Origin: Chitinophagales bacterium | GTDB taxonomy: Bacteria; Bacteroidota; Bacteroidia; Chitinophagales; JADJOU01 | DNA: 64,000 nucleotides | Reading direction: 5' to 3' | Assembly: GCA_016787225.1 (NCBI GenBank) | Contig: JAEUUY010000022.1 | Location: forward strand, 124,001-188,000 | Made by a program: the position numbers and the translations under genes | Shown here: positions 1-64,000 of the stretch, piece after piece | Layout: each line of letters begins with the position of its first letter | Numbering within the stretch: position 1 is the stretch's first letter | The notes under the pieces: model-generated | Database searches by the model: none | What the model was told of the DNA's origin: nothing | The model's input: the letters and a program-made list of their open reading frames with translations, nothing else

Positions 1-67
1 ATGGCTTTTGTTCTTCAGGTACTGCATTTAGATATTCCGAGACAGACATTGTTGAGCTACTGGGCAT
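1..67 (-). CDS. N-terminus of a DUF1801-like protein (partial)
   Basis: The minus strand opens an ATG frame at 67 that stays open to the window edge (MPSSSTMSVSEYLNAVPEEQKP). The SVSEYLNAVPEEQKP stretch resembles the start of DUF1801/YdhG-like small proteins, which often begin with VxEYxxxLPE. The start lies two bases after the stop codon of the upstream gene (70-777), so the two are probably co-transcribed. A second ATG at 49 is also possible. Only about 22 codons are visible, so the family call is tentative. Confidence 0.45.
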   Translation of the reverse strand, partial: MPSSSTMSVSEYLNAVPEEQKP

Positions 68-69
68 AA

Positions 70-777
70 TTAGAGTTTTTGATTGTTAAACCAATCGATA
101 AATTTATTAGCATAGAGTTGCGATTGGAAAGAATTTGTGAGGTCTTGAAATTTATTTCTATCTAAGGCTGGTTGGAATAAAATTTTATAGAGTTCTAATC
201 TTTGTTCGTCATCATCTATTCTATAGCCAATACTCTTTATTTGATGGGTATAGAGACATTTTCTTCGCATATAATTGACAGCATAATCCTTCCTAGATTT
301 AGCATCTTTTAGACTCGACATGTCTGTTATAAATTTATTTAAGATGGAATCTCTCACGTGACATGATTGATTATTTTTAGAATTTGTATCCTTCACAGCA
401 GGTTTAGGTTTTGGCATATAACTACCTCTCGCATAATAAGTTTTATCTTCTTTAATTCCTTCCGGATTAGACTTTATGACATATTTGTCTCCTATTTGTT
501 CTACTTTGTAATATTCTTCTTTATTCCCAGACTTCCCGATAACTATAGTTGGTTGCTGATTGCTGGGGGTCATGATGCGCAACTTCAATTTTTTCTCCCC
601 ACTAGGTACATTCGAAATTTTAACTCTTGAGCATTCAGCATAAATTTGTAACTCATCTTCAATATAAGTTCTGAATGTTATTGGCAGTTTCGTGCTAATA
701 TAGATGGTCAATTTTTGCTGCGCAAAATTAGATAATGCAATAAGGCAGTTTAGTAAAATAAAGGCTGTTTTTTTCAT
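70..777 (-). CDS. Secreted DUF4476-like protein
   Basis: A 235-aa protein with a signal peptide of about 19 residues ending in NFAQQ, typical of exported Bacteroidota proteins. The C-terminal 90 residues have the spacing of DUF4476 domains: a short helix with a phenylalanine pair, a DxxR-type segment (YRIDDDEQRLELYKIL), a DRNKFQDL segment, and a last helix with FIDWF. The middle is a Lys/Pro-rich linker. The function of DUF4476 is unknown. It is followed almost directly by the partial DUF1801-like gene. The domain call is by pattern recognition only. Confidence 0.6.
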   Translation of the reverse strand: MKKTAFILLNCLIALSNFAQQKLTIYISTKLPITFRTYIEDELQIYAECSRVKISNVPSGEKKLKLRIMTPSNQQPTIVIGKSGNKEEYYKVEQIGDKYVIKSNPEGIKEDKTYYARGSYMPKPKPAVKDTNSKNNQSCHVRDSILNKFITDMSSLKDAKSRKDYAVNYMRRKCLYTHQIKSIGYRIDDDEQRLELYKILFQPALDRNKFQDLTNSFQSQLYANKFIDWFNNQKL

Positions 778-899
778 TGGTAATATTTATCTCATTTATA
801 GGTCAAAGTCATACAGAGAATTTTTAAATTCTCATTTTATACCTACAAAGATAGCGAAACTATAGTGTTTTTTTTACTTAAGTTTTACTTTTTCTTAGA

Positions 900-1478
900 T
901 TATTTAGGCAATCTTACATCAGGCATTTCCTTCTTGCCTAATTCTTGTATAAATTCTAATTTATAGGTCTGAATATTTTTTAACATGTCAACGGCTTCTT
1001 CATCGTAGGTTCTCCATGAATAGGTGTAAATCAATAAATAGGAGCCATTATCGTGATCAGTCAACCATTTTACTCGGCTGATATTAAATTCAGCTTCGCT
1101 TAATTTTTTGTTGTTGGTTTCCGTTTGAACATATTCTACTAGTACATCTTTTCCTTCTACGATATCTTGAGTCGAGTAATTACAATTGAAATCTAATTTC
1201 TTCCTTGTGGCTAGGTCGTTAAGTTTAGCTTTTACCACACCATCGACATCCTTTTTAGTGTTGAGTACAATTAAGCTGAGTTTCTGATTGTAATTATCAA
1301 GATCCTCACCTTTTGGTAGGTAGACATGAAGTGCCATATTTTTTTCAGGTTGACCACTTAATGATAAATGAAACTCTGTTTTATTAAATTGGAGAGGACC
1401 TTTTACTCCTATCAAATCATCAATATTTGATTGGAAACCAAGACATTTTATTAAGAAACTTAAAATCGTAAGTAGCAT
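900..1478 (-). CDS. Hypothetical protein with hydrophobic N-terminus
   Basis: A 192-aa protein of no family I recognise. The first 14 residues are hydrophobic and end with a Cys followed by LGF, which could be a short signal or membrane anchor but is not a clear lipobox. The rest alternates beta-like and polar stretches, with several Asn-Lys rich loops, and looks like a soluble periplasmic protein. It stands alone between the MFS gene and the DUF4476-like gene. Confidence 0.6.
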   Translation of the reverse strand: MLLTILSFLIKCLGFQSNIDDLIGVKGPLQFNKTEFHLSLSGQPEKNMALHVYLPKGEDLDNYNQKLSLIVLNTKKDVDGVVKAKLNDLATRKKLDFNCNYSTQDIVEGKDVLVEYVQTETNNKKLSEAEFNISRVKWLTDHDNGSYLLIYTYSWRTYDEEAVDMLKNIQTYKLEFIQELGKKEMPDVRLPK

Positions 1479-1529
1479 TTATTTATTCTTTAGTTGTGCA
1501 AATTTAAGATGAAAAAAAGATAAATTGGT

Positions 1530-2801
1530 TTAATTTTCAAGTGCCTTTATATCATCTGAATAGATATAAATCACGAAGCCACTAAGAAGTATGAAAAAGA
1601 ATAAAACCCACATAACTGCTATCATTCCGTTTACATCCGTAAATATGGATAAGGAAAAAATAAATCCCCAGAATGCCCTAAAAAGATAAGAAGAAATATT
1701 GAGTACAGAAGACACTCGCCCCATGAGGTGATTTGGTACTAATTTCCAAAAATAAGATACCCTGTTGAATCGAATAGAGGCATTGGAGAAGCCAAATAGA
1801 ATATTTGCGAAATAAAAAATCCCCAAATGCCTATTAAAAATAAAAATAGCAAACACCACCAAGGCTAGGAAAAACAAGACGAGAATACGAGTAACCTCAT
1901 GTTGACTCTTTAGTAGGTGCCTAGCATAAAAACCAGCTAAGAGGGCTCCCAGTGCGAAATAAAGCTCTGATGAGGCAAATACATGGCTAGATGCTCCTAG
2001 TACTTTTGAGATATAAGAAGGCATGAGAAAAAAGCTAATAAGCAACACGCATACAAAAACTGCCGGACTGAGCCAACCAACAATAATGAGTGCAGGTTTA
2101 TCTTTAAGAAAATTCCAACCAGTTTTAAGTCTAATCCAAGTTGATTCTTTTTCTATAAGCCTATTTTTTATGGGTTGAATTTTAATGCAAATTAAAATGA
2201 GTATTGCGAGCAAATAGGTAAAGGCATCTAGCGCGTATATCTGATAGAGACTCCATGGCGAAAATATTAAGGAAGATTTAATATGAAAACCAAACAAGGA
2301 TATAATGCCATTCTGACTTCCTTCCATTAATATGGCAGCAGCAGCACCTCCCACTATGGTGGTCGCTTGTCCCTGAACCTCTAAATAGGATATGACTTTG
2401 TTGTAATACTCCGGGGGTGAAATTTCTTGAGCTATACTGTAAATATTCATATAGTGAATATTGTATAATAGCACTGTAAAGGCAAATGCTACTCCACTAA
2501 CCAGCCAAAGGGGAAGAACTGGAAAATCTCCTGCTAAAGATGCTAGACTCATAAGTATGAGGCCTAATACAGAGTATATTATCTGTATACTTTTACGATT
2601 ATATCTATCAATTAAAGTCCCAGCATAGATACTCCAAATTGTAGAAACAATCGTCAGAATACCATAGAATATACCAAAAGAACTTTGCCAGCCCAGCGTG
2701 GCTGTAAAATACCAAGGAATGGCTATCATACATATACCTTGCGAAATACCAGATACCGTATTGGCAAGAAAGAGCAGTAAGATAGCGTTGCGATTTTTCA
2801 T
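1530..2801 (-). CDS. MFS transporter
   Basis: A 423-aa polytopic inner-membrane protein with around twelve hydrophobic segments. The loop after the second segment reads GTLIDRYNRK, the signature loop of the major facilitator superfamily (GxxxDRxxRK). The overall layout resembles the MFS_3/enterobactin-exporter type of drug or metabolite efflux pump. The substrate cannot be told. It lies downstream of secG but is separated from it by a terminator, so it is probably transcribed separately. Confidence 0.85.
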   Translation of the reverse strand: MKNRNAILLLFLANTVSGISQGICMIAIPWYFTATLGWQSSFGIFYGILTIVSTIWSIYAGTLIDRYNRKSIQIIYSVLGLILMSLASLAGDFPVLPLWLVSGVAFAFTVLLYNIHYMNIYSIAQEISPPEYYNKVISYLEVQGQATTIVGGAAAAILMEGSQNGIISLFGFHIKSSLIFSPWSLYQIYALDAFTYLLAILILICIKIQPIKNRLIEKESTWIRLKTGWNFLKDKPALIIVGWLSPAVFVCVLLISFFLMPSYISKVLGASSHVFASSELYFALGALLAGFYARHLLKSQHEVTRILVLFFLALVVFAIFIFNRHLGIFYFANILFGFSNASIRFNRVSYFWKLVPNHLMGRVSSVLNISSYLFRAFWGFIFSLSIFTDVNGMIAVMWVLFFFILLSGFVIYIYSDDIKALEN

Positions 2802-2815
2802 TTGTGGTTAAAAGC

Positions 2816-2844
2816 AAAAAGTCCTAAGCATAGCCTAGGACTTT
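2816..2844 (-). terminator. Rho-independent terminator after secG
   Basis: On the minus strand AAAGTCCTA and TAGGACTTT form a 9-bp stem (2818-2826 with 2836-2844) followed by a run of T residues. It lies just downstream of the secG stop codon and closes the lptE-secG operon before the MFS gene. Confidence 0.8.
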
Positions 2845-2867
2845 CGATATAGTACTATTATGTTATA

Positions 2868-3281
2868 TTATTTATTGCCTTGTGGGGAAGTCTGCGCAGG
2901 AGTAGCTTGACTACCTGGTTGCCCTTGAGGGACAGCCTGCTGTGGATTTGGAATGGCAGGAGCCGTAGGAAAGGCAGGTGTGTTAGATTTATTTTTCTCT
3001 AAGACTTCTTTAATTTTAGCACCTTCAGAGGTAGTTTCGTCAGCCACGTCATTAGGATTTGGTAGTAGGAATATAGATAAAACACTCAGAACCATAAGGC
3101 CTCCAGCTAGATACCAAGTGATTTTCTCTACTGTATCGGTACTTCGGCTGGCACCTAGGATTTGATTCCCTATAGCTCCCATAGAGGCATTCATACCACC
3201 TTTCGGGTTCTGAATGATAACTATAAGTATCAAAAGTACTGCTATAACGATTATAAGTATGCTTAAAGCTATATATTCCAT
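2868..3281 (-). CDS. secG: Preprotein translocase subunit SecG
   Basis: A 137-aa membrane protein of the SecYEG channel. The first hydrophobic segment (about 5-25) is followed by the family hallmark IQNPKGGMNASMG, then a second transmembrane segment (about 54-74). The C-terminal 60 residues are a Pro/Gln/Ala-rich tail, a common extension in Bacteroidota SecG. The start ATG is 16 bases beyond the stop of the preceding gene, in the order sigma-54 activator, lptE, TPR-like protein, secG. Confidence 0.93.
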   Translation of the reverse strand: MEYIALSILIIVIAVLLILIVIIQNPKGGMNASMGAIGNQILGASRSTDTVEKITWYLAGGLMVLSVLSIFLLPNPNDVADETTSEGAKIKEVLEKNKSNTPAFPTAPAIPNPQQAVPQGQPGSQATPAQTSPQGNK

Positions 3282-3297
3282 ATATGATTGATTTATA

Positions 3298-4959
3298 TTA
3301 TTTTCTCAAATTTTCAATTTGGAGTGCAAAGAAACTACTTTTTTCGGGAATTAAGCTAATTAATTTTTCATAAATTTCAATGGCTTTGGCTATATTTCCC
3401 TGCTGATGGTATAAGATGGCTAAGGTCTCAGATACGATATCTATAGGTTGCAGGCTTAACTGCGCCTCATCTTGAATTCTCATATCCGTTGGAGTCTTTC
3501 TGCTAACCTTCTTCATTTCTACTTGTGTTTTGAAAAAATTATCCTTCAAAACGCCATCTAATTCATCGTCTCTGTTGATTCCTTGCCCTTCGCGATGAAT
3601 GGATTCTTGTATAAGAATATTTAAAGCATTCGATTGAATAGATTTTGATAATTCTACTTCTTCCGATTCCTTCTCCTCGGCTGTTATTCTACTTTTAATT
3701 TCTTCTGAGATTTCTGATTCCTTATTAAATGTTGATAGCCAGCTATTAAAATCTTTTACTTCATTATCTTGTTTTGAGGAACTATTAAACAAAATTTTCG
3801 AGTCTGTTACTTCTTCATTCGATTTGGAAGTAAGGTTTTCGTCGAGCGTTGCTTCTTTGCTTAATTGGTCGTCAATAGCTATTATCTCATAAGCTGCGGG
3901 GAGTATATAATTATTTTCTTTTCTAGTCTCAAACTGTATAACATCATCTGCATCAGTTACTATGATATCTTCACTGATTTTATCAAGTTCAATTTCCGTT
4001 TGAGAATAAATCTCATTCTCATCAATTGTTTGACTTTCATGTTCTTGAATCTCTTTTTGTTCGCTGCTGACATCAATTTCAAATTCGATAGAATTCTCTT
4101 GCTCAAGTTTTTCTGCTAATTCCTCATCGGAACTAGTATTTTCAAAATCCAATTCTAAATCCAAGGCTTCGTGTGAGAGCGTTTCAGGGTCTGAATTGGA
4201 AAGACTGAGTTCTAAAACATCATAGGTTTCTTCTTTTAGATTACTCTCAGTGAGTCTACTAGCTAGCTCTTCTTCTGAGGTATCTTCGTCTAATAAAAAC
4301 TCTATATCCAAGGATTCAATAGGATTATAGTCATTTTGTGAATCAATCACCATGCCATCCAAATTATTTTCAAAACCCGTTGAATCAATATTATTGCTGC
4401 TATCTTGATCTAGATTATTCTGTTCTCCAATGTTTGGTCGTATTTCTTGGTTAGGAATCTCTACCTCCTGATGGCTATTGCTAGTCTCGTTATCGATTAA
4501 TTCTTCTTGTAGCTCTTCTGATATAGCTGTGTCAGATAATGGATGAATCACTTCGTCAGAGATAGACCCATCTTGGCCAAACTCCTTAGGAATCGCATCA
4601 TCGCTTTCTTTCAAGTCAGTATTAGCATCTGTTATTGAGCTAATTGGTGTTGATTCAATTATATCAATATGAATATCATGAATCGATGCAGCTGAATGGG
4701 CATCATTGTCAAGATTTTGGTTATCAGCAGAATTTGATGAATATGTAGAAAAGATTCGTGCATAAGCTTCTAATTTCTTCTGCTGAAGTCCAAAGAAGTT
4801 GGCATCCGTTAAACTTAGATTTTCTAAGCTATTTTTTCTGAGTAGTTTAGCAATAAGAGTAAATTGATAAAAGGGATAGTCATGAATTATCCCATCTAAT
4901 TCAGTAGAATCTATATCTATATACTTCAATATAGGTAAAGGAAGTTTCTCGCCTACCAT
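3298..4959 (-). CDS. Large acidic protein with TPR-like C-terminus
   Basis: A 553-aa protein with an N-terminal folded part (about 1-75, helical, KLPLPILKYIDIDSTEL), a very long acidic low-complexity middle rich in Glu, Asp, Ser and Asn (about 80-440), and a C-terminal segment resembling one tetratricopeptide unit (ILYHQQGNIAKAIEIYEKLI). Its function is unknown. The layout suggests a flexible scaffold tethering two small domains. It overlaps lptE by seven bases and precedes secG, hinting at a link to envelope assembly, but that is an inference from position. Confidence 0.7.
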   Translation of the reverse strand: MVGEKLPLPILKYIDIDSTELDGIIHDYPFYQFTLIAKLLRKNSLENLSLTDANFFGLQQKKLEAYARIFSTYSSNSADNQNLDNDAHSAASIHDIHIDIIESTPISSITDANTDLKESDDAIPKEFGQDGSISDEVIHPLSDTAISEELQEELIDNETSNSHQEVEIPNQEIRPNIGEQNNLDQDSSNNIDSTGFENNLDGMVIDSQNDYNPIESLDIEFLLDEDTSEEELASRLTESNLKEETYDVLELSLSNSDPETLSHEALDLELDFENTSSDEELAEKLEQENSIEFEIDVSSEQKEIQEHESQTIDENEIYSQTEIELDKISEDIIVTDADDVIQFETRKENNYILPAAYEIIAIDDQLSKEATLDENLTSKSNEEVTDSKILFNSSSKQDNEVKDFNSWLSTFNKESEISEEIKSRITAEEKESEEVELSKSIQSNALNILIQESIHREGQGINRDDELDGVLKDNFFKTQVEMKKVSRKTPTDMRIQDEAQLSLQPIDIVSETLAILYHQQGNIAKAIEIYEKLISLIPEKSSFFALQIENLRK

Positions 4960-5453
4960 GTAGAAAACATTTTATTGAAAATGGAATTACAAAGGTTAGT
5001 AGATATGTTGCGAATAAATTTATCCTCTTGACCTGTAATATCATTTTCATAAACCTCAAAATTAGTAAATGATTCTGTCCATTGTACTTTTTTATCTGTG
5101 ACGACATCTTTAAATTCTATTCTCACTGAAATGTCTAAGCGATATCGAGTAGAGAAACTACCAGTAGTAGGTGCTTGAGGCGTAATTCTATAATCAGAGA
5201 TAAAGCCTTTAATCTGATAATCTCCATTTGCGTCGAGTACTTTGAGACCTCCATCGCGCGCCATTTTATTGCGCAGTTCTTGATTAAAAATATTGTCAAT
5301 AGTAGACCAAGCATTTGGAGCTTTATTTTGTATATAGTCTATCGAAATAGTTTTTACCTCTTTGGGAATAGATGCCCCAGAAAAAGAATACACTCCACAA
5401 GATGAGCAGAAGCTAAGACAGAAAAGAAGTAGATAGGTTAAAGTGTTTCTCAT
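4953..5453 (-). CDS. lptE: LPS-assembly lipoprotein LptE
   Basis: A 166-aa lipoprotein. The signal peptide ends in the lipobox-like LSFCSSC, so the mature protein would begin at Cys19. GVYSFSGASIP and the IxIxxxxN pattern after it match the LptE/RlpB family, the outer-membrane partner of LptD in lipopolysaccharide insertion. The length is normal for the Bacteroidota version. It overlaps the sigma-54 activator gene by four bases and the acidic protein by seven, implying translational coupling. Confidence 0.85.
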   Translation of the reverse strand: MRNTLTYLLLFCLSFCSSCGVYSFSGASIPKEVKTISIDYIQNKAPNAWSTIDNIFNQELRNKMARDGGLKVLDANGDYQIKGFISDYRITPQAPTTGSFSTRYRLDISVRIEFKDVVTDKKVQWTESFTNFEVYENDITGQEDKFIRNISTNLCNSIFNKMFSTW

Positions 5454-6691
5454 TCTTCTATATCGTAGTCAATAATTTTTCTATAAAGTGTACGTTCACT
5501 AATCCCGAGTTCTTCCGCAGCATATTTTCGTTTACCTCTATGTTTTTTTAAGGCAGAAATGATAAATTTCTTCTCCATATCTACTAGGTTGAGATTATCG
5601 GGGAGCAACTCACTTTGTTGATGTCTCGAATTTGTAGAATTTCGTTCTGGTAATTCTATGACATTAGGAGTAAATCCTCCAATCGCTCTCGATGCAGGCA
5701 AATATCTATCTACGGATACTATTCGCGTATCACCTCCATCTGAGGTAGTTTCATAACTAGCTGTAGTATTTTTTGTCAACTCGAAAAACATTCTTTTCAA
5801 GTCATTCATATCTTGTTTTAACTCTACTAGCATTTTCAAAGTCAGTTCATTTCCCATTTGAGAAAAATCTCCTGAAGTTCCTGCACTACTAAAATTAAGA
5901 GCGGTGGAGCTATTAGGAATAAATCGAGCGATATCTTCTGGATATAAATACTCTGCATCAGTGAGAATACTTACCTGCTCCGCTACACTTTTTAGCTGTC
6001 TTATATTTCCTGGCCAGCGATAGTTGATGATCATTTCCTTGGCTTCCTCAGAGAGTTGCGGCGCTTTTATTTTATTTTTTTCGCAGAAATCGACAGAGAA
6101 TTTTCTAAATAGCAATGCGATGTCATTTCCGCGTTCTCTAAGAGGTGGCACTATGATAGGCACAGTATTGAGTCTATAATATAAATCTTCCCTAAATTTT
6201 CCTTTCTGCACCGCATCTAATAGATTGACATTGGTCGCTGCGATGACACGTACATCTGTTTTGAGCACCTGCGATGCTCCTACTTTGATATATTCACCGT
6301 TTTGAAGCAATCGCAGAAGACGCGACTGTGTCCCCAATGGCATTTCTGCTATTTCATCGAGAAAAATGGTTCCTCCATTGACTGTTTCAAAATATCCTTT
6401 TCTATTATCGGTAGCACCGGTAAACGAACCTTTTTCATGCCCAAACAATTCGGAATCTATCGTGCCTTCTGGAATAGCTCCACAGTTAATAGCAATAAAT
6501 GGTCCGTGTTTTCTCGGACTGAGTTGATGAATAATTTTTGAAAAAACTTCCTTTCCTACACCACTTTCACCTAAAATCAGTACAGTTAAATCAGTCGGGG
6601 CTACTTTTTCAGCAGTTGTCAAGGCATAATTCAGCGCAGGCGAATTGCCTATAATATCAAATTTGTTTTTAAGGGCTTGGAGTTCCTGCAT
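5450..6691 (-). CDS. Sigma-54-dependent transcriptional activator, Fis family
   Basis: A 413-aa protein that starts directly with the AAA+ sigma-54 interaction domain: Walker A GESGVGKE (41-48), the sigma-54 contact loop GSFTGA (88-93, usually GAFTGA), and Walker B TIFLDE. The last 35 residues form a Fis-type helix-turn-helix (AAEELGISERTLYRKI). There is no N-terminal receiver or sensory domain, so activity is probably set by expression level or a partner protein. It lies between miaB (two bases upstream) and lptE (four-base overlap), a conserved-looking arrangement. Confidence 0.9.
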   Translation of the reverse strand: MQELQALKNKFDIIGNSPALNYALTTAEKVAPTDLTVLILGESGVGKEVFSKIIHQLSPRKHGPFIAINCGAIPEGTIDSELFGHEKGSFTGATDNRKGYFETVNGGTIFLDEIAEMPLGTQSRLLRLLQNGEYIKVGASQVLKTDVRVIAATNVNLLDAVQKGKFREDLYYRLNTVPIIVPPLRERGNDIALLFRKFSVDFCEKNKIKAPQLSEEAKEMIINYRWPGNIRQLKSVAEQVSILTDAEYLYPEDIARFIPNSSTALNFSSAGTSGDFSQMGNELTLKMLVELKQDMNDLKRMFFELTKNTTASYETTSDGGDTRIVSVDRYLPASRAIGGFTPNVIELPERNSTNSRHQQSELLPDNLNLVDMEKKFIISALKKHRGKRKYAAEELGISERTLYRKIIDYDIEE

Positions 6692-6693
6692 CG

Positions 6694-8160
6694 TTACAAG
6701 TCAATTTTTCTTATAGCATTTCCAAAAAGAGTTACCTGCGTACAGTCCGTAATTTCCACTTCCACATAGTCACCTATCTTCCAGTTATCTTTTGCTATGA
6801 CTACTTTCTTATTTCCATCCGTTCTGCCTACAAGTTGCTGATCAGAGCGTCTGGCGGTATACTCCAGCAATACAATTTGTTTCGTCCCTATTTGCTGCTG
6901 ATGACGAAGCAAGGCATGCTGGTTTTGCTTAGCTATAATTTCTTCCAATCTTCTCTTTTTCACATCCTCTGGGATATCATCCTCATATTTTTTCGCTGCG
7001 AGCGTTCCCGGTCTTTCACTATAGAAAAACATATAGTTTAGGTCATATATCACCTCGTCCATTAAGGAAAGCGTCTCTTGATGTTCCTCTTCCGTTTCGC
7101 CACAAAAGCCAGCTATGATATCCGAAGAAATAGCACAATTCGGCATATATTTACGAATAGCCGCTATTCTATCCAGATACCACTCCCTAGTATAAGTTCT
7201 ATTCATGCGGTCGAGCACCGAACTGCTGCCGCTCTGCACAGGAAGGTGAATATAATTGCATATATTCTCATAGCGACTCATGACTTCGAGCACATCATCG
7301 CTCATATCTTTGGGATGTGATGTAGAGAAACGCACACGCAGAGCAGGAGAGACCTTGGCTACCAACTCTAATAATTTAGAAAAGTTAATTACGCCTTCTT
7401 CAAACTTGGCATCTACGAGATTTTTCCCACGTAGTTTTTCATCTTCGCTCCAGCGATAGCTATCTACATTTTGTCCTAGCAGCGTCACTTCTTTATAGCC
7501 TTGACGAACCATCTCTTCTGCTTCTTTCACTATAGTCAAGGCTGAACGACTTCGTTCGCGCCCTCTAGTAAAAGGTACTACGCAGAAAGCACACATGTTG
7601 TCACAACCTCGCATAATGGAAATAAACCCTGTCACACCATTGGAGCTATAACGCACGGGAGCTATGTCCGCATAGGTTTCTTCTCTACTCAGCAATACAT
7701 TGACTGCTTTTTGTCCACCATCCACATCGCTAATCATTCGAGGTAAATCTCGGTAAGTATCTGGTCCTGCTACGAGGTCCACCAATTTTTCTTCGTCTAT
7801 CAATTTTGATTTCAAACGCTCTGCCATACAACCTAGCACACCTACCACCAGACCTTTCTTATTTTTCTTCAAAAAATTAAGTTGGGTCAATCGATTTCTA
7901 ACCGTTTGTTCTGCCTTGTCGCGAATGGAGCAGGTATTGAGAAATATCAAATCGGCTTCCTTCTCGTCGGCTGTTCCTTGATAGCCCGATTGATTGAGCA
8001 CGGCAGCTACGATTTCACTGTCGCTGACATTCATTTGACAACCATAGCTCTCTATATAATATTTCTTAGAATTCGATGCAGGAATGTCAGTCTCATTTCC
8101 TTTGGAAGAAATGATTACATCATTCTCTAGTAAATCGGTATGGTATATCTGTTCGCTCAT
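6694..8160 (-). CDS. miaB: tRNA-2-methylthio-N6-dimethylallyladenosine synthase MiaB
   Basis: A 488-aa radical-SAM methylthiotransferase that adds the ms2 group to i6A37 of tRNAs reading codons that start with U. The N-terminal UPF0004 domain carries [12 protein letters not shown] and other cluster cysteines. The central radical-SAM cluster motif is [10 protein letters not shown] (CxxxCxxC), followed by a C-terminal TRAM-like domain ending in NAIRKIDL. The length is slightly above the usual 440-480 because of an N-terminal extension of about 30 residues. It is the first gene of the miaB-to-secG run. Confidence 0.95.
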
Positions 8161-8248
8161 TTAGATTGCCCCTGTATGGGAGGGCAAAGATAGTAAAAAT
8201 ATGACAAAATGGCAAGGGGAGATTGAAGAAAGATGAAATACCAATAGC

Positions 8249-8280
8249 GGTTTTAAAATGGTCCAATCCATTTTAAAACC
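8249..8280. repeat. Perfect 13-bp inverted repeat
   Basis: GGTTTTAAAATGG and its exact reverse complement are separated by six bases in the 205-bp space between miaB and the HD gene. There is no T-run on either side, so it is not a standard terminator. It could be an operator, an mRNA structure or part of a small repeat family. The rest of 8161-8365 shows nothing else I can name. Confidence 0.6.
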
Positions 8281-8365
8281 TTGCTATGGTAAATGCCGCA
8301 GCTGTATTTGTTTAGTGCAATGAGCCATGCGACATTGGACTATTACGAATACGCTTACGGTATAA

Positions 8366-8977
8366 TTATAAATTCACAAACAAATTTTCTGTATTCGCTT
8401 GATTCAAAACACCTTGAGCATAGTTCCATAATACCTCCGATCCCTCCGCTATCACTTTATTTTTAGCTACTACCTGTTCGTATTGAACTCCGTTTTCTTT
8501 CCAAGTACTGCCTTGATTGAGATAGTTGGCATACATGGGTTGAAAGCGGTCTATACTTCCGGCAAATTTAGCTTCAGCTGTTTTCTTCTCTTCAAATTCG
8601 AGCCATAAGTCTATAAATTCCTTTTTCTGATTATCAGGTAATATTCCGAAAATGCGCTCTGCTGCTTGCTTTTCTTTTTCAAAAACTTCATCGCGATGGT
8701 TCGCATATAGAAATGTGTCGCCTGCATCGATTTCTACTATGTCATGTATGAGTAGCATTTTGATGACTTTGAATACATCTATAGGCTCATTGGAATATTG
8801 GGCGAGTACCATAGCCATCATACAAATATGCCATGAGTGTTCGGCATCATTTTCATATTTCTCTCCCGTATAGGTTTTTGATTTTCTGTAGATAGATTTG
8901 ACTTTATCTATTTCTCGGAGAAATTCTAATTGCTTATAAAAATCCTGAGATAGCGTCATAGGGCTATAATTTTCCAT
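8366..8977 (-). CDS. HD domain nucleotide phosphohydrolase (YfbR-like)
   Basis: A 203-aa HD-domain protein. The metal ligands are visible as AEHSWH, LLIHDIVEID and a later Asp, matching the HD_3/YfbR group of 5'-nucleotidase-like hydrolases. The FLREIDKVKSIYRKS opening is typical of that group. The frame is open to an ATG at 8998, inside the preceding kinase gene. I prefer ATG 8977 (MENYSPMTL) because the extra residues are not family-like. ATG 8959 is also possible. The substrate, probably a deoxynucleotide monophosphate, is inferred from the family. Confidence 0.8.
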   Translation of the reverse strand: MENYSPMTLSQDFYKQLEFLREIDKVKSIYRKSKTYTGEKYENDAEHSWHICMMAMVLAQYSNEPIDVFKVIKMLLIHDIVEIDAGDTFLYANHRDEVFEKEKQAAERIFGILPDNQKKEFIDLWLEFEEKKTAEAKFAGSIDRFQPMYANYLNQGSTWKENGVQYEQVVAKNKVIAEGSEVLWNYAQGVLNQANTENLFVNL

Positions 8978-9305
8978 ATACGATGATACACCATACACAT
9001 ACTGATATTATGGCTAAAACAAGCACAGCACCTGCTGCACAGTCTTTAACGATTTTGGCTAGTTCAGAGAATTCTTGCGTAGTCAAATCGACAACAGATT
9101 CGATAGCTGTATTCATTAGTTCTGCAAAAAAAACCAGAGCAGACAATATCAAGCACACAATGACCTCCCATTTTTCAAATTGAAAAAAATAAGAGGATAT
9201 CAAAAGAAAAATAAATCCGACTAGGTGAATGCGAAAGTTTAATTGTGTACGAAAACAATAAGAAATTCCCTGCCACGCATATCGAAAAGATTGGAAGAGT
9301 CTCAT
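8964..9305 (-). CDS. dgkA: Diacylglycerol/undecaprenol kinase family protein
   Basis: A 113-aa integral membrane protein with three hydrophobic segments. The family signature AELMNTAIESVVDL (ExxNTAIE then VVD) is present near residue 65. In Gram-positives and Bacteroidota this family phosphorylates undecaprenol or diacylglycerol and so feeds lipid-carrier recycling. It overlaps the Uma2 gene by four bases and the HD gene by about 14, consistent with one operon. Confidence 0.9.
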   Translation of the reverse strand: MRLFQSFRYAWQGISYCFRTQLNFRIHLVGFIFLLISSYFFQFEKWEVIVCLILSALVFFAELMNTAIESVVDLTTQEFSELAKIVKDCAAGAVLVLAIISVCVWCIIVYGKL

Positions 9306-9904
9306 ACAGCTGGATTCTCTGGAAATAAGTCGCCCAATAGAAACGATAAGTCAGAGAATATGTATGAATTTACTACATCCGTCGAGATAACAGGATGCTT
9401 ACCTACGAAAATTCCATTCTCTAATACAAAAATGAAAAGTTGTTTTTCGGTGGGGTGAATTACCCAGTATTCACGCACTCCATTTTCTTGATACAAATCA
9501 TATTTATGTTTCATTTCCTTGTCCGAATTGCCTGGCGACAAAATTTCTACGACTAAATCTGGTGCACCAAGACAGCCTCGTTCTTCTATTTTAGATAAAT
9601 CACAAATCACACAGAGGTCTGGTTGAACCACGGTGTAGATGTCTGAATCTTTTTTAGATTTCTTAGCATCGAGTAGTCGCACATCAAAGGGTGCAAAGCG
9701 AACTTGACATGAGTGTTTTTTAAAATAATTATAAAGTAGTCCATGAAGCTCACTAAGAACTTGTTGATGAAGATTGCTTGGTGCTGGTGACATTGTCATG
9801 ATTTTGCCCCGTATGAGTTCCACTCGCTCCTGGAACTGCCATAGCAGATAATCGGCATAGCTGTAAGTTTTATTGAAATCTAGCTGTGATAAACTGGTAA
9901 TCAT
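9302..9904 (-). CDS. Uma2 family (DUF820) PD-(D/E)XK-fold protein
   Basis: A 200-aa protein with the Uma2 pattern: an N-terminal YADYLLWQFQERVELIRGKI, PDLCVICD, then APDLVVEILSPGNSDKEMKHKYDLY, and VREYWVIHP. The Asp and the Glu of VVEIL together with the following Lys form the restriction-endonuclease-like site of this family. Its biological role is not established. The first gene in a short run Uma2-dgkA-HD, separated from dtd by 31 bases. Confidence 0.85.
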   Translation of the reverse strand: MITSLSQLDFNKTYSYADYLLWQFQERVELIRGKIMTMSPAPSNLHQQVLSELHGLLYNYFKKHSCQVRFAPFDVRLLDAKKSKKDSDIYTVVQPDLCVICDLSKIEERGCLGAPDLVVEILSPGNSDKEMKHKYDLYQENGVREYWVIHPTEKQLFIFVLENGIFVGKHPVISTDVVNSYIFSDLSFLLGDLFPENPAV

Positions 9905-9935
9905 TTCTAGGATTTATACTACAAATATAGTCAAA

Positions 9936-10394
9936 CTAGCCTGACTTCCTATTTTTACTATCATAAATTATAGTCACTGGACCATCATTCGTAAGACTCA
10001 CTTTCATATCCGCAGCGAAAATTCCTGTGGCTACTTTACGACCTATTTGCAATGAAAGTTGAGTGCAAAATTCCTCAAACATAGTTTTAGCTTTATCAGG
10101 TGGGGCGGCTTCTATAAACGATGGACGATTTCCTTTTTTAGTATTGGCATAGAGGGTAAATTGACTGATGACTAGACAATTTCCTTCAATCGCTTTGATA
10201 TCGAGATTCATCTTACCATCCTTATCTGCAAAAACCCGCAGTTGCGAAATTTTTGAAACGAGGTATTCTATATCTTCATGACTATCATCGACACCTACTC
10301 CTAGTAGTATTAGAAATCCTTTGTCGATAGCTCCCACTATATCTCCATCTACAGCTACACTGGCTTGACTCACACGTTGTACTACTGCTTTCAT
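9936..10394 (-). CDS. dtd: D-aminoacyl-tRNA deacylase
   Basis: A 152-aa protein with the DTD hallmarks SQFTLYANTKKGNRPSF (the SQxTL active-site motif) and the C-terminal cross-subunit motif TNDGPVTI (GPVT). It cleaves D-amino acids and glycine mischarged on tRNA. Length is normal. It begins two bases after rsgA ends, so the two translation-quality genes are coupled. Confidence 0.95.
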   Translation of the reverse strand: MKAVVQRVSQASVAVDGDIVGAIDKGFLILLGVGVDDSHEDIEYLVSKISQLRVFADKDGKMNLDIKAIEGNCLVISQFTLYANTKKGNRPSFIEAAPPDKAKTMFEEFCTQLSLQIGRKVATGIFAADMKVSLTNDGPVTIIYDSKNRKSG

Positions 10395-10396
10395 AT

Positions 10397-11356
10397 TTAC
10401 CGCTTGACCCAGTCTCTTTTTTTCAATTCCCAGCTACTTCCTTGCTCCTTGATATCTTCTAATATGCCTAGATAATTTTGATATCGCCATGGTGAAATTT
10501 TACCATCCTCTAAGGCTTCCAAAACTTTACAATCAGGTTCATTGATATGCATACAGTTGTGAAATTTACATTGATTGAGGTAAGGAACAAATTCAATGAA
10601 AAAATCCTTGACCTCATAATCCTCTGTGTGCAAGACTCCGAATTCTTTGATGCCGGGTGTATCTATTATTTCTGCATTTAATTTTTCAAGACGAAACAAT
10701 TCTGAAAAGGTAGTAGTATGCATGCCTTTTTCATGTATCTTTGAGATTTCTCCAGTACGCAAATCTAGGCTGGGTTCAATACAATTGAGCAAACTTGATT
10801 TCCCGACACCAGAGTGCCCAGAAAAAAGACTACGTTTGTTCTTCAATAAATCTTTTAATTCCTCGACCCCTTGTCCTGTAATCGTAGAGGTAGTCAATAC
10901 GTCGTAGCCGATAGATTCGTAGGTCTCTACCCAATCTTCGAGAATTGTTTTTTCCTTATCTGTGAGGTCATCTACCTTATTTATAATTATCAAAGTGGGA
11001 ATGCGATAAGCCTCAGTGGTTACCAAAAATCGGTCAATAAATCCTGTTGAAGTTCGTGGGCGTTTAATAGCTGCGACTACTACAGCCAAGTCAATATTTG
11101 ATGCTATGATATGCCGCAATGCCTTTCTTTTTGGGCTCTGGCGAATGACATAGTTTTTTCGTTCTTCGATACTAGCTATGACATAGTCATCGAGTTCTAT
11201 CTCAATGGTAACACTATCACCTACAGCTATAGGGTTTGTATCCCGATTACCTTCGGTACGAAATATCCCTTTTAACCGAGCGGATAACTCTGCTTTTTTA
11301 TCGGGGATATAGACCTGATACCATGTACCAGTGGATTTTGTTATTATGCCTTGCAT
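10397..11356 (-). CDS. rsgA: Ribosome small-subunit-dependent GTPase A
   Basis: A 319-aa circularly permuted GTPase of 30S maturation. An N-terminal OB-like domain is followed by the permuted order G4 (NKVD), G1 (GHSGVGKSS) and G3 (DTPG), then a C-terminal zinc site (CKFHNCMHxxxPDC). All metal and nucleotide motifs are intact. It is upstream of and coupled to dtd. Confidence 0.96.
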   Translation of the reverse strand: MQGIITKSTGTWYQVYIPDKKAELSARLKGIFRTEGNRDTNPIAVGDSVTIEIELDDYVIASIEERKNYVIRQSPKRKALRHIIASNIDLAVVVAAIKRPRTSTGFIDRFLVTTEAYRIPTLIIINKVDDLTDKEKTILEDWVETYESIGYDVLTTSTITGQGVEELKDLLKNKRSLFSGHSGVGKSSLLNCIEPSLDLRTGEISKIHEKGMHTTTFSELFRLEKLNAEIIDTPGIKEFGVLHTEDYEVKDFFIEFVPYLNQCKFHNCMHINEPDCKVLEALEDGKISPWRYQNYLGILEDIKEQGSSWELKKRDWVKR

Positions 11357-11411
11357 TAGATTCTTTTTATTTTTCTATCTTGTAGGAACGCAACTCGAGG
11401 TGCATTCCTAC

Positions 11412-12236
11412 CTACCTCATCACCACATGTACCGCCAACCAATCTATTATTTTTTCAAACAGTTCATCTCTACCCAAGTCGTGATGCAACTCATGAAAAC
11501 CACCTTCAATGGATAAGAAATCAATTTTATCATTACCGCTAGCAAATTTTTTAGAAGCCTCATGGCTAGTCAGATTATCTCCACTGCCATGGAAAACCAA
11601 GGTAGGTAGATAGAATTCCTTAGCTCTTTCTACCATTTTCATTCCTTTGATATATAAGGGAAAAAATAATGCCGGAGTAATTCTACCATGTACCAGTTTG
11701 TCGGTTTTATATTTTTCAACTTCTTCAGGTATTCTACTGATAAAGTTTGGATTTAGGTTGGTTTTATCATGAAATTCTGGATAGATTTTATGCATCAACT
11801 TCCCTAGAAAATACTTGAAAGCATTCGGTTTCACTGCTAATTTAAACCAAGGAGAAGACAATACTATAGCCTTGACTTGTGGTTTACGTTTCAACACATA
11901 ATTAGAGAGAATATTGCCACCCATACTATGCCCATAGAGAATAAGGGGTTTATTGGGAAAGTCTAATTTCACCTGCTCCAAAAAACTATCGATGACTTTA
12001 TAGAAATCTGAAAATTTATAAATATAACCACGCTTTCCATTGCTTAAGCCGTGACCAGGAAGGTCGAGTGCGCACACGCCATAATTATATGCATTGAACT
12101 TTCTAGCCCAGAGTTCATATCGTCCTGAATGCTCTCCTAGTCCATGAATGAGAACAATGATAGCATTGCTGGTATCGCCCAGAAAATATTGATAATGGAC
12201 TTTTTGATCCAAGAATGTAAAGTAATTATTTGACAT
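11412..12236 (-). CDS. Alpha/beta hydrolase, monoacylglycerol lipase-like
   Basis: A 274-aa serine hydrolase. The oxyanion region HGLGEHSGRYE, nucleophile elbow GHSMGG, the acid in GSGDNLT and the base in GGFHELHHD fit the Hydrolase_4 / monoacylglycerol lipase family. There is no signal peptide, so it is probably cytoplasmic or membrane-peripheral. It is divergent from the plus-strand ATPase gene at 12307, with 70 bases between them. Confidence 0.85.
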   Translation of the reverse strand: MSNNYFTFLDQKVHYQYFLGDTSNAIIVLIHGLGEHSGRYELWARKFNAYNYGVCALDLPGHGLSNGKRGYIYKFSDFYKVIDSFLEQVKLDFPNKPLILYGHSMGGNILSNYVLKRKPQVKAIVLSSPWFKLAVKPNAFKYFLGKLMHKIYPEFHDKTNLNPNFISRIPEEVEKYKTDKLVHGRITPALFFPLYIKGMKMVERAKEFYLPTLVFHGSGDNLTSHEASKKFASGNDKIDFLSIEGGFHELHHDLGRDELFEKIIDWLAVHVVMR

Positions 12237-12306
12237 TATCGTTAATATATTGAAACAAAAGTAGAAGAATTAGCGTTAAATTCATCGTAAATAAAGTCAA
12301 AACATA

Positions 12307-12699
12307 GTGGAGCTAGATTTTCTTTCAAGTCAATATTCGCTTTATCATTTAGAACACTTCTTTTGCTATCTGATGGAGGATGTGGCGGTATCGGCAGAGT
12401 TAAGGCATAAGATACGTCTATGTTTTCAGGAAGCAGTGACTAATGCAGTAGTGCATGGTAATAAAAGTGACGAGTCAAAATATGTTCATATAAGCTTAAG
12501 TCTATTAGAAAACCGACTTGTTTTTAGAATAAAAGATGAAGGGCAAGGATTTGACTTGATGCAAATAGAATGTCCACTCCAAGATAAAAATTTGACACAA
12601 CCTAGAGGAAGAGGACTATTTCTCATCAATGAATATGCTGACACATATAGCTATGTGAATGAGGAAAAGACCCTAGTAATGGAGTTTAGTTTATTATGA
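12307..12699 (+). CDS. RsbW-like ATP-binding regulatory protein
   Basis: A 130-aa stand-alone GHKL ATPase domain. The N box EAVTNAVVHGNK, the G1 box KDEGQGFD and the G2-like GRGLFLI are all in order, as in anti-sigma factor / serine kinase RsbW-type proteins. The frame starts with GTG at 12307; no in-frame ATG lies nearby upstream. No anti-anti-sigma partner lies beside it. Its 3' end overlaps the convergent membrane-protein gene by 14 bases. Confidence 0.8.
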   Translation: MELDFLSSQYSLYHLEHFFCYLMEDVAVSAELRHKIRLCFQEAVTNAVVHGNKSDESKYVHISLSLLENRLVFRIKDEGQGFDLMQIECPLQDKNLTQPRGRGLFLINEYADTYSYVNEEKTLVMEFSLL

Positions 12700-13627
12700 T
12701 AGTAGCTCGCTGTCTATCTTTTTCTTTATTTTTCCATTCATTGTGTATCCTTAAATTATCAAAATAAATGTATTGAAAGTCGCCAGCAATGATTTTATCT
12801 ATGAAATGATTTTGAATGTAGTAGTTGTAATCTTCCGTTGATTTAGTCTTCCATTTGGTTTTCAGTTCCTCTTCAACTCCTGAAAAACCCCCTTCAATAG
12901 TGACTGAATTAAATTTATCAAATCTTATTTTCGTTATATTTTTACTTATTTCTTGAATATTTACTATTGATTCAACTCGCTCTTTATTATTACTAATATA
13001 TATGATAAAGAGCGTATCTCTAATATTATACTCTTGAGCACCACTGTAATTATTTAACGGAGTTAGCTTGCTTAATAGTTCAGTTTTACTTATATTTACA
13101 TTATACTCAATCGAATTTGTCTTATTTAAGATGATCTCTTCGTGAGGTAAAGTAGTTGCAACAGAGAAAAAGAAACAGCTTAATAATACTAATTTGTTGA
13201 ATAAAGTAGCTTTCTTTACTACCTTAGAAAGTTTGTTTTTCAAATAATAAAATGAACATGGGAGAATTGTCAAGGCAATATAGTCTGAATAATCAACAAC
13301 TCTATTGAATTTTAGACCAATTGAATTAAACTCATTAATAATTGGTTGAATAAAAGAGGATTTCCAAACTATGAATATAATGAGTGTAAAGATATAAATT
13401 GATTTTATCCTTTTTGGATATAGGGCTGATATGAAAAATGGAAAAATGAAAAGGCCAAAAAAATCAGATAACTTCCCTGTTAAGATGTTTGGGTATAAGA
13501 TTTTGAATAAATGATCATTAAAAACAAGACCTGAAAGAAAAAACAAAAAAAAATAACTACTTAAAACGTCTAATCGAGAATCATTAAAATTCCAAGCCGA
13601 TTTTAACGAATAGTAGAGTTCTTTCAT
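12686..13627 (-). CDS. Hypothetical polytopic membrane protein
   Basis: A 313-aa protein I do not recognise. The N-terminal half has about four hydrophobic segments with a conserved-looking ILTGKLSDFFGLFIFP loop. The C-terminal half (from about 170) is soluble and Lys/Asn-rich. It converges on the RsbW-like gene and is more AT-rich than its neighbours. Confidence 0.6.
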   Translation of the reverse strand: MKELYYSLKSAWNFNDSRLDVLSSYFFLFFLSGLVFNDHLFKILYPNILTGKLSDFFGLFIFPFFISALYPKRIKSIYIFTLIIFIVWKSSFIQPIINEFNSIGLKFNRVVDYSDYIALTILPCSFYYLKNKLSKVVKKATLFNKLVLLSCFFFSVATTLPHEEIILNKTNSIEYNVNISKTELLSKLTPLNNYSGAQEYNIRDTLFIIYISNNKERVESIVNIQEISKNITKIRFDKFNSVTIEGGFSGVEEELKTKWKTKSTEDYNYYIQNHFIDKIIAGDFQYIYFDNLRIHNEWKNKEKDRQRATIIIN

Positions 13628-13679
13628 AATAGGACTATACTTTATTTATTTATAGCCTCAAATAGATTTTATTTTCAGT

Positions 13680-15803
13680 TTACCTATCCTGCGGCTTACT
13701 ATCTGGTCTTGGGATTAGTACTTTGCGGCTTAATTTATATTTTCCAGTTTTCTTATCGATGTCAATAAGTTTTACTTGCACAGGATCGCCTACTTTGAGC
13801 ACACCTTCCATGGAGTCGAGTCTTCGCCACTCGATTTCTGAGATATGTAGAAGACCTTCTTTTCCTGGTAATATTTCTACAAATGCTCCAAAATCAACAA
13901 TCGTTTTGACAGTAGCGTCATAGATTTCTCCTACCTCTGGTTTAGCCACTATTCCATTAATTTTCTTACTCGCAGCTGCTATATCATCGGCATTGTTTGC
14001 GAATATTTGAACATAACCCTTATCGTTTTTCTCTTCGATAGTGATGGTAGTATTAGTTTCAGCCTGAATACCTTGGATAATTTTACCACCAGGTCCTATC
14101 ACTGCTCCTATAAACTCTTTATCGATGATTATTTCTACTAATCTAGGCGTATGTGGCTTCAACTCTGGATTCGATACAGCTATGGTTTTGTTCATTTCAT
14201 TCAAGATATGAGTTCTTCCTTCCTTCGCTTGATTCAATGCCTCCATCAAAAGTTCGGCAGAAAGTCCATCAATTTTGATATCCATTTGGCATGCAGTGAT
14301 ACCTTTTGAAGTACCCGCTACTTTAAAGTCCATATCGCCTAAGTGATCTTCATCGCCTAAAATGTCAGAAAGGATGGCGTAATTTCCTTTATCATCTGTT
14401 ATCAATCCCATAGCTATACCCGAAACTCCGCTTGTCATAGGTACGCCTGCATCCATCATAGATAAACTACCTGCGCATACCGTTGCCATAGAGGAACTAC
14501 CATTGGATTCTAAGATGTCAGAAACTACTCTTATAGTATATGGGAAATTCGGATCTAATGCTTTCTCAAGGGCTCTTTGAGCTAGATTGCCATGACCTAC
14601 CTCTCTGCGACCTACTCCTCTGTATGCATGTGCCTCGCCTGTAGAGAACGATGGGAAAGTATAATGTAAGATAAATTTCTTGCTATCTTGGAATACGGCA
14701 CCATCAATACTTTGTTCATCCATTTTAGTACCGAGGGTTACAGTGGTCAATGACTGCGTTTCGCCTCTTGTGAAAACTGCCGAACCGTGTGGTGAAGGAA
14801 GGTAGTTGATTTCAGACCAAATAGGACGAATGTCTTTCATTCCTCTGCCATCGAGTCTTACTTTATTATCCAATATGACTCTTCTTACAGCTTCTTTCTT
14901 TACTTTACCATAGTAGAATTTGGTCAAAAACTCTTTTGCCAATTCTTCTTCGGTAAATGTACCTTTGCACTCTGTGATGATAGCCTCAAACGCTGCGCTG
15001 CGCTCATCTTTGCCACTTGCTGACTTGGCTACGGTTTGAATTTTGTCATAGCAAAAGTCTTTAATTTTTTTGTATAAATCTAAATCACTAGATTCATGGC
15101 AATATTCTCTTTTTTGAGTTTTACCAGCAGCTGTTTCTAGTTCTTTTTGTACCTGGCAATGTCCTTTGATGGCTTCATGGGCAAACATAATAGCATCAGC
15201 CATTTCTTTTTCAGAAATTTCGTTCATCTCGCCTTCTACCATCATGATATCCTTCTCCGTAGCGGCTATTATCATATCGATATCGCTGTCAGCCATTTCC
15301 TTTTGACTCGGATTGATAACATAGTTGCCATTGATGCGACCTACTCTCACCTCACTGACAGGACCATTAAATGGAATATCTGATACCATAATAGCCGAAC
15401 TAGCAGCAAGACAAGCCAGAGTATCTGGCATGATTACATCATCTGCGCTTATTAGCGTAACCATAAGCATGGTATTGGCATGATAATCATCCGGAAAAAG
15501 TGGACGACATGCACGGTCAATGAGTCTTGAGATTAGAATCTCATGATCGCTTGGTCTTGTTTCTCTTTTCAAAAAACCACCTGGAAATCTACCTGTACTA
15601 GCAAATCGCTCTCTATAATCTACTGTTAACGGAAGGAAATCTACATTTTCACCTGCCTTATATTCTGATACGACAGTAGCCATAATCATGGTATTGCCTT
15701 GACGCACTACTACCGAGCCATGTGCCTGCTTAGCTAGTTTACCAGTTTCTATACTTATTTCTTGTCCATTAGCATGAACGATTTTCTTATTTACGATATT
15801 CAT
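13680..15803 (-). CDS. pnp: Polyribonucleotide nucleotidyltransferase
   Basis: A 707-aa 3'-5' phosphorolytic exoribonuclease. Two RNase PH-like halves (about 1-230 and 310-540) are joined by a helical linker, then a KH domain ([12 protein letters not shown]) and an S1 domain ([21 protein letters not shown]). The open frame extends nine codons further to 15830, but [14 protein letters not shown] at 15803 is the family-like start and I use it. It follows rpsO behind a terminator, the widely conserved rpsO-pnp order. Confidence 0.95.
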
Positions 15804-15828
15804 CTGAATTAATACTTTATAATTTAAC

Positions 15829-15861
15829 AAAAAAAGCCGACAAATCTGAATTTATCGGCTT
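15829..15861 (-). terminator. Terminator/attenuator between rpsO and pnp
   Basis: Minus strand AAGCCGA (15855-15861) pairs with TCGGCTT (15834-15840) around a 14-base loop, followed by a run of T. It would end most rpsO transcripts, with read-through possible into pnp. Confidence 0.8.
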
Positions 15862-15889
15862 ATAAATCAATCTACCTCAAAAAGGGAAA

Positions 15890-16159
15890 TTATTTTCTTA
15901 TTTTCAACTTAGCAATAATATCTCTGTATCGTCCGATATCAGATTTTGCTAGGTAATTAAGCAATTTTCTTCTTTGACCTACTAGCTTTATAAGTGAAAG
16001 CATAGTGTTTTTGTCATTCTTCTGACCTTTGAGATGCTCGGTCATACTAGCTATACGCTCAGTTAGCATAGCAATCTGAACTTCAGATTTGCCCGTATTC
16101 GTAGCCGAACCTCCATGCTCTAGAGCTAATTCTTTTTTTCTTTCTGCAGTTAAAGCCAT
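15890..16159 (-). CDS. rpsO: 30S ribosomal protein S15
   Basis: An 89-aa protein with the complete S15 signature (GKSEVQIAMLTERI, HLKGQKNDKNT, GQRRKLLNYL). It binds 16S rRNA early in 30S assembly. Length and sequence are normal. Confidence 0.97.
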   Translation of the reverse strand: MALTAERKKELALEHGGSATNTGKSEVQIAMLTERIASMTEHLKGQKNDKNTMLSLIKLVGQRRKLLNYLAKSDIGRYRDIIAKLKIRK

Positions 16160-16232
16160 ATTACTTTAATTTTCTATTTTATTTATGAGGGTGCAAATAT
16201 AATACTTATTTTTTGAATCTGAGCTTGTTTTT

Positions 16233-17273
16233 TTAATTTAATTGAATTCTATTGGTTACTAAATTATTGTTAATCTTCATCTTAACTATATAAATGCCAC
16301 TTGAAAGGTATGATAAATCTACAGTTTCTGGTAAATGTATTTGTTTGGAAAATAATAGTTTGCCTTGATAGTTGTAAATGGATAGATAAGTGATTTCTTG
16401 AATATCAATTATATGTAGGGTTTTATTGGAAACAATGAGTTTTGGAGGGTCGGTTGAAACCTTTGAAATTGAACTATTCGCTTTCATGACAATATAAGGT
16501 TTTGAAACTGCAGGATTGGGAAAAGCTCCAAATTGACTGGAGTACATCCAGCAAGTAACCGTATCCCCGCCTCTAATAGTCGATGATGAATACATATCTT
16601 CGGTCGTTTTGGTCCCAATATTTTTCCCATTTACTTTCCATTGATACTCAGGAGTAGGGCCACCATTCGTAGGATATGCTTTGAAAGTAATTCTGGCATT
16701 AGGATCCTTATCATTGTACCATCCGAAAACTCTTACTTCAATACTCGCAGAATCACTAGATGTTAATTCATCAAATGAATAGCTATATTTGTTGCTAGGT
16801 TTATCGCCTGTGGCATCGTTGCTGTTGTCCACAGCGTTTAGATATGCTTCTAGTGTTACATTGCCGCTACCTTTGGCTGGTGCATTCCAGCGAGCAGATA
16901 CCTGAAATTTGCTAGAATTTCCTAATATCTTTTGTTTATGTTCCCATATATTTCCAGATAATTGACAATCAGCTGATGGAGATGAAAAACTGCCCTTACC
17001 ACCATGTGACATTTGAAATCCAAATCGATTTAAAGAGCCAGAATTTGTGCCATAAATAGTTATCACATAAGACTTTGTAGGGCTATATTTTACCATTTTA
17101 TCCAGTGTTACTGGATCTCGCAATATTACGCTATCTATCGTGGTAGTGCCACTACCTCCACTGTGACAGTTATTACAGTTGAAATTATTAGCACCAGCAC
17201 CTCCAGAGTTGCTATTGAATAGTGTCCATGCTAAAATTCCAATAAATAGAAAGTATAGTGTTTTAAATCTCAT
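16233..17273 (-). CDS. Secreted T9SS cargo protein with an N-terminal CxxCH motif
   Basis: A 346-aa protein with a signal peptide, then NCNNCHSGG right after it, a CxxCH motif of the heme-binding kind. A Reeler/choice-of-anchor-like beta domain follows (about 40-180), an Ig-like segment with PEYQWKVNG, and a C-terminal type IX sorting domain (IYNYQGKLLFSKQI ... LSSGIYIVKM). It should be exported and attached to the surface. Whether CxxCH binds heme is not known; in related Bacteroidota proteins the same N-terminal motif occurs near the processed terminus. Confidence 0.8.
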   Translation of the reverse strand: MRFKTLYFLFIGILAWTLFNSNSGGAGANNFNCNNCHSGGSGTTTIDSVILRDPVTLDKMVKYSPTKSYVITIYGTNSGSLNRFGFQMSHGGKGSFSSPSADCQLSGNIWEHKQKILGNSSKFQVSARWNAPAKGSGNVTLEAYLNAVDNSNDATGDKPSNKYSYSFDELTSSDSASIEVRVFGWYNDKDPNARITFKAYPTNGGPTPEYQWKVNGKNIGTKTTEDMYSSSTIRGGDTVTCWMYSSQFGAFPNPAVSKPYIVMKANSSISKVSTDPPKLIVSNKTLHIIDIQEITYLSIYNYQGKLLFSKQIHLPETVDLSYLSSGIYIVKMKINNNLVTNRIQLN

Positions 17274-17274
17274 T

Positions 17275-17637
17275 TTAATCTTTATCTTTTAAGAAATAAT
17301 CGATTACAGAGCTAGCTAATGCAAATAATATACTAAAGATAAAAGTATATTTCCAATTGGTAAACTCAAATGAATCGACTAATTTATCTGCAAAATAAAC
17401 TATTATAAAATTGACAACAAATGAGAATAAACCAAATGTCAAGCAGTTTAATGGAAAAGTAAATATTTTTAATATAGGCTTGACAAATGTATTGAGTAAA
17501 ACTAGTGCAGATAAAAAGATAATGACTGATTTGAAGTCATTGGGATTGGTAACTCGAATGTATGAGCCGTTATTGCAGAAAACTACAAAAAGGCTCAAAA
17601 TAGCAGCCAGAATGAAAAATTTTATTATAAAATTCAT
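17275..17637 (-). CDS. Phage holin family 4-TM membrane protein (YvlD-like)
   Basis: A 120-aa protein with four hydrophobic segments and the family pattern LNTFVKPILKIFTFPLNCLTFGLFSFVVN. Despite the family name (PF04020), chromosomal members are ordinary inner-membrane proteins of unknown role, and no phage genes lie near it. It ends one base before the T9SS cargo gene begins. Confidence 0.85.
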   Translation of the reverse strand: MNFIIKFFILAAILSLFVVFCNNGSYIRVTNPNDFKSVIIFLSALVLLNTFVKPILKIFTFPLNCLTFGLFSFVVNFIIVYFADKLVDSFEFTNWKYTFIFSILFALASSVIDYFLKDKD

Positions 17638-17674
17638 TTGATTTATATTTTAGATACAAATATAGCTTTTATTT

Positions 17675-17682
17675 TACCTTTG
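17675..17682 (+). promoter_or_regulatory. -7 box TACCTTTG
   Basis: Matches the Bacteroidota TAnnTTTG -7 element, 21 bases ahead of the PLP-enzyme ATG. No good TTG -33 element at the usual 17-23 bases was seen. Confidence 0.5.
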
Positions 17683-17703
17683 TCGAAGATATAAATTAAA
17701 GTA

Positions 17704-18948
17704 ATGAGCGATAAAAATATGAATCCTGAGAGTTTGATGATGACCTTAGGTTACAATCCTGAATGGTCAGAAGGAAGTGTCAAAACTCCTATTTTTCAAA
17801 CGAGTACCTTTGTATTCAAATCTGCAGAAGAAGGCAAGCAATTTTTTGAGGTTATTACAGGTAAGAAATCGCTGCCTGCTGGTCAAACCAATGGTTTAGT
17901 TTATAGTAGATTTAATAATCCTAATTTAGAGATAGTAGAAAATAGACTCGCGGTCTATGAAAAAGGAGCAGAGGATGCCTGTGTATTTGAAAGTGGAATG
18001 GCTGCTATTTCTACGGCTCTGCTTGAGTTTATGCGCCCTGGTGATGTGGTTTTACATTCCAATCCGTTGTATGGTGGTACAGATACTTTTTTCAAATCTA
18101 TATTGTCTCGCTATCATATTTCTTCTCATGGATTTATGCCTGGAGATAAAGAAGCAGATATTATGCAGGCTATAGAAGCGGCAGGCATCAAGGATAAAAT
18201 TTCTGTCATATTTGTAGAGACTCCTGCCAATCCGAATAATGTTCTCATTGATATCGCAATGTGTGTATCGATAGCCAAAAAGTTATCTACCCCAGATAAG
18301 AAAGTATTAGTAATAGCTGATAATACGTATATGGGTCCTATTTGGCAGCATCCTATAGCTATGGGTGCAGACCTATGCGTGTATAGTGCTACTAAGTATC
18401 TTGGTGGTCATAGTGATATCGTAGCCGGTGCCTGCATGGGTAGTAAGGAACTGATAGCACGTGTCAAGAAAATGAGAAATAACTTAGGTGGAATGAGTGG
18501 TCCTCACACTGCTTGGCTTTTAACGAGAAGCCTAGAGACTTTGAAACTGCGCATGGAGAAACAATGCGAAAATGCAAAGGTAGTAGCAAAATATCTTCGC
18601 AGCCATCCTATGGTAGAGAAAGTTTATTATTTCGACCAGTTTGAAGATGCAGAACAGGAGAGACTTTATAGGGCACAGTGTTCTGAACCAGGTGCAATGA
18701 TTTCATTTGATGTAAAAGGTGGGGAAGCGCCATGCTTTAAGTTTCTGAATAAATTAAAACTCATAAAATTGGCAGTGAGCCTGGGTAGCACAGAGAGTTT
18801 GATTCAGCATCCTTATTCTATGACACATGCCGGTGTGCCTGAAGATATAAAAGCAAAAATTAATGTAACTGATAAATTAATACGCTTCTCTGTAGGTGTA
18901 GAAAATCCGCAAGATTTGATAGCGGATATCCAGCAGGCCTTTAATTAA
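17704..18948 (+). CDS. Cystathionine gamma-synthase family PLP enzyme
   Basis: A 414-aa PLP fold-type I enzyme of the Cys/Met metabolism family. Visible motifs are YSRFNNPNLEIVENRLAVYE, VFVETPANPNN, ADNTYMGP and the PLP lysine in YSATKYLGGHSDIVAG. GSTESLIQHPYSMTH is the conserved C-terminal substrate region. Members include cystathionine gamma-synthase, methionine gamma-lyase and O-acetylhomoserine sulfhydrylase; the sequence alone does not decide. It precedes the glycosyltransferase run by 10 bases, probably without functional link. Confidence 0.9.
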   Translation: MSDKNMNPESLMMTLGYNPEWSEGSVKTPIFQTSTFVFKSAEEGKQFFEVITGKKSLPAGQTNGLVYSRFNNPNLEIVENRLAVYEKGAEDACVFESGMAAISTALLEFMRPGDVVLHSNPLYGGTDTFFKSILSRYHISSHGFMPGDKEADIMQAIEAAGIKDKISVIFVETPANPNNVLIDIAMCVSIAKKLSTPDKKVLVIADNTYMGPIWQHPIAMGADLCVYSATKYLGGHSDIVAGACMGSKELIARVKKMRNNLGGMSGPHTAWLLTRSLETLKLRMEKQCENAKVVAKYLRSHPMVEKVYYFDQFEDAEQERLYRAQCSEPGAMISFDVKGGEAPCFKFLNKLKLIKLAVSLGSTESLIQHPYSMTHAGVPEDIKAKINVTDKLIRFSVGVENPQDLIADIQQAFN

Positions 18949-18958
18949 AAATTTGTCA

Positions 18959-19882
18959 ATGAAAGTAAGTGTAGTAGTACCTTGTTATAATGAAGAGTCG
19001 GTTATTGAGGAGACCAATAATCAACTTAACGGTGTTTTGTCTACTCATTTTAACGATTATGAAATAGTCTATGTCAATGATGGCAGTAGAGATAAAACCC
19101 GAGAAATTTTAATCTCATTTCATGAGAAATTTCCAAAGATAAAGTCTATACATTTTTCGAGAAATTTTGGTCATCAGCCTGCAGTTTCCGCTGGTATAAA
19201 GCACGCACTAGGAGACTATATTATAATTATTGACGCTGATCTGCAAGATCCCCCAGCTTTGATACCAGATATGGTGGAGCTCGCACAAAAAGAAAAGGCT
19301 AATGTAGTATATGCTGTCAGAAAATCACGAATGGGCGAATCATGGTTTAAGAAAATGACTGCTAAGTATTATTATCGATTGATTAATTCGATGTCGGAAA
19401 CGCAGTTACCGCTTGATACAGGAGATTTTAGATTGATAGATCGAAAGGTGGCAGATGTATTTAATAATATCGAAGAACGTCAAAAATATATCCGAGGTCT
19501 AATTAGTTGGATAGGCTTCAAGCAAATACCAATAGAATATCATCGGGAAGAGCGATTCGCAGGGGAGACGCATTATCCTCTTTCGAAAATGATACAATTT
19601 GCTATGCGAGGTTTGCTCTATTTTTCAAAGAAGCCCTTAACTTTGGCTACTAATATTGGCTTAGTATTAGTTGTGATTAGTGTATTGTTTTTTATAGCAC
19701 AATTTTTGAAATATATTTTTTATCCTGAAACATTCGAAATAGGTTGGATGTCTATCTTCGGGTCTATTATTTTTTTTGGCGGCATACAAATGTTATCACT
19801 CGGCGTTTTAGGAGCCTATATAGGCAATATTTTTGATGAGATAAAAAATAGACCAGAGTATATAATAGATGAAGTAATTTGA
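18959..19882 (+). CDS. Glycosyltransferase family 2, DPM1/ArnC-like
   Basis: A 307-aa lipid-carrier glycosyltransferase. The GT-A core shows VVVPCYNEE, YVNDGSRDKT, the DADLQDPP metal/sugar motif, and SRNFGHQPAVSAGI. Two C-terminal transmembrane segments (about 230-300) are typical of GtrB/ArnC-like enzymes that load a sugar onto undecaprenyl phosphate. I start at ATG 18959 instead of the TTG two codons upstream. The polytopic enzymes downstream would be natural acceptor-side partners. Confidence 0.9.
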   Translation: MKVSVVVPCYNEESVIEETNNQLNGVLSTHFNDYEIVYVNDGSRDKTREILISFHEKFPKIKSIHFSRNFGHQPAVSAGIKHALGDYIIIIDADLQDPPALIPDMVELAQKEKANVVYAVRKSRMGESWFKKMTAKYYYRLINSMSETQLPLDTGDFRLIDRKVADVFNNIEERQKYIRGLISWIGFKQIPIEYHREERFAGETHYPLSKMIQFAMRGLLYFSKKPLTLATNIGLVLVVISVLFFIAQFLKYIFYPETFEIGWMSIFGSIIFFGGIQMLSLGVLGAYIGNIFDEIKNRPEYIIDEVI

Positions 19883-21258
19883 ATTTACCACAAACATTTA
19901 AGCTACTATTTTACCCACTGATAGTTTTAACCCTCTCTTGGGTACATTATTTTTCTACTAATTCCTTGCGTGTTGATTTTAATCCAATAGAGCCTTTCAG
20001 CTTGCGAGTAGTATGTTTTATAATGTTAGTTGTTTCGTATATACTATACTATTATCAAATATATAAAGTCATTTTTGATGGTATTCGACCTAATTTATCA
20101 TATAGGAAATTAGCTTATTTCTACGTTGTGGTTGGCTTTTTCACACTACCCATTTTTAGCAATGATTTTTTTTCATTATTGACCTATTCAGACTCATTTC
20201 TAAATGGTTATTCAATTTATACTGCTTTCGATGCTGACACTCAATCACAATTTGGAATTTTTGTGAATCCAATCTATTCTCAGGTGAATTGCAAATACGG
20301 ACCTGTGAATGTTTTATTAATGTCAATTCCAATTTTAATTGGAAGTAAGAATTTCGTGCTAATTTTTTGGATTTCAAAATTCATTTTTCTTCTATTCACT
20401 ATACTTTATGTGGAAGCAGTATTGCATTTTATGGAAAATTATGACAATCGTTTTCTTATAGCTGCGTTGATTCCAGTATGGTTTATTCAGGGGTTAGGCC
20501 AATTTCATAATGATATTGTAGGGGTATCTCTCATTGCTTGGGGATATTTGTTATTATTAAAAGACAAGTTGTTACCGAGTATTTTGTTGTTATCTATAGC
20601 AGCACTTTCCAAGTTTACTTTTCTTGTTTTCTTAGGGGTGCCTTTTTTATATCAAATGGAGCGAAACTATTTACTTAGTTTGAAAGTGCTTTTTAAACTC
20701 GGAATATTAATAACTACAGTTTTCTGTCTACTTGGAATTTTATTTTATTACCCATTTGTTCAGAATTTAAGTGAGATCTTAGCTCCATTCAAAGTGATGA
20801 ATGAAGGTATTCCTTCTAGTACGTTTGCCGATTTAACAGCTTATTTAATGTCGTTTTTTAATCATAGCTTACTAGGAAATTTTGCTATTACAATGCCTAT
20901 GTTTCGTGTAATAGGATTATGTTTTTTTGTTTTTCTTGCTTTCGTTTATTTGTTGAATTATAAGAATGAAAATAGTCATAGAGTTTTTATATTGAGTGTT
21001 TTTTCAGTACTTATACTTGTTTATTCCCATAGATTTCTTCCATGGTATTTAATGGTCATGCCACTTTTTATTGTATTGCCAAATAGAAGCGATTGGGCTA
21101 AATGGCTGTTTTGGATTTCTTTTTGGTCTATGTTCCAGGATTTTGCGATTATGCTTGATACCACAAATATTTATGGACAAATTGTAATGGCATTATCTGT
21201 AGTATTTACAGTGCTTCTTTTTTTCTACAAGATTAGAGCACGATTTTTTAATTATTAA
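19879..21258 (+). CDS. Polytopic membrane glycosyltransferase-like protein
   Basis: A 459-aa protein with about twelve hydrophobic segments and a periplasmic loop YSDSFLNGYSIYTAFDADT, in the style of lipid-linked-sugar-using GT-C enzymes (GT87/mannosyltransferase type). It starts with TTG overlapping the TGA stop of the GT2 gene (TTGA), a coupled start; the next in-frame Met is about 48 codons later. The donor is probably the sugar-phosphate lipid made by the gene before it. Confidence 0.7.
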   Translation: MNLPQTFKLLFYPLIVLTLSWVHYFSTNSLRVDFNPIEPFSLRVVCFIMLVVSYILYYYQIYKVIFDGIRPNLSYRKLAYFYVVVGFFTLPIFSNDFFSLLTYSDSFLNGYSIYTAFDADTQSQFGIFVNPIYSQVNCKYGPVNVLLMSIPILIGSKNFVLIFWISKFIFLLFTILYVEAVLHFMENYDNRFLIAALIPVWFIQGLGQFHNDIVGVSLIAWGYLLLLKDKLLPSILLLSIAALSKFTFLVFLGVPFLYQMERNYLLSLKVLFKLGILITTVFCLLGILFYYPFVQNLSEILAPFKVMNEGIPSSTFADLTAYLMSFFNHSLLGNFAITMPMFRVIGLCFFVFLAFVYLLNYKNENSHRVFILSVFSVLILVYSHRFLPWYLMVMPLFIVLPNRSDWAKWLFWISFWSMFQDFAIMLDTTNIYGQIVMALSVVFTVLLFFYKIRARFFNY

Positions 21259-22758
21259 ATGAAAATCATGGTGGAGTATAAAAGAATTAATACGTATAAG
21301 ATTTTTTTTCTCGTACTATGGATTATTGGGAGCATATTCGCAGCGGTGAATCATGAAATATGGCGTGACGAAATGCGCGCATTGAGTATTGTTATTGACA
21401 ATACGAATATTTGGAACCTTGTTTCCGATCTCAAGAATGAAGGGCATCCTATACTATGGTATTTAATTTTGAAAGCAGCTTATTTTATCTATCCTCACTC
21501 TGTCGTATTGAAAATTGTCTCCTGGATAGTAGGCTTGTTTTCTGTATTAATTTTAATGAGATACTCAAAGTTGCCTAGATGGCTAGTAATATTATATTCT
21601 TTTAGTATCATTTTATTTTGGGAGAACACTATCATGTGTCGAAACTATGGAATTTCATCTTTACTTATATTTATTTTCTTGTATTTATATAGATCCGGCA
21701 GACTATATTGGATTATTCTCGTTTTAGCCTTATTGATACAAACAAATGTTCTATCTGTAGTTATTGCATGGCTTTTGTTTTTAATTTCAATTTTTTACAA
21801 GCAGGAATATTTACGCTGGACTCCTCAAAAAATAATAGCTGGTGTTTCATTACTACTCATTTCAACGTATTTGTTTTACTTCACTACTGCTCCTGATTCT
21901 ACCTCTATCATTATTTCTATCAAGGAAAGAAACATATTAGACATGATGGCTTCAGGTATCAAATCAATTATTATTCCAGATAAATTATTTAAATCATTCA
22001 TAGGGGAAATTGCGATTTTTAATTTTTTGATAGCATTCTTTATGTTATGGAGTTTAATTTCAAAAAGATTTCTAGCTGTTTCTTTTTGGTTCTTAATCGG
22101 TATAACTCAATTCGTATACACTGAAATTTACGCGCTCTATACGCGTCATTTAGGAGTAGTTTTTTCTTTTTTTATCGTCTTGTTAGATCTAGGAAAGGTC
22201 TATTCAAAGAAGTGGCAGCCTACTTTTTCGGACACCTTACAAAAGTTTAGTCTCTTTGTCGCCACCCCTCTTTTCTTTATGGGTATGGTCGTATCTACCA
22301 TCATTCATGTTTGGCGTGATTTTAAACTTCCAGCAACCAGTAACAAGGAATTGGCAAGTTTTATTGAGGCAAATCCGAAATATAAAAATAGTATACTCAT
22401 GGCGGACTCAGATTTTATAATAGAAGGACTGCCATATTACTTAGACAATCCTATCTTTATACCGAGGGAAAACTGTTTTAGAAAGTTTGTTCATTTTACA
22501 ACTAAGAATAAAAATGAAATCTCTACTTCAGAATTGCTAAGATTTGCTAGTACAGATAGTATAAAGAAACTAGGTCCAGTGCTATTCGTATGTAGTTGTA
22601 AATTTGAACCAAAAGGTGATACATTGTATAAGTATCAGAATTATTCCCAATTGAAAGTAATGTTTCATTGTCCTGAAGATCTAAAAAGAATAAATAAACT
22701 AAAAGTCTTTAATACTAGTTTCGAGGACGAAAACTATACTTTATATGAGTTAAACTAA
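21259..22758 (+). CDS. Polytopic membrane protein, GT39-like glycosyltransferase
   Basis: A 499-aa membrane protein with about eleven hydrophobic segments. The first loop reads HEIWRDEMRAL, with an acidic pair (RDE) in the place where GT-C enzymes carry a catalytic Asp/Glu. A soluble C-terminal domain of about 110 residues follows. Its ATG directly abuts the stop of the preceding gene, so the three genes 18959-22758 form one operon. Confidence 0.7.
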   Translation: MKIMVEYKRINTYKIFFLVLWIIGSIFAAVNHEIWRDEMRALSIVIDNTNIWNLVSDLKNEGHPILWYLILKAAYFIYPHSVVLKIVSWIVGLFSVLILMRYSKLPRWLVILYSFSIILFWENTIMCRNYGISSLLIFIFLYLYRSGRLYWIILVLALLIQTNVLSVVIAWLLFLISIFYKQEYLRWTPQKIIAGVSLLLISTYLFYFTTAPDSTSIIISIKERNILDMMASGIKSIIIPDKLFKSFIGEIAIFNFLIAFFMLWSLISKRFLAVSFWFLIGITQFVYTEIYALYTRHLGVVFSFFIVLLDLGKVYSKKWQPTFSDTLQKFSLFVATPLFFMGMVVSTIIHVWRDFKLPATSNKELASFIEANPKYKNSILMADSDFIIEGLPYYLDNPIFIPRENCFRKFVHFTTKNKNEISTSELLRFASTDSIKKLGPVLFVCSCKFEPKGDTLYKYQNYSQLKVMFHCPEDLKRINKLKVFNTSFEDENYTLYELN

Positions 22759-22775
22759 CTAGTGAAATAGTTAGT
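22754..22775. terminator. Hairpin between convergent glycosyltransferase genes
   Basis: ACTAACTA and TAGTTAGT form a perfect 8-bp stem with a 6-base loop. It overlaps the stop codons of both convergent genes (22758 and 22771). There is no strong T-run, so it is a terminator candidate only by position. Confidence 0.4.
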
Positions 22776-24276
22776 AGGATTTATTAGTTAATAAATTTCG
22801 AAGTTCTATGTAAGGTTCGATGATAAAATGTTTTTTAAACTTATACATAAAAAGTATTAACATAAGAATCATATTAAAAGAGACCAGGATATTTAGATAT
22901 GAATTAGGCGCAATAGTGTTTCCTATTTGGTAATTGATGCTTATACTCGTTATTACGGTTAAGTAAAATATCCAACTCAATTTTTGACTATATATCATGA
23001 GAAGTATAATGGGCATGAAATACCAAGGGTTAAAAATAGGTGAGTAGATAGTAATAATAATAATCCAAAGTTTGGCAAAGTAATAATACACCGAATTGAC
23101 CTTTTTTACAGCTATCAATGGCAATAAGTTCCATGCAGCGATTAACAGACCTAGGATGGAAAAAAATGGAGCAATTTTGTTTTTTTGCCTAATAGCTTCG
23201 CTAATACTATTGAAATCAGGCTGCTGAGCACGCAGAAGGAGATCAGGAATACTTAGTCCGTTTCTTATTAACTCTGATCCATACCTATTTATAAGTATTA
23301 ATATCTCTGTGTAGCTTCTGCTCGGAGTTTTTGTCCCATGATAGGATATAGGATTTGTTATTGTTTCTATTCCTTGCCATATAGGTATATAAGATAATAC
23401 TACTATAAGGACACAGATTGCCACACATGATAAGGCAGAAAAGAAAAAGTTCATCCATTTTTTATTTTCTGCTCTATTCGAAGCGTAGGCTAATGAAATG
23501 AGAAGTGGTAATAGTATAATTCCATACATTATTTTGCAGGCCATAGCCAAACCTATAAAAAATGCTGCAAAATAAATTTTCTTATAATTCATGGATAAAA
23601 TTGCTGCAGCTAATAAGGTTGTTATAACAATTTCAACATGTGTCTGACCAATACCCTCAATCAATAGAATAGGTGAAAGAATCGCTAAAGCGAAAAAATT
23701 ATACTTCTTTTCAGGTAGTGTGTTTTCTATTTTACTTACAAGGTTAATTAAAAGTATGCCTATAAGCATTAATATTAGCTTGAAAACTATATAACTTTTA
23801 AATAAGGTTTTACCCGTATAACAGGCAACACCAAACAAAAAAAGCAATGGGGATCCATAGTGATTTGGGCATTCTTTCCACCAATCACTGACATAATCTA
23901 TAAACTTAGATTGACGTACCAAACTGCCGTCAGTGTAGGTGAGTATCCCTCTAGTTAATAATTCTCCTTCAGCCAAGTATGTGTATATATCCGAAGCAAA
24001 CATAACGGTCATCCCCGTGAATAGTAATATTGATAATACACTGATTCTAATGGTTTGGGATTTACTTATCCTATAGTTTTCATTTTGGACTACTATATTG
24101 TATAAGGTATATGACATTCCTATGATTCCAATATGATAAAGTGCAACACAGAGCCATAGAGCATAAGACGGCTCATAAATAAAGTTATCGTCTGCCTTAA
24201 GACTACCAGTAAAATGCCAGCGTATCCACGAAGATAAAACTACTAGTAGTGAATAGAAAAGATACATATAAGCCAT
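22771..24276 (-). CDS. Polytopic membrane glycosyltransferase-like protein (GT87 type)
   Basis: A 501-aa protein with about twelve hydrophobic segments. The motif SDIYTYLAEGELLTRG after the second or third segment and IEGIGQTHVEIVIT resemble the DUF2029/GT87 mannosyltransferase-like group. It is probably co-transcribed with the GT2 gene upstream (27 bases apart). It is a likely paralogue, in layout, of the plus-strand protein at 19879. Confidence 0.7.
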   Translation of the reverse strand: MAYMYLFYSLLVVLSSWIRWHFTGSLKADDNFIYEPSYALWLCVALYHIGIIGMSYTLYNIVVQNENYRISKSQTIRISVLSILLFTGMTVMFASDIYTYLAEGELLTRGILTYTDGSLVRQSKFIDYVSDWWKECPNHYGSPLLFLFGVACYTGKTLFKSYIVFKLILMLIGILLINLVSKIENTLPEKKYNFFALAILSPILLIEGIGQTHVEIVITTLLAAAILSMNYKKIYFAAFFIGLAMACKIMYGIILLPLLISLAYASNRAENKKWMNFFFSALSCVAICVLIVVLSYIPIWQGIETITNPISYHGTKTPSRSYTEILILINRYGSELIRNGLSIPDLLLRAQQPDFNSISEAIRQKNKIAPFFSILGLLIAAWNLLPLIAVKKVNSVYYYFAKLWIIIITIYSPIFNPWYFMPIILLMIYSQKLSWIFYLTVITSISINYQIGNTIAPNSYLNILVSFNMILMLILFMYKFKKHFIIEPYIELRNLLTNKSY

Positions 24277-24303
24277 AAGAAACTGATTTGGTTTGTTAAA
24301 TTA

Positions 24304-25047
24304 TCAATTTCGGAGATAGCTGCTATTCATTAATCCCCATTTATTTAATCTATACTGCCCAGCTGTCCATAGGCAACCTAATCCATAGATTGAACTGCGA
24401 CGAAAATTTATTGAGGAGGCCTCTTCAAAATATTTAGTAGGACATGTAACCTCTGCACATTCAAACCCTTTGTAGAATAACTGTGCTAGCATTTGATTAT
24501 CAAATACGAAATCATCGGAGTTGAGATTATATTGGATGCTTTCAAGAGATTTTTTTGAGAAGGCACGATAACCTGTATGATATTCAGAAAGTTTCTGATT
24601 CATGATTATATTTTGCGTAAGCGTCAAAAAGCGATTAGCGATATACTTATAAATTGGCATACCTCCTTTGAGTGCACCTTTACCTAGTATTCTAGAGGCT
24701 AATACGACATCATACAGTTCATTTCCAATGATGGAAACCATAGCTTCAACTAGCTTAGGAGTATATTGGTAGTCTGGGTGGACCATTACTACAATATCTG
24801 CACCAATTTCAAGTGCTTTATTATAACACGTTTTTTGATTACCACCGTATCCTTTGTTTTGTTCGTGTTTTATGACATGATGTATCCCAAGCGACTTGGC
24901 TACTTCACTTGTATCATCTTTACTGGCATCATCTACGAGAATGATTTCATCTACGATGTGCATAGGCACCTCATTTAAAGTCATTTCAATTGTTTTAGAT
25001 GCATTATAAGCTGGCATCACTACTACTACTTTTTTATTCTTATACAT
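24304..25047 (-). CDS. Glycosyltransferase family 2
   Basis: A 247-aa GT-A enzyme with VVVMPAYNASKTI, EIILVDDASKDDTSEVA, and MVHPDYQYTP in place of the DADxQ motif. There are no clear C-terminal transmembrane segments, unlike the DPM1-like enzyme at 18959. It resembles small GT2 proteins that add one sugar to a lipid carrier. It is paired with the polytopic protein downstream. Confidence 0.85.
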   Translation of the reverse strand: MYKNKKVVVVMPAYNASKTIEMTLNEVPMHIVDEIILVDDASKDDTSEVAKSLGIHHVIKHEQNKGYGGNQKTCYNKALEIGADIVVMVHPDYQYTPKLVEAMVSIIGNELYDVVLASRILGKGALKGGMPIYKYIANRFLTLTQNIIMNQKLSEYHTGYRAFSKKSLESIQYNLNSDDFVFDNQMLAQLFYKGFECAEVTCPTKYFEEASSINFRRSSIYGLGCLWTAGQYRLNKWGLMNSSYLRN

Positions 25048-25067
25048 ATTTTAAAATTAAAATAAAT

Positions 25068-25724
25068 TTATTTTTCCAATAATTTCAACACATACCTCTC
25101 AAAATCCTCTTCCTTAAACAAAGCACTACCACAAACGAGGGCATCGGCACCAGCTGCAATAAGTGTTTGACTATTCTCTATAGAAACCCCACCATCAACC
25201 TGCAATATAATGCATTTCCCAGATTTCGAAATGATTTCTCGTACTAGTTTGACTCTATCATAGGTAGCTTCGATAAACTTCTGACCACCGAAGCCTGGAA
25301 AGACAGACATGAGTAGAACTAAGTCCAATTGTTCCAAATAAGGTTGGATGACATTAACGTCGGTATCTGGATTGAGAACTAGACCAGCTTTCATATCTAG
25401 CTTACGAATTTGATTCAAATCTTCTTTTAAATGATGATTATTTTCAAAATGAATGGTGAGACCGTCTGCTCCATATTTTTTAAATTCTTCAAAGTAGCGA
25501 CTAGGCTCATTTATCATTAGATGAACATCTATAAATTTAGATGTCAATTTTCTCGCAGCTTCTAATATCGGGAAGCCAAAGGATAAGTTGGGTACGTTTA
25601 TGCCGTCCATGACGTCGAAATGCAGCCATTGTGCTTGACTCTTATTAATTTTTTCAAATTCTCGCTCGAGGTTTCGAAAATCGGCAGCTAGAAGGGATGG
25701 CGCTATAATTATCTTATTCATCAA
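25068..25724 (-). CDS. rpe: Ribulose-phosphate 3-epimerase
   Basis: A 218-aa TIM-barrel enzyme interconverting ribulose-5-phosphate and xylulose-5-phosphate. Motifs: IAPSLLAADF, the metal ligands in HFDVMDG and VHLMI, MSVFPGFGGQKF, and VDGGVS (phosphate site). Complete. It overlaps kdsB by 11 bases, so the two are coupled. Confidence 0.94.
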   Translation of the reverse strand: MMNKIIIAPSLLAADFRNLEREFEKINKSQAQWLHFDVMDGINVPNLSFGFPILEAARKLTSKFIDVHLMINEPSRYFEEFKKYGADGLTIHFENNHHLKEDLNQIRKLDMKAGLVLNPDTDVNVIQPYLEQLDLVLLMSVFPGFGGQKFIEATYDRVKLVREIISKSGKCIILQVDGGVSIENSQTLIAAGADALVCGSALFKEEDFERYVLKLLEK

Positions 25725-26487
25725 TATAATGATATAAATTATTTAAAACATACTCGTAATCTTCTTGGGTGTCGATAGATTTTGATTCATATTCTGTTTC
25801 AGCTATATAAATAGCGTAACCATTTTCAAGCCAGCGCAGTTGTTCTAATTTCTCTTGACTTTCAAGGTAGGACTCCTTTAAATGGATAATTTTTTCTAAT
25901 ACCTCCCTACGAAAACCATACATGCCTATATGTTTTTTAAATGAAAATTTTTCATTCTTATTCATAGTCTCTTTATCTCGTATAAAGGGGATAGGGCTTC
26001 TTGAAAAATATAACGCTTTATTCTTATCATCTGTCACTACCTTGATAATACTCGGATTGAAAAAATATGATTTTACATCATTAGCGATTGTCTCCATTTT
26101 TATTACTAAGGTTCCTATAGAGGCGCTATTATTCTTTTGAAACACCATTATAAGTTCATCGATACTAGCTGAGTGTATAAATGGTTCATCACCTTGTATA
26201 TTGACTATAATATCATAAGATTCTTTTAATTTTGAGATAACTTCGCCACATCGTTCGGTTCCATTAATATGGGAAGTAGCAGTCATCATGACAGGAATGG
26301 AGAATTTTTTACACTCATCATAAATATTCTGGTGGTCTGTAGCTACAATAAGTTTGGTTAATCCTTGAGCTTGGCTCGCCCGCTCATAGACTCTGCGTAT
26401 CATCGATTTACCTCCGATGTCTAGTAAGGGTTTCCCTTCTAATCTACTAGAACCATATCGAGCTGGAATTATCCCAAGAACTTTCAA
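25714..26487 (-). CDS. kdsB: 3-deoxy-manno-octulosonate cytidylyltransferase
   Basis: A 257-aa enzyme that activates Kdo as CMP-Kdo for lipid A core synthesis. Motifs: IIPARYGSSRLEGKPL, VATDH, NGTERCGE, VNIQGDEPF. The frame begins with a TTG codon at 26487; no ATG precedes the IIPARYGSSR motif, so TTG appears to be the true start. A TAnnTTTG box lies about 14 bases upstream. Confidence 0.94.
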   Translation of the reverse strand: MKVLGIIPARYGSSRLEGKPLLDIGGKSMIRRVYERASQAQGLTKLIVATDHQNIYDECKKFSIPVMMTATSHINGTERCGEVISKLKESYDIIVNIQGDEPFIHSASIDELIMVFQKNNSASIGTLVIKMETIANDVKSYFFNPSIIKVVTDDKNKALYFSRSPIPFIRDKETMNKNEKFSFKKHIGMYGFRREVLEKIIHLKESYLESQEKLEQLRWLENGYAIYIAETEYESKSIDTQEDYEYVLNNLYHYIDE

Positions 26488-26500
26488 AATAGTTTTTTTG

Positions 26501-26508
26501 CAAATATA
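26501..26508 (-). promoter_or_regulatory. -7 box TATATTTG for kdsB
   Basis: A perfect TAnnTTTG element on the minus strand, 13 bases before the kdsB TTG start. The expected TTG -33 element was not found at a good distance. Confidence 0.5.
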
Positions 26509-26565
26509 AACCCAAATTAAACGCAGTTCTTTGTTTTTTTATCAAAAGACTGCAAAGGCTTTGCT

Positions 26566-26573
26566 TAGTTTTG
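26566..26573 (+). promoter_or_regulatory. -7 box TAGTTTTG for the lolA-like gene
   Basis: A TAnnTTTG element 18 bases before the ATG at 26592, followed by TACC, as also seen before the desaturase gene at 60605. Confidence 0.5.
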
Positions 26574-26591
26574 TACCTTTACATTTTTATC

Positions 26592-27248
26592 ATGAAAAGT
26601 ATTTTCCTAATTTCATTCTTCTTCGCTAGTTTAACCCTTTCAGCTCAGCCAAAGACGAATTCAGTTGAAAAAAATGACCCGGAAGCGGAGAAGTATCTCA
26701 AGTTGCTAAAAACTAAGTTAGAGAGACTAGCAGCTTATAAAATGAACTTTAATACAGAGATTATCGATATTGACCAGAAAAAGGAGTCATTAAAAGGTAG
26801 CTATCTTGGTAGTGGGGACAAATTTGAACTAGATATGCCTGATGCCAAAACAATAAATGATGGTAAAACCCAATGGACGATAAATAAGAAAGATAAAGAA
26901 ATTAATATAGCCAATTATTCTAAACCTAAAAAATCAAAGTCGGAGACCCCTATTGATATAGTTAAAAATTATGCTACACTTTTTAAATACAGAGTGAAGG
27001 AGCCTTTAGCTCAAAATAAGGTTATGCTAGAACTTATACCACTAAACAAAAATAGTAGTTTTTTTAAGGTAGATATCCAAATTGATGTCAAGAAAAATCA
27101 AATTATCAGTGCAAAACTATATGATAGAGGAGGTCATCGTATTATATTTAGTTTTTCAGATATGGTAGAATACAATAAAATTCCTAGTGGATCCTTTTCA
27201 CTAAATATATCAAATTACAAAGATTTTGAGATATTGGATCTGCGATGA
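26592..27248 (+). CDS. LolA-like outer-membrane lipoprotein carrier protein
   Basis: A 218-aa periplasmic protein. The signal peptide ends with TLSAQ. The mature part has the LolA pattern of successive beta strands: YKMNFNTEI, GSYLGSGDKFELDMPDAKTI, DGKTQWTINK, and VDIQIDVKKNQIISAKLYDRGG. I start at ATG 26592, not at the upstream in-frame codon at 26571. Function as lipoprotein chaperone is by family. It is the last host gene before the island. Confidence 0.85.
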   Translation: MKSIFLISFFFASLTLSAQPKTNSVEKNDPEAEKYLKLLKTKLERLAAYKMNFNTEIIDIDQKKESLKGSYLGSGDKFELDMPDAKTINDGKTQWTINKKDKEINIANYSKPKKSKSETPIDIVKNYATLFKYRVKEPLAQNKVMLELIPLNKNSSFFKVDIQIDVKKNQIISAKLYDRGGHRIIFSFSDMVEYNKIPSGSFSLNISNYKDFEILDLR

Positions 27249-27322
27249 AGAATTTGTATATAGCATGCAGAAATGTAAGTAGACTTCATTGCACTATTAC
27301 ATGAACTAACATATAAAGGTAG

Positions 27323-27353
27323 TAAAAAATAAAAAGCCACTCAAAGGAGTGGC
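27323..27353 (-). terminator. Original terminator of the tRNA-Ser/tRNA-Pro transcript
   Basis: On the minus strand GCCACTC and GAGTGGC (27347-27353 with 27336-27342) form a 7-bp stem with a four-base loop, followed by TTTTTATTTTTT. No minus-strand gene ends here now. Removing the island joins it to the 3' end of tRNA-Pro, so it most likely terminated the tRNA transcript before integration. That assignment is an inference. Confidence 0.65.
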
Positions 27354-27355
27354 TG

Positions 27356-27397
27356 TGTGGGGATGACACTGACGATAAATGTCAGCACGACCACTTG
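27356..27397 (-). pseudogene. Degenerate tRNA-Pro 3' fragment
   Basis: The minus strand reads GTGGTCG, then about 22 diverged bases, then GTGTCATCCCCACA. The intact tRNA-Pro ends GTGGTCG, 13 bases, CTGTCATCCCTACA. The end matches at 12 of 14 bases. It looks like a decayed T-arm and acceptor half of a second tRNA-Pro copy, lying right beside the left attachment site. The alternative is chance similarity. Confidence 0.45.
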
Positions 27398-27415
27398 TGT
27401 AGGGATGACAGGATT
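27398..27415. repeat. Left attachment site (18-bp direct repeat)
   Basis: TGTAGGGATGACAGGATT is identical to 51619-51636 and corresponds to the 3' end of tRNA-Pro. The flanking bases differ on both sides. It is the left boundary of the integrated island. Confidence 0.9.
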
Positions 27416-27464
27416 ATAACTCTGCTCCTCCTGTGTCCAAACTATATGTTGATTATCTTCAACT

Positions 27465-27506
27465 TATCTATAAATACTGCTAAAATAATAGCTTAGTATA
27501 TAGATA
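27465..27506. repeat. Imperfect inverted repeat at the left end
   Basis: TATCTATAAATACTGCTA (27465-27482) and TAGCTTAGTATATAGATA (27489-27506) pair at most positions around a six-base loop. It lies between the left attachment core and the arm-type motif. It could fold in RNA or bind a dimeric protein such as an excisionase. Confidence 0.5.
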
Positions 27507-27524
27507 AGGTGTACAAATTGGTGT
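27506..27524. promoter_or_regulatory. Left arm-type integrase site candidate
   Basis: AAGGTGTACAAATTGGTGT matches 51462-51480 (AAAGTGTACAAATTAGTGT) at 17 of 19 positions, in the same orientation. The shared motif also fits the AAAGTGTC-like repeats near the integrase. Interpreted as arm-binding sites of the recombinase. Confidence 0.6.
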
Positions 27525-27541
27525 TTTTTACTAACATAATG
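27525..27541. repeat. 17-bp end repeat, left copy
   Basis: TTTTTACTAACATAATG, exactly the reverse complement of 50083-50099 beside the integrase gene 22.5 kb away. It abuts the left arm-type site. The role is unknown; see findings. Confidence 0.65.
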
Positions 27542-27581
27542 AGGTTATTATTTTATTACTATATAATATCTGATTTAGTTA

Positions 27582-27995
27582 CTAAAATAGAAATTTTCCA
27601 TATTTAGTATTCCCTAGGTACATAAATCCCTCTTTTAATTTCCAATAATAACTGTAATAGCCATTTTTAGAGTTTTGTTTTTTGGGTTTAATGCCTAATT
27701 GGTCAGATATAGAGATTCTAACAGAATGCAAATTAGCATAGTTTTCAGCTATTTCTATCATACAAGCATTCAACCTATCACAAATGAAATCTAACTTTCC
27801 TCCTAAAATGCCATATCCTAAAATGGTTAGTTTCTTGAAATGCTTTAGTTTATAGGATTGTTCAGGGTCTTCTATAGCTGGTAATCCTCTAGGTTTAATG
27901 TATTTAGTATCTGATTTTCTGAGATATTTGACATACTTACTAAAATTAGAGCTTAAAGTAATATCAAGTGTATTTTCTACCTTATCTTTTGTCAA
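27582..27995 (-). CDS. Hypothetical protein
   Basis: A 137-aa basic protein with no family I recognise. It is soluble-looking with many Tyr and Lys residues and a C-terminal YYSYYWKLKEGFMYLG stretch. It overlaps the GYF/DUF4339-like gene by four bases (ATGA), so the two are translationally coupled and probably act together. Confidence 0.6.
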   Translation of the reverse strand: MTKDKVENTLDITLSSNFSKYVKYLRKSDTKYIKPRGLPAIEDPEQSYKLKHFKKLTILGYGILGGKLDFICDRLNACMIEIAENYANLHSVRISISDQLGIKPKKQNSKNGYYSYYWKLKEGFMYLGNTKYGKFLF

Positions 27996-28489
27996 AATCC
28001 TTTCTTTTTATAAAGGTTAAAGCCCCATATTGAAATAGGAATAGTCAGAATACTTATGATACAGCTAGTGCAGAATATAATCAATCTTAGCTCAGTAGTG
28101 TTTGTGGTATAGATTCTTTCAGCAACTGAATTATTGATTGATTCAAGACAAGTATCAGAACTGATTCCACCCATATATATAAATATTGCTATGACTGTTA
28201 GAATATAACCTTTACTTGCAAATTTGACATTACTAATTGTATTTGAGTTTTGGTTAATCCAATTTTTAATAGAATTGACAAAGCTAAGTTCTTCATCTTT
28301 CTTAAATAAAGGTGGTGGGGTTGTTATTACAAATTGCTTTAATTCTTCAAAATCCAAAATGTTTTTCCATTCTTCATTACCATCTACCCAGACATTAAAT
28401 GAGTCCTTCAATTCTATCTCTTTAAGTTCATCTAATTTGTAATGCCCAATGGCTTTTTTACCATCTGCTATGTGATATATTTTTTCCAT
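27992..28489 (-). CDS. DUF4339 (GYF_2) domain membrane protein
   Basis: A 165-aa protein. Residues 1-55 follow the GYF_2 pattern (YHIADGKKAIGHYKLDEL ... FNVWVDGNEEWKNI ... FEELKQF), a peptide-binding-like fold common at the N-terminus of bacterial membrane proteins. Two transmembrane segments follow, about 95-115 and 135-158. The ligand is unknown. It is coupled to the genes on both sides (four-base overlap, and a four-base gap to the exported protein). Confidence 0.75.
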   Translation of the reverse strand: MEKIYHIADGKKAIGHYKLDELKEIELKDSFNVWVDGNEEWKNILDFEELKQFVITTPPPLFKKDEELSFVNSIKNWINQNSNTISNVKFASKGYILTVIAIFIYMGGISSDTCLESINNSVAERIYTTNTTELRLIIFCTSCIISILTIPISIWGFNLYKKKGF

Positions 28490-28493
28490 ACTG

Positions 28494-28820
28494 CTATTTA
28501 ATTTTTAGAAAGAAGATTTTAAAACATCTGACAATTTTATCAGAAAAGGGCTGGTTTCTTGCTTGCTCATGTGAATACTCTCCTTGTGGGTGTACATTAT
28601 CTATATACTCTATATTTTTAGAGTTGAAGCTAGTTGGTGTGTTAGTTTGAACAGCATTTTGTTGTGAATACTCTAAATATTCTGCTCTTCCAGTTGTATC
28701 AAAACTGCTATCTCCTAAGTCCTTCAATTTATCTAAAAGAGATTTATCAGAACTAATTGATATGTTTGATATTGAAATCATTAGTAGAACCAAGTAGAGT
28801 GATTTTTTTGTACTAATCAT
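28494..28820 (-). CDS. Small exported protein
   Basis: A 108-aa protein with a signal-peptide-like N-terminus (KSLYLVLLMISISNISISS) and an Asn/Gln/Ser-rich polar body. No family recognised. It is the first gene of a three-gene minus-strand operon divergent from the XRE regulator, so it is probably controlled by that regulator. Confidence 0.6.
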   Translation of the reverse strand: MISTKKSLYLVLLMISISNISISSDKSLLDKLKDLGDSSFDTTGRAEYLEYSQQNAVQTNTPTSFNSKNIEYIDNVHPQGEYSHEQARNQPFSDKIVRCFKIFFLKIK

Positions 28821-28862
28821 AATTTTTATTGATTTTTTTGTGGTTAAAGGTAAATAATTTAT

Positions 28863-28878
28863 TTATCATATATGATAA
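28863..28878. promoter_or_regulatory. 16-bp perfect palindrome, regulator site candidate
   Basis: TTATCATATATGATAA lies between the divergent exported-protein and XRE genes. A perfect dyad of this size is typical of an XRE-family operator. Confidence 0.6.
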
Positions 28879-28912
28879 TTTTAGGTTTTGAATAGTGCCT
28901 TTCATTTGTAGG

Positions 28913-28927
28913 TAGTCATTTTGACTA
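28913..28927. promoter_or_regulatory. TAGTCA-TTT-TGACTA inverted repeat
   Basis: A perfect 6-bp dyad with a three-base spacer, ten bases upstream of the XRE start codon and overlapping a weak -7 box (TCATTTTG). It would suit autoregulation. Confidence 0.5.
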
Positions 28928-28936
28928 TCTTAAAGA

Positions 28937-29155
28937 ATGACAGAAAAGGAATTACTTTGGTATTTAGGTCAGAAAATCAAGAGATTAAGAACTGAAAAGG
29001 GAATATCTCAAATTTCATTCTCTGAAATGATTGGTATAGAAAATTCTAACTTATCTAGAATTGAGAGTGGAAGGACTAATCCTACATATACTACCCTCAA
29101 TAAAATTGCTACAGCATTAGAGATTTCTTTGTCAGATTTAGTAAGTGTAGATTAA
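28937..29155 (+). CDS. XRE family transcriptional regulator
   Basis: A 72-aa helix-turn-helix protein consisting of little more than the Cro/C1 domain: LGQKIKRLRTEKGISQISFSEMIGIENSNLSRIESGRTNPTYTTLNKIATAL. Small HTH repressors of this type usually control element gene expression. Two dyad sites lie just upstream. The neighbouring minus-strand trio is the likely target, with autoregulation. Confidence 0.88.
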   Translation: MTEKELLWYLGQKIKRLRTEKGISQISFSEMIGIENSNLSRIESGRTNPTYTTLNKIATALEISLSDLVSVD

Positions 29156-29410
29156 TGTATAATCCTTCATTTTTGGCTATATTTATATAATCTAAGGAAT
29201 TTAGGAAGTTTCATTTTTTATTGAAATAACCTTATTTTTAATCTACTCAACTCTCTTACATTCTTAGTTAGATATTTATAAGCTCTATGCTATCATTAGT
29301 AACATAGAGCTTAAATCAAGGAGATAAAGAGACAATAGCCAGAGAGGATATTGGAAATTTAGGGACTGACCACAATATTATTTAAGGTAAATGTGGTCAG
29401 AAATGGCTAT
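29156..29410. other. Non-coding stretch with two strong hairpins
   Basis: AAGCTCTATG/CATAGAGCTT (29280-29289 with 29303-29312) is a perfect 10-bp stem. CTGACCACA/TGTGGTCAG (29366-29374 with 29392-29400) is a perfect 9-bp stem. Neither is followed by a T-run on either strand. They may be terminators of weak type, a structured RNA, or a replication/transfer origin of the element. Confidence 0.55.
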
Positions 29411-29764
29411 TTAGGCTATTACACCTTCTTCTACTAGCTCTCTGATAGCTTGAGGCTCATCATTCATCTCTACTGGAGAATAAACAAATCTTTGATTTTG
29501 AGTGGTTACCTCTCCTGAATCAGTATTAACTACTTCATAAGGTTCAACTTCCACTTTGACAATAGAGCCTGGCAAATTTTGACCTACCATAGACTTACAA
29601 GTCTCTTCTCCAAAAGTAGCAGGGATAGTAGTTTTTCTAACTGAAACATAGAAGTTTCCACTAGTCTTACTAGCTTTTAGTTCTGCTTTTCCAGAAATTT
29701 CAAGTACATAGAATTTCTTTCCATCTTCTGTTTGTCTTTCAAAATAATTTGAGATTTTTACCAT
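29411..29764 (-). CDS. Conserved small protein of Bacteroidota mobile elements, function unknown
   Basis: A 117-aa protein. The pattern KISNYFERQTEDGKKFYVLEISGK ... FYVSVRKTTIPATF ... PGSIVKVEVEPYEV is familiar from small proteins of Bacteroidota plasmids and integrated elements, but no function is known to me. It is beta-rich with an acidic tail (NDEPQAIRELVEEG), which would be compatible with an OB-fold single-strand-binding role. That is speculation from shape only. Confidence 0.65.
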   Translation of the reverse strand: MVKISNYFERQTEDGKKFYVLEISGKAELKASKTSGNFYVSVRKTTIPATFGEETCKSMVGQNLPGSIVKVEVEPYEVVNTDSGEVTTQNQRFVYSPVEMNDEPQAIRELVEEGVIA

Positions 29765-30228
29765 TGTAAATAATTTTTTGGGGTTAATGAATTTGATATT
29801 TGAATAGGGCTAAGGTTTACCTGCCCTAAATTAGATAGAGTAGTTAGGCTAAGGAAATGAAAAAGAGAGAGAAAACACCATGAAATTCATACAGATTAAA
29901 ACATAGCTATCTCACATTCTACCTTGAATAATCTTTCAGATAGAAATGAAACTAGTTACAACCTAGAATAATATTGATTACCCTAGTTATTCCCTGCCAG
30001 AATTTTTGTCCATATTAAAGCTAGGTGGGGGATTTTTCTTTATGAAATTAGAGTGGGTGGGGTGTTTAACCTCATTTGGGAATTTGTATAAGGTTTTAGT
30101 CCTAAAATTTTTAGAAAAAAATTCTAGATTATACTTAAAAATATACTTTGGTAAACTGTGGATAAATAATTTGTAGTAACCTATTTGTAAAGTTAATAAT
30201 AATACTTACTTTTGGAAAAACCTAATTT
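29765..30228. other. 464-bp non-coding region, candidate origin
   Basis: No credible gene. It contains a short stem AGGGC/GCCCT (around 29806-29826), two G-rich patches on the plus strand (30024-30031 and 30054-30063) that are unusual in this AT-rich island, an AT-rich tract, and at 30157-30165 TGTGGATAA, the complement of the DnaA box TTATCCACA. The defence-operon promoter sits at its right end. An origin function is a guess. Confidence 0.4.
30184..30214 (+). promoter_or_regulatory. Consensus Bacteroidota promoter of the AbiH/SIR2 operon
   Basis: TTTG (30184-30187), a 19-base spacer, then TACTTTTG (30207-30214). This is a full match to the TTTG-N19-TAnnTTTG consensus. The ATG at 30229 lies only 15 bases after the box, so the leader would be very short. 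Confidence 0.75.
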
Positions 30229-30702
30229 ATGAAATTTTTATTAATAAGAGAAAGTCTTGATGATAGTCAAAAAGAAATTTTGGAAAAATTTATCACTCAT
30301 TTCTTTGAACCTACTGGCAATAGAAGAAACTATAGAACAAATGAGATAGAATATGTATATGTAGTATTCTATAAAATTTTCAAGAAACATTTTGGATTTA
30401 CTCCAAATCAAGTTGATATACTGAAATCATTTCAAAACTGTGGATTCAAAATTTATATGAAAAGTGGGGGCTCTAAGGATAAGAAACTGGGAAGAACTTT
30501 AGGAAAATTAATAGAAGTTTCAAATTTTGATTTACCAGAGAAAGCCAAAATGGATAATCACTTTATGGAGATAAGCCCATTAATAGTTAAAGCATTAAGT
30601 AGAATGCACATGAATTTACCACTTTTAAAAGATCCAAATATTATCAAGGAAATTAAAGATTATGAAATTAAATTTGAGAACTTTTTAAGGTTAATCAAAT
30701 GA
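30229..30702 (+). CDS. Hypothetical protein, first gene of the AbiH/SIR2 operon
   Basis: A 157-aa basic protein I do not recognise. The N-terminal half has an EILEKFITHFFEP helix and an EYVYVVFYKIFKKHFGFTPNQ segment. The centre is Lys/Gly-rich (KSGGSKDKKLGRTLGKLIEV), and the C-terminus is helical. The stop overlaps the AbiH-like start by four bases (ATGA), so it is translationally coupled and probably a functional partner, perhaps a sensor or antitoxin. Confidence 0.65.
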   Translation: MKFLLIRESLDDSQKEILEKFITHFFEPTGNRRNYRTNEIEYVYVVFYKIFKKHFGFTPNQVDILKSFQNCGFKIYMKSGGSKDKKLGRTLGKLIEVSNFDLPEKAKMDNHFMEISPLIVKALSRMHMNLPLLKDPNIIKEIKDYEIKFENFLRLIK

Positions 30703-31634
30703 GCAATATTTTAATTATTGGAAATGGGTTTGATTTAAGTTTAAGATTAAACACATCATATAAGCACTTCCTTGAAAGTAAGGAATACAATGAAATAAAA
30801 ACCTCTGATGGGTTGTTCCAACATTTAACTAATGCTAAATCTGTAAAGAACTGGATAGATGTTGAAGTTGAATTAAAGAATTATAGCAGACAATTAGTTG
30901 AAAGCCAGAGTGGACATCATGAAGCTTTTAAGCCTCATTATACTAAAGCTAGTAACATACAGTTTAAAACACAATTTAGGAGCTTAGTATCAGCACTAAG
31001 AAAGTATCTTACTAGAATAATTAAAGAGTCCAGTATTCAATGTAGTTCTGAAATAATGTCTTTAATTAGTATTTTCCAATATTTAGATTCCTTTGAAGTA
31101 ATTAATTTCAATTACACTAATACTTTTTATAATATCTGTAGTGAGTTAAAGATTAGTTATTCAAAGGTTAATCAAATAAATATTCACAATACTCTTTCAG
31201 AAGATATAATTTTTGGAGTAGAAGATATTAATAGTAAAATTCCTGAAGACCATTTTTTCATTCAAAAATCTACTAATGAATCTTATGGTCAAAATACCAG
31301 TATTATCAACAAATTTTATGAAAACTATTCTAACTTTTTCTTTTTTGGGTACTCTTTAGGAGAAACTGATTTTAATTATTTCTACAATTTATTTTTAAAG
31401 ATTTCAAAGTCTCAAGTTTCAAAAGCTAAAAGTATAATAATATTTTACTATGATGAAGACCCAAATGACCCAAATGGTCAAGAAGCTAAAGATAGTATAA
31501 ATCAAAATTTAACCAAAATGTTAAAAAATGGATTATCTGATTTTAAACTAAACTGCAATTTTGAACTAGTGGGAACTAGTAAATTAAAGGAGGATTATAC
31601 CAGATTTCATTGGTATCTTGACAATACAAATTAA
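30699..31634 (+). CDS. AbiH family abortive-infection protein
   Basis: A 311-aa protein of the AbiH family (PF14253). The nucleotide-binding-like start IIGNGFDLSLRLNTSYKHFL (G8-N-G-F-D12), NWIDVEVEL (51-59), FNYTNTFYN (137-145), NIHN (161-164), FGVED (172-176) and FFGYSLGETDFNYF (215-228) are all present and in order. These motifs parallel those of SIR2-like domains, suggesting an NAD(P)-binding fold. AbiH is a known phage-defence effector of lactococci; the mechanism is not established. Nine bases separate it from the SIR2-like gene. Confidence 0.87.
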   Translation: MSNILIIGNGFDLSLRLNTSYKHFLESKEYNEIKTSDGLFQHLTNAKSVKNWIDVEVELKNYSRQLVESQSGHHEAFKPHYTKASNIQFKTQFRSLVSALRKYLTRIIKESSIQCSSEIMSLISIFQYLDSFEVINFNYTNTFYNICSELKISYSKVNQINIHNTLSEDIIFGVEDINSKIPEDHFFIQKSTNESYGQNTSIINKFYENYSNFFFFGYSLGETDFNYFYNLFLKISKSQVSKAKSIIIFYYDEDPNDPNGQEAKDSINQNLTKMLKNGLSDFKLNCNFELVGTSKLKEDYTRFHWYLDNTN

Positions 31635-31643
31635 CACCTAAAA

Positions 31644-32681
31644 ATGGATAGATTTGCAACATCAGAATATAAAGTCACCTATTTAATAGGGGCTGGGGCT
31701 AGTGCAAAAGCACTACCAATGGTTAAGGGGGAAGAAGGCATAGCTGTTAAGTTAATTGAATTTGCAGAAAACTTAAAAGCAAACTCCTTAATTGAACCTA
31801 AATTTAAAATTTATGTGAATTTAATAGCTGAATCACTTCTATGGATTGCAGAGGGGTCAAAGAAATTTGGAACACCAGATACTTTTGCAAAATTTCTTTT
31901 TTTGAAAGAAAAGTCAAACTTATCTAAATTCAAACAAGCTCTTTCTTTTTATTTTGATGTTGAACAGCTAATAAATAATAGACTAGATGATAGAGTACTA
32001 CCTTTTTTTACTAGTATTATGAATACTACTATCTTTCCTTCAAATGTTAAAATTTTAAGTTGGAATTATGACTGTCAATTCCAACTTAATAGTGAGGTTT
32101 TTGGTAGTGAAAAATTTGACTTTCTTCCTGGAGGGGCAACTGGACATACTCCACCTTTCATAACATATTATCCTTCTATTGGTAAGGAATTTCATGTTAA
32201 TCATGATTCAGCAGATATGAATGAATATACAATGGTTCATCTAAATGGAGTTGCTGGATATTATATGCAGGAAAAATTACAATATATATTTAATGATTTT
32301 ATTAATAAAAAGCCTAGTAATATTAATGAAGTATTAAAAAGTTATTTCTCTTTTGATAGTAAGAACTATTTAATTTCATTTGCTTGGGAACACAATACTG
32401 AACTTGATTATTATATAAGAAAGAGAGTAGAAATTGCTAATCATATCATTAAGGATTCTGATGTTTTGGTGGTTATTGGGTACTCATTCCCTTTTTTTAA
32501 TAGAAATATTGATAAGCAAATTTTTAATTCATTAAAAGAGAGAGGGAAGTTAAAAAAGATATACTTTCAAGACCCAAATCTTGATGGTAGTTTTTTAAGG
32601 AAGCAATTTGACTTATCTGAGGAATTAGAAATAATTCATATTAAAGATGTAAGTAATTATTATATACCAAATGAGCTTTAA
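31644..32681 (+). CDS. SIR2-like NADase-type protein
   Basis: A 345-aa stand-alone SIR2-like protein. Motifs in order: LIGAGAS (14-20, dinucleotide loop), SWNYD (139-143, in the place of the catalytic Asn-Asp region), VHLNG (198-202, catalytic His position), and VVIGYSFPFFNRNID (276-290). In phage defence, SIR2-like domains of Thoeris, DSR and SPARSA systems deplete NAD+. No partner domain of those systems (TIR, HerA, Argonaute/APAZ) is adjacent. NADase activity is inferred. Confidence 0.85.
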   Translation: MDRFATSEYKVTYLIGAGASAKALPMVKGEEGIAVKLIEFAENLKANSLIEPKFKIYVNLIAESLLWIAEGSKKFGTPDTFAKFLFLKEKSNLSKFKQALSFYFDVEQLINNRLDDRVLPFFTSIMNTTIFPSNVKILSWNYDCQFQLNSEVFGSEKFDFLPGGATGHTPPFITYYPSIGKEFHVNHDSADMNEYTMVHLNGVAGYYMQEKLQYIFNDFINKKPSNINEVLKSYFSFDSKNYLISFAWEHNTELDYYIRKRVEIANHIIKDSDVLVVIGYSFPFFNRNIDKQIFNSLKERGKLKKIYFQDPNLDGSFLRKQFDLSEELEIIHIKDVSNYYIPNEL

Positions 32682-32719
32682 TTAAAATTTTATATAAGCT
32701 AGAATTATAATACTTTGGA

Positions 32720-33268
32720 ATGGATAAAAAAATAATAGACTTGGTTAGCAAATATTCTGATGTATATAAGGATTTAAAAGAATTACAACCTAAAGACAAA
32801 AATGACAAAACTAGTCTTCTACCAACAGGAGACCAGATAACTGGTGTTATTGCAGAGTATTATGCTAAAATTTATATTGAAAGAACAGAAAAGTGTATAT
32901 CTAACTATTCTAGCACAAATGAATCTTATGATATTTTGTGTAATAATATAAAGTACCAGGTTAAGTCAGTTTCTTCATATTCTAAAACCAGAGTTATTGC
33001 ACCATTGAATTTAAAAGAAAATGGGTTTGATTATTTATTATTATTTGACTTAGATTATAATTTTCTTCCAATTGGATTTTATATTAACTCTTATGCAGAT
33101 ATAAAAAGAAGACTTTCTGATTTGAAAAAACAAGATATAATAAAAATAGTAGGCTCATTAATGAAAAGCCATGGCAATAGCATCAAAAAATCAAATGGCT
33201 CAGCTATCTATAATTTTAATAATAATAAAATTAATGATTTAATGAGTATATTAGATATTAATAACTGA
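32720..33268 (+). CDS. Small PD-(D/E)XK-like nuclease candidate
   Basis: A 182-aa protein. TGVIAEYYAKIY (E46), YDILCN (D71) and IKYQVKS (Q80, K82) give the spacing of a restriction-endonuclease core with Gln in place of the second Glu. Related layouts are seen in type II endonucleases and DUF6998-like proteins. It has no methylase beside it. It lies 38 bases after the SIR2-like gene and is probably in the same transcript. The nuclease role is inferred from motif spacing. Confidence 0.6.
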   Translation: MDKKIIDLVSKYSDVYKDLKELQPKDKNDKTSLLPTGDQITGVIAEYYAKIYIERTEKCISNYSSTNESYDILCNNIKYQVKSVSSYSKTRVIAPLNLKENGFDYLLLFDLDYNFLPIGFYINSYADIKRRLSDLKKQDIIKIVGSLMKSHGNSIKKSNGSAIYNFNNNKINDLMSILDINN

Positions 33269-33378
33269 AAAGTAAGATATGGATTTATTGAACTTATTAG
33301 AAATATGTATGGCAGTATATCTAACATAAAGCCAATTTTCAATTTATAATAGTCTGCAATACCTAATTAATATAATAT

Positions 33379-35658
33379 ATGAATATAGAAAGACTAACAG
33401 ATTATTGGATTAAGTATAAGGAATACTTTGAACTACCTGAGCCAGAAAATGATGAAAAATACAAATGGACTGTATTAGCCCAAGTATTTGAAAAATGGGA
33501 TTGGAAAGCTCCAAATAAAGTAGAAATGTTTAAAAATACCTTTGAAATTCAAGGAAACCAAAATCTTTGGGTAAGTAGGGATTATTTTCCAATTAAACAT
33601 ACTAATTGGATGTTTGAAGTTTTTCCAAATGAAACTATTGAAGCATTCAATAATTTGTTTGATGAAACTACTCCAATACTGGATAGGGTGAAAAAATTTA
33701 TTGGATTTTATCATGAGAAATTACCTTTACTTAAAGCATTAGTTCCAGATAAAAAAATCAATTATCATAGTCATGGTGATATGAGAGCAACTGCTTTGTA
33801 TCTTTATCTACAAAATCCCAATAAATACTATTTGTTCAAATTCACAATGGTGAAAGATTTTCTATTAAATATAGGAGAACAAAGTATTAAAATGGGGAAA
33901 AATGAGAACCTTGAGTTATTTTTTAATTATTCAGATAAAGTATTGGATTTTATTAAATCTGATACTGAATTTTTATCCAAGTATAATGAATTTACACATG
34001 AACAAAATAAATACAAAGATGAATCTCTACATTTATTAACCCAAGATTTTATCTATTTCATAAGTAAGAGTAATAAAATTAATTTACAATCAAATAATAA
34101 CACCAATATGAGTATAGTTGAAGATATTTTTGAAGGGTATAAATTATTTCTGTCAAAAACTAATTATGCACCAAAATCACAAGAAATATTTTTGGATGTA
34201 GCTAAAACATATTTTAAAGTTGATTGGAAAAAAGAGTTTAATAGTGAATTCAAATCCACCAATTTAACCAAAAAAAATATTTATGAGCTCTGGGAATATT
34301 GTAAATCCAAGAAAAATAGATTTAAGGGAGATTATAATTTCATCCAATTTTTAGAAACATACTTCCATTTAACTCATAATTTAAACTCAATACTATATGG
34401 AGCTCCAGGCACAGGGAAAACATTTAATACTAAAAAATTAGCTGTAGAAATAATTACTGGATTAGAATTTAATGATTCAGATTCTGATAGAAAAGATATT
34501 CTAAGATACTATAATGATTTGAATACTAAAGGATATATTCAGTTTACAACATTTCACCAAAGTATGAGTTATGAGGAATTTGTGGAAGGTATAAAGCCAG
34601 AAAACAATAATGGAAAAGTAATTTATGAAATAAAGGATGGTATATTTAAATCAATTTGTACAGAAGCTCAAACTAGGAAATCAATAAGTTTTGAAGATGC
34701 ATACTTAAATCTTATTGAGGAACTAAAACATATAGACCTACTAGACCTAAAAACACCTAGTGGAAATACTTTTTCTATCTCTCTTAATAGAAATAACAAT
34801 CTAAGTCTTCATACTGGTGAAGATAGAGGGAAACAAGGCACATTAACAAAAGAGAATATTCTTAAACAAATATCAGGTGAAAAGAAGTTTATAGGATGGG
34901 AAGGCTATTTTTTAGGGGTAATCAATTATCTTAAAAGTGAACATAATTATAATGGTAGTCTATCTCAAGATTATGGTAAATATGTACTAATAGTAGATGA
35001 AATCAATAGAGGCAATGTATCAGCTATTTTTGGAGAGCTTATTACCTTAATTGAAGAAGATAAAAGAAAAGGAAATATGGAAGAAATTATAGTCAAATTG
35101 CCATATTCAAATTCAGATTTTTCTGTACCTAGTAATGTCTATATCATTGGAACTATGAATACTGCTGATAGAAGTGTAGAAGCATTAGATACAGCTTTAA
35201 GGAGAAGATTTTCATTTATAGAAATGCCTCCAATACCTGAGAAATTAAGCACTATAATAGAAGAAGATTTAGAAATAAACCTATCAAAACTTTTATTTAA
35301 AATTAATCAAAGGCTTGAAATACTGATAAATAAAGACCACCAAATAGGTCATGCATATTTTATGGGTATTAATTCTACCAAAGACCTAAAACTTGTTTTT
35401 AAAAATAATATTATTCCATTACTAGAAGAATACTTCTTTGGAGATATTGGTAAGATATGTCTAGTCTTAGGTGATAATTTTATGGAATTGGTGTATAATA
35501 AGAGTAGTGAAATAAAACAAGCTCTAGCTATAAGTAAAGTCTATAAAGAAATAGATTTTGTATTAGATAAGCAAGTTTTTAAAGTCAAAAATATTGATTA
35601 TTTAGAAGCAAAAGATTTTATCTCAATTTATCAAGATCCAAATATTGAAGAAGACTAA
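33379..35658 (+). CDS. mcrB: McrB-like AAA+ GTPase of a type IV restriction system
   Basis: A 759-aa protein. The N-terminal 330 residues are a specificity region of the Bacteroidota McrB type. The motor domain has Walker A GAPGTGKT (341-348), Walker B VLIVDE (536-541), the McrB-specific GTP motif MNTAD (593-597), and an arginine-finger stretch RRRF (608-611). It should form a hexamer that translocates and activates McrC cleavage of modified DNA. The modification recognised cannot be told. It overlaps mcrC by 14 bases. Confidence 0.92.
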   Translation: MNIERLTDYWIKYKEYFELPEPENDEKYKWTVLAQVFEKWDWKAPNKVEMFKNTFEIQGNQNLWVSRDYFPIKHTNWMFEVFPNETIEAFNNLFDETTPILDRVKKFIGFYHEKLPLLKALVPDKKINYHSHGDMRATALYLYLQNPNKYYLFKFTMVKDFLLNIGEQSIKMGKNENLELFFNYSDKVLDFIKSDTEFLSKYNEFTHEQNKYKDESLHLLTQDFIYFISKSNKINLQSNNNTNMSIVEDIFEGYKLFLSKTNYAPKSQEIFLDVAKTYFKVDWKKEFNSEFKSTNLTKKNIYELWEYCKSKKNRFKGDYNFIQFLETYFHLTHNLNSILYGAPGTGKTFNTKKLAVEIITGLEFNDSDSDRKDILRYYNDLNTKGYIQFTTFHQSMSYEEFVEGIKPENNNGKVIYEIKDGIFKSICTEAQTRKSISFEDAYLNLIEELKHIDLLDLKTPSGNTFSISLNRNNNLSLHTGEDRGKQGTLTKENILKQISGEKKFIGWEGYFLGVINYLKSEHNYNGSLSQDYGKYVLIVDEINRGNVSAIFGELITLIEEDKRKGNMEEIIVKLPYSNSDFSVPSNVYIIGTMNTADRSVEALDTALRRRFSFIEMPPIPEKLSTIIEEDLEINLSKLLFKINQRLEILINKDHQIGHAYFMGINSTKDLKLVFKNNIIPLLEEYFFGDIGKICLVLGDNFMELVYNKSSEIKQALAISKVYKEIDFVLDKQVFKVKNIDYLEAKDFISIYQDPNIEED

Positions 35659-36862
35659 TCTTATTCAGGTTTTTGAGTATCAGAAACTGAAATATACTGA
35701 TACCAATGATTTTACAATATCTCATTTTAATGAGTTAGTGAAATTCAATGAACTAAACTCAAATAAGTATTTTACACCTATTCATAATGGGATTCAATTT
35801 AATAGCTATGTAGGTGTTATACAAGTTGGAATACTAATCATAGAAATTTTACCTAAAGCAGATAGAAATGATAATCCCAATGCTAGTTTATGGCAAGGAG
35901 TATTACTAGATATGCTCAAAGTCTGTAATGAATTAAAGGTAGAAAACACATCAGAATCTAGTTTAAAAATTAAAAATAACTCTATTCTTGACCTATATTT
36001 TGAAATTTATCTCAATGAAATAGAATCATTTATACATAAAGGGCTTATCAAAAAATATAGAAAACTAAGAAGTAATCAAACTGCCCTCAAAGGCAAACTT
36101 CTGTTTTCTCAGAATATCCAAAAAAACAATGTACACCAAGAATACTTCTATTGTGAACATAATACTTATGATAAAGACCACTTAATTCACCAGATTCTAT
36201 TAAAGGGGTTACTTGTTTTAGATTGCTTAGTCAGTGCCAATTTGAAAGACAAAGTAAATAGATTATTATCATATTTTGTAGAAATACAAAGAGTTAATAT
36301 CAACAAATCACATTTTGACAAAATAGTCAATAATAGAAAAAATACTCATTATCAGAAAGCTCTTAGTATAGCTAAAATGATAATTCTGAATTACTCTCCA
36401 AACTTGAATAATGGTAGTAATAATATGATAGCATTACTATTTGATATGAATAAGCTCTGGGAAGAATTTATCTATAGAATACTACTGAAGAATACTTCAG
36501 AAGAATATGAAGTATCTTATCAAAATAGTGAGGATTTCTGGGAGTATAAGACTATTAGACCTGACATAGTTATAAAGGCTAAGAATCAAACTTATATCAT
36601 AGATACTAAATGGAAAATTGTAGATAATAATAACCCATCTGATAATGATTTGAAACAAATGTTTACATATAACCTACATTGGGAGGCTGAAAAGAGTATT
36701 CTATTATATCCTAAAATAGACCAAAAAGATTCAAAATTTGGAATCTATCACTATAATGGATTAGAGAATAAATGTAAACTAGGATTTGTTAATCTTATAT
36801 CTAATGAAGGTAAGCTAAGAAATGGAGAGGAACTAACTAATGAAATTTTGGATAAGTTTTAA
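35645..36862 (+). CDS. mcrC: McrC-like restriction endonuclease subunit
   Basis: A 405-aa protein. The N-terminal McrB-binding domain (IEILPKAD, near 66-73) is followed by a PD-(D/E)XK domain with RPDIVI (D307) and IIDTKWK (D320, K322). The start is TTG at 35645, inside the last codons of mcrB; no in-frame ATG lies within the first 85 codons. The 14-base overlap implies coupled translation. The 3' end overlaps the convergent membrane-protein gene by 30 bases. Confidence 0.9.
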   Translation: MKKTNLIQVFEYQKLKYTDTNDFTISHFNELVKFNELNSNKYFTPIHNGIQFNSYVGVIQVGILIIEILPKADRNDNPNASLWQGVLLDMLKVCNELKVENTSESSLKIKNNSILDLYFEIYLNEIESFIHKGLIKKYRKLRSNQTALKGKLLFSQNIQKNNVHQEYFYCEHNTYDKDHLIHQILLKGLLVLDCLVSANLKDKVNRLLSYFVEIQRVNINKSHFDKIVNNRKNTHYQKALSIAKMIILNYSPNLNNGSNNMIALLFDMNKLWEEFIYRILLKNTSEEYEVSYQNSEDFWEYKTIRPDIVIKAKNQTYIIDTKWKIVDNNNPSDNDLKQMFTYNLHWEAEKSILLYPKIDQKDSKFGIYHYNGLENKCKLGFVNLISNEGKLRNGEELTNEILDKF

Positions 36863-38035
36863 ATAGCAGCAATACAAACATACTAACTTACAATTATAAA
36901 TGAATATATAGCTTGAAATAGTTACTACTAAAATTAGTATAGTGACTATTCTGATAATCCATAATTTTCTCTTCTGTTTCTTTATGTCTATGCTTTCAAT
37001 ATTTTGAATTTCAGACATAATTTCACCTAGTGTACTATCATTTTTTATTCTATCCTTAAACCTTTGAATATCTAATTCTATTGATTTTATGGCATTTTCA
37101 ATATTATTTAGAAATATAAACCATACTAAAATAAAAAAACTTATTCCTAGTACAAGTAAGGCAGAATCCTTAATGAAATGCTCTCCTTTAAAATCAAAAT
37201 TATTAAGTAAGAATATATATCCAATAGGAATTCCAAAAATATAGCCAGACAATTTATTTAGTGTATCATAAATCCTATCATTGATTTTTTGAAAATACTC
37301 TATAGAAGCTGATTTAATCTTTTCAAAAGAAAATTCTGAAATAAAGAGTCTATAGCTTTTTCCAAAATTATCAATTATTGTGAACCAATTTTGAATCAAA
37401 TGCTTATATGTACTCCCATTCTTACTTAGTTCATTAATTAACTCATTTATAAATAATTGCTTTTTATCTTCAGTCTCATTAATTTGTGTATTGATACTAA
37501 TCAAATCACTATTTTTGATATTAAAGTTTTCTAAATCTTCCTTATTGTAATTTAACTTCAAAGTGATTCCTTTGTCAAATCTATAGAAGAAAAGCTCAAT
37601 TTCATTTGATACACTTTTTTGATAATCACTACAAAACATGAGTATTTCTATTAGTAATAGATTTGTTTTGTAATTTTCAAGAATACTAGGAGCAATTGAA
37701 GTTTCATCAGATAGATAATCAATCTCCTTAATATAAAATTTATTTAAATTGTTTTGATACTTTTGACTATTGATAAAATCATTGAATTTGTAGAAGTAAT
37801 TAGGAAAACCCCCAGTTCTTAGTTCAATATTTATATTATCTCCTATTCTGTCCTCTAAGTTTCCAATATTTGAATTAGTGCTATCATAGATATCTTCAAT
37901 TTCTTCTTTAACTTTTGAAAGATTTTCAACTAACTCTTTGGTTAAAATAGCTTTACCTTTAATAGAGATTTCATCTATCTCAACTATGGATAAATGTCTA
38001 ATTACATAAACAAAAAAATCTAATTTATCTTGCAT
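36833..38035 (-). CDS. Membrane protein, last gene of the minus-strand defence operon
   Basis: A 400-aa protein, not recognised. A long helical, acidic cytoplasmic-looking N-terminal part (1-255) is followed by transmembrane segments near 260-280, 288-312 and 358-380, with a Cys-rich tail (CKLVCLYCC). The start ATG shares its A with the TAA of the NdpA-like gene (TAATG), a strongly coupled junction. A membrane effector triggered by the upstream proteins is a reasonable guess. Confidence 0.7.
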   Translation of the reverse strand: MQDKLDFFVYVIRHLSIVEIDEISIKGKAILTKELVENLSKVKEEIEDIYDSTNSNIGNLEDRIGDNINIELRTGGFPNYFYKFNDFINSQKYQNNLNKFYIKEIDYLSDETSIAPSILENYKTNLLLIEILMFCSDYQKSVSNEIELFFYRFDKGITLKLNYNKEDLENFNIKNSDLISINTQINETEDKKQLFINELINELSKNGSTYKHLIQNWFTIIDNFGKSYRLFISEFSFEKIKSASIEYFQKINDRIYDTLNKLSGYIFGIPIGYIFLLNNFDFKGEHFIKDSALLVLGISFFILVWFIFLNNIENAIKSIELDIQRFKDRIKNDSTLGEIMSEIQNIESIDIKKQKRKLWIIRIVTILILVVTISSYIFIYNCKLVCLYCCYLKLIQNFIS

Positions 38036-39021
38036 TAATTATCTTCAAAAATTTCATTGATTTGCTTTTCTGGAACATTTTTAATCACTATATCAGTTCC
38101 ATTTCTTACAATCTTTTTATCTCTAATTAGACTTTTATCAAATGTTAATTTATAACCAGTTTCTTTTACAGTATTCCTAGTAAATTTATCATAGTCCTGT
38201 TTTTTTGTCAATCTAAAACTTCCACTTATTTCTATATTATTTGATTGAGCTAAGTCAATAAAAAATTGTGGGTTTTCCTTATTAATTATTGCTGATATTG
38301 CCAATAAATTAACATCTTCATCTTTTGATACTTGTGAATTGAAATAGTCTGTTAAATTTTCTCTTATCTCATCCTTTCTTTCAGTAGGTACATTTTGTTC
38401 TCTACAGTATAATTTAAATACATCATATACTGCTCCTACATTAGCTTTAGCAGAAGTTAAATCAGTGCTTCCAATAAATTTTTGAAAATACTTGGATACT
38501 TCTCTAGTTTCCTTGATAAATGTAAGATAAGAATCTTCTTTATTCTCCCATTTATCTATATTGACTCTATTAGCTCTTGCTATTTTATCAGTATCTAATA
38601 TCTGTAGTTTATGAATATCTAAATTTGAATCCTCTACAGTATATTTAGTAGATTTTTCTAGCATAGCTGTGATAATAAAATCTCTATTACTTTCAATGTA
38701 ATGGATAAACACTACATAGCCTCCTGTAGTCTGGGGTATATCAATTTCCTTTTTCAATAAATCCATTGCTTTTTTAGAAAATTCTATAAAATCTAATTTA
38801 TTGCCTAAATAATCTGATATCCTTTTTTGAAATGGATATGTATCACTATCATCCTCAAATGTCCCACTAGTAGGATTTTTGGAAGTGTACTTATTTACTA
38901 ACTCCTCAACAAAACCTATTGTAATTTCATTTATCTGAAGTAAATGATTTGAATTATTAAGTTTGGCATTTCCATTTATCTCTTTCAATACTTGGTGTAG
39001 TATGATATTTTTTAATTCCAT
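38035..39021 (-). CDS. NdpA/YejK-like nucleoid-associated protein
   Basis: A 328-aa protein with the layout of the 37-kDa nucleoid-associated family (PF04245): an N-terminal ILHQVLKEING, the GGYVVFIHY strand, RANRVNIDKW, and the hallmark TREVSKYFQKFIGS. Such proteins bind DNA and recur in defence islands with restriction genes and phage-defence nucleases. Here it sits between an AbiC-like and a membrane protein. Confidence 0.78.
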   Translation of the reverse strand: MELKNIILHQVLKEINGNAKLNNSNHLLQINEITIGFVEELVNKYTSKNPTSGTFEDDSDTYPFQKRISDYLGNKLDFIEFSKKAMDLLKKEIDIPQTTGGYVVFIHYIESNRDFIITAMLEKSTKYTVEDSNLDIHKLQILDTDKIARANRVNIDKWENKEDSYLTFIKETREVSKYFQKFIGSTDLTSAKANVGAVYDVFKLYCREQNVPTERKDEIRENLTDYFNSQVSKDEDVNLLAISAIINKENPQFFIDLAQSNNIEISGSFRLTKKQDYDKFTRNTVKETGYKLTFDKSLIRDKKIVRNGTDIVIKNVPEKQINEIFEDN

Positions 39022-39035
39022 AATTTATAGTTTAA

Positions 39036-40238
39036 TTACTTATACATTTTTTCTAATTTCTCTCTATTTGGTGTCAATTTTTCATCCCCTTCAAACTCTA
39101 CATCAGGATATATATCATTTTTAAAATAGAACTCTCTAGTACCTTTAGGAATATGCTTAATTAAATCATATTTTGTAATATATTTTCTTTGAATAATATC
39201 ACTTGTGTCAATTTTGTCTTTCTTATCAGGGTCTAACTCCCACCCTCTACCTACAAGGCTTATACTATTAAGATATAATAGAAATTGCTCTTTATTTGAC
39301 ATTTGATTTCTTAGGAATCCTGCATATTCCCATTTTTCATAATAACTAAGAAAATCTTGTTTGTTTATGTATCTAATCATTGAATATATATGCCTAAAAA
39401 AATGCCCTAACCTATGTTCATGTCCTCCATAGTACTTAATATAGTCATCAACTTTATTGCCTTTTGTTATATACCAAAATTCTTTATATTTAAAAGAATG
39501 TCTTCTTCTTATCCATCTATTCCAGTAATTAGAAGAACAAACTGGTTTCATTTTTAAGTAATTAAAAAGCTCATTTGCATCTTCTATATACTTGTCACTA
39601 ATTAGCAATTTAATATTTTCTCTACTCATTTCACCTACTCCATAAAATAAAGCAATATAAGCAAGTTCTAGTCTAACAAATTCATTCAAATTATTAATTA
39701 GATTATCATTTGTGGATTTGAAGTTAGCTAATTTTTGCTTGTAATTGTCTTGAAGTAAGTCTGTAAATTCAATATTATAATTATCAGAATAAAAGCCTAC
39801 TTCTTTGTATAGTTCCTTAAACAATCCATAAAGCTCATTACCAACTATTTTTCCTTCATAAACATATTTATCATTTTCTTTTTTAGAAATATCTGTAACT
39901 GATTTGAATCTCCATTCTGATACATTATCTCTATAGATTTTTAGCATTTCAAAATAGTTTGTTTCAAATTGCTGTCTTTGAAATTGTTTCTGAACTTGAT
40001 TATTAGCTTGTTTTTGAACCCAGAATGCTAAAAAAGTTAGAATTGAAGCAATAATTGCTACTAATGGTCCTAAAATACCACCAATTGTATCTCCAATATG
40101 TCCTGTTTTTTCATTAAAATTATCATTTAATGAATACACTACAAAATCCATTGGAAACCAATGAACTAAAAATAGGTAAAATAGAATGGACAGAATTATT
40201 ATCACAATAATACTATAAATTTTATCAGACATACTCAT
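39036..40238 (-). CDS. Putative AbiC-like phage abortive infection membrane protein
   Basis: A 400-aa protein with two N-terminal transmembrane segments (about 7-30 and 50-72), followed by QKQFQRQQFETNYFEMLKIYRDNV and later GHFFRHIYSMIRYIN, the pattern of the putative abortive-infection family PF16872. The C-terminal domain is cytoplasmic. It overlaps the small nuclease-like gene by four bases and is 14 bases from the NdpA-like gene. Confidence 0.78.
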   Translation of the reverse strand: MSMSDKIYSIIVIIILSILFYLFLVHWFPMDFVVYSLNDNFNEKTGHIGDTIGGILGPLVAIIASILTFLAFWVQKQANNQVQKQFQRQQFETNYFEMLKIYRDNVSEWRFKSVTDISKKENDKYVYEGKIVGNELYGLFKELYKEVGFYSDNYNIEFTDLLQDNYKQKLANFKSTNDNLINNLNEFVRLELAYIALFYGVGEMSRENIKLLISDKYIEDANELFNYLKMKPVCSSNYWNRWIRRRHSFKYKEFWYITKGNKVDDYIKYYGGHEHRLGHFFRHIYSMIRYINKQDFLSYYEKWEYAGFLRNQMSNKEQFLLYLNSISLVGRGWELDPDKKDKIDTSDIIQRKYITKYDLIKHIPKGTREFYFKNDIYPDVEFEGDEKLTPNREKLEKMYK

Positions 40239-40681
40239 AACACCATTTGAATTTTATCACTATTCTTTGGGTCATTATTGAGCATTTCTAAATCTTTTCT
40301 TTCAATGCTATATTCTTCATGCTTAGAATTCCATTTTCTTTTAGTCACTAAATTTTCCATTACAAATTGACCTGTACCATTGTATAATTCTACAATTTCA
40401 CCACTTTCCTTTATAAGGACAACTATAAAATAGTCAGGAATTAGGTTAGCTTTAAAATAACTACTACCTTTAAATGTAGCTTTAATTTGAATTTTTTTAC
40501 CTGTAGATATTTCAAATCCATCATGTAATTTAGAATTCTCTGGATATAGCTCAATACCATATTTTTTAGCTACCAATACTTCTCCAATATCCCCTACTAA
40601 TTTACCATCTAATGTAAATCCTCTATTGTATTTTTCTTTTAGAGATTTTGTAATATCTAATAATTGTTTAATTTCTTTCAT
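40235..40681 (-). CDS. Small PD-(D/E)XK-like protein (DUF6998-like)
   Basis: A 148-aa protein with KLVGDIGEVLVAKKYG (E34), LHDGFE (D54) and KIQIKATF (Q65, K67), the same E...D...QxK layout as the 182-aa protein at 32720. This small family usually accompanies restriction-modification and defence genes. It starts seven bases after the type IIG gene ends and overlaps the AbiC-like gene by four bases, so it is coupled to both. Confidence 0.7.
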   Translation of the reverse strand: MKEIKQLLDITKSLKEKYNRGFTLDGKLVGDIGEVLVAKKYGIELYPENSKLHDGFEISTGKKIQIKATFKGSSYFKANLIPDYFIVVLIKESGEIVELYNGTGQFVMENLVTKRKWNSKHEEYSIERKDLEMLNNDPKNSDKIQMVL

Positions 40682-40688
40682 TTGAATC

Positions 40689-43600
40689 TTATTTATTTTC
40701 TATAATAGCTATCTCCTCCTCACTCAGCCCATATAGCTCATAGACTAGCTTATCTACCTCTGCTTCTAAGTCAGTAGTATCTGCTTCTGGATTGGATTTT
40801 TTGAGAGAAAGGATTTTGTCTACTAGCTTGATAAATGGCTGTTGTTTTTTATCATCTAATTCAATAATTGGAAATTCTTCAATAGTTGCTTTTTTAAGTG
40901 TATAAGCTCCCCCAGCTGTCATTACACCTATTTCTTGAAATAAAAATTTCATAAGATTAGAATTCAAAATAGCTAATAGATACTTTAAATTTAAAGATTC
41001 TGAAATCATCATAAAACCTCCACTTGACAAATAATGCTTTTCAGTATCTAAAGCAAATCCCCACTTATCAGCAGTTAATGCCCATACAATTTTATCTTTT
41101 TCAAACATTTCATAATATGCAATGTTATCTTGAATCTCAAACCATTTATATTCTCCTGGCTTTCTTCCTTTAATATCATTTTCTTTCTTAGGTTTTAAAT
41201 CATCATAGAATCTATTTAAATGATTTTTAATTGAAATATCATTTTCAATATTATATCCTTTTCTGGTAAATATTAGAGATAAGGTAGATTTAACTGTTGT
41301 ATATTTTTTTAAATTTGCTCCTTTAAATAAAGGCTTAATTATATCATTTTTTTTAAACTCATTTAATATATCATTAGAAATAATAAAAGCAGGATCATAT
41401 CCTGTAGTTACACCTCTTTTAATATCCAAAGATTTGATATCTTTAATTGGCTTACCTTTAGATAAAATTTTATCTATAATAGAAGCATTGTCATTAAAGC
41501 TCCAAGCCTTTTCTGATAATTTTGAATTTTCAATTTGAATATTTCTAGTAGCTAAGTATTGAACAAAATTTTCCTTTGGGGAATCTTCATTATTAAATTC
41601 AACAAAATCAAATATTTTCTTTTTAGTAAGAAGTTTGCTATAAATAAATATTGCACTTGAGACTAAGGCTTCATCAAATATGGGAACTTGTTCAAAATTG
41701 ATTATGCTATTAATTTGCTTACTTGAAATCAATCCTCTTAATAAGCTACCATATTCTGTTCTGAAAAATTTATTTGTGTTTATAAATGATAACACTCCAT
41801 TTTCATTGAGAATATTATCTCCTAATTCAAAGAAGTAAACACTAATATCTGCACTACTTACATAGATTTTAAACTGTGTTTTTAGTATCTGGCTAATTTC
41901 TGCTAGTTTTTTATGATCTATATAAGGAGGATTTCCAATCACAACATCAAATCCAATAAAACCTCCATTCTCATCTAGTACTTCTGGAAATTCAAATCTC
42001 CATTCAAAGGCATTTTGATAGATAGGATTGGATTCTATGTCTTTTTTTTCTTGAGTTAGTTTTTCTAGTTTGGCTTCATAGTCTTTGACCTTTCCTTTTT
42101 CTGCATCTGTGAGAGGAAACATAGGGTTTTTGGATTTCAAAATCTCCATAGTCACCTTATCCATTTCATTCTGTACCTTATCAGTTCTCTTATCTCTCAG
42201 TTTAAATTCAGATTTGAATTGGTCTATTTTCTTTACAAGTTGAGCTTTAGCAGATTTATCTCTTTCCCCTTTATATACCTTTACCCAAGTAGTGTATTCT
42301 TTCAGTCTAGTTTGGAAATTAGGTATAGACTCAAACACACTATCCTTTACTTCAAATCTACTTATTAAGCTATTGCCACATTTGATATTGATATCTATAT
42401 TAGGGAGGGTTTCTAGTTCTTTGTATTTGCTAGATTCTGTATAGTAGGCATTTTTGAGTAACTCTATCCATAGTCTCAGTCTGCATATCATCACAGATTT
42501 AGGATTGATATCTACTCCAAAAAGGCAGTTTTCTATGATAGTCTGCTTTTCTCTAAACAAGGTTTCTTGTATTCTTCTACTTTCTTTCTTTTGAAACAGG
42601 TAACTATAAGGGATTCCTCTTTCATCCTTAATGACAAGCTCATCATTTTCTATGTCTATAGTATATTCTGATAGATCCACTCCCTCACTATCTATTAGAA
42701 TTTTGAGGTCTTGCTTGATAGTAATGAGTTCATTGAGAGCTGAAACTAGAAAGTGTCCAGAGCCTACAGCAGGGTCACAAATTCTCAGGGTATTGAGGAT
42801 ATCACTAGCCTCTTTTTTCTTGATAGATTTGATTTCATTCTTGAGGTCTTTAAATTCTTCACAGTTCCAGCCATAAGTGTCATTGAATTTCTGTACCACA
42901 GCCCTTCTAATACTTTCCCTGCACATATACATAGTGATAAAGCTAGGGGTAAAGAATGAGCCATCTTTATATCCATTGATTTTTTCAAATATCAATCCTA
43001 AGACAGAAGCATTTATTATGGATTTTGAATTCTCCTTGATTTTACCTTTGCTCTCATCTCCAAAATCATAGGCATCTAGAAATTCAAATAGATATTCTAG
43101 GGTTCTTTTACTGCTTCCCTTTACTTGAAAATTCAATACACTATTAGAATAGATGGGAATATCCAATCTATCTTTTAAAACATTAATTCCAAAATAGGTT
43201 CTTTCTAGTTCTGTTTCTTCAAATAGTGAACTATTGAGATAAGGTATATTACCATAGATTTTCTGAATAGATTCTGGTCTTTCTTTATAATTAACAGCTA
43301 ATACCTCAAAAAATAATTCTTCTAAAACATCATATTCATTGACTTTTTTATAATTCAAAAAAGCAAAGTCAGAATTATTATTATACTTAATTAATTGACC
43401 TTCTAATAATTTTAAAAATAGAATCCTATTTAACCAAGTAATAGTTAATTCCAGAGCTATCTCATAGCTCTCAGTTTCTGATACATCTCTAGCTTTGGCT
43501 TTCAATTTAGCTAGTGTATTTTCTAAAATACTTCCTTCATTGGGTTTAGCACATCTTTTAATGGTTTTTTTACTACCTTCTTTGACTTCCTCTAAGCCTA

Positions 43601-44387
43601 AAATATGCAATAATTCAGCATAGAATTGTTTATTGAGGGAGTTGCTGTCATTGGCTATTTGCTTCTTCAATAAATGCTCTGAACTTAGGATTTTGTATAA
43701 ATCCAGTAGAGCTTCATCATCCTCTAAATTGTCATTATTTATGATAGATTCATAATCCTTGAGATTGAAATAAGTACAAGGAATAGATTCTAGATTTTCT
43801 TCTATATGAGGAAATAAAACTTCTTTGTAAAACCAATCTGTTTTAGACATTAATGAGGTCTTATTTGTCCAGTCTAGATAGCTATCTTTGATTTTTTTAT
43901 TGTCATAGAAATATCTCTCAAAATCACTAGCATCAAATATGTACCATTCATAGATATTTGAGATAATTAGGTGCTTAATCTCTAGATTTTTATTTTCAAA
44001 TCTCTCTTTAAGAAAATAAGTAATTAACTGCTGAAATGATTTGCTATTAGGGCTTTTAACAGAAATCATCTCTGATTTATTGGAAGGTTGTTTAGTCTCT
44101 ATGATTATCCCTACAGGACTGGTGGCATTTGACCCATTATGTATCACAAGGTCATTTCTACCTTGTGTATTGATACTATGATTCCCTTTGTAGTATGTAT
44201 CTAGTAAAAAATCCCTTACTATTGCCTTATAATGTTCCTCAGATTCCTTTTTCTTATCTGCTATAGCTATATCTTCAAAAGCTTTTTTGATATTCTCTTT
44301 GAACAGCTCTATTTTCTCCCTATCAATATGGAGTCTTTGATAAGAAGCTTTGAGTTTTTTAGCAGGATTGAGTATATCTAGTTTCAA
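40689..44387 (-). CDS. Type IIG restriction-modification enzyme
   Basis: A 1232-aa single-chain restriction and modification protein. The N-terminal nuclease has RNDLVIH (D79) and IIIETKQ (E97, K99). The N6-adenine methylase has motif I DPAVGSGHF (538-546) and motif IV NPPY (819-822). The C-terminal 350 residues contain target-recognition segments. It resembles the Eco57I/DUF7149-type enzymes of Bacteroidota. The frame starts at TTG (44387). It heads a coupled run of five genes down to 36833. Catalytic residues look intact. Confidence 0.88.
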   Translation of the reverse strand: MKLDILNPAKKLKASYQRLHIDREKIELFKENIKKAFEDIAIADKKKESEEHYKAIVRDFLLDTYYKGNHSINTQGRNDLVIHNGSNATSPVGIIIETKQPSNKSEMISVKSPNSKSFQQLITYFLKERFENKNLEIKHLIISNIYEWYIFDASDFERYFYDNKKIKDSYLDWTNKTSLMSKTDWFYKEVLFPHIEENLESIPCTYFNLKDYESIINNDNLEDDEALLDLYKILSSEHLLKKQIANDSNSLNKQFYAELLHILGLEEVKEGSKKTIKRCAKPNEGSILENTLAKLKAKARDVSETESYEIALELTITWLNRILFLKLLEGQLIKYNNNSDFAFLNYKKVNEYDVLEELFFEVLAVNYKERPESIQKIYGNIPYLNSSLFEETELERTYFGINVLKDRLDIPIYSNSVLNFQVKGSSKRTLEYLFEFLDAYDFGDESKGKIKENSKSIINASVLGLIFEKINGYKDGSFFTPSFITMYMCRESIRRAVVQKFNDTYGWNCEEFKDLKNEIKSIKKKEASDILNTLRICDPAVGSGHFLVSALNELITIKQDLKILIDSEGVDLSEYTIDIENDELVIKDERGIPYSYLFQKKESRRIQETLFREKQTIIENCLFGVDINPKSVMICRLRLWIELLKNAYYTESSKYKELETLPNIDINIKCGNSLISRFEVKDSVFESIPNFQTRLKEYTTWVKVYKGERDKSAKAQLVKKIDQFKSEFKLRDKRTDKVQNEMDKVTMEILKSKNPMFPLTDAEKGKVKDYEAKLEKLTQEKKDIESNPIYQNAFEWRFEFPEVLDENGGFIGFDVVIGNPPYIDHKKLAEISQILKTQFKIYVSSADISVYFFELGDNILNENGVLSFINTNKFFRTEYGSLLRGLISSKQINSIINFEQVPIFDEALVSSAIFIYSKLLTKKKIFDFVEFNNEDSPKENFVQYLATRNIQIENSKLSEKAWSFNDNASIIDKILSKGKPIKDIKSLDIKRGVTTGYDPAFIISNDILNEFKKNDIIKPLFKGANLKKYTTVKSTLSLIFTRKGYNIENDISIKNHLNRFYDDLKPKKENDIKGRKPGEYKWFEIQDNIAYYEMFEKDKIVWALTADKWGFALDTEKHYLSSGGFMMISESLNLKYLLAILNSNLMKFLFQEIGVMTAGGAYTLKKATIEEFPIIELDDKKQQPFIKLVDKILSLKKSNPEADTTDLEAEVDKLVYELYGLSEEEIAIIENK

Positions 44388-44449
44388 GAATGTGGATTAA
44401 TGTTTAAGTATCAATTTAATGCAATGTAAATATAATGCTAAACTTAAAA

Positions 44450-45202
44450 TTAATAAGCTCTTTCATCCTTAACCTGAGTTAGTTCAATTTGAATTCCTTT
44501 ATGATATTGGTCTTTAAGAGATTCTGAATTAATAAATTCTTGCACTTCTACCTTGTAGTACTCAGATATTCTATTAGTTGTAATAATATGGTCAATATTA
44601 TTTGGTATATTGGCTGTTGTATTATTTAAACTTTCACTCTGTGCAAAATCTAATATCTCTTTTCTACTATTTATTTGACTTAACTGACTATGAGTTTCAC
44701 TATTAATAAATGAGGTATTTAAGTCACCTGCAATAATAAGATTTCTATTAATTGCTTTCAAGTACTTGACATCTTCTTTAAAATTTTCTAGTTCTTTTAA
44801 TGCTAATTCTTTTTGATATTTAATTCCATATGTACCTATAATAGTGCCATAAAGAATGAAAACTAGATTACCTACATAGAATGAGTAAGCTATTGAAGTC
44901 CTAGGGTCACAAACTTTATATTTACATATTGCTTTATGTCTGGTATAAATGGAAACTCTTACTGGTATTTTACCACCTAAATATTCACCATAATGCAAAT
45001 ACTCATATTCTTCCTCTATTGGTATAGGATTTGTATGATATGTATTGTAGGAAGGGTCAAAATTGAAATCTTCAATATTTTCAGTAATTACTATAAAGTC
45101 AAATTTTTGTGACTTAATGGATTCTTTTATATTATCTAGGAAAATTTTAGGTTTCTTGCACCAATCAAGGTTAATAGTGCCTATTTTTATTTTACTGACC
45201 AT
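44450..45202 (-). CDS. Endonuclease/exonuclease/phosphatase family protein
   Basis: A 250-aa protein with the EEP metal and catalytic motifs IGTINLDW, FIVITE, AGDLNTSF and NNIDHII. The open frame extends to 45265, but those 21 residues lie inside the preceding gene and are not family-like; ATG 45202 (MVSKIKIGTINLD) fits. It overlaps the SH3 lipoprotein by 11 bases. Substrate (nucleic acid, phosphoinositide or other) unknown. Confidence 0.8.
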   Translation of the reverse strand: MVSKIKIGTINLDWCKKPKIFLDNIKESIKSQKFDFIVITENIEDFNFDPSYNTYHTNPIPIEEEYEYLHYGEYLGGKIPVRVSIYTRHKAICKYKVCDPRTSIAYSFYVGNLVFILYGTIIGTYGIKYQKELALKELENFKEDVKYLKAINRNLIIAGDLNTSFINSETHSQLSQINSRKEILDFAQSESLNNTTANIPNNIDHIITTNRISEYYKVEVQEFINSESLKDQYHKGIQIELTQVKDERAY

Positions 45203-46364
45203 TATATCTAGGAACAAACCTTTTAAATTCACCAAAATTTTGAATCTCACTCTTTGCACCATCATATCCTCTAGTTATCCAAGTATGAGGATCAATCCTT
45301 TGAGTTCTTAATCCCTCAATAATTTGTCTATAATACAATTGATAGGCTCCACTTAGGTAATGAATTGTATAAATAGTATTCTGATTAGCATCTTCAGCAT
45401 ACTTAACCTCAAAATGATACTTTAATTCCTGAATATCAAATGCATAATAGGTAGGATTTAAATTAGGGCTCATTGATACCATTGAGTTTCTAAAAACTGT
45501 TCCATTATAGATTCCTTCAATTAACTGAAATTCTGTGTAGTAATATAAGATACCATTATTTTGGGTATAGTATAATTTAGAATTGTTTTGATTTAAAAAA
45601 GAACTTGTACCATCTCCTATTCTAGGTTCTGTTATTCCATTACTGCTAGCTATTATTCCACTAACCTTAGGAGCAACTATTCCACTATTATTTATTGGAG
45701 AATAATTTTCATTAAAGTTTTCAGTTTGATATCCAACATATGGATTATTATAATTTACTGTATCTTCAAAATAATTAGTCAAATAGTCCTTCAATTGGTC
45801 TTTTAATGCATCTTTAACTTCATCTTTTAGCTTTTGAACTAATGTTCTATGTGCCCAACCTTGGAAAGTTTCTTTACATTCAACTAAATACCAATCTCCT
45901 TCTTGCCTAACTATTTTTACAAGGTCACAATCTTTCAGTTTAGCAATTACATTTGAATTCCCTTTCAATTCTGGGGTGCTTCTTAAATTAATTTGATTAG
46001 CTCTTGTATTTACAATTCCTACTTCTTCTAGTTTAATATTGTAGACTTCTCCTGTTTTCAAATCTCTCAAATAACCTTCATTGGTAAGTCCAAAAAGATT
46101 AATAAAGCCCTTTCCTTTTGGATTTGGATATCTTATAACAGATTTACCTCTGACTGTATATTTTCTTAAATTTCTAATCCTTGATTTAAAAATAGTTCTA
46201 CTGCCTAATACAAATCTTCCTGCACTTCTGACTATTGATAAATCTCCTAATACAGCCAATCCAGTTTCTTCTGCTACAAAAGCTTGAAAAAATCTAAGGG
46301 CTACCCCACAAGCTTGAAGTTGAGCTAAAAGGAGTATTAAAGCTAAATATTTAAAATATTTCAT
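45192..46364 (-). CDS. Lipoprotein with bacterial SH3 domain
   Basis: A 390-aa lipoprotein: LILLLAQLQACG is the lipobox (Cys19). A short domain with transthyretin-like strands is followed by a bacterial SH3 domain (about 113-172: RANQINLRSTP ... VKIVRQEGDWYLVEC ... GWAHRTLV), a helical linker, and a C-terminal part of unknown type. SH3b domains often bind cell wall or peptides. It shares an operon with the EEP protein. Surface location would suit exclusion or sensing. Confidence 0.75.
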   Translation of the reverse strand: MKYFKYLALILLLAQLQACGVALRFFQAFVAEETGLAVLGDLSIVRSAGRFVLGSRTIFKSRIRNLRKYTVRGKSVIRYPNPKGKGFINLFGLTNEGYLRDLKTGEVYNIKLEEVGIVNTRANQINLRSTPELKGNSNVIAKLKDCDLVKIVRQEGDWYLVECKETFQGWAHRTLVQKLKDEVKDALKDQLKDYLTNYFEDTVNYNNPYVGYQTENFNENYSPINNSGIVAPKVSGIIASSNGITEPRIGDGTSSFLNQNNSKLYYTQNNGILYYYTEFQLIEGIYNGTVFRNSMVSMSPNLNPTYYAFDIQELKYHFEVKYAEDANQNTIYTIHYLSGAYQLYYRQIIEGLRTQRIDPHTWITRGYDGAKSEIQNFGEFKRFVPRYNGQ

Positions 46365-46383
46365 ATATTTTTAATGGTAAAGT

Positions 46384-46432
46384 TAAAAAAAACACCCAAC
46401 TACCTATAGAAATTCTATAGATATTTGGGTGT
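46384..46432 (-). terminator. Terminator after the DUF3871 gene
   Basis: On the minus strand ACACCCAA (46425-46432) pairs with TTGGGTGT (46392-46399). An inner CTATAGAA/TTCTATAG stem extends it, and a T-run follows (46385-46391). It separates the replication module from the SH3 lipoprotein operon. Confidence 0.8.
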
Positions 46433-46523
46433 CTAAAGAGTCCAGATTGTTCTCATTACCTAAAAGTTATGGTATCATCAACAAGACATTGGACAGATTG
46501 CAATCAATTTTCTTTAAAATTAG

Positions 46524-47495
46524 CTAGTTGATAAACCAGCTATAAGGGGAGTCTTGTTCTAAAGCAGACTTTATACCATTTGTAAATTCAAAGGCATTTA
46601 CTTGTCTTGTAAGGAAGTTATCTATGTAACTACTCTTATTTGCAGAGGTAAAGAGGTTGTAAACATTCCATAGATTTATATCTCCTGATTCATCTCTACA
46701 GAAGCTATTGTCAAGATAATAATCTCTAGCTATACTGCTAAATTGACCATCATTATAGTTTAGTTCTGGGATTAAGGTTTTCTCTATCTTTGGTAAATGC
46801 TGATATAGTCTAGTTTTACCTAATAATTGAGCAAATTGTTGTTCTGTAAGAGCTTTACTAGTTAAATCCTGCATTTCATAGATATGTTTCTCCATATTAT
46901 AGTTTTGGATTACTTGTACAATCTTTGTACTCATTTCCTCCAAACTACCTACTCTCATTTCTTCCACAAAACCATCAGAGCTTACACACAAATTACAGCA
47001 TACTTTATTCTGGAAACCTATAAAGAACTTGAATTTCTCCATAGACTTCTTATTGTAGAGATTCTCTTGATTATATGACCTTACTCCTCCAATAGTTAAA
47101 GCAAGTTCATTGCCATTGATAGTTTCAGTAATACTAGGGATTCTAACAATGAAAGCCATTCTTTCATAATAGAGAGTTTTCTCATGGTCTAATAATTCAT
47201 TAACTTGTTTATTCACAGCCTCTGCAACCCTTCCTTTTAAAGGGTGTGAGACCCTTAATTCTGGAGTGTCTATTCTTTGATTAGGGAACAATTTAGATAC
47301 ACAGAATTGTGTAATCTCAATAAAGTCAGAATGTGAAATTGTCCTTTCACAGTCTTTACTGAATACTGGCACTATACAGTCATTCTTTAAATGAGCTATT
47401 GACACCTCCTGTGTATTTGCTTCTATGAAAGGCTTATGTTGGTACTCTTTTTTAGCAATAACTGCTGTATCTTCATTATAAAGTTGTAGTTCCAT
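46524..47495 (-). CDS. DUF3871 family protein
   Basis: A 323-aa protein of a family (PF12987) found mainly on Bacteroidota plasmids and integrated elements: RVSHPLKGRVAEAVNKQVNEL, RMAFIVRIPSI, ALTIGGVRSYNQENL and MEKFKFFIGFQNKVCCNLC. The start at ATG 47495 (MELQLYNEDTAV) overlaps the ATPase gene by 20 bases; the open frame extends 11 codons further. The function is unknown. Its placement suggests a role in replication or recombination of the element. Confidence 0.8.
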   Translation of the reverse strand: MELQLYNEDTAVIAKKEYQHKPFIEANTQEVSIAHLKNDCIVPVFSKDCERTISHSDFIEITQFCVSKLFPNQRIDTPELRVSHPLKGRVAEAVNKQVNELLDHEKTLYYERMAFIVRIPSITETINGNELALTIGGVRSYNQENLYNKKSMEKFKFFIGFQNKVCCNLCVSSDGFVEEMRVGSLEEMSTKIVQVIQNYNMEKHIYEMQDLTSKALTEQQFAQLLGKTRLYQHLPKIEKTLIPELNYNDGQFSSIARDYYLDNSFCRDESGDINLWNVYNLFTSANKSSYIDNFLTRQVNAFEFTNGIKSALEQDSPYSWFIN

Positions 47496-48354
47496 TGTTA
47501 GAAAAATTTTGAGGGTTAAGTAATTCATTGGCTATAACAGCTTTATTGCTGCTATTTAATTCAGCTTTTCTAGTAACAAAATCAGCTTGTAAGTGGGTAT
47601 ATAGATAGGAATATCTTTTATAGATTTCATTCAATTCATCTACATTCTTTGTAGCTTGAATTTCTTTTTGTATTTCTTCTATTGTTATTCCAGATTCACA
47701 CCATTCTTTGATAAGTTTACCTGTATCAGGGGTTAATTTGAAAGCTGGTTTTGAAGAGAATAGATTTGTTCTATCCTTAGAACTTGTAGCCATATTCTTG
47801 ATATCAATATCTAAAACTATGGTCATCTCAAAATCAAATCCATCTCTAAAGTTTGACTTTAAACCCACCTTCTCTGGAATATGCTTACCATCTTTAAGAT
47901 TAAGTACATAATCTTGTTTCACTCTCAAAGTACAGATAACATGACATTTACTGCTAAGAATTTTATCTACAAAGCTTTTAAGCATTGGATTTATTTTTGC
48001 CCAATTTGTGAAGCTATTTCCTGCCATATTAGAATGATAATCCAATAGATATTCCCATAAATGAGAGATACTATCTATAATTATCACTTCCATACCTGCA
48101 TCTTCACATAGGTCTATTGCCTTAATATAGTTTTCAGGACTATAAGGATTATCTAGAGGTAATACATTGTATTTACCTAAGCTAGAATAGAGGTCTGCAC
48201 TTCCTGCTTCTGTATCTATTATAGCTACTTTTTCCCAGTCATTAGATAGTCCATAGGCTATCAATAATGCTGACATAGTTTTACCTCCTCCACTTGGAGC
48301 TTGTAAAGCCATTCTGATTTTTGTAAATTGTTTTTGACTTTTTCTTAATTGCAT
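47476..48354 (-). CDS. RecA-like AAA_24 ATPase
   Basis: A 292-aa protein with Walker A APSGGGKT (19-26), VAIIDTEAGSADLY, and Walker B VIIIDSISHLWE. This is the AAA_24/phage nucleotide-binding family, which includes Sak4-like recombinases. It typically works in strand annealing or replication of mobile DNA. Coupled to the DUF3871 gene and divergent from the polymerase-like gene, with 210 bases between. Confidence 0.8.
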   Translation of the reverse strand: MQLRKSQKQFTKIRMALQAPSGGGKTMSALLIAYGLSNDWEKVAIIDTEAGSADLYSSLGKYNVLPLDNPYSPENYIKAIDLCEDAGMEVIIIDSISHLWEYLLDYHSNMAGNSFTNWAKINPMLKSFVDKILSSKCHVICTLRVKQDYVLNLKDGKHIPEKVGLKSNFRDGFDFEMTIVLDIDIKNMATSSKDRTNLFSSKPAFKLTPDTGKLIKEWCESGITIEEIQKEIQATKNVDELNEIYKRYSYLYTHLQADFVTRKAELNSSNKAVIANELLNPQNFSNNGTTTL

Positions 48355-48391
48355 AATTTAAAAGGGTTTAATGGGTTAATAAAAAATTTAA

Positions 48392-48423
48392 TTGATTAAT
48401 AAATATTTTTTGATTTAATTTTG
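48392..48423 (+). promoter_or_regulatory. Promoter candidate of the polymerase-like gene
   Basis: TTG (48392-48394), a 21-base spacer, then TAATTTTG (48416-48423), a TAnnTTTG match. The leader to the ATG at 48565 would be about 135 bases, long for this genome. Confidence 0.55.
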
Positions 48424-48469
48424 CAGTCATTATAGTTCATTGAGAATAACATTTGTGGGTGTGAACCAT

Positions 48470-48566
48470 CTTGATTTTATCAAGTATTATCTCTAGAGAA
48501 TAGATTAAATCTATATCTCAACTTAAAATTCCCTAGTGGCATTGTAGTACCAAATGGTATTACAAT
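48470..48566. promoter_or_regulatory. Cluster of palindromes before the polymerase-like gene
   Basis: CTTGAT-TTT-ATCAAG (48470-48484), TCTCTAGAGA (48490-48499), ATAGATT-A-AATCTAT (48500-48514), and the imperfect ATTGTAGTACC/GGTATTACAAT (48541-48551 with 48556-48566). The last covers the ATG at 48565. They could be RNA structure hiding the start, operators or replication-origin repeats. Confidence 0.55.
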
Positions 48567-50034
48567 GAATTATAATAAAAAAGCAAAAAGGAAAGCACTT
48601 TGCCTAAACAGTGCAGAAAATCTTGATTCAAATTATGTAAATCAAGTAAAGTGGAATGTACCAAAAGTTTTAACATTATACATTCCAGAGAATTTAGACA
48701 TTGATAAAATATTATCTGAAAAGCCCCCCAATTTTAAGCATCATAGGGATTGTTTTATCTATCTCATTAGTTTGATTAATGATATTCCTTCTAGGAATAA
48801 GGAATTGATTAGTGAATTTACTCAATTCTATTCTCCATTAGTTCAGAGAAGGATTAAAGACTATAGATTATATTTAGACTATCTAATTGAAAATAAAATA
48901 ATTGAAACTGATAATCATTATATCAAAGATACAGGGAAGTCAAAGGGGTATGGATATCATCTTAATTATGAAACTAAAGTGAAACCAATTGAAATTACAA
49001 AATATACTCTTATAAAAAGCATACTTAAATTCATTGACCTTGATAATACTGAAATTGAATCTGAAAATAATGGAGATTCAATTATTAATAAGGAATTGCC
49101 ATATATTACAAAGTGGTTAAACAAAAACTTAACTATAGATTTTGAGGGAGCTTCAACTTATCTCTTAAATGAGTATAAAAAAGACTTAAAAAATAAAGTC
49201 AAAAAGAGAATAGCAAATAGAAAGTTTTGTTCTAGAATGATTGTAATTCACAAGTTACATAGAGGAGATTTTCAATATAGCATAGATAATAATGCAGGAA
49301 GATTATATACAGTTCTTACTCAAATTAAAAAAGAACTTAGGCAGTTCATTAGATACAATGGCAAAAATCTAGTTGCTATTGATATTAAAAACTCTCAACC
49401 TTACTTATCATCAATTTTATTTAGTAAATTTCATTTTGATTTGAATAATTGTGAAAATATAATCAAGTATTATAATCCAATTTTTAGAAATGATAATAAT
49501 TATACCAATTTTGAAAATAAACTAGTTGAATTAGGAGAAAAACAAGACACAAAAGACTTTTTAGAAATTATTTCAAATGGACTTATTTATGAATATTTTG
49601 GCTGTGCTTTGCAAAACCATTCCTTAATAGATTTGGATTTAGATCCAAAAATAGTTAGAAAAAAAGCTAAAAAAATATTGATAAGTCTTCTTTTTAGCAA
49701 AAATGATTATTGGCATTTTCAAGGCTATACAAATGTTCTAAAAACTACATTTCCTTCAATATTTGAAGCCTATTATTTACTAAAGTATGAGAAACATAAT
49801 TCATTGGCTTGTTTTCTTCAAAATCTAGAAGCTAAACTTGTATTGCATAAAGCTTGTAAAATTATTTCTGAAGAAAACCCAGATTTGCTAATTTTAACTA
49901 TTCATGATTCAATAGTGACTACTGAGGGCAATGAAGAATATGTAAAAGGAATTCTTTCAAAGGTTTTACACGAAAACATAGGCCTACCACCTACATTAGA
50001 AGTTGAAAAATGGAAAAAATCTCTATTGTCATAG
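48565..50034 (+). CDS. DNA polymerase I/single-subunit RNA polymerase-like protein
   Basis: A 489-aa protein with a family-A-like palm: RLYTVLTQIKKELRQF, then LVAIDIKNSQPYL (motif A, D273), PKIVRKKAKKILISLLFSK (a fingers helix resembling motif B, R365 and K369/K370), and LLILTIHDSIVTTEGNE (motif C, H447 and D448). HDS resembles motif C of T7-like RNA polymerases, and NSQP lies where polymerases have a conserved motif A. There is no 3'-5' exonuclease domain, and the N-terminal 190 residues look helical with a possible winged-helix region. A replicative polymerase or primase of the element is inferred. Confidence 0.55.
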   Translation: MNYNKKAKRKALCLNSAENLDSNYVNQVKWNVPKVLTLYIPENLDIDKILSEKPPNFKHHRDCFIYLISLINDIPSRNKELISEFTQFYSPLVQRRIKDYRLYLDYLIENKIIETDNHYIKDTGKSKGYGYHLNYETKVKPIEITKYTLIKSILKFIDLDNTEIESENNGDSIINKELPYITKWLNKNLTIDFEGASTYLLNEYKKDLKNKVKKRIANRKFCSRMIVIHKLHRGDFQYSIDNNAGRLYTVLTQIKKELRQFIRYNGKNLVAIDIKNSQPYLSSILFSKFHFDLNNCENIIKYYNPIFRNDNNYTNFENKLVELGEKQDTKDFLEIISNGLIYEYFGCALQNHSLIDLDLDPKIVRKKAKKILISLLFSKNDYWHFQGYTNVLKTTFPSIFEAYYLLKYEKHNSLACFLQNLEAKLVLHKACKIISEENPDLLILTIHDSIVTTEGNEEYVKGILSKVLHENIGLPPTLEVEKWKKSLLS

Positions 50035-50082
50035 ATTAGAATAAAATATAAAATAATATATATATAACAATAGAGATTACAC

Positions 50083-50099
50083 CATTATGTTAGTAAAAA
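50083..50099. repeat. 17-bp end repeat, right copy
   Basis: CATTATGTTAGTAAAAA, the exact reverse complement of 27525-27541. It lies between the polymerase-like and integrase stop codons. The space 50035-50108 holds only AT-rich sequence besides. Confidence 0.65.
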
Positions 50100-50108
50100 T
50101 CCCATTTT

Positions 50109-51296
50109 TCAAAATCTATCCTTAAGCTTATCCATATCCTTGATAATCTTATCATCCAAAACCTTTGCGTAAACTTGTGTAGTAGAGATTTTGGTATGAC
50201 CAAGCATTTTAGATACAGTTTCTATAGGTACTCCATTAGCCAGAGCTATAGTTGTAGCAAATGTATGTCTGCCTATATGAGTGGTTAAGGACTTCTTGAT
50301 TCCTACTATTTCCTGTATCAGTTTTAAGTTTAGATTCATCTTCTGATTGGATAGTACAGGAAAGATTGGTTTAGTAGCATTCTCATAGTCAGCATACTTA
50401 TCTATTAGCTCTAAGGCTTGTGGAAGTAATGGAACTACAAACTTATTGCCAGTTTTAGCTCTATCCATTTTAATGAGATTATCTTCAATATCCCTTAAAT
50501 TCAAGGTTTTAATATCTGCATAAGATAAACCTGTGAAGCATTGGAATATGAATACATCTCTAACTTTCTCCAAAGTAGGTCTTTGAAAATCAAACTGGAT
50601 AAGCTTTTTAAGTTCCTCTATAGTAAGAATAACCCTATTTACTTGTTTAAATTCAAGGGTAAAAGTAGCCATAGGGTTTTTTGAGATAAATCCTTGCTTT
50701 ATGGCATAGTTGATAATTTTCTTCAATCTCTGAATTTGCTTATTTGCTCCATTAGTGGTGCAAGTCTTTTCTGTAGTTACATAACCATAATAGGCTTCAC
50801 AGAAGTTATAATTGACTTCTTCTAAAGGAATATCCTTATTACCAGAATAAATAGGAACAAACTCTTTCAGATATTTGAGAGTGGATTTGTAGTTCTTGTA
50901 GCTACCATAGGAATATTTGATTCCTATCATTTTTTCAAAATTGGTATTATGAAGTGTTGCTGTTTCTATGAGATAGTGGACTATTTGAGTAGGTTTCTTG
51001 ACTCCTTTTAGCATTGTTTTAAATAACTCTGGGGTCAAATACTCATCATTTAATAAAGCCTTTGAATAAGTATTATACATTTTAGTCTTAAACAATTCAA
51101 GGAACTCATTTAGGTCATTGTCAAATTTAGCATTCTTATTGTATTTATCCCATTTAAAAGACTCTATTCTTTTATTAGTGGATAGTTCTAATTTCTGACC
51201 ATTGATATACATCTTAGCATATATGGGAACTAATCCAAAATTGTCCTGTTTCTCAGTTTTAACTACAAACTTCAATGTAAAGCTATTTGTAGCCAT
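50109..51296 (-). CDS. int: Tyrosine recombinase/integrase, CTnDOT-like
   Basis: A 395-aa integrase. An N-terminal arm-binding domain and a SAM-like core-binding domain precede the catalytic domain: TGLSYADIK (255-263), HIGRH (340-344), LGH (365-367) and the nucleophile Tyr376 in TTQVYAKV. The first catalytic Arg is replaced by Ser258, as known in the CTnDOT integrase. The gene reads away from the attachment site, with 324 bases holding arm-type repeats between. It should catalyse integration at the tRNA-Pro 3' end and excision. Confidence 0.93.
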   Translation of the reverse strand: MATNSFTLKFVVKTEKQDNFGLVPIYAKMYINGQKLELSTNKRIESFKWDKYNKNAKFDNDLNEFLELFKTKMYNTYSKALLNDEYLTPELFKTMLKGVKKPTQIVHYLIETATLHNTNFEKMIGIKYSYGSYKNYKSTLKYLKEFVPIYSGNKDIPLEEVNYNFCEAYYGYVTTEKTCTTNGANKQIQRLKKIINYAIKQGFISKNPMATFTLEFKQVNRVILTIEELKKLIQFDFQRPTLEKVRDVFIFQCFTGLSYADIKTLNLRDIEDNLIKMDRAKTGNKFVVPLLPQALELIDKYADYENATKPIFPVLSNQKMNLNLKLIQEIVGIKKSLTTHIGRHTFATTIALANGVPIETVSKMLGHTKISTTQVYAKVLDDKIIKDMDKLKDRF

Positions 51297-51325
51297 ATTG
51301 AGATTAGTTTAAAAAGTGAATGATT

Positions 51326-51481
51326 TGACACCTTTTGAAGGTGTCATTTAAAAGTGTGTGAAGATTTGTTAATGAAAATAAAAGCTAATGCTCTTAACCC
51401 TTATTGATAAAGGGATTTAATGAACTTGAAAAGTGTCAAAAAGGTGTCAAGACACTTTTAAAAAGTGTACAAATTAGTGTC
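51326..51481. repeat. Cluster of AAAGTGTC-type arm sites
   Basis: Copies: TGACACCTT/AAGGTGTCA as a perfect dyad (51326-51334 with 51338-51346), AAAGTGTGTG (51351-51360), AAAAGTGTC (51429-51437), AAGGTGTC (51441-51448), GACACTTTT (51451-51459), AAAAGTGTA (51461-51469), TTAGTGTC (51474-51481). Located between integrase and core site; a similar pair lies at the left end. Interpreted as integrase/excisionase arm sites. The rest of 51297-51620 shows only AT-rich sequence and the terminator. Confidence 0.75.
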
Positions 51482-51581
51482 AGTAATTATTAAAAATTGA
51501 CTTGAATTTGAGAAGAACTATATAGGATAAGAAATTAAATAAATCCCTTGAAAACCCTATAAACACTGACTAATAGAAAAC

Positions 51582-51612
51582 AAAAAAGCCTCACATTTCT
51601 GCAAGGCTTTTT
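51582..51612. terminator. Terminator of the tRNA transcript at the right island end
   Basis: AAAAAGCCT (51583-51591) and AGGCTTTTT (51604-51612) pair around a 12-base loop, with T-runs in both directions. It lies seven bases inside the island end and now closes the tRNA-Pro transcript. Confidence 0.75.
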
Positions 51613-51618
51613 AACTAA

Positions 51619-51636
51619 TGTAGGGATGACAGGATT
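51619..51636. repeat. Right attachment site (18-bp direct repeat)
   Basis: TGTAGGGATGACAGGATT, identical to 27398-27415. It covers the acceptor end and part of the T-arm of tRNA-Pro, so integration leaves the tRNA gene intact. Confidence 0.9.
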
Positions 51637-51694
51637 CGAACCTGCGACCACCTGGTCCCAAACCAGGTGCGCTACCGGACTGCGCTACATCCCT
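51621..51694 (-). tRNA. tRNA-Pro (anticodon UGG)
   Basis: A 74-nt cloverleaf: acceptor AGGGATG/CATCCCT, anticodon stem CCTGG/CCAGG with loop TTTGGGA (anticodon TGG), T-arm with GGTTCGAATCC. The CCA end is not encoded. It is the integration site of the island, whose 3' end it shares. It is 11 bases after tRNA-Ser. Confidence 0.96.
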
Positions 51695-51705
51695 AATTAA
51701 TTTTG

Positions 51706-51792
51706 CGGTGAGGGCGGGATTCGAACCCGCGGTACAGTTTCCCGTACGTCAGTTTAGCAAACTGGTGGTTTCAGCCTCTCACCCACCTCACC
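51706..51792 (-). tRNA. tRNA-Ser (anticodon GCU)
   Basis: An 87-nt tRNA with acceptor GGTGAGG/CCTCACC, anticodon loop TTGCTAA (GCT) and the long variable arm of serine tRNAs. The discriminator is G, as expected for Ser. It precedes tRNA-Pro in one transcript downstream of dnaA. Confidence 0.95.
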
Positions 51793-51848
51793 TTTAGCAA
51801 CTCCCTGCTAAAAAGGAGTGCAAATATATAATTATTTTTTTATTTGGC

Positions 51849-53273
51849 TTATAAATTGCTCAAATTAATTCTTTTCTTGAGCTCTTCTAGGTCTTCTCTA
51901 AATTTCTTATCTACCTCGAGAAGATTATCTACCACTTGAATGGAGTGAATGACTGTACTATGATCCTTATTGCCAAAATGACGACCTATTTCTTTCAGTG
52001 AATTTTTGGTGTATTTTTTTGCTAAATACATAGAGATTTGTCGGGCATTGACTACCTCTCTCTTCCGTGTATTTTGTTTGAGTAAATCCGCATTTACACC
52101 GATGAATTCACAAACTGTTTTCTGAATATACTCTACAGAAACTTCTCTGGATACGGACTTGACATAGTTTTTAATTATTTTCTTGGCTAAATCTATGTCT
52201 ACATCTTTCTTCACAAGTGAAGCTTGCGCCAGAAGGGCTATCATGGCACCCTCTAGATCTCTCACATTAGTATTGATATTAAAGGCTACATACTCAACTA
52301 CCTCTTTAGGTAATATAACTCCGTCAGCATACATCTTTTTTTCAAGGATAGAATAGCGCGTCTCGTAATCTGGCATTCCCATTTCAGCGAGCAGCCCCCA
52401 CTTTAATCTGGACAACAATCTTTCTTCTATCCCATCCATATCTTTTGGAGCTCTGTCAGAAGTAATGACTAATTGTTTACCATTATTATGTAGGTGATTA
52501 AATATATTGAAAAATATCTCCTGAGATTTTTCTTTACCAGAAAAGAATTGAATGTCATCTATTAACAAAACATCGATGAGATTATAAAAGTTGATAAACT
52601 CATGTGTATTGTTATTCTTAGCAGACTCGATAAATTGATTAATAAATTTATCCGATTGTATATATAGAACCGTTTTACTCGGAGTAATTTGTTTTATTTG
52701 ATTACCTATTGCTTGCAGCAAATGGGACTTCCCCACTCCAGTGCCACCATATAGAAACAATGGATTAAATGCTGTGCCTCCAGGTTTCTTAGCTACGGCA
52801 TAACCAGCAGCTCTAGATAATCGATTGCAGTCGCCTTCTATAAAACTTTCAAAGGTAAAAATAGGGTTTAACTGTGAATCTATGCTGACCTTTTTAATAC
52901 CAGGAATTACAAAAGGATTGCGAATTTGATTACCTACAGTTATTGGCATAAATGTCTCAGAATTTTCACTAGAGTTTCCTTTAGTATTTGGGTAAGAGAT
53001 GGCACTCTTGCTATCATTTTTATCAAGTAGAATGCGATATTCAAGTTTAGCTTTTTCGCCAATTTCTCTCATCAATGCTTTCCGAATAATAGTCACATAG
53101 TGTTCTTCGAGCCACTCATAAAAAAATTGAGAAGGCACCTGTATAGTCAAAATATCTTTATCTAATGCTACTGGCACAATAGGTTCGAACCATGTAGAAT
53201 AAACTTGAGATGATACATTACTCTTTATCACCTCCAGACATTTTGCCCACACCTTTTCAAAATTTTCAGACAT
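51849..53273 (-). CDS. dnaA: Chromosomal replication initiator DnaA
   Basis: A 474-aa initiator. Domain I (FEKVWAKCLEVIKSNVSSQVYSTWF), a linker, AAA+ domain III with Walker A GGTGVGKS and Walker B VLLIDDIQF, and domain IV with the DnaA-box signature KDHSTVIHSIQ. Complete, with normal length. No clear cluster of DnaA boxes is seen within 53274-53366. Confidence 0.97.
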   Translation of the reverse strand: MSENFEKVWAKCLEVIKSNVSSQVYSTWFEPIVPVALDKDILTIQVPSQFFYEWLEEHYVTIIRKALMREIGEKAKLEYRILLDKNDSKSAISYPNTKGNSSENSETFMPITVGNQIRNPFVIPGIKKVSIDSQLNPIFTFESFIEGDCNRLSRAAGYAVAKKPGGTAFNPLFLYGGTGVGKSHLLQAIGNQIKQITPSKTVLYIQSDKFINQFIESAKNNNTHEFINFYNLIDVLLIDDIQFFSGKEKSQEIFFNIFNHLHNNGKQLVITSDRAPKDMDGIEERLLSRLKWGLLAEMGMPDYETRYSILEKKMYADGVILPKEVVEYVAFNINTNVRDLEGAMIALLAQASLVKKDVDIDLAKKIIKNYVKSVSREVSVEYIQKTVCEFIGVNADLLKQNTRKREVVNARQISMYLAKKYTKNSLKEIGRHFGNKDHSTVIHSIQVVDNLLEVDKKFREDLEELKKRINLSNL

Positions 53274-53366
53274 AAATTTTATTGTTATTTTTCTGTTAAG
53301 AAATTTTCTTCACTTCCGTGGTGCGAATATGAACAATTTAATGTGAATAACTAGAGTTTTTTTTGC

Positions 53367-54287
53367 TTAAATCTGACATTTTATCAAATTAGATAGGTTT
53401 TTCTCGATTGCTTTTTTGTTTCTGTTAAAATAAATATCTAATTTGCCGAGAGTTATGCCGCCAAAGCCCACCTGATTTATTATGACAAATTTTTTTTCAG
53501 GTTTTTGAACTAGGGTCGGGCAATCTAAAAATGTATGCGTATGACCTCCAATTATTACATCAATATTGTCCACTTTTTCTGCCAAAATTAAATCGCTAAT
53601 TTTTTTACTCTTATAACTATAACCTAAATGTGATAAACAAATAATTATATCACAATTCTCATCTTCCTTCAATATTCTTGCATACCTATTTGCTACTTCA
53701 ACTGGGTCTTGATAAATGATATTTCCATAATTTTTCTTACTTACAAGTCCATCAAGCTCTATCCCAATGCCTAAAACCCCTACTTTTATTTTACCTTTAT
53801 TAAAAACAATATATGGTGCTACCTTATTGGCTAGATTAGAATCTGTCACATCATAGTTGCTAATAATAAATGGAAAATTGGCATGGTCCATTTGTTTAGC
53901 GAGATTAGCTGCTCCGTTGTCAAAATCGTGATTACCTATAGTGCTTGCGTCATATCCTAGGTAGGACATAGCCTTCATTTCTATCTCACCTTGATACATG
54001 TTAAAATAGGGAGTCCCTTGAAAAATATCACCGGCATCTAATAAAAGAGTATTGCTCTCTGTTGTTCTAACTTCATCAATAGCCTGTTTTCTAGCTATTA
54101 CACCACCTAATCCTTTATACTCTCCGTCTTCAAATGGATCAATTCTGCTATGTGTATCATTGGTATGAATAAGGGTTAACTTTTCAAAAGGGGCATCCAC
54201 TCCCTTCCAAAGATGACTATAGGACTGAAGTAGGGGTATTGAAACACCAGCGATAAAGCTAGATTGTAGGAATTCTATTCTTTGCAT
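53367..54287 (-). CDS. 5'-nucleotidase-family metallophosphatase
   Basis: A 306-aa protein with a signal-like N-terminus (IEFLQSSFIAGVSIPLL, resembling a Tat-type FLxxS motif without the double Arg). The calcineurin-like metal motifs are HTNDTHSR, LLDAGDIFQG, GNHDFDNG and GGHTHT. Only the metallophosphatase domain is present; the C-terminal nucleotide-binding domain of full UshA-type enzymes is absent, and Bacteroidota often encode it as a separate gene. No such gene lies beside it. Confidence 0.85.
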   Translation of the reverse strand: MQRIEFLQSSFIAGVSIPLLQSYSHLWKGVDAPFEKLTLIHTNDTHSRIDPFEDGEYKGLGGVIARKQAIDEVRTTESNTLLLDAGDIFQGTPYFNMYQGEIEMKAMSYLGYDASTIGNHDFDNGAANLAKQMDHANFPFIISNYDVTDSNLANKVAPYIVFNKGKIKVGVLGIGIELDGLVSKKNYGNIIYQDPVEVANRYARILKEDENCDIIICLSHLGYSYKSKKISDLILAEKVDNIDVIIGGHTHTFLDCPTLVQKPEKKFVIINQVGFGGITLGKLDIYFNRNKKAIEKNLSNLIKCQI

Positions 54288-54303
54288 ATCAAAATAGTTG
54301 CTA

Positions 54304-54311
54304 CAAAGATA
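54304..54311 (-). promoter_or_regulatory. -7 box TATCTTTG for the metallophosphatase gene
   Basis: A TAnnTTTG match on the minus strand 17 bases before the ATG, with a TTG 17 bases further upstream (54329-54331). A promoter with a short leader. Confidence 0.55.
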
Positions 54312-54433
54312 GTTAGATTGTTGAAATACAACTTAACCAAGCTAAAATATTAATTTCAAAGGACTTGATACTTTTACTTTTGTAGACGCAATGCCTGTGA
54401 ATTTGCAAAAAAATATTAGCTTGCCTATCTAGT

Positions 54434-55183
54434 TTATCTCGCCAAACCACCGCAAACGCCGATAATTTGTCCAGTGACATAGGAACTCATATCGGAGGCT
54501 AAGAATACTACTACTTTAGCTACCTCATCCGCAGTCGCAAATCGTTTCATAGGAATTTGATCTAAATATTTTTTCTTAAGATCCTCTGGCAATTCATCGG
54601 TCATTTCAGTTTGAATAAAACCAGGAGCTATAGCATTGCATCTAATATTACGCGAACCGAGCTCATCCGCCACAGACTTTGTCAATCCTATCATCCCAGC
54701 TTTGGATGCAGAATAATTCACCTGACCTGCTTGTCCTTTTAGTCCTACGATCGATGTAATATTAATGATACTGCCTTTTCTTTGCTTCAGCATTACTGCA
54801 GATGCGTGTTTAGTCAAATTAAAGGCTGACTTTAAATTATTGTTGATGACCTCGTCCCATTGTTCTTCATTCATGCGCATAAGCAAGGTATCTCTTGTTA
54901 TACCAGCATTATTGACTATTACATCAATAGTTGTAAACTTGCCAATGGCAGCATCGCAAAGTTCCTTAGCAGCTGTAAAAGAAGAAGCATCGCTTTTCAC
55001 GGCCAAGCCTAGTGAACCTAAATTTTCGATTTCCCGAACTAACTCCATAGCCTTTGCTTCACTAGAATGGTATGAAAAAACCACATTGGCACCTTCCTTC
55101 GCTAGTTCGAGTACAATAGCTCTTCCTATACCTCTACTCCCACCTGTGACTATAACGGTTTTTCCATTCAGCAATTTCTGCAT
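54434..55183 (-). CDS. fabG: 3-oxoacyl-[acyl-carrier-protein] reductase FabG
   Basis: A 249-aa short-chain dehydrogenase. TGGSRGIGRAI (NADPH loop), NNAG, the catalytic Ser of INITSIVG and YSASK pair (YxxxK), and a C-terminal GxxxxVxGG-like VTGQIIGVCGG. It performs the first reduction of fatty-acid elongation. The start is two bases after the 53-aa membrane ORF, suggesting coupled expression. Confidence 0.93.
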   Translation of the reverse strand: MQKLLNGKTVIVTGGSRGIGRAIVLELAKEGANVVFSYHSSEAKAMELVREIENLGSLGLAVKSDASSFTAAKELCDAAIGKFTTIDVIVNNAGITRDTLLMRMNEEQWDEVINNNLKSAFNLTKHASAVMLKQRKGSIINITSIVGLKGQAGQVNYSASKAGMIGLTKSVADELGSRNIRCNAIAPGFIQTEMTDELPEDLKKKYLDQIPMKRFATADEVAKVVVFLASDMSSYVTGQIIGVCGGLAR

Positions 55184-55185
55184 AT

Positions 55186-55347
55186 TTAATTGTTTTTTTT
55201 ATTCTTTTTTTCAAATATGTAATGGTAAACATAATACCCTATGGTCACTGCTAGAAAAATACTTACAATAGTAAGCGATGTACTCAAAATGGTGGATAAT
55301 AAGTCCTTTTCTAAGCCTAAAAATGTCTCAGAATTTTCCATACTCAT
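55186..55347 (-). CDS. Small single-pass membrane protein upstream of fabG
   Basis: A 53-aa open frame from ATG 55347 (MSMENSETFLGLEKDLL) with one transmembrane segment (about 20-42, ILSTSLTIVSIFLAVTIGYY) and a Lys/Asn-rich tail (FEKKNKKNN). It ends two bases before fabG. The hydrophobic segment followed by a positive tail is what a real small membrane protein would show. An ATG two codons in (MENSETF) is an alternative start. No family recognised. Confidence 0.6.
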   Translation of the reverse strand: MSMENSETFLGLEKDLLSTILSTSLTIVSIFLAVTIGYYVYHYIFEKKNKKNN

Positions 55348-55423
55348 TGGTTATTCTGCAAATATAACTCAATTTGTAGTATAGAATGAAAAAAATTTAA
55401 GCTTACATGTCTAGCATTTATAA

Positions 55424-55431
55424 TATATTTG
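55424..55431 (+). promoter_or_regulatory. -7 box TATATTTG for the EGF-like lipoprotein
   Basis: A TAnnTTTG match 27 bases before the ATG at 55459. No good -33 element seen. Confidence 0.45.
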
Positions 55432-55458
55432 TGATTTAAAAAATTAAAATAAATAATA

Positions 55459-55995
55459 ATGAAAAAATTAATTTACTCATTCATGGCTCTTGGAGCTCTT
55501 GTAATTTCCTCTTGTTCTTCTGATCCATGCAAAGATAAAAGTGCACTTACTTTATGCAGTGGCAACGGTACTTTAGAGGCTAGTGGCTCAAATTGTAATT
55601 GTAAATGTAATGCGGGATATTCTGGAACAAATTGTTCGACCTTAGTCATGACGTCAATCATTGGGTCATGGAATCAGGTTTCTACTGCACTTATAGGTTC
55701 GTCACCAAATGCTAGAACTGGCACTACAACTATTGTCGCTGACGTGCCAGCTGTATCTAGAGTAAAAATTACAAACTTGAATCAATATTTTGGTTGCTCT
55801 AATGGTGGTGTGGTAACTGATGTCATTTGTTATGGCAACATAACGAATGGAGAAATTGTGTTAGAAGAAACTCCTCAATGCGGTGTGACCTTCAAGGGCA
55901 AAGGTGTTAAACAAACTGATGGAAGTTGGAAGTTTACATATACCGCTTCTAATACAGCTGGTTTACATAATTGTGAAACTACTTTAAAAAAATAA
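55459..55995 (+). CDS. Lipoprotein with EGF-like segment
   Basis: A 178-aa lipoprotein. The signal peptide ends at ALVISSC (Cys19). A Cys-rich stretch follows (about 24-59: CKDKSALTLCSGNGTLEASG and CNCKCNAGYSGTNC), with the CxCxxGYxGxxC spacing of EGF repeats, which is unusual but found in Bacteroidota surface proteins. A beta-rich C-terminal domain resembles lipocalin-like repeats (IGSWNQVSTALIG). Function unknown. Confidence 0.75.
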   Translation: MKKLIYSFMALGALVISSCSSDPCKDKSALTLCSGNGTLEASGSNCNCKCNAGYSGTNCSTLVMTSIIGSWNQVSTALIGSSPNARTGTTTIVADVPAVSRVKITNLNQYFGCSNGGVVTDVICYGNITNGEIVLEETPQCGVTFKGKGVKQTDGSWKFTYTASNTAGLHNCETTLKK

Positions 55996-56012
55996 ATTCT
56001 TAGCTAACTAAA

Positions 56013-56047
56013 TAAAAAAAAAGACTCCTTAATGGAGTCTTTTTTTT
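56013..56047. terminator. Bidirectional terminator
   Basis: GACTCC (56023-56028) and GGAGTC (56034-56039) with flanking A and T runs on both sides. It ends the EGF-like lipoprotein gene and the convergent 164-aa gene. Confidence 0.9.
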
Positions 56048-56540
56048 ATCTCGTAACCGAAGTGCCTTGTTGGTTACCTTTGTCATCTAGTTTAATAGCT
56101 GGATCCGATTTGACATCACTACCTCTTGTCACAGCTGTTCCTACTTGGTTGCCTTTTGCATCTAGCACTGGTTTTGCAGGAGTCTTATCTACTGTCTTCA
56201 CTTTCTCAGCTGTTTTCTTAGCATCAGCCACAGCTTTTTTCTTCAAAGCCTCCGCTTTCATTTGTGCAGCTTTCAACTCTCTTTGTGTTTTAGCTAAAAG
56301 ATCCGCTTGAGCCTTTGCACTCAAATGTGAAAGAGAGTCCTGTACCATTTTAACCTGCGCATTGATGGCATCTTCACAAGCAGTAGCAGCCTCATTTTCC
56401 ACTTTCATTTTTTCTGCATTATAGGCTTCTGTCACCTTAGCATCTATAGTTGCCTGATCTGCTTCTGGTTGTTGACAACTCTGAATTAGCATTAGAGTGG
56501 AAAAAGCTCCACTTACTAGTATTAGATTAATTTTTTTCAT
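56046..56540 (-). CDS. Small lipoprotein with C-terminal repeat
   Basis: A 164-aa protein with a lipobox-like LMLIQSC (Cys22). The middle is a long Ala/Lys/Glu-rich coiled coil (about 30-120). The C-terminus carries two copies of a short motif, LDAKGNQVGTAVTRG and LDDKGNQQGTSVTR, separated by a spacer. The overall shape is like Lpp-type structural lipoproteins. It is followed by a similar short lipoprotein gene upstream in transcription. Confidence 0.7.
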   Translation of the reverse strand: MKKINLILVSGAFSTLMLIQSCQQPEADQATIDAKVTEAYNAEKMKVENEAATACEDAINAQVKMVQDSLSHLSAKAQADLLAKTQRELKAAQMKAEALKKKAVADAKKTAEKVKTVDKTPAKPVLDAKGNQVGTAVTRGSDVKSDPAIKLDDKGNQQGTSVTR

Positions 56541-56568
56541 TTGATCTTATGTTTAATAAATTTAAATA

Positions 56569-56802
56569 TTACTTGGTAGCTGGCGCGGGAGTTTGAGAAG
56601 CGGCTAATCTTTCACTTACTTGTTGATTAATAGACTCATCACATTGCATTTTTTTAAGTTCTTTCAGGGTGTTTAATTCTGCACCATACTTATCTTGAAC
56701 TTTCTGGGCTATTTCCTCATCTGTAGGCATTTTTGGTTCTTGATTGCAGCTAGTGGTCATCATAAGACTTAGACCAGCCATTAAAATAATTGTTCTTTTC
56801 AT
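56569..56802 (-). CDS. Small lipoprotein
   Basis: A 77-aa protein with a signal peptide and Cys (MTTSCNQEPKMPTDEE, Cys19), a helical Lys/Glu body and a Pro/Ala tail (LAASQTPAPATK). No family recognised. It shares style and strand with the 164-aa lipoprotein 28 bases away and is probably in the same operon. Confidence 0.65.
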   Translation of the reverse strand: MKRTIILMAGLSLMMTTSCNQEPKMPTDEEIAQKVQDKYGAELNTLKELKKMQCDESINQQVSERLAASQTPAPATK

Positions 56803-56972
56803 TGAAATATAATTTTATGTTATGAAAATATAGTCGTTTTGACTCCACAAATATAACTAAGTTTAATATACAATAGTATCATTTTTGCATAAAAATCAAG
56901 CTCATACAAAACTGTGGATAATTTGTCATTACTATTCCATTATTGACTAGCCACAAGTCCTTAAATTTGCTT

Positions 56973-59900
56973 ATGTCTGATTTTTGTCATCTTCATTGTC
57001 ACACCCAATATTCCATTCTAGATGGAGCTGCAGGTATAAATCAAATGGTTAAAAAAGCAGCTACAGATGGTATGCCTGCTGCCGCTATTACTGACCATGG
57101 TAACATGTTCGGAGTTTTCGAGTTTGTCAATACCTGTAATAAAGAAAATATCAAGCCCATAGTAGGTTGCGAATTTTATATGGTAGAAGACATGCATTTG
57201 ACCTCATTTGCTGGAACTGGCAAACGAGACAAACGCTACCACCAGTTGTTATTAGCTAAAAATGAGATTGGATACAAGAATTTAACCATAATGACTTCAC
57301 TTGCTTACAAGGAGGGACTGTATGGGAAATTTCCCAGAATAGACTTAAACCTTCTAAAACAGCACAAAGAAGGACTCGTTGCTACGACATGTTGCATCGG
57401 AGGCATCGTGCCACAAACCATCCTTAATAAAGGCGAAGAAGAAGGAGAACAAGTATTTAAAGAATGGCTGGACTTATTCGGAGAGGATTATTACATAGAA
57501 ATTCAAAGACATCAGATTGAAAATATAAATGGAACTGGGTTAAGTCAGGAAGATCTCAATCAGATTCTAATTAAATGGGGACAACGATACAATGTCAGAA
57601 TTATAGCTACTAATGATTCCCATTATGTAGATGAGGCCGATAGTGACATGCATGATACTTTATTATGCATTAACACAGGGTCTAAGAAGTCTCTACCTAT
57701 TAAATCTGACGATGAAGAAGGCTATAATGCGGAAACTAGATTTGGATTTCCCAACAATCAATTTTATTTTAAGACGACAGCTGAAATGCAAAAGTTATTC
57801 TCAGATGTTCCACAAAGTATAGATAATACCTTACACATTGTGGATAAGATAGAGAAGCTCGATTTGAAGCGTCAAATTATGATGCCTAATTTTCTAGTGC
57901 CCTCAAACTATAGTACGCAAGCCGAATACATGCGCTATCTCGTATATGAAGGTGCTAGGAAACGTTATAAAGAGATAACACAAGAAATTTCTGATAGAAT
58001 AGAATTAGAATTAAAAACTATTTTTGATTCAAAGTTTGAGGGATACTTCTTGGTCATAGAAGATTTCCTGACCGAAGCTCGCCGCATGAAGGTATCAGTA
58101 GGACCTGGCAGAGGCTCAGCAGCAGGCTCCGTAGTATCATATTGTCTAGGCATCACTCAAGTAGATCCTATTGAATATGGTTTGCTCTTTGAGCGATTTC
58201 TGAACCCAGAGCGTGTGAGTTTTCCAGATATTGATATCGATTTTGAAGATGCAGGCAGACAAAGTGTCTTAGACTATGTCGTAGAGAAATATGGAAGAAA
58301 CAATGTAGCTCAAATTGTTACCTATGGAACTATGAAAGAGAAAATGGCCATACGCGATGTAGCCAGAGTATTAGATGTCCCTATTTTAGAAACTAATGTC
58401 TTAGCCAAGGCTGTACCAGATCATGATTTACCTACTATCCTAGATAACAGCAAGTATCCAGAAGTGAGAAAGTCAATGAAAGAAACGGATAGAGTAAAAG
58501 CCGATACATTCAGACAACTTTATACGGAGAATTCAACTTATAAAACGGTAGTAGATACAGCTATAAAACTAAAAGGATCTGTCCGAAACACAGGCGTTCA
58601 CGCTTGTGGGGTTATTATTGCACCACAAGATCTAAAGGAGCTGATTCCTCTGTCTACTGCTAAAGATAGTGAAATGCTGGTAACACAATACGATAAAGAT
58701 ATAGTGGAGAAGGTAGGCCTCCTAAAAATGGACTTTTTAGGTCTCAAAAACTTAAGTATTTTAAAAGATATATTGTCCATTATAAAAGCTAGGCATGGAA
58801 TCGAAATAGATATTGAAAATATACCTCTAGATGATGAAAAAGCTTATGTCATATTTCAACAAGCGAATACAGATGGTATTTTCCAATTTGAAAGTGATGG
58901 CATGAAATCAAATTTAAGGGGATTAAAGCCCGACAGGTTTACCGATCTCATAGCTATGAATGCCCTATATAGACCAGGCCCAATGGACTATATTCCAAAC
59001 TATATAGCACGTAAGCACGGCACAGAAGAAGTTTCGTATGATATAGAAGCTAGTAAAGAAATTCTAGAAGAAACCTATGGCATTATGGTATACCAAGAAC
59101 AGGTGATGCTACTTTCTCAGAAACTTGCTAATTTTACTAAAGGACAGGCAGACTCTTTGCGTAAGGCAATGGGAAAAAAGATTAAAGAAGAAATGGATAA
59201 GCTATTTACTTTGTTTATTGACGGATGTGTTTCGAATGGACATGATGAAAACAAGGCAAAAAAAATATGGGCGGATATGGAGAAATTTGCTCAATACGCC
59301 TTTAATAAATCGCACTCAACCTGCTATGCATTGATTGCTTATCAATGTGCCTACCTAAAGGCCAACTACCCTTCAGAATTTATGGCTGGTCTGATGTCAA
59401 ATAATATGGATAAAACGGATGATATAAAAAAATATATTGAGGTTTCTAAGAAAATGGGGTTAGAGGTACTGGGTCCAGATGTCAATGAAAGTAATTATAT
59501 TTTCACTGTAAATGCGAAGGGACAAATTCGATTTGGACTATCAGCTATTAAAGGGGTGGGCGAGAATGTCATAAAGGAAATGGTTCAAATTAGAGAGACC
59601 AAGGGTCGGTTTGAGGATGTATACGATTTTGTCTCACGCATGGGAAGTAAAAATGCCAATAAAAAAGTCTTGGAAGCACTTGCTATTTCAGGTGCTTTGG
59701 ATTGTTTCTCTGAAGTCAAGCGAGAACAATATTTTGGTGCTGAAAATACCCAATCCTTTATTGAAAAGTTAATTCGATATGCTAATGATTTGAATAGGTC
59801 AAAGGTGGATGAGACTAATCTTTTTGGTGAGTCCTTTCAAGATATGGTAGAAAAGCCTACACCACCTTCAGTTTCACCATTTTCTGAACTCGAAAAACTA

Positions 59901-60593
59901 GAGAAAGAAAAAGAGGTATTGGGTCTATATATGAGCGGACATCCTTTAGATAGATATAAAAAATTGATTTCCGACATCACTATGCCCGCTTTTGAAGAGG
60001 TGAAACTTTCTAAGAAAACGGAAATAATTTTAGGCATGGTAAAAGATATAGTCAAAGGAACCAGCACGAACCAGAAACCATATTTAAAATTTGAATTAGT
60101 AGGTCTTGAAGACAATATGTCATTTACTCTTCGAGACAAAAACTACGACGAGTTTGGGAAATATATTGAAGATGGTAAGGCGGTGATGTTAAAAGTTAAA
60201 TGGGATTCATTTAAACCTAAGAATGAGAATCGTCTCATAGAATTCATGAAAATAGAATCTGTGATACCTGAGTCTAATTTCTTTCAACAAGCGAATAAAT
60301 TTACGATATCTTTATTATTGTCTGAAACCAATCAGGAAACCATAGCTCGACTGGAATATGTTCTTAAAAAACACCAAGGGAATATCCCTGTGGTATTGAG
60401 TTTGGAATCGCCCATATCGAAAATAGAAATCACCACTGATGAAGAACCATTGGATATAGCAGAAGAAGAACTCAAAAATCCAGTGATAGCCATAGAATTT
60501 AAAAGTTTGGCCTTTAAGATTAAGCCAAGCGAAGAATTTCTGACTGATTTATATGATGTTATAAGTCTAGATAAAGTTAAACTTGCCGTTTAG
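56973..60593 (+). CDS. dnaE: DNA polymerase III subunit alpha
   Basis: A 1206-aa replicative polymerase of the C family. The N-terminal PHP domain shows HLHCHTQYSILDG and AITDHGNMFG, the palm carries PDIDIDFEDAGRQ (catalytic Asp cluster) after GPGRGSAAGS, then AFNKSHSTCYALIAYQCAYLKANYP and a C-terminal OB-like region. The open frame extends ten codons upstream via TTG 56943, but MSDFCHLHCH at 56973 is the natural start. A TAAATTTG box at 56962-56969 ends just three bases before this ATG, so transcripts could be nearly leaderless. Confidence 0.95.
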   Translation: MSDFCHLHCHTQYSILDGAAGINQMVKKAATDGMPAAAITDHGNMFGVFEFVNTCNKENIKPIVGCEFYMVEDMHLTSFAGTGKRDKRYHQLLLAKNEIGYKNLTIMTSLAYKEGLYGKFPRIDLNLLKQHKEGLVATTCCIGGIVPQTILNKGEEEGEQVFKEWLDLFGEDYYIEIQRHQIENINGTGLSQEDLNQILIKWGQRYNVRIIATNDSHYVDEADSDMHDTLLCINTGSKKSLPIKSDDEEGYNAETRFGFPNNQFYFKTTAEMQKLFSDVPQSIDNTLHIVDKIEKLDLKRQIMMPNFLVPSNYSTQAEYMRYLVYEGARKRYKEITQEISDRIELELKTIFDSKFEGYFLVIEDFLTEARRMKVSVGPGRGSAAGSVVSYCLGITQVDPIEYGLLFERFLNPERVSFPDIDIDFEDAGRQSVLDYVVEKYGRNNVAQIVTYGTMKEKMAIRDVARVLDVPILETNVLAKAVPDHDLPTILDNSKYPEVRKSMKETDRVKADTFRQLYTENSTYKTVVDTAIKLKGSVRNTGVHACGVIIAPQDLKELIPLSTAKDSEMLVTQYDKDIVEKVGLLKMDFLGLKNLSILKDILSIIKARHGIEIDIENIPLDDEKAYVIFQQANTDGIFQFESDGMKSNLRGLKPDRFTDLIAMNALYRPGPMDYIPNYIARKHGTEEVSYDIEASKEILEETYGIMVYQEQVMLLSQKLANFTKGQADSLRKAMGKKIKEEMDKLFTLFIDGCVSNGHDENKAKKIWADMEKFAQYAFNKSHSTCYALIAYQCAYLKANYPSEFMAGLMSNNMDKTDDIKKYIEVSKKMGLEVLGPDVNESNYIFTVNAKGQIRFGLSAIKGVGENVIKEMVQIRETKGRFEDVYDFVSRMGSKNANKKVLEALAISGALDCFSEVKREQYFGAENTQSFIEKLIRYANDLNRSKVDETNLFGESFQDMVEKPTPPSVSPFSELEKLEKEKEVLGLYMSGHPLDRYKKLISDITMPAFEEVKLSKKTEIILGMVKDIVKGTSTNQKPYLKFELVGLEDNMSFTLRDKNYDEFGKYIEDGKAVMLKVKWDSFKPKNENRLIEFMKIESVIPESNFFQQANKFTISLLLSETNQETIARLEYVLKKHQGNIPVVLSLESPISKIEITTDEEPLDIAEEELKNPVIAIEFKSLAFKIKPSEEFLTDLYDVISLDKVKLAV

Positions 60594-60612
60594 CCTAAAT
60601 TGAGTAATTTTG
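60583..60612 (+). promoter_or_regulatory. Promoter of the desaturase gene
   Basis: TTG (60583-60585), a 19-base spacer and TAATTTTG (60605-60612), then TACC. This fits the Bacteroidota TTG-N19-TAnnTTTG consensus and lies within and after the last dnaE codons, 29 bases before the ATG. Confidence 0.7.
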
Positions 60613-60641
60613 TACCTTAAAGTCTTAAATTAGTTATCTCC

Positions 60642-61730
60642 ATGAATGCAGCAATTGCAAGCGCGAATCAGGAATTATATGAAAACATTAAACAAGACCT
60701 AAAGGATTGGCATAAAATCATTCGTGAGTACCAAGTACCTAGTACCAAAAAAGCACTTTTTCACACTGCTATAACCTTTTTAATGTACGGCAGCGTTTGG
60801 GCATTGCAGTTTTGGTTGCTTTATAAAGGGTATTCTGCATGGTGGGTAGTTCTTATAGGATTATTTAATGGACTGGCATTGGGTCGAATTTTTATAATTC
60901 AGCATGATTGTGGTCATAAATCATTCACTGCCAAAAAATGGCTGAATGATACTATTGGTACTATATGTAGCTTTTTCACCATCATACCTTATCAATACTG
61001 GGCTAAATCTCACGACTTTCACCATGCACATAATGGCCAATTAGAGACATGTGATATTGGAGATTTCGAATGCTTGACAACGGAACAATATGCGGCGCTC
61101 AATTGGAAAAAGAAGATTCGTTATAGAATCTATAGAAGTCCGCTATATATTCTTACTTTAGGAGGATTTAGCTATGTAACACTTTTCAATCGATTCCGTT
61201 TCTTATCTGGGGAATATTTTGAAAAAGTAAAAAATAATGTCACGGTAAATAATGTTCTTTTCACTATAGCCTACATCGCTCTTGGTTGGCTTATGGGGTG
61301 GAAGAATTTCTTCTTAGTACAGTTTATAAATCTATTCTTTTTTGGCACTATGGCTTTATGGTTTTTCTATGTCCAGCACCAATACAAAGAAGTATATAAA
61401 GAAGGTAAAGAAAATTGGAACTACTTATTGTCAGCAATTAGAGGGAGTACTTATTATAAATTGCCGCGGTTCCTTCATTTTATGACAGGAAATATTGGTT
61501 ATCACCATATTCATCATTTAGCACCTACAATTCCTTTTTATAATTTGAGAAAATGCAGTATAGAAAATCCTATTTTCCAGAAGTATTGTATACCTCTCAC
61601 TTTGACACAAAGTTTCAAAACTATTTTTGCCAATATGTGGGATGAAGAAACGAAGTCTATGATTTCTTTCGGTGAATATAAAAAGAAAAAGAGAGCGATT
61701 TTAGATAAGTTAAAAGCAAAAATGGGGTAG
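60642..61730 (+). CDS. Fatty acid desaturase
   Basis: A 362-aa membrane di-iron desaturase. Three histidine boxes: HDCGHKSF, HDFHHAHN and HHIHHLAP, with four hydrophobic segments between them. It matches the FA_desaturase (PF00487) family, which makes membrane unsaturated acyl chains. It has its own promoter after dnaE. Regiospecificity cannot be inferred. Confidence 0.92.
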   Translation: MNAAIASANQELYENIKQDLKDWHKIIREYQVPSTKKALFHTAITFLMYGSVWALQFWLLYKGYSAWWVVLIGLFNGLALGRIFIIQHDCGHKSFTAKKWLNDTIGTICSFFTIIPYQYWAKSHDFHHAHNGQLETCDIGDFECLTTEQYAALNWKKKIRYRIYRSPLYILTLGGFSYVTLFNRFRFLSGEYFEKVKNNVTVNNVLFTIAYIALGWLMGWKNFFLVQFINLFFFGTMALWFFYVQHQYKEVYKEGKENWNYLLSAIRGSTYYKLPRFLHFMTGNIGYHHIHHLAPTIPFYNLRKCSIENPIFQKYCIPLTLTQSFKTIFANMWDEETKSMISFGEYKKKKRAILDKLKAKMG

Positions 61731-61784
61731 TAAAAAATCTGTCCAATACAAAATCTTTGTTACAGGTAGAATTGTACCTCACAG

Positions 61785-62450
61785 CTAAGCCAATTTACCG
61801 TCTTTCATTTCAATAATACGATCACTATTTTTGGCTAATTCAGGATTATGAGTCACTATGAGGAATGTATAGCCAAATTCTTTTTTTAGTTTGAAAAATA
61901 ACTCATGTATTCCTTGTGCGTTGTGCGTGTCCAAGTTACCTGTAGGCTCATCTGCGAAAACTATTTTTGGCTGATTGATTAATGCTCTTGCTATAGAAAC
62001 TCGTTGCTGCTCGCCTCCACTTAGCTCAGTAGGTTTATGTAGCATTCTATCTTTCAATCCGATAAAATCAAGCAGTTCTTTGGCCTTGGATAAATAATCT
62101 ACTTCATTTCTATTTCCTATTAATGCAGGTAAACATACATTTTCAATCGCATTAAACTCAGGTAGCAGGTGATGAGTTTGAAAAATAAAGCCTAAAAATT
62201 GATTGCGAATCCATGCTAACTGATTGTCATTCATATTGGAAATACACTCATTTTGCAACCATATTTCTCCTTCTGTCGGTTTCAGCAAGGTTCCTAAAAT
62301 ATGAAGCAATGTGCTCTTGCCTGCTCCTGATGGTCCTATAATAGTTGTGACTAAATTAGATTCTATAGAAATCTTTTCCACATCCAAAACTGTCAAATAG
62401 TTGTAGGTCTTTTTGATATTTTTTGCAGAAATAATTGGAGTTGCAGTCAA
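61785..62450 (-). CDS. lolD: ABC transporter ATP-binding protein, LolD-like
   Basis: A 221-aa ATPase: Walker A GPSGAGKST, the Q-loop FQTHHLLPEFNAIENV, signature LSGGEQQR and Walker B IVFADEPTGNLD. These fit the MacB/LolD subgroup of the lipoprotein-releasing system. No permease gene lies in the window next to it, so the membrane subunit is elsewhere. Whether it is LolD or a related MacB-type ATPase is not certain. Confidence 0.88.
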   Translation of the reverse strand: MTATPIISAKNIKKTYNYLTVLDVEKISIESNLVTTIIGPSGAGKSTLLHILGTLLKPTEGEIWLQNECISNMNDNQLAWIRNQFLGFIFQTHHLLPEFNAIENVCLPALIGNRNEVDYLSKAKELLDFIGLKDRMLHKPTELSGGEQQRVSIARALINQPKIVFADEPTGNLDTHNAQGIHELFFKLKKEFGYTFLIVTHNPELAKNSDRIIEMKDGKLA

Positions 62451-62538
62451 TAAATTATATTTTCAACTAAATGTTTTTTTATAACTTCGCAAAGTTTTTA
62501 AATTTATTCCAAAACTGCACAATTAAATTAGATTTTCC

Positions 62539-63729
62539 ATGAATCTCCACGAACATCAAGCGAAAGAATTATTAAAAAAGTACGGGGCAAAAATACAAGA
62601 AGGTATAGCTGTAGAATCTGTGCAAGATGCTGTCAATGCAGGTAAGGCTCTCACGGAACAAACAGGCACTCAATGGTATGTAGTAAAAGCTCAGGTGCAC
62701 GCCGGTGGAAGAGGAAAAGGTGGCGGGGTGAAACTTGCAAAAAATGCAGAAGAGCTCAAGGAAAAAGCATCTGCAATATTAGGAATGAAACTCGTGACCC
62801 CTCAGACAGGGGAACAGGGAAAGATTGTCAATCGTATTTTGATAGCTGAAGATGTATACTATGGGGAACAAGAAAAAATCAAAGAATTTTATGTTTCGAT
62901 CCTACTTGATAGAACTACGAAGAAAAATGTAATTATCTATTCTACCGAAGGGGGTATGGAGATAGAAGAAGTAGCTGAATCTCATCCAGAAAAAGTACAT
63001 AAAGAGTATATTGACCCTTTGATAGGCATTCAAGGTTATCAATGCAGAAGGATTGCTTTTAATTTAGGATTAGAAGGCAATGCTTTCAAAGAGATGGTCA
63101 AGTTTGTAGAAAACATTTACAATGCTTATGTTGGTGCTGATGCTACTCTGGTGGAGATTAATCCATGTCTCAAAACATCCGATGATAAAATAATAGCTGT
63201 AGATGGTAAAATCTCCATAGATGACAATGCCCTCTATAGACAAGCGGAGCTTGCTGCTAAGGAGGACAAACGTGAATTAGATCCTACAGAAGTAGAAGCC
63301 GTAAGTTACGATCTTAACTATGTAAAACTTGATGGCAACGTTGGTTGCATGGTCAATGGTGCAGGATTGGCTATGGCTACCATGGATATCATTAAACTAA
63401 GCGGTGGAGATCCCGCAAACTTTCTTGATGTGGGTGGAACAGCAAACGCCGAACGTGTAGAAAAAGCCTTTAGAATTATATTGCAAGATTCCAATGTGAA
63501 AGCAATTTTAATTAATATATTCGGTGGTATAGTTCGCTGTGATCGTGTGGCTCAGGGTGTAGTAGATGCATATAAATCCATAGGAAATATCCCCGTTCCC
63601 ATCATTGTTAGACTTCAAGGTACCAATGCTGTGGAAGGTAAACGGATTATAGATGAGAGTGGCTTGAAAGTAAAGTCTGCCATCTTATTGCGTGAAGCCG
63701 CAGAAGCCGTAAAAGAAGTATTAAATTAA
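62539..63729 (+). CDS. sucC: ADP-forming succinate-CoA ligase subunit beta
   Basis: A 396-aa ATP-grasp subunit of succinyl-CoA synthetase. [32 protein letters not shown], and the C-terminal [14 protein letters not shown] are diagnostic. It catalyses substrate-level phosphorylation in the TCA cycle. It is divergent from lolD. sucD is not in the window; it is often separate in Bacteroidota. Confidence 0.97.
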
Positions 63730-63827
63730 GAATAGTTTCTTTTTTTTGATTATCATTTAGTCTTTTTAACCCTAAGGAATACTAAACTTTCACCAACTTT
63801 GTATCTCTAAGATAGAAAGGGACGTAA

Positions 63828-64000
63828 ATGAATAAATATTTTGTAGTTTGGTTTTTTTGCATATCCTATATCAGTGCTCACGCTCAGGACGCTATAGAGG
63901 CTGGGACTATTCAATTTAGTGCTACTGAAATCAATTTTGGTCTTATCGAGTATGATTCAAATCCTTTTAGAGAGGTTACGGTGACCAATGTTGGAAACTA
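63828..64000 (+). CDS. DUF1573-like secreted protein (partial)
   Basis: An ATG frame running off the window edge. The signal peptide ends in ISAHAQ, and the mature part begins AGTIQFSATEINFGLIEYDS then REVTVTNVGN, the opening of DUF1573 proteins (F...NFGxI...F.VTNxG). Such proteins are common secreted Bacteroidota proteins with an Ig-like fold. The remainder lies beyond 64000. Confidence 0.7.
   Translation, partial: MNKYFVVWFFCISYISAHAQDAIEAGTIQFSATEINFGLIEYDSNPFREVTVTNVGN

Follow-up and report, generated by a model that had tools for sequence, protein, structure and literature searches.

What kind of polymerase is encoded by a 489-aa open reading frame on a mobile island of a Chitinophagales bacterium, and what would such an enzyme do for the element that carries it? 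The gene lies in the 64,000-nucleotide stretch of DNA analysed here (the window), where the frame runs uninterrupted from an ATG at 48565 to a stop at 50034. The features of the gene and its product that bear on the question are as follows.

48565 to 50034, + strand: short family-A polymerase-like gene, winged helix plus palm/fingers (intact ORF and model)
48646 to 49059, + strand: predicted N-terminal winged-helix domain, residues 28–165 (model and structural neighbours)
49300 to 49302, + strand: R246 (GRLYT/GRLHT), likely counterpart of Klenow R668, invariant in 53/53 homologues
49381 to 49401, + strand: motif A, D273-I-K-N-S-Q278-P279, with D, S, Q and P invariant (hhalign register to PolA and divPolA2)
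49657 to 49695, + strand: motif B / O helix, R365-K369-I373-F377, corresponding to R754-K758-F762-Y766 (hhalign register, column counts)
49903 to 49911, + strand: motif C, H447-D448-S449, corresponding to Klenow H881-D882-E883, with H and D invariant and S in 51/53

Searches with the single protein gave only chance matches in Pfam, PHROGs and PDB (E 0.02–1), no match in NCBIfam and no relative in the related-locus search. PF00476 did not match the window protein at E up to 10, nor was it listed for other members of the family, and PDB profile searches with family alignments returned nothing or unrelated weak matches. The fold was approached by structure prediction, using a model built from 53 window and locus proteins (m82a9df7c87a1). 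The AlphaFold model of the 489-aa polymerase has a mean pLDDT of 88.6 and a pTM of 0.86, and the matches listed by Foldseek against the PDB are all family-A polymerases (best E 4.7e-6). VIA-align superimposed about 270 residues, mainly model residues 163–486, on Pol1/Taq/Bst/apPol/pol theta with Z 16.1 and rmsd 3.5–4.1; in a viral structure library, the best named match was a 403-aa "putative DNA polymerase I" of a marine phage. The top structural matches were filled by the PolA type, and the absence of T7-type RNA polymerases and AEP primases from them is in itself no proof. The predicted structure, a confident one, thus shows a family-A polymerase core with a right-hand palm and fingers, as the first-pass annotation of this DNA had anticipated when it proposed a short family-A palm without exonuclease on a mobile island; structural and profile comparison agree on that description.

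The alignment of the model to PolA begins at about residue 163, and helices 193–232 may represent a reduced thumb. Upstream of the core, residues 28–165 modelled alone (maf80962ae92b) reached a pLDDT of 93.2, and their best structural neighbours were mainly winged helices (Z up to 6.2, Foldseek E 0.07), including Fur, TFIIE, a plasmid Rep initiator, ORC and DnaD; the predicted winged helix is a fold-class assignment, with no close relative among these neighbours, and suggests DNA binding. The winged helix and the polymerase core with its catalytic residues take up all 489 aa, leaving no 3′–5′ exonuclease. On domain content, the earlier description was therefore correct about the missing exonuclease and had overlooked the N-terminal winged helix.

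Profile comparison supplied the motif correspondence. With hhalign, the family profile aligned to 27 PolA sequences at E 3.5e-4 and to 8 divPolA2 sequences at E 7.9e-14, with motifs in register in both cases, while the best E among 60 column-shuffled decoys was about 0.07–0.085. In this register, D273 coincides with Klenow D705, Q278 occupies the E710 position, and R365/K369 and H447-D448 are the counterparts of R754/K758 and H881-D882. The A-B-C motif order read from LVAIDIKNSQP, an R/K helix and LTIHDSIV thus holds at the places claimed, and conservation in 53 homologues shows that it did not arise by chance. R246, D273, K369, E422, H447 and D448 are invariant across these homologues; from motif context, R246 and Q419 are likely equivalents of Klenow R668 and Q849. 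The R/K-rich helix spans residues 361–377 and matches the O-helix spacing of PolA (R365-xxx-K369-xxx-[Y/F]-xxx-F377), with R/K-K-Y/F-F/Y as the clade consensus. Position 377 is Phe in 48/53 members and Tyr in 5/53.

Q278 is present in every aligned member, in part by virtue of pattern-based retrieval: viral and genome-contig members were fetched partly by a motif-A pattern, and SQP conservation is partly an artefact there. It was therefore rechecked on members retrieved by protein similarity without any pattern, all of which carry SQP. NSQP is a clade signature, with Gln in place of the ribonucleotide-gate Glu; in E. coli Pol I, E710 blocks ribonucleotides (PMC9324360).

Position 373, equivalent to F762, is Tyr or Phe in 47/53 members and Ile in the window copy. 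Together with Gln for the gate Glu, this means that the enzyme could be weak or altered. That the gene is a decaying or catalytically dead relic is extremely improbable: Ile373 would fit decay, as would a relative on an IMG/VR contig that is split between two reading frames, but the 489-aa frame is intact with all invariant catalytic residues present, and the motifs are retained even though the nearest relative of the window protein is only 48% identical. In the split relative (L028, 9815–11429), the two frames overlap near mid-palm, and a frameshift, a sequencing error or decay is possible.

Whether the enzyme makes DNA or RNA turns partly on motif C, where T7-type single-subunit RNA polymerases, which have a superfamily fold in common with family-A polymerases, carry HDS. 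Residues corresponding to Klenow Y766 and T7 RNA polymerase Y639 have a role in sugar choice, and the gate residue of T7 RNA polymerase is Gly, whereas Gln matches Glu closely in size. A single-subunit RNA polymerase or primer-making primase of family-A fold would account for HDS at motif C and for the non-Glu gate residue, and Phe at the Y766/Y639 position could loosen sugar choice. Set against this, Gln278 resembles Glu in size, the protein lacks promoter-recognition domains, and a T7 RNA polymerase profile aligned over motif C alone (30 columns, E 0.03; best decoys 0.08–0.25). A role as RNA polymerase or primase has been proposed as a possibility for divPolA2 (PMC11348598). The DNA polymerase of Thermus phage Tt72, a proven DNA polymerase, has D615-S616 at motif C; its S616A variant keeps 76% of activity, and activity falls to 4% in D384A and D615A (PMC9324360). 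Because this enzyme also has D-S, HDS is uninformative as a mark of RNA polymerases and was dropped as evidence, so that the earlier reading of HDS as RNA-polymerase-like did not survive. Like the window protein, the Tt72 enzyme belongs to family A and has D-S instead of D-E; unlike it, Tt72 polymerase is 703 aa long, with an active 3′–5′ exonuclease and a gate Glu, E389 (PMC9324360). Given the structural matches to DNA polymerases, the T7 RNA polymerase match limited to motif C and D-S in Tt72, DNA rather than RNA synthesis is most likely, and an RNA polymerase or primase is unlikely.

Among named polymerases, two divergent phage PolAs, divPolA1 and divPolA2, have been described (Yutin et al., Virol J 2024;21:200; PMC11348598). 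The nearest described group to the NSQP polymerases is divPolA2, which is short, exonuclease-less and accessory to a regular polymerase, with uncertain function (representative AUR84708; PMC11348598). In both groups, an unusual N-terminal domain precedes a short family-A palm that has no exonuclease, both co-reside in phages with a regular DNA polymerase, and their profiles match as given above. AUR84708, however, has a gate Glu (DFKAFE) and FDE at motif C, where the NSQP clade has DIxNSQP and HDS; the N-terminal domain of the window protein is a predicted winged helix; and divPolA2 was described from tailed phages only, whereas the NSQP clade also occurs on integrative islands and a plasmid. 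In contrast to divPolA2, divPolA1 is set apart at the profile level: although it too is a short, accessory, exonuclease-inactive PolA of Bacteroidota phages (PMC11348598), the protein of Flavobacterium phage immuto_3-5A scores against ordinary PolA profiles (E 3.3e-10) but not against the NSQP family (E 0.17). DNA polymerase I itself (PF00476; Klenow, Taq, Bst) has the palm/fingers fold and counterparts of D705, R754, K758, Y766 (as Phe), Q849, H881 and D882 in common with the window protein, which differs in lacking exonuclease domains and a PF00476 match, in its added winged helix, and in having Gln278 for E710 and Ser449 for E883.

In the tree, the SQP group falls on a single branch (support 93/84, recovered in 95% of bootstraps), as does divPolA2 (100/99); long branches meet at depth, so that the deeper branching order is unsure, both for the placement of the root and for how PolA relates to the two divergent clades. 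The NSQP clade is homologous to divPolA2, yet a separate sister of it. Since it forms its own clade beside divPolA2, it is best regarded as a sister variant of the recently recognised short PolAs, not as a new enzyme type.

Ten distant relatives, not counting the query genome itself, turned up among 395 Bacteroidota genomes, and further matches came from one Hymenobacter plasmid and several huge phages. The family profile matched in 21/395 sampled Bacteroidota genomes, with E of about 1e-17 or lower in 14 of these; this patchy distribution fits mobile elements. At least 121 confirmed relatives were retrieved from IMG/VR contigs with an alignment of the first members, and 11 genome-contig loci were retrieved with an alignment of the five closest. 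All 11 belong to Bacteroidota or to an unclassified bacterium, in a search whose pattern came from Bacteroidota members and covered other phyla poorly. Some large phage contigs carry a tandem pair of short family-A polymerases, in which an additional PolA-like gene of about 430 aa lies directly against the NSQP gene or overlaps it (L018, 5992–8435; L029, 10052–12519; L032, 10052–12519; L050, 1522–4012). The Tenacibaculum member (L102, 9968–12025) has an in-frame C-terminal extension resembling GIY-YIG and NUMOD1 homing endonucleases.

The polymerase gene sits in a 24.2-kb tRNA-Pro island at window positions 27398–51636, with the chromosomal dnaA immediately beyond it and the integrase placed between tRNA-Pro(tgg) and the polymerase gene. 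Its features are listed below.

27398 to 27415: distal attachment repeat TGTAGGGATGACAGGATT, an 18-bp direct repeat lying 24,221 bp away from the copy at the tRNA (none expected by chance)
29411 to 29764, − strand: 117-aa small protein (tblastn to L101, L104 and L102, 41–42% identity)
30699 to 31634: AbiH-like, island defence cargo
31644 to 32681: SIR2-like, island defence cargo
33379 to 36862: McrBC-like pair, island defence cargo
38035 to 39021: NA37 nucleoid-associated protein, island gene
39036 to 40238: putAbiC, island defence cargo
40689 to 44387: type IIG RM, island defence cargo
46524 to 47528, − strand: DUF3871 protein, conserved partner (Pfam 1.8e-138)
47476 to 48354, − strand: AAA_24 (PF13479) RecA-like ATPase of the Sak4-like annealase family (Pfam 3.4e-17; PHROG Sak4-like 8.4e-12)
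50109 to 51296, − strand: tyrosine integrase of the island (Pfam Arm-DNA-bind_5, Phage_int_SAM_5, Phage_integrase)
51619 to 51636: proximal attachment repeat TGTAGGGATGACAGGATT, at the 3′ end of tRNA-Pro(tgg), whose gene occupies 51620–51694 on the − strand

Among the island genes that were examined, none was recognisable as a relaxase or capsid gene. The 117-aa protein matched no Pfam family; from its size and context, we infer that it is SSB-like. A near-perfect hairpin, CATTGTAGTACCAAATGGTATTACAATG, with 13-bp arms lies at 48540–48567 and holds the start codon of the polymerase in its 3′ arm; as a conserved operator it was rejected, not being conserved in relatives.

The polymerase travels with the integrase, the AAA_24 ATPase, the DUF3871 protein and the 117-aa protein in Flavobacterium profundi, Tenacibaculum and a Chitinophagaceae genome, the F. 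profundi arrangement being that of the window, and the five-gene set is partly present in two IMG/VR contigs. AAA_24 is a conserved neighbour in L101, L102, L104 and L028, DUF3871 in L101, L022, L104 and L102, and an integrase also lies near the polymerase in L101, L102, L021, L022 and L109. In Tenacibaculum and in the Chitinophagaceae genome, a tRNA gene precedes the integrase; the integrase-like gene of the latter genome was assigned by N-terminal sequence and place rather than by profile, and the F. profundi integrase is close to a tRNA-Met pair. In the Chitinophagaceae locus (L104, 8429–9923), the element stands at tRNA-Pro(tgg) beside tRNA-Ser(gct) and dnaA, as at window positions 50109–51694.

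The surroundings of the gene raise the prospect that the polymerase contributes to the anti-phage defence of the island, with its product or activity triggering immunity, for example. The type IIG RM, McrBC-like, putAbiC, AbiH-like and SIR2-like genes around it speak for this, but PADLOC found no match for the polymerase, the AAA_24 or the DUF3871 protein, phages carry the polymerase too, and in related islands it is the integrase and recombination genes that accompany the polymerase, the defence-like cargo differing from element to element. A defence role is consequently considered very improbable. On the Hymenobacter plasmid (L183, 407–4398), the polymerase gene is near a CAP12/Pycsar TIR-domain protein of a defence effector family. 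This neighbour, annotated as a "nucleotide-binding protein", is not the AAA_24 partner.

The gene association leaves the question of what a short polymerase contributes to an integrative element. The host genome has a complete PolA elsewhere, and the island copy therefore serves something else. A regular DNA polymerase was likewise found in each of the 10 large phage records with a clade member that were tested, and the Hymenobacter plasmid encodes a Rep3 initiator and ParA of its own, on which account the polymerase was rejected as that plasmid's only replication protein. Taken together, the host PolA, the regular polymerases of the phages and the plasmid Rep3 make an accessory DNA polymerase working with an annealase the best reading. 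The first-pass annotation had left room for an element replicase, a primase-polymerase or a template-independent enzyme, each of which suits this context less well. The 489-aa enzyme is probably not the sole replicase of the element.

A more autonomous alternative makes the protein the element's own replicase and initiator: the excised circle would be bound at an origin by the winged helix and copied by the palm. Its winged-helix neighbours include plasmid Rep initiators and DnaD, and the gene is a conserved core gene beside the integrase; however, the island yielded no identifiable helicase, primase or origin, plasmid and phage members coexist with the Rep3 initiator and the other DNA polymerases just described, and the palindrome at the start of the polymerase gene is not conserved. 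This alternative is regarded as rather unlikely. A bolder version, a self-contained family-A initiator-polymerase whose winged helix recognises element DNA and whose Q278/F377 gate permits it both to synthesise a primer and to elongate it, is quite improbable; if true, defence-carrying Bacteroidota elements would run DNA synthesis with one short enzyme and a Sak4-like annealase.

The accessory reading, which we consider somewhat better than evenly probable, is of a template-dependent DNA polymerase that copies or repairs the integrative element in a process coupled to recombination. Computation shows the fold, the correspondence of motifs, the clade and the association of genes; catalysis, use of dNTPs, binding of DNA by the winged helix, excision of the element and a link to its copying are what we infer. 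The enzyme would make DNA on a primed template, with D273 and D448 binding two metal ions, R365/K369 holding the nucleotide, and Q278 and F377 forming the sugar gate. Sak4 with its cognate SSB anneals DNA single strands (PMC5928155) and is required for staphylococcal phage replication (PMC5499656); by analogy, the polymerase may fill gaps or extend annealed 3′ ends together with the Sak4-like ATPase and the small SSB-like protein. Such a polymerase step would occur when the integrase-excised element is copied, repaired or set up in a new host.

Pfam, NCBIfam and PHROG have no family of named function for the clade, despite its being encoded by many phage contigs and by about 5% of the sampled Bacteroidota genomes. 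Its putative natural Gln/Phe sugar gate lends itself to a direct test of the choice between dNTPs and rNTPs. With these members, the range of short accessory family-A polymerases reaches beyond tailed phages to a plasmid and to defence islands integrated at tRNA genes, and in the islands such a polymerase is tied to a Sak4-like recombination module.
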